The notes beneath the pieces were generated by a model, which was not told the origin of the DNA, ran no database searches, and saw only the letters and a program-made list of their open reading frames with translations. DNA of 23,581 nucleotides from a virus, in the IMG/VR virus record IMGVR_UViG_3300015374_000059, positions 1 to 23,581 of that record; one strand, written 5' to 3'. Of this stretch, positions 1-23,581 are shown one piece after another. The translations under genes were made by a program, and so were the position numbers. Position 1 is the stretch's first letter. Every line of letters starts with the position of its first letter.

Positions 1-159
1 TCCGATCTGACGCGGCTGATCGTGCCGTATGTGCGCGGTGCGATGGAAGATGCGGTGATGGAAGTCTACGCCGATGGCAAAGGCGACGATGTCGATCTGC
101 TCAAGCGCCGCATGCTCGAGGCGCGGCGGTCAACCGTGCATAAGTTGCTAGGAGTCTGA
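1..159 (+). CDS. 3' end of an unrecognised phage gene (partial)
   Basis: An open frame runs from the first base to the TGA at 157-159 and encodes the last 52 residues of a protein whose start lies outside the window. The fragment is charged and probably helical; its C-terminal part, around residues 29-52, is rich in Lys, Arg and Leu. I recognise no domain. The next gene begins 2 bases after the stop, and its ribosome site (AGGAG, 150-154) lies inside this gene, so the two are very likely co-transcribed and translationally coupled. It belongs to the same structural operon, but its role cannot be inferred from this tail. Confidence 0.6.
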   Translation, partial: SDLTRLIVPYVRGAMEDAVMEVYADGKGDDVDLLKRRMLEARRSTVHKLLGV

Positions 160-161
160 CC

Positions 162-542
162 ATGTCTGTTAGCTATATTGCCGCGCTGAAAACCACGCGC
201 ATGCAGGCGGTGATCACCTCGCTCGACACCGGCGCCGGCAGCGCCACGCTCGACATCGGCACCGCCAGCATGGCGACCGTGCTGGTTTCGATTTCGCTGG
301 CGAAGCCGTCGTTCACCGAAAGCAGTGGCGTCATCACCATGGCCGGGGCGCCGAAATCCGGCACCGCGAGCAACAGCGGCACCGCGGCGGCGGCGCGATT
401 GCGCGATGCCGGCGGCAGCAACCAGACGATCACCGGATTGACGGTCGGCACGTCCGGCACCGACATCGTGCTGAACTCGACTTCGATCACAAGCGGCCAG
501 ACGGTGACGATGAACAGCCTGACGATCACGCACGCACCGTGA
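162..542 (+). CDS. Small phage structural-type protein, beta-rich
   Basis: This 126-residue protein is rich in Thr, Ser, Gly and Ala and has no signal peptide or membrane segment. Its architecture is an N-terminal helix-like segment (SYIAALKTTRMQAV), alternating strands, and a C-terminal run ending in TMNSLTITHAP. From memory this resembles a widespread family of hypothetical phage proteins that open with a short AALKxTRM-like segment and end in SxxITxA/H; these usually sit beside tail or decoration genes. The start is supported by AGGAG at 150-154, seven bases upstream. It is followed by two further small virion-like genes. A virion surface or tail accessory role is inferred from the family resemblance and neighbours, not from a catalytic motif. 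Confidence 0.6.
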   Translation: MSVSYIAALKTTRMQAVITSLDTGAGSATLDIGTASMATVLVSISLAKPSFTESSGVITMAGAPKSGTASNSGTAAAARLRDAGGSNQTITGLTVGTSGTDIVLNSTSITSGQTVTMNSLTITHAP

Positions 543-565
543 GCCGCGTCAACGGAGATTGAGCG

Positions 566-1039
566 ATGGCGACAACGAGCCTGCAAGAGAGTGGCTTTCT
601 CGTCAATCCGTTCAATCTCATGACGACGGAATTGAACACGCTGGCCAACGCGACGAGTGTCACCTCGAGCGTCGGCGGCACGTCCGGCGTCTTCACGCAG
701 ACCAACACCGGGTCTGGGCTCTGGGGCATCGTGCATTTCAAGGCGGGCGGCGCCTTCACGCCGACACAGGGCGGCTACCTGGCGGGCTGGTTTTTGTATT
801 CGCCGGATGGGTCGGCGTTTGAAAAGGTGGCGAGCAACACCGATGTGCCGCGCGCGCCGGACTTCATCATTCCGTTCATCGCTGCGGCCCATGCCACCAA
901 CGATGTCGTGCAGTGTAGCGGCCTCGTGCGTCTGCCGTGGTGGTCATTCAAGGTGTATGTGATGAGTCGTGTCGGCGCTTCGCTGGCTGCATCGGGCAAC
1001 GTGCTGCAACTCGGTAGCGTCGCGGTGCAATCGCAGTAG
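566..1039 (+). CDS. Conserved hypothetical phage protein, probable virion component
   Basis: This protein of 157 residues contains segments such as MTTELNTLANAT, GGAFTPTQGGYLAGWFL and PRAPDFIIPF. I recall similar segments in a family of uncharacterised proteins in phage structural operons. It is beta-rich, without membrane segments or enzymatic motifs. The start has GGAG at 554-557, eight bases upstream. The TAG stop (1037-1039) overlaps the AGGAG ribosome site of the next gene, which suggests coupled expression. It could be a jelly-roll-like decoration or fibre-associated protein; this is inference from composition and location. Family recognition is from memory and moderate. Confidence 0.6.
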   Translation: MATTSLQESGFLVNPFNLMTTELNTLANATSVTSSVGGTSGVFTQTNTGSGLWGIVHFKAGGAFTPTQGGYLAGWFLYSPDGSAFEKVASNTDVPRAPDFIIPFIAAAHATNDVVQCSGLVRLPWWSFKVYVMSRVGASLAASGNVLQLGSVAVQSQ

Positions 1040-1050
1040 GAGTCGCGCTT

Positions 1051-1422
1051 ATGGCTGACAATGTCACGCTGAGTAGCATGACGGGCGGATCGGTTGTCGC
1101 CGCCGACGAGCGGACAATCAATTCCGTCGTCTGTCAGATTCAGAGGGTCGGCGAGATTGGATCGTCAGCGCTCGCGAGTGGACAGGTGGCACCGACGAGC
1201 GTGGCCGGAACATTGATCGCAGCGCGCGAGACGCGCAAGCGAGTGATCATTCTTAATGACGGCGTCGTTGATGTTTTCATAGGCCCAGCGACGGTGACGA
1301 CGGCGAACGGGTTTCGGTTGGTGCCGGGGTCCTCGATCATGCTGATCACGACGGTTCTGATTCAGGGGATTACGGCGTCGGGCACGGGAGCGATCGACTA
1401 TCTCGAGGAGTACGACGCCTAG
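1051..1422 (+). CDS. Small beta-rich phage protein, probable decoration or fibre accessory
   Basis: The 123-residue product has a central stretch (TRKRVIILNDGVVDVFIG) followed by TTANGFRLVPGSS and a C-terminal YLEEYDA. This order (strand-forming R-x-V-I-I-x-N, VDVFIG, then a hydrophobic loop and final acidic tail) is typical of small phage proteins annotated as hypothetical next to fibre or head genes. There is no membrane segment, no Cys pair and no catalytic motif beyond a single Cys. AGGAG at 1038-1042 sets the start. The next gene starts on the base after this stop (TAG 1420-1422, ATG 1423), indicating tight coupling. Confidence 0.6.
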   Translation: MADNVTLSSMTGGSVVAADERTINSVVCQIQRVGEIGSSALASGQVAPTSVAGTLIAARETRKRVIILNDGVVDVFIGPATVTTANGFRLVPGSSIMLITTVLIQGITASGTGAIDYLEEYDA

Positions 1423-1956
1423 ATGTACTCGCAACCACTGCGCGGCGAGCCTGACCCGTTCTTCATCAACACGATTAATCGTGTTTGTCCGACATCATTT
1501 GTCATGACCGGCGTCGGCAGTTCGACCATGGGCAGTGCGATCTGGACGACCGCGAACCTCGCGCTGTTCTTTCCATTTGTCCTCACTGGGCGGCACACCT
1601 ACGTTCGGGCGTGCGTCTGCAATGGCACTGCGGTGTCCGGCAATTTTGATATTGGCGTTTACAGCAGGACCGGCACGCGATTGTTCAGCACGGGCGCGCA
1701 GGCGCAAGCCGGCATCAGTCAGATTCAACCAATCACGGTAAGTTGGACATTGGACCCAGGCGATTATTACATGGCGCTTGTGTTCAATAATATCGTGGCG
1801 ACGTGTTCGCGGACATCTCCGGCCGCCGCCAGTTTAGCCACGACCGGCTGCAAGCAAATGGCGACGGCCTATGTTTTGCCGACGACCGCCACATTGGTCG
1901 ACACGACGACGAGCTATGTTCCTGTTTTCGGCATCAGCGAAAAGAGTTGGCTATGA
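1423..1956 (+). CDS. Cassette protein A1 (tandemly duplicated virion-type protein)
   Basis: A 177-residue protein of unknown function. Recognisable blocks are PDPFFINT near the N-terminus, WTTANLALFFPF, RHTYVRACVCNG, SGNFDIGVY, GTRLFST and WTLDPGDYYMAL, ending in VFGISEKSWL. The blocks suggest a beta-sandwich with two neighbouring cysteines (ACVC). Gene 2500-3036 is a clear paralogue sharing nearly all of these blocks, and the two B proteins share a weaker version, so all four descend from one ancestor. The gene directly abuts the upstream stop and overlaps the next start by ATGA at 1953-1956. A role as exposed tail or fibre component is inferred from neighbours only. Confidence 0.65.
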   Translation: MYSQPLRGEPDPFFINTINRVCPTSFVMTGVGSSTMGSAIWTTANLALFFPFVLTGRHTYVRACVCNGTAVSGNFDIGVYSRTGTRLFSTGAQAQAGISQIQPITVSWTLDPGDYYMALVFNNIVATCSRTSPAAASLATTGCKQMATAYVLPTTATLVDTTTSYVPVFGISEKSWL

Positions 1957-2495
1957 GCTACGGTGCGCCCTCTCTTGAACGTGTTCCGATCATGATCAAC
2001 GTCAGTCTGCTTCAGATGATGATGGAGGCTCGCACGTTCTTTGGCGGCGGTGCTACGCCAAGCGATAGGACGTGGCCAGTGGCAAATCTGGCTCTCTATT
2101 TGCCGCTGCTCATTCCGAAGAAGATCAACGTAGCCAACATGTTTTGGCAGAATGGAGCCACGATCTCCGGCAATGTCTGCATGGGACTTTACAATGAGGC
2201 AGGCACGCGGTTGCAGCAGACCACCATCGTGGCGCACGCGGGAGCCAGTGCTATTCAAGCTCCGTCGATCACCGCGTTCGACTTGCCGCGCGGGCGGTAT
2301 TGGCTGGGCATTGCGTTCTCGAGCGCCACTGCGACCATTCGCGGGTTCGGGACGTCGGCGGTTGGGGCGGATGCCAACAAGTGGTGTGCAATAGGTGAAG
2401 AGGCATTAGGAAGTACGCAAATCCCCACAACGATGACGCCGGTTGCGTCGGCGCGGAATGTGTTCTTGCCGTTCATAGGCATCACCAGGAATTGA
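1953..2495 (+). CDS. Cassette protein B1 (tandemly duplicated virion-type protein)
   Basis: The start is the ATG at 1953 that overlaps the A1 stop (ATGA), giving 180 residues; an open frame extends upstream but lies inside A1. Blocks are WPVANLALYLPL, SGNVCMGLYNEAGTRLQQT, a hydrophobic FDLPRGRYWLGI segment, LGSTQIPTTMTPVA and a terminal FLPFIGITRN. These are shared closely with gene 3033-3557. They are distantly alignable to the A proteins through ANLAL, SGNxxxGxY, GTRL and the final G-x-Y-W/Y-L-G/A segment. No catalytic motif is visible. Four bases separate its stop from the A2 start, with AGGA at 2487-2490 as ribosome site for A2. Confidence 0.65.
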   Translation: MSYGAPSLERVPIMINVSLLQMMMEARTFFGGGATPSDRTWPVANLALYLPLLIPKKINVANMFWQNGATISGNVCMGLYNEAGTRLQQTTIVAHAGASAIQAPSITAFDLPRGRYWLGIAFSSATATIRGFGTSAVGADANKWCAIGEEALGSTQIPTTMTPVASARNVFLPFIGITRN

Positions 2496-2499
2496 CGTC

Positions 2500-3036
2500 A
2501 TGTATGCGGCGCCTCCAACTGGGATGCCGGACCCGTTCTTCATCCACACGTTTACGGACGATGGTGTCGGCGGCCCTATCATATCGCTCAACGCTCAAGC
2601 CTTGACGAGCACCGCTTGGGGAACGGCGAACCTCGCCCTGTTCATTCCGTTCACGATCACCGAGCGGCACACCTATGTTCGTGCGTGCGTGTGTAACGGA
2701 GCGACCGTCGCTGGAAACTTTGACGTTGGCGTTTATCGTGGCACCGCGCGGCTGTTTAGTACCGGAACGACGGCGCAAGCTGGTGTCAGCCAAATGCAAG
2801 TGGTGACGGGACTGAGTTGGACGCTTGATCCCGGCGACTACTATCTCGCCTTGGCTACCAACAGCACCACGGCAACATTCATGTGCGGAAACATAGCGAG
2901 CGGCGGATATGGAATGGCTGTCACCGGAGGCAAGCAACAGACGACAGCTTTCGTCCTGCCCAATCCGGCGACGCTTGCAAACTACGCCACGGTGTTTGTC
3001 CCCTTGTTCGGCATTTTCGAAAAGACTTGGGTATGA
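2500..3036 (+). CDS. Cassette protein A2, paralogue of A1
   Basis: The 178-residue product is the second copy of protein A. It keeps PDPFFIHT, WGTANLALFIPF, RHTYVRACVCNG, GNFDVGVY, ARLFSTG, AQAGVSQ, SWTLDPGDYYLAL and the terminal VFVPLFGIFEKTWV. The sequences diverge most in the loop after the N-terminal block (about residues 20-40) and before the last strand, as expected if exposed loops vary on a conserved scaffold. The gene overlaps the B2 start by ATGA at 3033-3036, exactly as A1 overlaps B1, which points to duplication of the whole pair. Function is unknown; an exposed virion role is an inference. Confidence 0.65.
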   Translation: MYAAPPTGMPDPFFIHTFTDDGVGGPIISLNAQALTSTAWGTANLALFIPFTITERHTYVRACVCNGATVAGNFDVGVYRGTARLFSTGTTAQAGVSQMQVVTGLSWTLDPGDYYLALATNSTTATFMCGNIASGGYGMAVTGGKQQTTAFVLPNPATLANYATVFVPLFGIFEKTWV

Positions 3037-3557
3037 GCTATTCCCCTCCTGACTATCATTTCGATCCGAAATCCATCGGCATCATGTCGTTGAATTATCT
3101 TGAGATGAAAATCGTATATTCCGGCAATCATGCCTCGATGGCTTGGCCCGCGAATAACCTCGCCATTTATTTTCCGATCTGCTTGAGCGAGAAGGCGTCG
3201 TTCGCCGGACTGTGGTGGGCAGTCGGTTCGACGGCGTCCGGCAATGCCTGCATGGGGATTTACGATGAGGGCGGAAACCGGCTTCAGCAAACCGGCATCG
3301 TGGCGCAGAGCGGCACGGGGTTGCAGTTGCCGGCGATGACGGCATTCCAATTGCCGCGCGGGCGCTATTGGTTGGGGTTGGTGCTGTCGACCACGGCAGG
3401 GACAGTGCGCGGATGGTCCTCTCCGACGATTGGGACCGATACCGCCAAGTGGTTTGCAATGGCCGAAGAGACGCTTGGCAGTACGCAAATCCCGGCGACG
3501 ATGACGCCAGTTGCCACAAGCAGAAATCCCCCGATCATGGGGCTCATGAGAGTCTAA
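3033..3557 (+). CDS. Cassette protein B2, paralogue of B1
   Basis: Starting at the ATGA overlap (ATG 3033), this encodes 174 residues. It shares with B1 the blocks NNLAIYFP, SGNACMGIYDEGGNRLQQT, a GLQLPAMTAFQLPRGRYWL segment, LGSTQIPATMTPVATSRN and an aromatic N-terminal region (residues 30-75) rich in Trp and Phe. Where B1 ends in FLPFIGITRN, B2 ends in PPIMGLMRV, so the C-terminal strand has diverged. The longer open frame beginning upstream at 2883 is inside A2 and is rejected. The next gene, 26 bases away, has its own strong ribosome site, so the duplicated unit ends here. Confidence 0.65.
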   Translation: MSYSPPDYHFDPKSIGIMSLNYLEMKIVYSGNHASMAWPANNLAIYFPICLSEKASFAGLWWAVGSTASGNACMGIYDEGGNRLQQTGIVAQSGTGLQLPAMTAFQLPRGRYWLGLVLSTTAGTVRGWSSPTIGTDTAKWFAMAEETLGSTQIPATMTPVATSRNPPIMGLMRV

Positions 3558-3583
3558 CAGCCGTTCTAGGAGGGTGTTGTTAA

Positions 3584-6500
3584 ATGTCCCTCCTGCTTCT
3601 CTTTTTGCCGGCGGCCGGCGGAGGGACTGTTAGCGGCACAGGTGCGGCGTCCGGCACGGGTGCAGCGACTGCGATCGGCACCGGCGTCGTAAGCGGGACA
3701 GGTGCAGCATCCGGCGCGGGTGCAGCGACTGCGACCGGCGCGAGTACCGCTGTTGCGACCGGCGCATCGGCCGGCATCGGCGATGCGACTGCATCAGGCG
3801 GCGCTGTTGGTGCAGGCGGCGACATCGCCGAACTGCCTTACATTCTCGGGCGGCGCGGACAGGCCAAGCCGTTCACGTCGATTCCCAGGATCAATTGGGA
3901 CCATCCCCTCGCCAAAGGGCTGGTCACCTACATGTTCGACTGTGGCGGCGGTCTGATTCTGGACCTTGTCACGGGCGGCCAAGCGATCAGGCAGACGAGC
4001 GGCACCATCGTCGCGCCGACGGTCGTGACCACGCCATGGGGTTCGGGTTGGAATCACCCCGACCAAGGCGCGAGCGCAACGCTTTGCTTTACGAATAAAT
4101 TTGCGCCGCTCACCGATGGCATGACGGCGGCGGCGCCGTTTTCGTTCGCGATGGCGGCGCTCAAGAGCGCTACAAACGCCGGCGCGCATCCGCCGTGGAT
4201 GTACGCGATCTCGAACAACTCGGCCTCGCAGGTCGTGTTCGGTGACGCGGGCGGCGGGCCGGGCGCTCCGATCATCCAGATTGCCAATCAAACCGGCGTT
4301 CTGTCTTTCGCCCAAGACTTTGCGGTCGGCGCATTCTCGACACTGGTCGGCACGGTCGCGAGCGCAACCTCGCTGACGGGCTATCATTTCAACAGCGCTG
4401 GCGTCAGCGAGGTGGCAACGTCCGCCTCGATCACGCTGAGCAGCATTACCAACACCTATCCGACCTTTTACGATATCGGCAACGCGGCCTATCCCAACAC
4501 GACGGCTTCCAGCATTCAGGGAAGCTGTTTTACCGGAACAATCTTCTACGGCGCGGCATGGCGCGGGCGCGCACTGAGCCAAGCCGAAGCGCGATTGCTC
4601 CACGATGATCCGTGGTGCCTGTTGCTCTTCGCCGAGGATGACATCCTCGCAGGGTTGGCGGGTGTTCCCGCGGCTGCGCCGGGTTCGGTCGGCGCGGCCA
4701 GTGGTCAAGGTGCGGCGCAGGCGGTCGGCACCGGCATCATCCCGGCGATCGCCGCCGCGAGCGGCACCGGGACGGCGACGGCCACCGGCGCATCGACCTT
4801 CACTGGACAAGGTGCAGCGGCAGGCACCGGCACCGCATCGGCCACCGGCGCAGGTCAAGGCGCGGCAAGCGGAACCGGCGCAGTCTCCGCAGTCGGCGCG
4901 GCGCTGTTTACGGCGGTCGGGTCGGCGGCAGGCACCGGCGCGGCGCAGGCAGGCAGTGCCGCGAAGGGCGCGGCGGCGGGCACCTCGACCGTTCAAGCGA
5001 CCGGCCAAGCCGCAGCCGTGGGCGCTGGTAGCGCGGCAGGTACCGGGGCAGCCACCGCCACCGGGTCCGCGTCGACCGTCTCAGCGGGTTCCGCAGCCGG
5101 TTCCGGCGCGGTCAATGGCGTCGGGCTTTCGCAAAGCCAAGGGTCCGCTCCTGGACAAGGCCTGGCGCTGGCGACCGGCGTTTCAATCTCCGCGGCCGTC
5201 GGATCGGCGACCGGGATTGGCTCTGCGGCCGGCCTCTCCTCTGCGCTGTCGTCCGGAGCGGCGGCGGGCAGTGGCGCGGCGACCGCGATTGGCACATCTG
5301 TTGCGGTCTCGACCGGATCGGCGGCAGCGACCGGCGCGGCAGCCGCACGGTCTCAATCCATCGGCGGTGCGGCCGGCGCTGGCACCGCGGTTGGCACCGG
5401 CGCCGCCCTTTCAATCATTGCGGGCGCGGCCAGTGGTGCAGGCGCGGCCACCGGCGCGGGTATCGCGCAGAGCGCAGCCGCGGCAGCGGGCAGTGGCGCG
5501 GTCAACGCGGTCGGGGCATCGGTTGCACTCGCGATCGGCAGCGCGGCGGGCAGTGGCGCGGTCACCGCACAAGTCGCCTCGCAGGGCAGCGCGGCGGGCA
5601 GTGGCGCGGCGACCGGCCGAACCGCCTCGCAGGGGGCGGTCAGCGGCATCGGCACCGCGAGCGCGGTCAGCACCGTTGTCATTCAAGTGGTCGGGTCGGC
5701 CAGTGGCGTCGGCACCGCGCAAGCGTTGGCTGGCTCGGCCTTGCTCGGCAGCGCGGCGGGCACTGGCGTCGCCACCGGCGCCGGCAAGGCGCTGGCGATC
5801 TTTGCTGGCGCGGCGGCTGGGACCGGCACCGCCAGCGCCACCAGCACCATCACGCTCACCGCGATCGGCAATGCGCCCGGCACCGGGGCAGCGACCGGCG
5901 CGGGGATTGCGCAGAGCACAGGCGCCGCGGCCGGTCTCGGCGCAGCAACCGGCGGCGGCCTCCAGACGATCACCGCGGTCGGCGCGGCAACGGGGGCCGG
6001 CGCTGCGACCGGCGTCAGCGGCTCGCTCTCGGCGGGTACGGCGGCAGGCCAAGGCACCGCCTCTGCGGTTGGCGTCTCGGCGGCGGTTGCGGTTGGATCG
6101 GCGGCCGGTTCTGGGGCGCTGCAAGCCAAAGCGCAGGCGATCGGCACCGCGGCGGGCACTGGCACGGCGCAGGCAATCGGCGCGGCGGTCGCGTCGGCGG
6201 TTGGCAACGCAACAGGTCTCGGCACCGCCGCCGCTTACGGCACGTCGTTCGGTCAGGCGGCGGGCACGGGCACCGCGACCGGCGCTGGCCAGTGGACGAT
6301 CACCGCGGCCGGTGCGGCCAGTGGCGCAGGCGCGGCCAGTGCGGTCGGGGTTGGCTCGACCGGATCGATCGGCGCGGCCTCCGGCGCCGGCGCCGCGGTC
6401 GGCAAATCGCAATCCAGCGGCAGCGCGGCCGGGACATCGACCGCCAATGCGACAAGCCTCGTGCTGGCGCGCAGTGCGGGCGCGGCGGCCGGCGTCGGCA

Positions 6501-6901
6501 CTGTCAATGCGCAATCGCTGGCGCTGTCGAAGGGCCAAGCCACAGGCAGCGGCGCGGCGTTCGGTCAAGCCCTCTCGTTTGCAAATGGCGCGGCGACCGA
6601 ACAGCGTGATACCGCGTCCGGCAACGGCGCGCTGTCGTGGGCCGTTACCGGCGATGTGCTCGAAGGTAGCGACACCGCCAACGGCATCGGTGCCACGGGT
6701 TGGGTTGCTCTGGGGGCGCCGGTCGAGGCGAGTGACATCCTCTCCGCGCGCGGCCATGTCCCGGTTCTGGTCGATCTGGTCAAAACCTATGAACTCACCG
6801 GCCAAGCCTCGCCAACGCCGAACAGCACGGGACGCAAGACCGTTGTCAGCCTCACCGGGCAGAAAACCAAACAAGCAGAAGATTGGATCGCGCAGCTATG
6901 A
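3584..6901 (+). CDS. Giant Ala/Gly-rich repeat protein with LamG-like domain, probable phage fibre or adhesin
   Basis: The product has 1105 residues. Residues 1-10 are a leucine-rich hydrophobic opening (MSLLLLFLPA); 15-80 are GTGAASGAGAAT-type repeats. Residues about 97-352 form a LamG/concanavalin-like module: NWDHPLAKGL, FDCGGG near the front, FYGAAWRGRALSQAEARLL and a DPW motif near the end, as in phage LamG-like fibre proteins. Residues 371-1002 are 34 Ala/Gly repeats of 16, 18 or 20 residues. Residues 1009-1050 are two 21-residue units (DTASGNGALSW and DTANGIGATGW starts). A short Thr/Gln/Lys-rich tail follows. AGGAGG at 3568-3573 sets the start, and the stop overlaps the next ATG (ATGA). 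The hydrophobic N-terminus could be mistaken for a signal peptide; I see no cleavage site. Receptor or surface binding is inferred. Confidence 0.75.
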   Translation: MSLLLLFLPAAGGGTVSGTGAASGTGAATAIGTGVVSGTGAASGAGAATATGASTAVATGASAGIGDATASGGAVGAGGDIAELPYILGRRGQAKPFTSIPRINWDHPLAKGLVTYMFDCGGGLILDLVTGGQAIRQTSGTIVAPTVVTTPWGSGWNHPDQGASATLCFTNKFAPLTDGMTAAAPFSFAMAALKSATNAGAHPPWMYAISNNSASQVVFGDAGGGPGAPIIQIANQTGVLSFAQDFAVGAFSTLVGTVASATSLTGYHFNSAGVSEVATSASITLSSITNTYPTFYDIGNAAYPNTTASSIQGSCFTGTIFYGAAWRGRALSQAEARLLHDDPWCLLLFAEDDILAGLAGVPAAAPGSVGAASGQGAAQAVGTGIIPAIAAASGTGTATATGASTFTGQGAAAGTGTASATGAGQGAASGTGAVSAVGAALFTAVGSAAGTGAAQAGSAAKGAAAGTSTVQATGQAAAVGAGSAAGTGAATATGSASTVSAGSAAGSGAVNGVGLSQSQGSAPGQGLALATGVSISAAVGSATGIGSAAGLSSALSSGAAAGSGAATAIGTSVAVSTGSAAATGAAAARSQSIGGAAGAGTAVGTGAALSIIAGAASGAGAATGAGIAQSAAAAAGSGAVNAVGASVALAIGSAAGSGAVTAQVASQGSAAGSGAATGRTASQGAVSGIGTASAVSTVVIQVVGSASGVGTAQALAGSALLGSAAGTGVATGAGKALAIFAGAAAGTGTASATSTITLTAIGNAPGTGAATGAGIAQSTGAAAGLGAATGGGLQTITAVGAATGAGAATGVSGSLSAGTAAGQGTASAVGVSAAVAVGSAAGSGALQAKAQAIGTAAGTGTAQAIGAAVASAVGNATGLGTAAAYGTSFGQAAGTGTATGAGQWTITAAGAASGAGAASAVGVGSTGSIGAASGAGAAVGKSQSSGSAAGTSTANATSLVLARSAGAAAGVGTVNAQSLALSKGQATGSGAAFGQALSFANGAATEQRDTASGNGALSWAVTGDVLEGSDTANGIGATGWVALGAPVEASDILSARGHVPVLVDLVKTYELTGQASPTPNSTGRKTVVSLTGQKTKQAEDWIAQL
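4694..6589 (+). repeat. 34 tandem Ala/Gly repeats, every unit 16, 18 or 20 residues
   Basis: Residues 371-1002 of the giant protein split without remainder into 34 units: 18 of 20 residues, eight of 18 and eight of 16. Each begins with a core x-A-[AST]-G-x-G-[AT]-[AV]-x-[AG], for example SAAGSGAVTAQVASQG and AAAGSGAVNAVGASVALAIG, and nearly all end in Gly. Because all units have even length, small residues (A/G) keep falling on the same parity, as in silk-like beta strands. The unit lengths sum to 632 residues, matching the 1896 bases exactly. The coding GC is very high and similar units recur at DNA level, so copy number may vary between isolates. Confidence 0.85.
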
Positions 6902-7359
6902 CAACCAAGCACCCGTTGATCGAGTTCGTGGCGGGCGACGATTGGGAAATCTTGGCGACGCTGCTTGACGAGAACGGCAACCCGTATGACCTGACCCAAA
7001 CGCCGACGATCAAATGGTGTTTGATGGACGACAGGAGTCGCGTCGTGATCGGCGACGAAGCCATCATCACCGTCACCGATGCCGAAAACGGCCAATGTTC
7101 GGTGCTGATTCCGCACACTGTCAGCACCACGGTCGCGGGCGGGCTCTACACCGACGCGCTGCGCCTGACGATTGCAGGGGCGACCGGAACGTTGTTGCTG
7201 GGGATGGTCAATGTGGTCGGCGATCCATGGGCGGTCCTAACCCGCGAAGTGGTGACATCGATCGATCTCGTGACGCCGACGCGGATACCAAACCGTACAG
7301 TCTTTCCGATCGGCGAGGCGATCGCTCCATTTGCACCGTTGAGATTGCCGCGTAAGTGA
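6898..7359 (+). CDS. Conserved phage protein, probable fibre/baseplate accessory
   Basis: The chosen start (ATG 6898) overlaps the stop of the giant protein by ATGA and gives 153 residues; another in-frame ATG at 6883 would add five residues and seems less likely. The N-terminal half has a DDWEILATLLDENGNPYDL segment and KWCLMDDRS, followed by an Ile/Val/Thr-rich stretch and LYTDALRLTIA. This arrangement resembles phage proteins annotated as baseplate or fibre accessory, sometimes described as Ig- or BppU-like, but I cannot place it firmly. No catalytic residues stand out. Its coupling to the LamG protein suggests the two act together. Function otherwise unknown. Confidence 0.6.
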   Translation: MTTKHPLIEFVAGDDWEILATLLDENGNPYDLTQTPTIKWCLMDDRSRVVIGDEAIITVTDAENGQCSVLIPHTVSTTVAGGLYTDALRLTIAGATGTLLLGMVNVVGDPWAVLTREVVTSIDLVTPTRIPNRTVFPIGEAIAPFAPLRLPRK

Positions 7360-7451
7360 GCGGGTGGAATCGTGAGCTACTGATTGCTCTTTCGTTTATG
7401 GCGGGCGTGGCTCTCGGCCTCATGATTCTAATCTACTTGGTGACGAGCTAG
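7356..7451 (+). CDS. 31-residue single-pass membrane peptide
   Basis: A GTG start (7356) overlaps the previous stop (GTGA) and opens a 31-codon frame ending TAG at 7449-7451. The product begins MSGWNREL and continues as one hydrophobic segment (about residues 8-29: LLIALSFMAGVALGLMILIY), with the charges (Arg6, Glu7) on the N-terminal side. This is a plausible single transmembrane helix with an N-in charge bias. The next gene's strong AGGAGG (7450-7455) begins at its last bases, supporting real translation spacing. Holin-like, spanin-like or virion-membrane roles cannot be told apart at this length; it may also be a translational spacer. Function unknown. Confidence 0.5.
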   Translation: MSGWNRELLIALSFMAGVALGLMILIYLVTS

Positions 7452-7460
7452 GAGGACGAC

Positions 7461-7637
7461 ATGGCGGGGATGAAAGACCAACAGGATCGCGTCGGCGGCA
7501 CGGGCACAGTCTCCGATCCTCCGAAGCTGAAAGTCGTGGGCAAAGGCACTGTCGCTGATGGCGAGAGCACCAAGACGGCATCCGATCAAACTCAGACGGC
7601 CAAGCCCGAGGACAAGGATCGTGGGGCGGGAGCTTGA
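7461..7637 (+). CDS. Small, probably disordered hydrophilic protein
   Basis: The 58-residue product (MAGMKDQQDRVGG...) is dominated by Asp, Gly, Thr, Lys and Ser and has no hydrophobic core or Cys. Its ribosome site AGGAGG at 7450-7455 is among the best in the window and is five bases from the ATG. The downstream KOW-like frame overlaps its end by 17 bases. I recognise no domain. A short intrinsically disordered virion or assembly partner is possible, and so is an unrelated host-directed factor. Evidence for coding is the start signal and tight packing. Confidence 0.5.
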   Translation: MAGMKDQQDRVGGTGTVSDPPKLKVVGKGTVADGESTKTASDQTQTAKPEDKDRGAGA

Positions 7638-7845
7638 ACCCGGCGACCGCGTCAAGCTGACCGATGCCACGATCAAATATTTATCGAGCAATAATCACAG
7701 TCGGTCGCGGCGATGGCCCGAGCGTCGCGGCACGGTGGTTCGGGTCTCGGCTGTGACTGATAACGTCACGGTCCAATGGGACGATCGCGTCAGCGTCGAT
7801 CAATGGCCCAAGCGGGCCGTGGAAAAAGTCCTTGCCGGTGCATGA
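7621..7845 (+). CDS. KOW-like small protein
   Basis: A GTG at 7621 gives a 74-residue protein; an open frame extends upstream but only through the gene before it. Residues 7-15 read PGDRVKLTD and residues 37-50 contain GTVVRVSAV and VTVQWDD. This is the order found in KOW-type small beta-barrels: a G-D-x-V start, a basic loop (SRSRRWPERR), then strands. Such proteins sit in phage packaging and head gene clusters, but I cannot assign a partner. It lies directly before an HNH nuclease gene whose start overlaps it, so the two may be used together. The start choice is uncertain. Confidence 0.5.
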   Translation: MGRELEPGDRVKLTDATIKYLSSNNHSRSRRWPERRGTVVRVSAVTDNVTVQWDDRVSVDQWPKRAVEKVLAGA

Positions 7846-8134
7846 TCATCCGCACGGCACCGGATGGTGGCAGCGCCGTCGCCTGTTGCAGCTAAAGGCC
7901 GAACCGCTTTGCCGCATGTGTCTGGCCCATGGATTGGTCACGCCGGCGACCGTCGCCGATCACATCGAGCCGCATCACAACGACTGGAATAAATTCAAAC
8001 TCGGCAAATTGCAGTCGCTCTGCGAGCAATGCCATAACCAGACCAAGCGCATGATTGAATTGCGCGGACACGGCCTCGAGGTGGACGAGGATGGCTGGCC
8101 CACCGATCCAAACCATCCGGCGAACAGGATATGA
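7838..8134 (+). CDS. HNH endonuclease, phage packaging-type
   Basis: The product (98 residues from GTG 7838; a TTG at 7832 would add two) is a compact HNH nuclease. It has a first zinc pair CRMC (residues 25-28), the catalytic ADHIEPHH segment (40-47), and a second zinc pair with histidine (LCEQCH, 61-66). Small phage HNH proteins of this build are often encoded beside terminase and head genes and assist DNA packaging or nicking. Here no terminase is in view, so that link is inference. Its start overlaps the KOW-like gene by eight bases, and GGAAAAAG at 7821-7828 is a suitable ribosome site for the GTG. Its stop overlaps an out-of-frame ATG at 8131. Confidence 0.8.
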   Translation: MHDHPHGTGWWQRRRLLQLKAEPLCRMCLAHGLVTPATVADHIEPHHNDWNKFKLGKLQSLCEQCHNQTKRMIELRGHGLEVDEDGWPTDPNHPANRI

Positions 8135-8135
8135 C

Positions 8136-9692
8136 ATGCGTTCTGTGCAGCGGGCTCGCCCGACTCGTGTCGAACTGGAAGAACGGTTCAATCCGAACCA
8201 CGAGCCCGGCGGCTCGCCGGAAGGCGGCCGGTTTGCGTCCGGAGGTGGCGAGGGCGGCGGGGGCGGCAGCGAAACCAGCGAGAAGCCGAGCGGCGGCGGG
8301 GGCGGCAAGGGCAAGGTAAAGGTCGATAAAATCTCGGACTTCCAAAAAGAGGGAATCCGGATCGATCCGAGTACGGCGGCCGATCCTGCGGCCTCGAAAA
8401 AATTCATCGACCGCTGGAATGAGAAGGTCGGCGAAGCGCCAGAGGATTTCAAAAAGGAATTTCTCGGTTTGCCAGGTACGATGACAATCCAGTACGCCGA
8501 CAGTGCTGATAAAATGTACATTCAGGGCCAAATCCAAATTGACGGCAAAAACGTTGGTGAATACAGCCGGCACATCGATCTGAAAAACAACAAGGCCTAT
8601 TCTGCCTTCTTCCAAGTGAAAAAGTCCGAGCAAGACAAGGGCTACGGCAAGAAATTGCTCGCGGCCAATGTTGCGATGTATCAAAAGCTAGGGCTCGATA
8701 AGGTCGAGGTCAGCGCCAATATCGATATCGGCGGCTATTCATGGGCGCGCTATGGCTACGTGCCAGATCAATCATCGTGGAATAGCTTGCGATCCGACAT
8801 CATCGACAAGCTGGAACAGGACAACACGCGCGCCAGTCACGCCGCCTCCGGATCGGGTTACACGCCGGACAGTTGGGACTCGATCGTCGATCACGATCAG
8901 TCGCAGATCGAAGCCGCATGGATGCGCTCCACCTATAGCGAGTTCGAGGACAGCGAAATCCAGAGCTGGCGCGACAGCGGCGCAGCGCTCGATCAGGCCA
9001 AACAGAATTTAGCCGGTGACGCGTTGTTGAGCCAAGCCGATTGGGCAAAGGCCGCGCTGCAAACATGGCGAGAGGGGCGCGACGACGAGGGCGCTGGCAT
9101 TCCGTACAGCAATGAAACAATCCTCGCCGCGACGACTGTGGACTACACGAGCGATTATGAAGGTCGCAGCGATCCCGACATAACAATCGATGTCGATCAA
9201 CTCAAAGACGAAGAACAGCCGTCATTGCCGGGACTGGAAGCGCCGCCGCTCACCGATGAGGCGCAACAGGAAATCGTCGACGCGCTGACCAAGGCGTTCA
9301 ATGACGAAGCTGAGAAGAATGTCGACGATATCGATCCGCCGGATATGTCTGATCAAATCTCGGAATATCAGGGCGAATATTGGGATGGAATGTCCGACGC
9401 GGACAAGTTTGATTGGGCCGAGCGCAATGGCGAACTGCCGGAATATCCGCTCGAGGATGAGGATCAGCCGGCCGAAGTCGAGCCGATCGATCCCAGCGAT
9501 CCGGTGCGCGATGCCGTCTTGAAGCTGGCGCGGAGCAACGATCCGAAAGCGCTTTGGGCCATCTCCGATTCGACGTTGGGCAAGCAATTGCTGATCGATA
9601 GCAGTTGGCATGGCACGATTGATTTCAAGGACAAGCAAACCATGGATCGCTTTCATGCCTACGTCGCCGGCAGCAAAAAGAAGGCGGCGTGA
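8136..9692 (+). CDS. Large virion-associated protein with GNAT-like domain
   Basis: I use ATG 8136 (AGGA at 8126-8129), giving 518 residues. Residues 17-39 (RFNPNHEPGGSPEGGRFASG) are typical of phage minor head or capsid-linked proteins, followed by a Gly/Ser/Lys linker to about residue 62. Residues about 115-215 look like a GNAT acetyltransferase fold: an acetyl-CoA-type loop QDKGYGKK (166-173), a helix, then EVSANIDIGGYSWARYGY. This module, in my memory, recurs in phage capsid-associated polyvalent proteins. The remaining 300 residues are acidic and Trp/Asp/Glu-rich with no recognised fold (about residues 230-518). The gene ends one base before the next ATG. A virion protein with an enzymatic head domain is the best reading; activity is unproven. 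Confidence 0.6.
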   Translation: MRSVQRARPTRVELEERFNPNHEPGGSPEGGRFASGGGEGGGGGSETSEKPSGGGGGKGKVKVDKISDFQKEGIRIDPSTAADPAASKKFIDRWNEKVGEAPEDFKKEFLGLPGTMTIQYADSADKMYIQGQIQIDGKNVGEYSRHIDLKNNKAYSAFFQVKKSEQDKGYGKKLLAANVAMYQKLGLDKVEVSANIDIGGYSWARYGYVPDQSSWNSLRSDIIDKLEQDNTRASHAASGSGYTPDSWDSIVDHDQSQIEAAWMRSTYSEFEDSEIQSWRDSGAALDQAKQNLAGDALLSQADWAKAALQTWREGRDDEGAGIPYSNETILAATTVDYTSDYEGRSDPDITIDVDQLKDEEQPSLPGLEAPPLTDEAQQEIVDALTKAFNDEAEKNVDDIDPPDMSDQISEYQGEYWDGMSDADKFDWAERNGELPEYPLEDEDQPAEVEPIDPSDPVRDAVLKLARSNDPKALWAISDSTLGKQLLIDSSWHGTIDFKDKQTMDRFHAYVAGSKKKAA

Positions 9693-9896
9693 ATGGCCAA
9701 GAAACAGAACGATTTTTACTACATCGAAAACCATCGGTTCGAGGACAAGTCGATGCACGAGCCGATCCTGGCCGAAGGTGATTTTGAAGCGGCGAAGAAA
9801 GTCAGCGACGCCGTCGCGCGCAAGCTGGGCTTGACCGAGGCCGAGATCGCAGCGCTGAGCCAGCCGCCGAAGAACTGGAAAGGAAAACCCAAATGA
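9693..9896 (+). CDS. Small charged phage protein
   Basis: A 67-residue frame starts at ATG 9693 directly after the TGA of the GNAT-like gene and its stop (9894-9896) overlaps the capsid start (ATGA). The sequence begins MAKKQNDFYYIENH, with a helical segment (FEAAKKVSDAVARKLG) and a Trp/Lys/Pro tail. No domain is recognised. Its tight junctions on both sides argue for a real gene. A role near the first capsid protein, such as an assembly cofactor, is inferred only from position. Confidence 0.5.
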   Translation: MAKKQNDFYYIENHRFEDKSMHEPILAEGDFEAAKKVSDAVARKLGLTEAEIAALSQPPKNWKGKPK

Positions 9897-10942
9897 AGCA
9901 CGAAACGTTTCGGCGCGAAGTGCGCGAGCCGTCGAGCGGCAACATCGTCACCCGCGCCCTGACCGCGCGCACGATCGCCAGCCTGTGGCGCTGTCCGGTC
10001 AACGATGTCATCGCCTCGCTCTACCCCAATGACAAGGCGCTGGCGCAATGGATCATGCGGGCAACCACTGCGCCCGCCACCACGTTCACGACCGGATGGG
10101 CCGCCGAACTGGCACAGATTGTCGTTGCCGACACCGTTGCGGCGCTGGGCAATGCCTCAAGCGCGGCCGAGGTGCTGAAGCAAGCGCTGGTGCTGAACTG
10201 GAATGGTGCGGGCACGATCAGCGCACCAGGATTTGTCGCCACGGCAACGCAAGCGGGCTTCGTCAAGGAAGGCGATCCGATCCCGGTGCGGCAGTTGACG
10301 GCCGCGCCGGCGCAACTGTCGCCCTACAAGCTGGCGACGATCGCAGTCTTGACGCGCGAGATGGTCGAGAGCGGCAACGCCGAGGCGCTGATCAGCGAAG
10401 CCTTGGTGCGCGCCTGCGGGCTGGCGCTCGATGCGGTGTTCTTCGGGAGTGCCGCGGCGGTCGCCAATACTCAGCCGGCCGGCATCCGCAACGGCATCGC
10501 GACATTGACGGCCAGCAATAGCAGCGATCCATTCGGCGCGATCTTCGAGGACATGGCGGCGCTGTTGAATGCCGTCGCTCCGGTTGGCGGCAAAGGCCCG
10601 TACATCCTTGTCGCCTCACCGGGCCGCATGTTCAGCGCGGCCGGCCGCTTCCCCGGCAGGGATGAGACGGTGATCATGGTCCCCTCGTCGGCGGTCGGCA
10701 GTGACATCATTGCGATTGCGCCGAAAGCCATTGTCGCGGCGCTTTCCGCCGATCCCGATGTCGAAACGGCGACCGCCGGCACGCTGGTGATGCAGGATAC
10801 CAATCCCGCGGTTGCAGGCACGACGGGTCCGGAACGGGGCGTCTATCAAACCGAGAGCCTTGCGGTGAAAGTGCGCTGGCCCGTGTCATGGGCGCTGCGG
10901 GACTCGCGCGCGGTGGCGTGGCTGACGCCGGCTTGGAAGTGA
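9893..10942 (+). CDS. HK97-type phage capsid protein, first paralogue, without delta domain
   Basis: This 349-residue protein is recognisable as an HK97-fold capsid by comparison with the fused capsid at 13188-15422. Shared blocks are GWAAELAQ versus GWAQELAQ, GDPIPVRQ versus GLPIPVRQ, LSPYKLATIAVLTREM versus LTPKKMAVISTWTREM, PAGIRNGIA versus PAGLLNGVA, and a final ESLAVKVRWPVSW versus DSLALRMVMPLNW region. The N-terminal 60 residues lack the long coiled-coil scaffold found in the fused protein. It is therefore probably a capsid subunit that does not need cleavage, or a minor capsid or pentamer protein. AGGA at 9881-9884 supports the start, which is coupled by ATGA to the gene before. Followed at once by a glycosyltransferase. 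Confidence 0.85.
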   Translation: MKHETFRREVREPSSGNIVTRALTARTIASLWRCPVNDVIASLYPNDKALAQWIMRATTAPATTFTTGWAAELAQIVVADTVAALGNASSAAEVLKQALVLNWNGAGTISAPGFVATATQAGFVKEGDPIPVRQLTAAPAQLSPYKLATIAVLTREMVESGNAEALISEALVRACGLALDAVFFGSAAAVANTQPAGIRNGIATLTASNSSDPFGAIFEDMAALLNAVAPVGGKGPYILVASPGRMFSAAGRFPGRDETVIMVPSSAVGSDIIAIAPKAIVAALSADPDVETATAGTLVMQDTNPAVAGTTGPERGVYQTESLAVKVRWPVSWALRDSRAVAWLTPAWK

Positions 10943-10943
10943 C

Positions 10944-12143
10944 ATGCGCGAACTCGGCACGTTCATCGACGAGGCCCTACCGGCGCTCGATCCGGTGCGC
11001 GCGCATCACCGCACGAGCTATGGCTGGCGCGGGCTGACCGAAGTCGGCGAAGTGCTGGAAGTCAGAGGCAATGGCGAGGTCCCGCGCGAAATCCTGATGG
11101 CGTTCAACGGCACGCCGATCGGCCGCCGCGAAATCCGCAATGATTGGCACGTGGACATCGACTCCTATCTCAAGCATTTCAATCTTGTCGTCAGCCACTA
11201 CAAGGCCAACCGGGTCGAGCAAGCCTTGCACGAATGCGACCTGACCTTGGTCGAAGCGCCGACCGTGCGCGCCAAGTTCAACCGCTCGATGCTGTTGCTC
11301 GCGGCGGGGCGCTGGCGCGAAGGCTTGGCCGAATATTGCCGCTGCGAAGATCATGCGCCGTTCATGCGGCCACAGGTTCGCGAGTCACTCGATTTCGGAT
11401 TGACGCCGTGGCATGGCGAGGCGCTCAACGGCCGGCGCTTGCTGGTGCTGCACGCGCACGGGTTTGGCGACACGCTGATGATGTTGCGCTATCTGCCGGT
11501 GCTGCGCGGGGCCGGCATCAAGGTGGCGATGCTGATGCCGTCGCAGTTGGAGCGTCTGGCGGCGCCGAAGGCTCCGATCATCCGCGAAGTCGGCGAGATC
11601 GGGGCGACCGATGTGTTCTGCCCGATCCTGCATCTGTTGCAATACCTGCATGTCACGCCGGAAGGCGTCGGCGGTCGGCCTTATCTTTCCGTCGATGCCA
11701 CGCTGGTCGCGAAGTGGCTCGAACGGTTGGGTCCGAAAACCAAAAAGCGGATCGGCATCGCGTGGTCGGTCGGCAAGCCGAGCGATGGCGACTATCCGCG
11801 CGAGATTCCGGCGTTCGAATTGGTCAACGCGCTGGGCGATGTTGAGATTCATAGCGTGCAAACGCAGAGCGACGAGGAATCGCGCTGGCTTGGCATTGTG
11901 GCGCACGACTTCGAGGACTTCGCCGACTGCGCGGCGCTGATGATGTGCATGGATGAGATCGCCAGCATCGACACCGCGGCGCTGCATCTCGCCGGGGCGA
12001 TCGGTCATCCACGGGTGTTCGGCCTGTTGTCGCATTGGGCAAGCTGGCGCTGGCTTGCGCGATGGTACGACAATGTCAAGCTCTGCCGGCAGACTGCATC
12101 GGGGGATTGGTCGAGTGCCCTTGCTCAAATGTACGCAAGCTGA
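10944..12143 (+). CDS. TPR-linked GT9-like glycosyltransferase
   Basis: The 399-residue product resembles TPR/O-linked GlcNAc-transferase-like or heptosyltransferase-related proteins. Residues about 75-140 form TPR-like helices (KANRVEQALHECDL, KFNRSMLLLAAGRWREG). The catalytic region includes the loop RRLLVLHAHGFGDTLMMLRY (164-183), RIGIAWSV (269-276), a DFEDFADCAAL element (322-332), SIDTAALHLAGAIG (341-354) and a C-terminal WASWRWLARWY (365-375). Such enzymes transfer sugars from nucleotide donors. It lies between two capsid genes and precedes a methyltransferase, so virion glycosylation is a reasonable hypothesis; the acceptor is unknown. The first 70 residues have no recognised fold. Start: ATG 10944 with GGAAG at 10935-10939. 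Confidence 0.85.
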   Translation: MRELGTFIDEALPALDPVRAHHRTSYGWRGLTEVGEVLEVRGNGEVPREILMAFNGTPIGRREIRNDWHVDIDSYLKHFNLVVSHYKANRVEQALHECDLTLVEAPTVRAKFNRSMLLLAAGRWREGLAEYCRCEDHAPFMRPQVRESLDFGLTPWHGEALNGRRLLVLHAHGFGDTLMMLRYLPVLRGAGIKVAMLMPSQLERLAAPKAPIIREVGEIGATDVFCPILHLLQYLHVTPEGVGGRPYLSVDATLVAKWLERLGPKTKKRIGIAWSVGKPSDGDYPREIPAFELVNALGDVEIHSVQTQSDEESRWLGIVAHDFEDFADCAALMMCMDEIASIDTAALHLAGAIGHPRVFGLLSHWASWRWLARWYDNVKLCRQTASGDWSSALAQMYAS

Positions 12144-12741
12144 TCTCGGCATCGTCCCGATCCACGGCCGCTTCTCGAAATATCTGGGCGCGCATGAGGT
12201 CGCGATTCTGCACGCGCTGATCAGGCCGCTCGCGCCGCGCGTAATGATTGAATTCGGCTGCAACGAGGGCATCACCGCCAAGCGATTGCTCGACAATCTG
12301 CCGACGCTGCAACGCTACATTGGGGTTGATGTGCCGCCCGATCACGTGGCGACGTTGTCCTGCCAGCAAGGCGAGACGCCGACAAATGCCGGCTGGTATG
12401 CCGCCGACGATCCGCGGTTCTTTTTGCTGGAATGCCGCTCGCAATTCCTGCGCACCGGACACCTTGAGCCGTGCGACGTGGTGTTCATCGACGGCGATCA
12501 CAGCGAGAAAGCGGTGTTGCACGAAAGCCGGCTCGCCCGCCGCTTGGTCCGCGCGCCAGGGCTGATCGCTTGGCACGACTATAGCAACAGTGCAGTCGAG
12601 GTGACGCAGGCGCTCGATTATCTGCACGACGATCAGGGATGGCCGATCGTCGCCGTCGAAGGGTCGTGGCTGGCCTTCATGCGAGTGGAGAAGAGAATTG
12701 ATGCTTACGCAAAAGAAACTTCGGTCCCTGCTGGACTATGA
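12115..12741 (+). CDS. Class I SAM-dependent methyltransferase
   Basis: A GTG at 12115 (G-rich site GGGGGA at 12101-12106) gives 208 residues and overlaps the glycosyltransferase by 29 bases; longer upstream frames lie inside that gene. Key motifs are the SAM loop IEFGCNEG (residues 45-52), the acidic YIGVDVPPD (68-76), and VVFIDGDHSEKAVLHE (122-137) followed by LIAWHDYSNSAVEV, which is the pattern of the Methyltransf_24 class. This class often methylates sugars or small molecules. Paired with the glycosyltransferase it could methylate a glycan on the capsid; the substrate is inferred, not shown. The last 14 residues are encoded within the overlap with the homing endonuclease gene and look atypical. 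Confidence 0.85.
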   Translation: MPLLKCTQADLGIVPIHGRFSKYLGAHEVAILHALIRPLAPRVMIEFGCNEGITAKRLLDNLPTLQRYIGVDVPPDHVATLSCQQGETPTNAGWYAADDPRFFLLECRSQFLRTGHLEPCDVVFIDGDHSEKAVLHESRLARRLVRAPGLIAWHDYSNSAVEVTQALDYLHDDQGWPIVAVEGSWLAFMRVEKRIDAYAKETSVPAGL

Positions 12742-13186
12742 TCCGGCAACCGGAATTTTCACGTGGCGCGTTTATCGGGCGAGAGGTGCCCGCAAGGGAA
12801 TGAGAGCGGGGGCATTGGGTCGCTATCGCCAGATCAAGATTGACGGCGCGAACTATCAAGCCAGCCGATTAGCCGTGTTGTGGATGACCGGACAATGGCC
12901 GAAGCGAAAGTATGATGTTGATCATCGTAATTTGAACAAGGGCGATGATCGATGGAGCAATCTGCGCGAGGCCACCCGTTCCCAGAACAAGGCAAATATC
13001 CCCGGTCGCTCACGTGCTGGCCTCAAGGGCGTCACGTTCAATCCCGTGCGAGGCAAGTATATCGCGCAGATCACAGTGAACCGCCGAGCCGTAAATCTCG
13101 GACGCTTTGATGATCCGCAATCAGCGCACGCGGCCTATGTCGCCGCCGCTTCCAAACACTTCGGTCAATTTGCGAGGGACGCGTGA
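12701..13186 (+). CDS. HNH homing endonuclease with AP2 domain
   Basis: A 161-residue protein from ATG 12701 (GGAGAAG at 12688-12694). An N-terminal region (DYDPATGIFTWR) precedes the HNH core YDVDHRNLNKGDDRWSNLRE (71-90) with TRSQNK (92-97), then a C-terminal AP2 DNA-binding module (GLKGVTFNPVRGKYIAQI, NLGRFDDPQSAHAAY, FGQFA). This is the standard layout of phage HNH-AP2 homing enzymes, which spread by cutting alleles that lack them. It begins inside the methyltransferase gene (41-base overlap) and ends one base before the protease-capsid start, so it sits as a free-standing insertion in the head module. The codon mix looks AT-richer than the neighbours, consistent with import. Confidence 0.85.
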   Translation: MLTQKKLRSLLDYDPATGIFTWRVYRARGARKGMRAGALGRYRQIKIDGANYQASRLAVLWMTGQWPKRKYDVDHRNLNKGDDRWSNLREATRSQNKANIPGRSRAGLKGVTFNPVRGKYIAQITVNRRAVNLGRFDDPQSAHAAYVAAASKHFGQFARDA

Positions 13187-13187
13187 T

Positions 13188-15422
13188 ATGCCCATCAAAC
13201 CCGGTAAAAACGAAAGCCAACAAGACTTCGTCAATCGCTGCGTGAGCGAAGTGAGCCACGCCAACCCTGATTGGGATAATGATCGGGCCGTCGCCGCCTG
13301 CTACCAGATGTGGCGCGACAAGGACAAGGCAATGGACGACGATATCGAATGCGATCCCGCCGACTATGACAGCAAAGATGAGTTCATGGAGGATTGCATC
13401 GACGAGTGTGGCGACGAGGATCGATGCCAATTGATCTGGGAGGAGCGGGCAGCGCGCGCGCAAAGCATCAAGCACAAGACCCATGCGGGTAAGGTCCATG
13501 GCCTTGAGTTTGTCCTGTCTGACGAGAGCGTTGATCGGATGGACGATGTCATTCTCAGCGATGGCTGGGACTTGGAAAACTTCAAGCGCAACCCGATTGC
13601 GCTGTTCAACCACCGAAGCGACTTCCCGATCGGCATATGGCGCGATCTGCGCGTCGAGAACAAAGAACTCCGCGGCCATCTCGAGCTTGCGCCCTTGGGC
13701 ACCAGCCCGCGCATCGATGAAATCCGCAAACTGATCGAGGCCGGCATTCTGCGCGCCGTGAGCGTCGGCTTCCGGCCGGTGGAAACCAAGCCGCGCAAGG
13801 AGTCGCAATGGGGTTCGTTCTTCACCAAGAGCGAACTTGTCGAAACCTCTCTGGTCAGCGTGCCCGCCAATCCGAACGCGCTGGCGGTCGCAAAGTCGCT
13901 GAAGATTTCTCCCGCAACGATTGATTTGGTGTTCGCCGAGCAAGGCAAACAGGACACCGGCATCAAGCGGCGCGGGTTCACTGGCGAGCAAGCCAAATCA
14001 TCTCGCAATGGAAAGGGCACCGTCATGGACGGACTTGCTCAACGCATAACCGACTTGGAAACGCAGATCGTCGCCAAGCGGGAAGGACTCGAGACCCATC
14101 TTGGCAAGATGGACGATTCCAACGTCAGCGATGCTGATCTGGAAGCGACAAGCCGTTTCAACACCGACATCGCGCAACTCGAAAGGACGCGCGAGGCGCT
14201 GTTGAACTCCGAGCGGTTGCTGGCGAAGAACTCGACCGGCGACGGCAACGGCAAGGGCCGTGCGATGGTCACGACATCGCATGCGTCGATCGCGTCGCCA
14301 ACCGTGATCAACGGCGGGCGCAAGAAAGACTACGACCTGATGGATTACCTGATCAGGGCGGCGACGGTCAGTTACGTTGCCAAGGCATCGGGGCGTCCGG
14401 TCGAGGAAACGAGGCAGCGCATTTATGGCGACGACGATGGCACGCGCGCCATGGTCGAGATCGTCACCCGCGCCGCCTCCGCGCCGGCACTGACCACGGT
14501 TGCGGGTTGGGCACAGGAATTGGCCCAGACGCGCTACGCCGATTTGATGCCGCTCTTGATGCCGAAAGGACTTCTGACTCGGCTCGCGCCGAAAGGATTG
14601 ACTCTCGACTTCGGGACCGGCGGCAGGATCGTTATTCCTACACGCTCGCGTACACCGTCACTCGCGGGATCGTTTGTCGGTGAAGGTCTGCCGATCCCCG
14701 TTCGTCAGGGCGCATTCACCTCGCAAACCCTGACGCCGAAGAAAATGGCGGTGATCTCCACGTGGACTCGAGAAATGGGAGATCACAGCACGCCAGCGAT
14801 CGAGGGATTGATCCGCGAGGCGATCCAAGTCGATACGAGTGTTGCGGTTGACTCGGTGTTGATCGATGCCAACCCGGCGACCGTGGTTCGTCCGGCTGGT
14901 TTGCTGAATGGTGTTGCAGCCACCACCGCCACGTCAGGCGGCGGCATCGCGGCGCTGGTCGGCGACATCGCCGGCTTGATCAATTCGATCTCGACGGCGA
15001 CTTACGGCAATACGCGCAATCTCGTTTGGCTGGCGAACCAAACCGACTTGTTGCGGGCGTCACTGCTCACTGCGACGAATACGGGCATTTTCCCGTTCTA
15101 TAACCAGATTCAGGCCGGCAACCTGAATGGCATTCCGATCATCGACTCGGCGACGGTCCCGGCGAAAACTCTGATCCTCGTCGATGCCGCCGACTTCGTC
15201 GTGGTCGGGGGCGATGCTCCGCGGATGGAAATGAGCGATCAAGCTACTCTGCACATGGAAGATACGACTCCCCTTGAGTTGGTCGCATCTCCGAGCACGG
15301 TCGCTGCGCCGCAACGCTCGCTATTCCAGACCGATTCGCTCGCATTGCGCATGGTGATGCCGCTCAATTGGACTCAGCGGCGGGCCGGCACAATTGCATG
15401 GACCCAGTCGGTGACCTGGTAG
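13188..15422 (+). CDS. Prohead protease fused to HK97-type major capsid protein
   Basis: The chosen start (ATG 13188, GAGGGA at 13174-13179) gives 744 residues. Residues 1-95 are acidic and Cys-rich with NESQQDFVNRC and AVAACYQMWR. Residues about 100-245 are an S78 prohead protease with FNHRSDFPIG (His142), LRAVSVGFRPVE (Ser192) and ETSLVSVPANPNA (Glu219) as the expected catalytic positions. Residues 283-346 form a coiled-coil delta/scaffold region. Residues about 380-744 are the HK97-fold capsid (GWAQELAQ, GLPIPVRQ, TWTREM, PAGLLNGVA). Cleavage would normally occur between scaffold and capsid. The gene is paralogous over its capsid part to 9893-10942. An internal ATG at 14025 may also be used. 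Confidence 0.88.
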   Translation: MPIKPGKNESQQDFVNRCVSEVSHANPDWDNDRAVAACYQMWRDKDKAMDDDIECDPADYDSKDEFMEDCIDECGDEDRCQLIWEERAARAQSIKHKTHAGKVHGLEFVLSDESVDRMDDVILSDGWDLENFKRNPIALFNHRSDFPIGIWRDLRVENKELRGHLELAPLGTSPRIDEIRKLIEAGILRAVSVGFRPVETKPRKESQWGSFFTKSELVETSLVSVPANPNALAVAKSLKISPATIDLVFAEQGKQDTGIKRRGFTGEQAKSSRNGKGTVMDGLAQRITDLETQIVAKREGLETHLGKMDDSNVSDADLEATSRFNTDIAQLERTREALLNSERLLAKNSTGDGNGKGRAMVTTSHASIASPTVINGGRKKDYDLMDYLIRAATVSYVAKASGRPVEETRQRIYGDDDGTRAMVEIVTRAASAPALTTVAGWAQELAQTRYADLMPLLMPKGLLTRLAPKGLTLDFGTGGRIVIPTRSRTPSLAGSFVGEGLPIPVRQGAFTSQTLTPKKMAVISTWTREMGDHSTPAIEGLIREAIQVDTSVAVDSVLIDANPATVVRPAGLLNGVAATTATSGGGIAALVGDIAGLINSISTATYGNTRNLVWLANQTDLLRASLLTATNTGIFPFYNQIQAGNLNGIPIIDSATVPAKTLILVDAADFVVVGGDAPRMEMSDQATLHMEDTTPLELVASPSTVAAPQRSLFQTDSLALRMVMPLNWTQRRAGTIAWTQSVTW
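14011..14027 (+). promoter_or_regulatory. Possible internal ribosome site and start inside the fused gene
   Basis: Within the fused protease-capsid frame, GAAAGGG (14011-14017) lies seven bases before an in-frame ATG at 14025. The ATG falls at the boundary between the protease tail and the coiled-coil scaffold, so initiation here would yield a 465-residue scaffold-capsid protein without protease. This position is where separate capsid genes usually begin. Whether it is used cannot be seen from sequence. Confidence 0.35.
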
Positions 15423-15495
15423 GTTTCAATCCATTCCCCGTGTGCCAAGCACACGGTTTCAATCCATTCCCGTGTGCCAGTTTTTGGCACACGGG
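15422..15495. repeat. Two tandem hairpin repeats resembling type I-C CRISPR repeats (minus strand)
   Basis: The gap between the capsid stop and the next gene holds two copies of GGTTTCAATCCATTCCC followed by GTGTGCCA, starting at 15422 and 15455. Hairpin 1 (15438-15456) has an 8-base-pair stem CCGTGTGC/GCACACGG with loop CAA. Hairpin 2 (15469-15495) has an 11-base-pair stem CCCGTGTGCCA/TGGCACACGGG with loop GTTTT. Read on the minus strand each unit is a hairpin followed by AATGGATTGAAAC. There is no T-run after the stems, so a standard terminator is unlikely. Possible roles are an RNA processing or attenuation site, a protein-binding site, or a CRISPR repeat mimic. Confidence 0.75.
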
Positions 15496-15515
15496 CAACT
15501 CATGAGGAGTGACAG

Positions 15516-15836
15516 ATGACGAAATACGCAGACGACCCGAGGACCGAGCAAGCCAAGAAACAGCTTGGCGAGGACAAGAAGATCGTCGAGCACTCGCGCG
15601 GCGAATATGCCGAGCGCTCCAAGGGCAGGCCAACGCCGACGCAAGAGGAAAACGACATGGCAATGTTGGGCGCCCATATCCTTGAGCATGATGACGATGG
15701 CAGCGGTCCGGATATCTACAACCGCCCTTTCGATGAGCGCCGAACTGCCGAGGAGCACACCAAGCGCCTCGAAGCGGAACGGCGCCCACAAACCTACCAG
15801 ACGCGGCGATCGGAATCGTCCGGCAGCACGGGCTAG
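15516..15836 (+). CDS. Small charged phage protein, helical and disordered
   Basis: The 106-residue product is strongly charged (Glu, Asp, Lys, Arg) and lacks a hydrophobic core. A central segment EENDMAMLGAHILEHDDDGSGPDIYN is the most structured part. GAGGAG at 15504-15509, six bases from ATG 15516, sets the start just after the hairpin pair. It sits between the capsid fusion and the portal gene, three bases before the latter. I recognise no domain; a head completion or scaffold-like role is a guess from position. Its frame and start signal support a real gene. Confidence 0.55.
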   Translation: MTKYADDPRTEQAKKQLGEDKKIVEHSRGEYAERSKGRPTPTQEENDMAMLGAHILEHDDDGSGPDIYNRPFDERRTAEEHTKRLEAERRPQTYQTRRSESSGSTG

Positions 15837-15839
15837 GCA

Positions 15840-17285
15840 ATGGCAAGCTGGCTGTCCCGCGTCTCCCGCTTTCTGACGACGAAAGCGGCCGAAGGCGAAT
15901 ACCGTCCCGGTCCATGGTATTTGCCGATCACGGGCGGCTGGCTGCCACAAGAGTGGGGGCAATACACCAACTGGTGGCAATTGGGTTACGACCCGATTGG
16001 CACTGGTACGCAATCCGCCATGGTCGAAGCGTGTGTCTCGGCCTATGCGCAAACAGTCGCGATGCTTCCCGGCGATCACTGGCGGACGAACAGCAAGGGC
16101 GGGCGGGATCGGGTGAAGAACTCGGCTCTCGCCCGCTTGCTGCGCTATCCGAACGACTATCAGACGATCAGCGATTTTCTTTTGAACGCGGTGCGCTCGC
16201 TCTATCTCACCGGCAACGCCTATGCGCTCTGCTTGCGCAACGATCGCTTTGAGATTGACGAATGGCATTTGATGAGGTCGGAGGTGTCATTCCCGCGCCT
16301 CGCCACCAATGGCGAAGTGTTTTACCAACTGCATGGCAATGACATCATCAACCGGCGCCTTAGTGACGAAACGCTGTTGGTGCCCGCGCGCGATGTGCTG
16401 CACATCCGCCTGCACAACATGAAGCAACGCTATCCCGTGCCGTTGGTCGGCGAGAGTCCGATCTGCGCGACTTATGGCGACATCGGCGTTGGCAATGCCA
16501 TCGCGGCGCAACAGCAAGCGTTTTACATGAACGAGGCGCGGCCGAGCGCGGTGCTCTCGACCGATCTCAACCTCGACAAGGATCAGACGCAGGCCTTGCG
16601 CGATCGTTGGAATGACCAAGCCAAGGGATTGCACAAAGGCGGCACGCCGATCCTGACGCACGGACTAAAGGTGCAGCCGTGGTCGGTCGGTGGTCGGGAT
16701 GCGGCGACGGCGGAAATCCTCAAGCTGTCGAATGAACATATCGCGCTGGCGTTTCGCATCCCGTTGCAAATCCTGGGGCTGGGCGGCACGGGCTTCGGCT
16801 CGACCGAACTGTTGATGCAAAGCTGGATTGCGAGCGGCTTGGGTTTCTGCCTCAACCATATCGAAGAGGCGATCGGCGTTTTGTTTCTGTTGAAGGGCCA
16901 GCCCGACGAGTATGTCGAATTTGACACGGCGGCGCTGTTGCGGTCGGCGATGCATGATCGCATCAGCGCGCTGAAAGAAGCCGTGCAAGGCGGCATCTTC
17001 TCGCCGAACGAAGCCCGCAACATGGAAGGTCTGGAAGATGTGAAGTTTGGCGACGAACCGCGTGTCCAGCAGCAAGTCGTGCCGCTCTCCGCCGCCGCAG
17101 CAATCCCGCCAGCGCCGCCTGCGGGCGGTCAGCCGCCGATGGCGGGACAACCGGCATCGCCACTTCATCAGCCGCCAAAACCTGCGCAACAGCCCGAAAA
17201 AGGCAACCGCGATGAACTCGATCGAGAAGTCAGAAACCTTTTTAGAACCGCCGATCGAATCGGACGGGGGCGAGCTTCTTCTTGA
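15840..17285 (+). CDS. Phage portal protein, HK97 family
   Basis: This 481-residue protein has the usual portal layout: an N-terminal region with PWYLPITGGW, helical VEACVSAYAQTVAMLPG, LYLTGNAYA in the first half, then SEVSFPRL and DVLHIRLHNM in the wing region. Later come IPLQILGLGG and GSTELLMQSW, then SPNEARNMEG near residue 390, which recurs in HK97-type portals. Residues about 415-480 are Pro/Gln/Ala-rich and probably disordered. Portals form the dodecameric ring at the capsid vertex through which DNA is packed. It is placed after the capsid here, unlike the usual portal-protease-capsid order. The collagen-like gene starts inside its last 74 bases. Confidence 0.9.
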   Translation: MASWLSRVSRFLTTKAAEGEYRPGPWYLPITGGWLPQEWGQYTNWWQLGYDPIGTGTQSAMVEACVSAYAQTVAMLPGDHWRTNSKGGRDRVKNSALARLLRYPNDYQTISDFLLNAVRSLYLTGNAYALCLRNDRFEIDEWHLMRSEVSFPRLATNGEVFYQLHGNDIINRRLSDETLLVPARDVLHIRLHNMKQRYPVPLVGESPICATYGDIGVGNAIAAQQQAFYMNEARPSAVLSTDLNLDKDQTQALRDRWNDQAKGLHKGGTPILTHGLKVQPWSVGGRDAATAEILKLSNEHIALAFRIPLQILGLGGTGFGSTELLMQSWIASGLGFCLNHIEEAIGVLFLLKGQPDEYVEFDTAALLRSAMHDRISALKEAVQGGIFSPNEARNMEGLEDVKFGDEPRVQQQVVPLSAAAAIPPAPPAGGQPPMAGQPASPLHQPPKPAQQPEKGNRDELDREVRNLFRTADRIGRGRASS

Positions 17286-18525
17286 CGCGTGGCGGATTTG
17301 TCTCGCCGAGGCGTTGGAGCGGCAGCAACGGGCATGGCAGCGTCATGTCGAGTTCATGGAGGCGAAAAGCGCCGCGATCATCGGCCAGCTCGAAGCCAAG
17401 ATCGCGACGCTCGAGACACGAATTCAATCCCGGCTGGATTCAATCCCGGCGCCGGAACCGGGGCCGGTCGGGCCGGTCGGCGACATCGGGCCGATCGGGC
17501 CGGAAGGGCCGGCAGGACGGGCTGGCGAGGTCGGAGAGCGCGGTTTCCGGGGCGAGCCGGGTGAGAGTGGCCCGCGCGGCGAACGCGGCTCAGTCGGCCC
17601 CGTAGGGCTTCGCGGCCCGCGTGGAATTCCGGGCATCAAAGGTGCCCGCGGCGACGCCGGCAAGGCCGGTCGGGACGGCAGGGACGGCAAGGATGGCGAA
17701 CCGGGCGAGCGCGGCAATAGCGGGCCGGTCGGCTTGCGTGGTCCGCGTGGTCTGATCGGTGTGCGCGGCGAGCGCGGCGAGAAGGGAGCACGGGGCGAAC
17801 AAGGCAAGCGAGGCGAACATGGCCAAAAAGGCGAAAGAGGTGAAACAGGACAACCGGGCGAACAAGGTCCGGTCGGAGAAAAAGGCGAGCGCGGTGAAGC
17901 GGGCGTCCGTGGGCCGCAAGGCGAGCCGGGGCCGGTAGGTCCGCAAGGCCCGCAGGGCGAACGCGGATATCTAGGCGAACGCGGTGAAGCGGGATTGCAG
18001 GGGCCGCAAGGTCAGAAAGGCGATCCCGGTTCGCTTCCGATGATCAAACAGTGGCGCGCTGACGCAATCAGCTATGCCGGCGAAGTCGTGTTCTGTGATG
18101 GCGGATCGTGGCAAGCGCAAAAAGACACGGCGCAGAAACCGCCCCACTCCGATTGGATGCCTCTCGCTCATGCTGGCCGCAGTGCCACTAGCCCTGTCAT
18201 TCGCGGCACTTTTGATCCTGCTCAACAATATGGTGCGTTGAACATCGTGGCGATGAACGGCTCAAGCTTCATCGCGAAGTCCGACGATCCGGGCGAGTGT
18301 CCCGGCGATGGCTGGCAATTGATCGCGTCGGCGGGCAGGCAGGGCAAGCCGGGGCCGAAGGGCGATCGCGGTGAACAGGGGCCGGCGGGCGTGTCGCTCG
18401 CGGGCGCGGAGATCGAGCGCCGAAGCTATACGATCAAGCTGAAGCTCTCGAACGGCATCGTGATTGCGATCCCCTGCCGCGAGATGTTTGAACAGTACCA
18501 CGAGGAAAGCGGCGACAATGGCTGA
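17212..18525 (+). CDS. Collagen-like phage protein with two GXY blocks, probable fibre
   Basis: ATG 17212 gives 437 residues and overlaps the portal by 74 bases; upstream in-frame ATGs would lie deeper in that gene. Residues 20-75 form a helical or coiled-coil trimerisation region. Residues 84-273 are an uninterrupted Gly-X-Y run with Gly at every third position (64 glycines), rich in Arg, Glu and Pro. Residues about 280-372 are a small Trp-rich domain (SWQAQKDT, SDWMPLAHAG, GTFDPAQQYG, SSFIAKSDD), similar to ligand-binding modules in phage collagen-like proteins. A second GXY block follows at 375-393, then a C-terminal strand ending NGIVIAIPCREMFEQ. It probably forms a trimeric exposed fibre on the head or neck. 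Confidence 0.8.
   Translation: MNSIEKSETFLEPPIESDGGELLLDAWRICLAEALERQQRAWQRHVEFMEAKSAAIIGQLEAKIATLETRIQSRLDSIPAPEPGPVGPVGDIGPIGPEGPAGRAGEVGERGFRGEPGESGPRGERGSVGPVGLRGPRGIPGIKGARGDAGKAGRDGRDGKDGEPGERGNSGPVGLRGPRGLIGVRGERGEKGARGEQGKRGEHGQKGERGETGQPGEQGPVGEKGERGEAGVRGPQGEPGPVGPQGPQGERGYLGERGEAGLQGPQGQKGDPGSLPMIKQWRADAISYAGEVVFCDGGSWQAQKDTAQKPPHSDWMPLAHAGRSATSPVIRGTFDPAQQYGALNIVAMNGSSFIAKSDDPGECPGDGWQLIASAGRQGKPGPKGDRGEQGPAGVSLAGAEIERRSYTIKLKLSNGIVIAIPCREMFEQYHEESGDNG
17461..18030 (+). repeat. Uninterrupted collagen-like Gly-X-Y tract (64 glycines)
   Basis: Every third residue from 84 to 273 of the collagen-like protein is glycine, with no exception in my residue-by-residue check. X and Y are mostly Pro, Glu, Arg, Lys, Gln and Val. 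The DNA repeats are not exact, which should limit slippage. The lack of interruptions implies a continuous triple helix. Confidence 0.85.
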
Positions 18526-19174
18526 CATCAGTTACAAAGTGTTGGTCCCTGCCGCGTCCTATGATTTGGCGACACTCGCTGAAATCAAGACGATGATCGG
18601 AGTCCCGGCTGGCGACACCAGCGAGGACGCGCAGTTGGCGCTCTGGATCACGCAATATTCCGATCTGATCGCGACCATCTGCGGGCGGGTGTTCGCCAAG
18701 GAGAAGGTGATCGAATCCTGGCGCGGCGACAGCAAACCGCTCGACACCGACAACGGGCGGATTTTCCTGACGCACTACCCGGTCGCCGACAGCGACATCG
18801 TGTCGATCAGCGGGCCGGACGGCACGCCGATCACCGCCGGTTATGAACTGGAAAACCGCAGCGGCAAGCTGCAATTCTTCAGCGCGTCATGGGCCGAGCC
18901 GGTCCGCATCACCTATTCGGGCGGTTACAATCTGCCGACTGAAGCGCCGCCGGCATTGAAACAGGCATTGGCGTTGATCGTGCAATACGCGCGGATGTGG
19001 CAGTCGCGGCAACTGACATCGGGCGTGCGCTCGATCTCGCACCGGGAAAGCCGCGTGCAATTCTTTGATGTCAATTCGTCGCTGGCGCGGATGCAGGGCG
19101 GCAGCGGGCCGATGGCTTATGCCAATTCGCTGGTGACGCCGTTCCTGTCGGCTTACATGCGCCACTATGTTTGA
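18518..19174 (+). CDS. Head-tail connector protein, gp6-like
   Basis: Starting at ATG 18518 (GAGGAAAG at 18502-18509), overlapping the collagen-like gene by eight bases, this encodes 218 residues. The N-terminal TLAEIKTMIG and DAQLALWITQYSDLIATICGR form the helical pair typical of gp6-type connectors (DNA packaging protein family). Next come RIFLTHYPVADSDIVSISG, an ITYSGGYNLP loop and a helix PALKQALALIVQYAR. Such proteins form a ring under the portal and join head to tail. The C-terminal 50 residues (VNSSLARMQGG onwards) are less typical. Position after the portal fits. Confidence 0.8.
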   Translation: MADISYKVLVPAASYDLATLAEIKTMIGVPAGDTSEDAQLALWITQYSDLIATICGRVFAKEKVIESWRGDSKPLDTDNGRIFLTHYPVADSDIVSISGPDGTPITAGYELENRSGKLQFFSASWAEPVRITYSGGYNLPTEAPPALKQALALIVQYARMWQSRQLTSGVRSISHRESRVQFFDVNSSLARMQGGSGPMAYANSLVTPFLSAYMRHYV

Positions 19175-19580
19175 GATCAAGGTCGAGAACGTCGAAGCGC
19201 TACAGCGCAAACTCGATCAACTCAATCAGCAAGTGCTCGCGCTACACGACCACATTCCGAAGGAACTGGTTGAGTGGCAGACCACGGATATGCGGCGCAA
19301 GTTTCCCAACATCGCAGTCATACACACGCCGTCATCGCTACAGGCCGAGACCCGAGTCTGGCCGCGCTCGCGGTTGGATGTCAGCGGGCCGGGCGTCATG
19401 CAAAGCCTAGAACCGGGTTTCAAGCGGCCGGCGGGGACCGTCAAGACAGGCCCGACCGTGTCGTCGCCGAGGGGCATGGGTCGCCGCGCGATCATACGGC
19501 CGATCCTGCGCGTCAATTTATTGCGGCGGCTTTACGATCGGATGATCGATGTCGCCGGCGAGGCACTGAAATGGCCATAA
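19167..19580 (+). CDS. Neck or tail-completion type protein, HK97 gp10-like candidate
   Basis: This 137-residue protein starts at ATG 19167, overlapping the connector stop. The N-terminus (EIKVENVEALQRKLDQLNQQV) is a helix, then DMRRKFPN, and the C-terminal half has basic PRGMGRRAIIRPILRVNLLRRL segments. Size, a helical start with a basic tail, and the slot right after a gp6-like connector match the HK97 gp10/tail-completion kind of protein, but no signature clearly proves it. Assignment is by synteny. Its stop overlaps the next start by 10 bases. Confidence 0.55.
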   Translation: MFEIKVENVEALQRKLDQLNQQVLALHDHIPKELVEWQTTDMRRKFPNIAVIHTPSSLQAETRVWPRSRLDVSGPGVMQSLEPGFKRPAGTVKTGPTVSSPRGMGRRAIIRPILRVNLLRRLYDRMIDVAGEALKWP

Positions 19581-19927
19581 ATCTCGACGTGACATTGCAG
19601 TCGCCGATCTTCGATTTCTGGTCGGTGCCGGTGACGTTCATTCCGATCAAGTCGCAACCGAACACGCTGAGTTATGTCGGCCGCGGCATTCTCGGCACCT
19701 ACTCAACCGATGTCGTCGGGCTCGATGGCTCGCTCTATTCCGATCAACGCACGATCCTCGATATCCGCGAGGCCGAGTTTCCGATCATGCCGGTGCAGGA
19801 CGATCGCGTCATCATTGCCGCTGACTGCAACGGGGTCGATCGAGGCGAGTGGCAGATCATCGATACCACCAGCAACGGCGGCGGCCAGACCATGCTGACG
19901 ATCCGCAAATACGAAACGATCATGTAA
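19571..19927 (+). CDS. Small neck/head-tail joining candidate
   Basis: I use ATG 19571, inside the end of the previous gene, giving 118 residues; the frame is open further upstream but shadows that gene. The protein has a beta-rich pattern: INLDVTLQSPIFDFW, VTFIPIKSQP, FPIMPVQDDRVIIAAD, WQIIDTTSNGGG and MLTIRKYET. This resembles head-tail stopper or joining proteins in the same slot of tailed phages, though weakly. It precedes a probable tail terminator. Function is inferred from order only. The stop overlaps the next ATG by one base (TAATG). Confidence 0.5.
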   Translation: MAINLDVTLQSPIFDFWSVPVTFIPIKSQPNTLSYVGRGILGTYSTDVVGLDGSLYSDQRTILDIREAEFPIMPVQDDRVIIAADCNGVDRGEWQIIDTTSNGGGQTMLTIRKYETIM

Positions 19928-20613
19928 TGGGCATCTCGGACACGCAAAGTTATTCGCACCTGATTCGAAACGTGTTTTTCGATCATCTGGCGAGCGATCC
20001 GTTCTTTGCCGCCTACACCTGCCGCAAGAACAAGATGCTGATCCTTCAGCACGAGCTACTGCCCTATCTCGGCGTCTATCTGATCGACGAACCGATGTTG
20101 CCCGATGGCGATGGTAACGCCGGCAACATCCGGTTCATCCATACGCCGCGGATCGGTTTTTCGGCGATGATCGCCAACAACAATCAGGACGAGTGCGAGG
20201 CGACGCTGGACGCGGTGTTTCGTCATATCGAGTTGCGGCTCTGGGGCGATCCATACATCAACAGCGTGATGGATACCTTCAATCCGCACACCGGCATCGG
20301 CAACCCCGACAATGTCAGGTTTGAAAGCATCGAGCGCGGGCTGCGCCGGTATGTCTGGGGCAATAGCACGTTGAACAATCAAACCCCGGTCGGCGAACTG
20401 CAATACGACATCAGCGTGCGGCATCGCAGCTACGAACAGCCGGGACCGTTCGACGATCTCGAGACGATCGATATCAAGACCGGCATCAAACCCGGCGACA
20501 CGCAGGCCGAGATGGACGCGCGCATTCAATTCCATGGCGTCTACACCTTCGACCAATCCAGCTTCGAGGCGAAGCGCGAATTCAAACAGAGGAGTAAGGG
20601 CCATGCCCGTTAG
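19927..20613 (+). CDS. Tail-terminator/tail protein candidate
   Basis: ATG 19927 (TAATG overlap) yields 228 residues. Notable segments are LIRNVFFDHLASDPFF, the acidic LLPYLGVYLIDEPMLPDGDGN, RHIELRLWGDPYI, and a region of strands QYDISVRHRSYEQPG. I find no unambiguous signature. It occupies the position, between head-tail joining genes and the sheath, where tail terminators or similar ring proteins are found. The longer open frame that begins at 19849 falls within the previous gene and is rejected. Confidence is in the gene, less in its role. Confidence 0.5.
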   Translation: MGISDTQSYSHLIRNVFFDHLASDPFFAAYTCRKNKMLILQHELLPYLGVYLIDEPMLPDGDGNAGNIRFIHTPRIGFSAMIANNNQDECEATLDAVFRHIELRLWGDPYINSVMDTFNPHTGIGNPDNVRFESIERGLRRYVWGNSTLNNQTPVGELQYDISVRHRSYEQPGPFDDLETIDIKTGIKPGDTQAEMDARIQFHGVYTFDQSSFEAKREFKQRSKGHAR

Positions 20614-20932
20614 CAAAGCATCGTTGCGCGGATTGCCGATCAACGAGCGTCTGCAAAAAATGCAGGAGGCGGAAAAGGAATTTCAGCGCACCGTCACGGT
20701 GACGCCGACCAGCGAGGCGATCCGCGCCGTTCTCTCTCACCCGCAGGGCGGCGGCTTTCCCAAGACCGGCGGCGCGACATGGCCGGATGATGGCTTCACG
20801 CTGCGCCGCGAGACCGATGGTGACATCACCGTCGAGCGCAAGTCGGAAGGCAAGAACCCAGCGCCGCAACCCGAGCAACCCGAGCCTGATCAGCCCGCAG
20901 CGGCAAGAGGTAGCGCGGGCGGCCGGGGCTAA
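20603..20932 (+). CDS. Small hydrophilic protein before the sheath
   Basis: ATG 20603 (GGAG at 20591-20594) gives 109 residues overlapping the previous stop by 11 bases. The N-terminal SLRGLPINERLQKMQEAEKEF is helical, then PTSEAIRAVLSHPQGGGFP, and the last 30 residues are Pro/Glu/Gln/Ala-rich and probably disordered. In Mu-type tails a small gene of similar position precedes the sheath, but I do not recognise this family. It could equally be an assembly cofactor. Confidence 0.5.
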   Translation: MPVSKASLRGLPINERLQKMQEAEKEFQRTVTVTPTSEAIRAVLSHPQGGGFPKTGGATWPDDGFTLRRETDGDITVERKSEGKNPAPQPEQPEPDQPAAARGSAGGRG

Positions 20933-20961
20933 ACGCAATCCACCATTAAGGAGGGCATCAT

Positions 20962-22530
20962 ATGCCGATCAGTTTTGCCAACATTCCTGCCAACATCAAA
21001 GTGCCTTTGTACTGGGTCGAGGTCGATCCCAGTATGGCGGGCCTGCCGACAATCAATCTGCGCGCCTTGCTGGTTGGCACCAAGCTGGTCGCCGGCTCCG
21101 CGCCAGCAGACATCGCGACTCCGATCGCCAGCCAAGCCCAAGCCGATCTCGCGTTTGGCCAAGGCAGCGAACTCGCGCGCATGTTCAAGGCGTTCTATGC
21201 CAACAACTTTGCCAATGAAGTATGGGGATTGCCGGTTGCCGAGGCGGGCGGCGCGACGGCGGCCACCGGCACGGTCACGGTCACGGGTACGCCAACCGCG
21301 GCAGGGACGATCTCGCTCTACATCGGGGGCGATGTTGTCCCGGTCAATATCGCGACCACCGACACGCCGACGACCATCGGTGCGGCGATCGTCAGTGCCA
21401 TCACGCTCAATCCCAATTTGCCGGTCACCGCCACCAATGCGGCGGGCGTGGTAACGCTGACGTCGCGGGTCAAGAGCGTCAACGCCAACGACATCACCAT
21501 GATGTTGAACTACTACGGCACGCAAGGCGGCGAGATCACGCCTCCGGGCATCACGATCACGTTCTCCGGGTCGGGCCTGTTGGCGTCCGGCACCGGCACG
21601 CCGGTGTTCACCAACGCGATTTCCAATATGGGGGAAACGCCGTTCGAATATGTCTGCATGCCCTACACGGACAGCACATCGCTTGCGGCATGGAATGCCG
21701 AGTTTAATTTCAGCGATACCGGACGCTGGGGCTGGCAGCGTGAATTGTTCGGGCATTGCCTGTCGGCGAAGCGCGGCAGCTACGCCACGTTGCTGACATT
21801 CGGTGACACCCAGAACAGCCCGACGATGTCGATCATGGCAGTCGAGCAAGCAAGCCCGTCGCCAATCTTCGAATGGGCGGCGGCGTATACTGCCAAAACG
21901 CAGCGCGCGTTCATCAACGATCCGGCGCGGCCGTTGCAGGCGCTAACGCTCGAGGGCATCAAGGCGGCTCCGACCAACTCGCGTTTTCGCTTCATCGAGT
22001 TGAACTCGCTCGCCTCGAACGGCATGGCGATCCAGAAGATCAGCGGCGATAACAAGCCGATGATCGCCCGAGAACAGACTAACTACCAATTGAATATCTA
22101 CGGCCAGCCGGACGATGCCTATGAACTGATGACCACGCTGGCGACGTTGGCGAAGCTTCTGCGCAATCAGAAGCAGGCGATCACCTCGAAATTCCCGCGC
22201 CACAAGCTTGCCAATGACGGCACCAAGTTTGGGCCGGGGCAGGCGATCGTGACCCCCGGTATCATCAAGGCCGAGCTAATCCATCAGTACCAACAGGATA
22301 TGTACAACGGCCTTGTGGAAGACCTGCACAACTTCAAACGCAATCTTCTGGTCGAGCGCGATCCGAACGATCCGAACCGCGTCAACGTTCTGTATCCGCC
22401 CGATCTGATCAACCAACTGCGCATCTTCGCGGTGCTGGCGCAATTCCGCCTGCAATACGATCGCGGCATCGACACCCTGATCATCGGCAACACGTCGCCG
22501 CCCTTCAACGCGGCATCGGGCAACCCATAG
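20962..22530 (+). CDS. Contractile tail sheath protein, Mu gpL family
   Basis: A 522-residue tail sheath (AAGGAGG at 20948-20954). It opens with MPISFANIPANIKVP and ALLVGTKL, has a central beta-rich insertion domain (about residues 90-215, TGTVTVTGTPTAAGTI), then PFEYVCMPYTD and WGWQRELFGHCLSAKRGSY. It ends with a region bearing ITSKFPRHKLANDG, IVTPGIIKAELI and a terminal LRIFAVLAQFRLQYD segment. This order is the Mu gpL-type sheath, which contracts around the tube during infection. It is followed by the tube protein. The sheath shows that the phage has a contractile, myovirus-type tail. Confidence 0.9.
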   Translation: MPISFANIPANIKVPLYWVEVDPSMAGLPTINLRALLVGTKLVAGSAPADIATPIASQAQADLAFGQGSELARMFKAFYANNFANEVWGLPVAEAGGATAATGTVTVTGTPTAAGTISLYIGGDVVPVNIATTDTPTTIGAAIVSAITLNPNLPVTATNAAGVVTLTSRVKSVNANDITMMLNYYGTQGGEITPPGITITFSGSGLLASGTGTPVFTNAISNMGETPFEYVCMPYTDSTSLAAWNAEFNFSDTGRWGWQRELFGHCLSAKRGSYATLLTFGDTQNSPTMSIMAVEQASPSPIFEWAAAYTAKTQRAFINDPARPLQALTLEGIKAAPTNSRFRFIELNSLASNGMAIQKISGDNKPMIAREQTNYQLNIYGQPDDAYELMTTLATLAKLLRNQKQAITSKFPRHKLANDGTKFGPGQAIVTPGIIKAELIHQYQQDMYNGLVEDLHNFKRNLLVERDPNDPNRVNVLYPPDLINQLRIFAVLAQFRLQYDRGIDTLIIGNTSPPFNAASGNP

Positions 22531-22541
22531 GAGATTGAAAC

Positions 22542-22910
22542 ATGGCCCAGAGAATTGCAGGCATTGCGTTCGTGACCGTCGATGGGACGCAACTCGCCTT
22601 GCGCGGCAACTTCACCGTCTCACCGTCGCCGGTCGAACGCACGATGATCGCCGGCCAAGATGGTGTGCATGGCTTTCAGGAATTGCCGCGCGTGCCGTAT
22701 ATCGAAGGCGATCTATCGACACTGCCAGGATTCTTCTTGGAAGATTTGATCGCCGAAACCGACGTGACCGTGGTGGCTCAACTCGCCAACAATATGCAGT
22801 ACATATTGACCGGCGGGACGTGCAAGGGCGGGTTCGAGAACAATACACGCGATGGTCAGGTGCGCGTGCGTTGGGAGGGCGTCACCTGTCAGGAGGTTAG
22901 TCTCGGATGA
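22542..22910 (+). CDS. Tail tube protein, Mu gpM family
   Basis: The 122-residue tube protein (AGGAG at 22529-22533) starts MAQRIAGIAFVTVDGTQL. It has ALRGNFTVSPSPVERTMIAG, GVHGFQELPRVPYIEGDL, a helical LPGFFLEDLIAETD, and the strand block CKGGFENNTRDGQVRVRWEG. This is the usual gpM-type tube fold and length, directly after the sheath. Subunits stack as hexamers inside the sheath. Its stop overlaps the next ATG (ATGA). Confidence 0.9.
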   Translation: MAQRIAGIAFVTVDGTQLALRGNFTVSPSPVERTMIAGQDGVHGFQELPRVPYIEGDLSTLPGFFLEDLIAETDVTVVAQLANNMQYILTGGTCKGGFENNTRDGQVRVRWEGVTCQEVSLG

Positions 22911-23335
22911 ACGTATCACCGAAACGCGAAGGCTTCATTGAGATCGAGGGCGAGGCCAACAAGCCCGAGCCGAAGCCGCGTTCTGCGCCGCCGCCCGAGA
23001 TCGAGCCGTCGCCCGCGGAATTGCCGTCGTTCGACATCGATCAATGGCCGATCGTCATCAAGCTACTGTACAAGCCGATCCGCAACAACGCGGGTGAGGA
23101 AATCAAGGAAGTCAAATTGCGCGAGCCGCGCGCCGGCGACATCAATCGCAACGGCAATCCGATCCGCGTCAACAATGACGGTGATCTGATCATCGACGAA
23201 CGCAAGATGACCTACATGATTGCAGCACTGACCGGGGTGATGGTGCCGTTCATCGAAGAGATGGACCCGCGCGATTGGAATAGCTGCGCCTATCGGCTCC
23301 GGCGTTTTTTTCTTCCCGATCCAGCGGCATGGTAG
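22907..23335 (+). CDS. Tail assembly chaperone, Mu gp41-like (short frame)
   Basis: A 142-residue protein (AGGAGG at 22891-22896) with a Pro/Glu-rich N-terminal 40 residues, then WPIVIKLLYKPI, VKLREPRAGDI, a helix ERKMTYMIAALTGV and RDWNSCAYRLRRFF. This is the gp41 class of tail assembly chaperones that bind the tape measure while the tube grows. Near its end seven T residues (23305-23311) form a T-TTT-TTT slippery site in its reading frame, and a -1 shift there continues into the overlapping 23329 frame. Without a shift it ends at TAG 23333-23335. Confidence 0.88.
   Translation: MNVSPKREGFIEIEGEANKPEPKPRSAPPPEIEPSPAELPSFDIDQWPIVIKLLYKPIRNNAGEEIKEVKLREPRAGDINRNGNPIRVNNDGDLIIDERKMTYMIAALTGVMVPFIEEMDPRDWNSCAYRLRRFFLPDPAAW
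23305..23311 (+). promoter_or_regulatory. Predicted -1 programmed frameshift site (T TTT TTT)
   Basis: In the gp41 frame the codons are CGT-TTT-TTT-CTT, so the run T TTT TTT matches the X-XXY-YYZ slippery rule. After a -1 slip the next codon starts at 23311 and runs 60 codons to the TAA at 23491-23493, adding a tail to the first 135 residues (195 in total). Such -1 or -2 shifts between overlapping chaperone frames are widespread in phage tail operons. Confidence 0.8.
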
Positions 23336-23493
23336 GCGGCGAGACTGAAATCATTCTCGACTGCTATCGCTTAGCGCGCTGGTATCACGTCTCTCCCGAG
23401 GTCTTTCTGACAATGCCGCTGAGCGAGGTTGCCTTGCATCTGGATCGCACCGCTATGCTTGACCGCGAGCAACGCTCTGTGAGTGACGAATAA
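23329..23493 (+). CDS. C-terminal frame of the chaperone fusion (gp41'-like), 54 residues as a free ORF
   Basis: The frame has its own ATG at 23329 but is most likely expressed by -1 frameshift from 23305-23311. It encodes EIILDCYRLARWYHVSPEVF and LSEVALHLDRTAMLDRE, a helical stretch in line with the extension on gp41-like chaperones. It lies between the chaperone and the tape measure gene, exactly where GT-type extensions occur. Its TAA overlaps the next ATG (TAATG). Without frameshift evidence it could be read as a small separate gene. Confidence 0.7.
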   Translation: MVGGETEIILDCYRLARWYHVSPEVFLTMPLSEVALHLDRTAMLDREQRSVSDE

Positions 23494-23581
23494 TGCCGAC
23501 ACAAGAAGAAGAACTGCGCCTCATTGTCAACCTGATTGACAACGCGTCGGCGCCAGCCAAGAAGATCGCCGATCAGGTCAA
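23493..23581 (+). CDS. Tail tape measure protein, N-terminus only (partial)
   Basis: ATG 23493 overlaps the preceding stop and the frame stays open to the window end (29 codons). The beginning MPTQEEELRLIVNLIDNASAP resembles the N-terminus of tape measure proteins, which start with a short L-x-L-x-V-x-L-x-D-x-A-S pattern, then a long helical region. The position after the chaperone frameshift pair is the canonical tape-measure slot. The bulk of the gene lies outside the window. Confidence 0.75.
   Translation, partial: MPTQEEELRLIVNLIDNASAPAKKIADQV

Follow-up and report, generated by a model that had tools for sequence, protein, structure and literature searches.

An alanine/glycine-rich repeat with two-residue alternation in a probable phage adhesion protein and its relatives

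An Ala/Gly-rich repeat with a two-residue alternation builds most of a 1105-aa phage protein and recurs, joined to exchangeable domains, in more than 40 other phage proteins, in which the most frequent unit length is 20 residues. It appears to be a widely distributed and so far undescribed element that phage adhesion proteins use as a shaft or spacer. The window, i.e. the whole stretch of DNA analysed, is a 23,581-bp IMG/VR virus fragment of a contractile-tailed phage with a Mu/SfI-type sheath. The open reading frame studied here probably encodes a virion adhesion protein of the tail or head fibre type, with the array as its beta-structured shaft or spacer. Novelty lies in the repeat and in its modular use, while the term "giant", applied to the protein in an earlier sequence-only reading, overstates a length of 1105 aa. 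An uncatalogued and widespread shaft repeat would aid annotation of receptor-binding proteins in metagenomic phages, now mostly listed as "hypothetical protein", and would mark the boundaries of adhesin domains. The gene is organized as follows:

3584-6901, + strand: coding sequence of the repeat protein, 1105 aa (putative phage adhesin/fibre), with homologues L056, L016, L297 and L299
3608-3817, + strand: N-terminal repeats, residues about 9-78 (profile match at 3614-3811, E 2e-9)
3818-4693, + strand: globular domain, residues 79-370, LamG/concanavalin-like from motif order only
4694-6589, + strand: main array (residues 371-1002), which the unit parse divides into 34 stretches of 16, 18 or 20 aa
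5789-6391, + strand: segment modelled with AlphaFold2, residues 736-936, predicted as all beta, each unit contributing two strands (pLDDT 74, pTM 0.66)
6590-6739, + strand: degenerate units, residues 1003-1052, from sequence reading
6740-6898, + strand: C-terminal cassette ...DLVKTYELTGQ...GRKT...LTGQ...WIAQL, kept in L016, L056 and L067 despite differing N-domains

Repeats are thus found also N-terminal of the globular domain, and degraded units continue C-terminal of the array to about residue 1050. Two further ORFs over the array, of 787 aa (+ frame) and 487 aa (- strand), are regarded as GC-rich shadow ORFs because homologues keep the reported frame.

Array units and two-residue alternation

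Residues 371-1002 divide exactly into 34 units of even length, as the sequence-only reading had claimed. The 632 residues comprise 18 units of 20 aa, eight of 18 aa and eight of 16 aa, with the core x-A-[AST]-G-x-G-[AT]-A-x-[AG]-x-G. Unit parsing across the window protein and its relatives shows that G-x-G is near-invariant and that the A positions are conserved. A dynamic-programming parse, in which any spacing from 10 to 32 was permitted, likewise yielded even spacings only (35/35, N-terminal stretch included), and an iterated PSSM placed all 45 anchors at odd residue numbers. Every one of the 17 spacings that differ from 20 is even (p = 8e-6 under equal odds of odd and even, for units that are not independent).

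Unit lengths are even because the alternation runs unbroken through the array. Ala and Gly occupy 79% of positions at one parity (91% together with Ser) and 29% at the other; this difference of 0.50 compares with a maximum of 0.17 in 10,000 shuffles. In a two-state phase HMM, no phase slip was detected over 632 residues at slip rates of 0.001 and 0.01, and a rate of 0.05 produced one self-cancelling pair at 926/929. Both the two-residue register and the small-residue face proposed earlier are supported, and even length is an arithmetic consequence of continuous alternation rather than a separate signal. Acidic residues are absent from the array (0/632; 4694-6589, residues 371-1002), and its eight charged residues are all Lys or Arg, each on the non-small face.

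Even lengths might alternatively have been generated by DNA slippage in hexanucleotide (dipeptide) repeats, structural selection being absent. The sequence is Ala/Gly-rich and GC-rich, and a few short tandem arrays persist in it, detected by TRF only as small local arrays with units of 48 bp and 24 bp. Against this origin, third codon positions match in 48.2% between units that share a four-fold-degenerate residue, where 45.8% is expected from codon usage. Synonymous sites are almost randomised between units, so recent slippage did not take place, the units are of long standing, and conservation acts on the amino-acid pattern; the same pattern is also kept in diverged phages. The protein pattern of the array is selected and is not a product of recent DNA slippage, and the slippage origin of even lengths is disfavoured as very improbable.

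The array of the window protein has no match in Pfam, NCBIfam or PHROG, where the composition filter of HMMER may mask weak ones, and a PDB sequence search returned no match for the repeat, in agreement with the earlier view that it falls outside known types that could be named. The repeat of one relative matches weakly phrog_23524, a family without assigned function. Matches to NCBIfam NF033849 in L056 and L071 are far under the cut-off and look compositional. A collagen triple helix (PF01391) was rejected, since the periodicity of the array is two-residue and not G-X-Y and no Pfam match was obtained; a collagen match occurs instead in the gene at 17209. In the literature, no paper was found that combines alanine/glycine-rich, silk-like or beta-solenoid with phage fibre.

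The repeat in other phage proteins

Two close relatives were reached without using the repeat, L016 via capsid synteny and L056, a 1220-aa homologue, via the C-terminal cassette. The others come from a degenerate DNA pattern scan of IMG/VR contigs, and the matches listed represent a lower bound. Because the pattern required one 20-residue spacing, the search favours the modal length to some extent, but it leaves the parity of the remaining lengths unselected. The spacing parse took in 44 non-redundant proteins among the matches listed, the window protein included.

Among these parsed proteins, length 20 accounts for 557 of 816 spacings and 71 of 816 are odd; comparison of parity in homologues thus gives no strict rule. 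In the group that shares the next-door gene of the window protein (window, L056, L299, L297, L016, L112 and L131), odd spacings are limited to 2/199, or 2/81 of those other than 20. Outside the group, 69 of 193 non-20 spacings are odd among the matches listed, which still departs from one half (p = 5e-5). The two sets differ with a Fisher p = 3e-10 for a grouping made post hoc, and L150, not a member of the group, has 0/29 odd spacings. The statement that unit lengths always change by two residues consequently holds for the window protein and, almost without exception, for its group, but not for the other relatives. Odd length changes in relatives sit in the variable half of the unit, beyond the 12-residue core. 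Since odd units are present, the parity constraint is graded, a strong bias and not a law; such a graded bias would connect beta register directly, and in a testable way, with the tolerance of indels.

A close-relative search with the globular domain found no match in viral contigs. Comparison of the array or the domain with named phages (tblastn) gave nothing useful, the low-complexity filter probably masking the array, and with L071 as a query only the LamG part was matched. Matches in a pattern scan of genome contigs were mostly due to chance. A single match among 297 genomes sampled from the family of a Bradyrhizobium record is apparently a spurious low-complexity ORF.

Predicted structure of the array

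Structure was predicted with AlphaFold2 for two monomeric segments, residues 736-936 with 60 repeat segments as input (model 1) and residues 79-500 (model 2). Model 1 contains beta structure only, with moderate confidence (pLDDT 74, pTM 0.66, parts <70), as anticipated from the alternation in the sequence-only reading. In model 2 the repeats have pLDDT mostly 74-86, with strands at about 369-374, 378-384, 388-394, 398-404 and onward. Strands recur about every 10 residues, two per unit, and consist of about 7 aa followed by 3-aa turns. The globular domain is predicted poorly in the same model (pLDDT about 30-50).

Extreme composition (54% Ala+Gly) and the regions with pLDDT <70 could be explained by a disordered low-complexity linker having no defined fold. 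Strict alternation, the near-invariant G-x-G, conserved A positions, regular strands at pLDDT 74-86 and an almost complete lack of charge make this explanation unlikely.

In the proposed organization, the array would be a shaft of stacked short beta-strands in which each 20-residue unit forms two strands of about 7 residues. The core would contain a fixed x-G-x turn, followed at a distance of about 10 residues by a variable one. Side chains of Ala, Gly and Ser would be packed tightly on one face, while Thr, Ser, Val, Ala and Gln, together with few Lys and Arg, would face outward. A two-residue indel at the variable turn would alter the length of a strand pair and leave the faces unflipped, and for this reason even changes may be tolerated and odd ones mostly removed.

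Foldseek searches against PDB gave no significant match for model 1 (E >= 1.7), the weak ones being mostly beta-helical or solenoid folds, nor for model 2 with the globular domain included, where matches were mostly short fragments, several of them of non-solenoid proteins. In BFVD, two uncharacterised phage proteins were retrieved, with E 5e-3 (the best, from Caudovirales) and 2e-2. Covariation between neighbouring units revealed local coupling alone, with no contact signal for parallel or antiparallel stacking. We infer, weakly, a two-sheet beta-solenoid as the preferred topology.

The same shaft role might be performed by strands arranged as an antiparallel cross-beta meander of the lacewing type, in single or paired sheets. 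In lacewing-type cross-beta silk, short strands carry an alternating small-residue face of Gly, Ala and Ser. This is an animal silk for which no homology is expected, and its likeness to the phage array consists in the small-residue face and the short strands. Even spacing of the roughly 7+3-residue strands in model 2 fits a meander, as do the Gly/Ala face and the non-significant matches of model 2 to short non-solenoid fragments; the matches of model 1, also not significant, are mostly beta-helical or solenoid, and an antiparallel covariation signal is absent. We regard the meander as a rather doubtful, still credible arrangement.

A different objection concerns the monomeric models themselves, which would mislead if the array were a homotrimeric shaft similar to the triple beta-spiral of adenovirus fibre. 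Phage and adenovirus fibres are mostly trimers, and alternation with two strands and a Gly turn per repeat would also suit a beta-spiral. The phage units, 16-20 residues long and built on an almost pure Ala/Gly core, are unlike known beta-spirals, whose hydrophobic core is larger, so that a trimer of this kind is not the expected outcome.

Among known repeats, the Curlin repeat of CsgA has units of about 20 residues, each with two strands. The weak, non-significant fold matches of the array include some BFVD entries named "Curlin associated". The array does not have the Ser/Gln/Asn ladder residues of Curlin, and the Curlin_rpt profile (PF07012) did not match in 8 records, while the E. coli control was matched. 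The left-handed beta-roll of the YadA head also shows small-residue Ala/Gly alternation in an adhesin, but its motif and unit length are unlike those of the phage array, and YadA_head (PF05658) gave no profile match.

We tentatively consider it possible that the shaft represents an undescribed fibrous fold, a beta rod with a tight Ala/Gly core and silk-like chemistry, which in many uncultivated phages would serve as a modular spacer between exchangeable N-terminal adhesins and a C-terminal virion anchor. If true, such a small-core rod would offer a stiff spacer that is simple, genetically encoded and adjustable in length through the number of repeats.

Exchangeable domains and genomic context

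Residues 79-370 of the window protein have no match in Pfam, PHROG or PDB, and none over the cut-off to Laminin_G_3 (PF13385). The domain aligns with LamG of L071 and L070 (MAFFT), and its motif order, starting with HPLAKGLVTYMF and ending with RALSQAEARLLHDDPW, is LamG-like by eye; a lectin-like mode of working is therefore possible, and a LamG-type assignment plausible on motif order. The LamG domain previously ascribed to the window protein is accordingly without family support there, while L071, bearing the same repeats, has a clear one (E 2e-22). Other N-terminal or internal domains accompany the repeat elsewhere: a SPRY-like domain with a score under the cut-off in L112, a domain matching phrog_13352 "minor tail protein" in L299, Gly-rich domains in L118, L072, L140 and L297, and several domains without family assignment. 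L297 (11927-16651, 1574 aa) is a complete version of L067 and apparently has three adhesin-like domains with repeats between them (by eye).

Within each of the groups window/L056/L067, L065/L133/L111/L147 and L126/L076, the C-terminal cassettes resemble one another, whereas N-domains, where present, have no detectable similarity. Such a pattern points to a variable adhesin at the N-terminus and an anchor at the C-terminus, opposite to the polarity of fibres of the T4 or lambda type. The N-terminal side would bear an exchangeable, probably sugar-binding globular domain, and the cassette together with the overlapping next gene would form the conserved, probably virion-facing end. Such are the virion location, polarity and ligand that we infer for the protein. 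In L158/L300, a tail protein (phrog_1101, E 1e-143; weak match to central tail fibre J) carries the repeats as its C-terminal portion, which argues for their exposure on the tail.

Surrounding genes of the window are:

1423-3557, + strand: upstream, four small genes of virion type, forming two pairs of paralogues in the alternating order A-B-A'-B' (A/A' 53%, B/B' 46% identical)
6898-7359, + strand: next gene, 153 aa, in ATGA overlap with the stop of the repeat gene; phrog_1084, a family without assigned function
13107-22530, + strand: protease-capsid fusion, portal, collagen-like protein, connectors and tail sheath, from family matches

In L016, L056, L131, L067/L297, L299 and, weakly, L112, the repeat gene is followed by a homologue of the 6898-7359 gene, and a second phrog_1084 protein lies in a fibre-like region of G008. 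The site of the pair differs from phage to phage: in G015 it is flanked by terminase genes, in G008 by the sheath gene and a tape-measure-like one (by eye), and in the window it precedes the capsid genes. Adjacency to virion genes in the window, the tail-protein fusion in L158/L300 and the G008 site agree with a virion fibre or adhesin; position away from the classical tail-fibre site in G015 and in the window counts against it.

Lectin-like (LamG/concanavalin) phage tail fibres and adhesins also combine modular, exchangeable binding domains with a long repetitive shaft, and are encoded in virion modules. Unlike in those fibres, the repeat of the window protein falls outside collagen or any Pfam/NCBIfam family, and the protein has its variable domain at the N-terminal and its conserved cassette at the C-terminal end. 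One such protein, gp78 of Caulobacter phage CcrRogue ("putative lectin-like domain protein", 2805 aa; L302 881-9298), was reached via a blastn match and has Gly-rich and LamG-like domains with long beta-type repeats (by eye). Its repeats are of another sequence (GxIGTITVT...) with no core match, and it was rejected as a relative.

Two HK97-type major head protein genes are present in the window, at 9893-10942 and 13107-15422, the second being a prohead protease fusion. Between them are TPR-like and methyltransferase-like ORFs (by eye), and this set is kept in many relatives. The collagen-like G-X-Y protein (17209-18522) has a frame that overlaps with the final part of the portal gene. A short HNH-endonuclease-like ORF at about 7830-8060 overlaps the start of a GNAT-like ORF at 8055.
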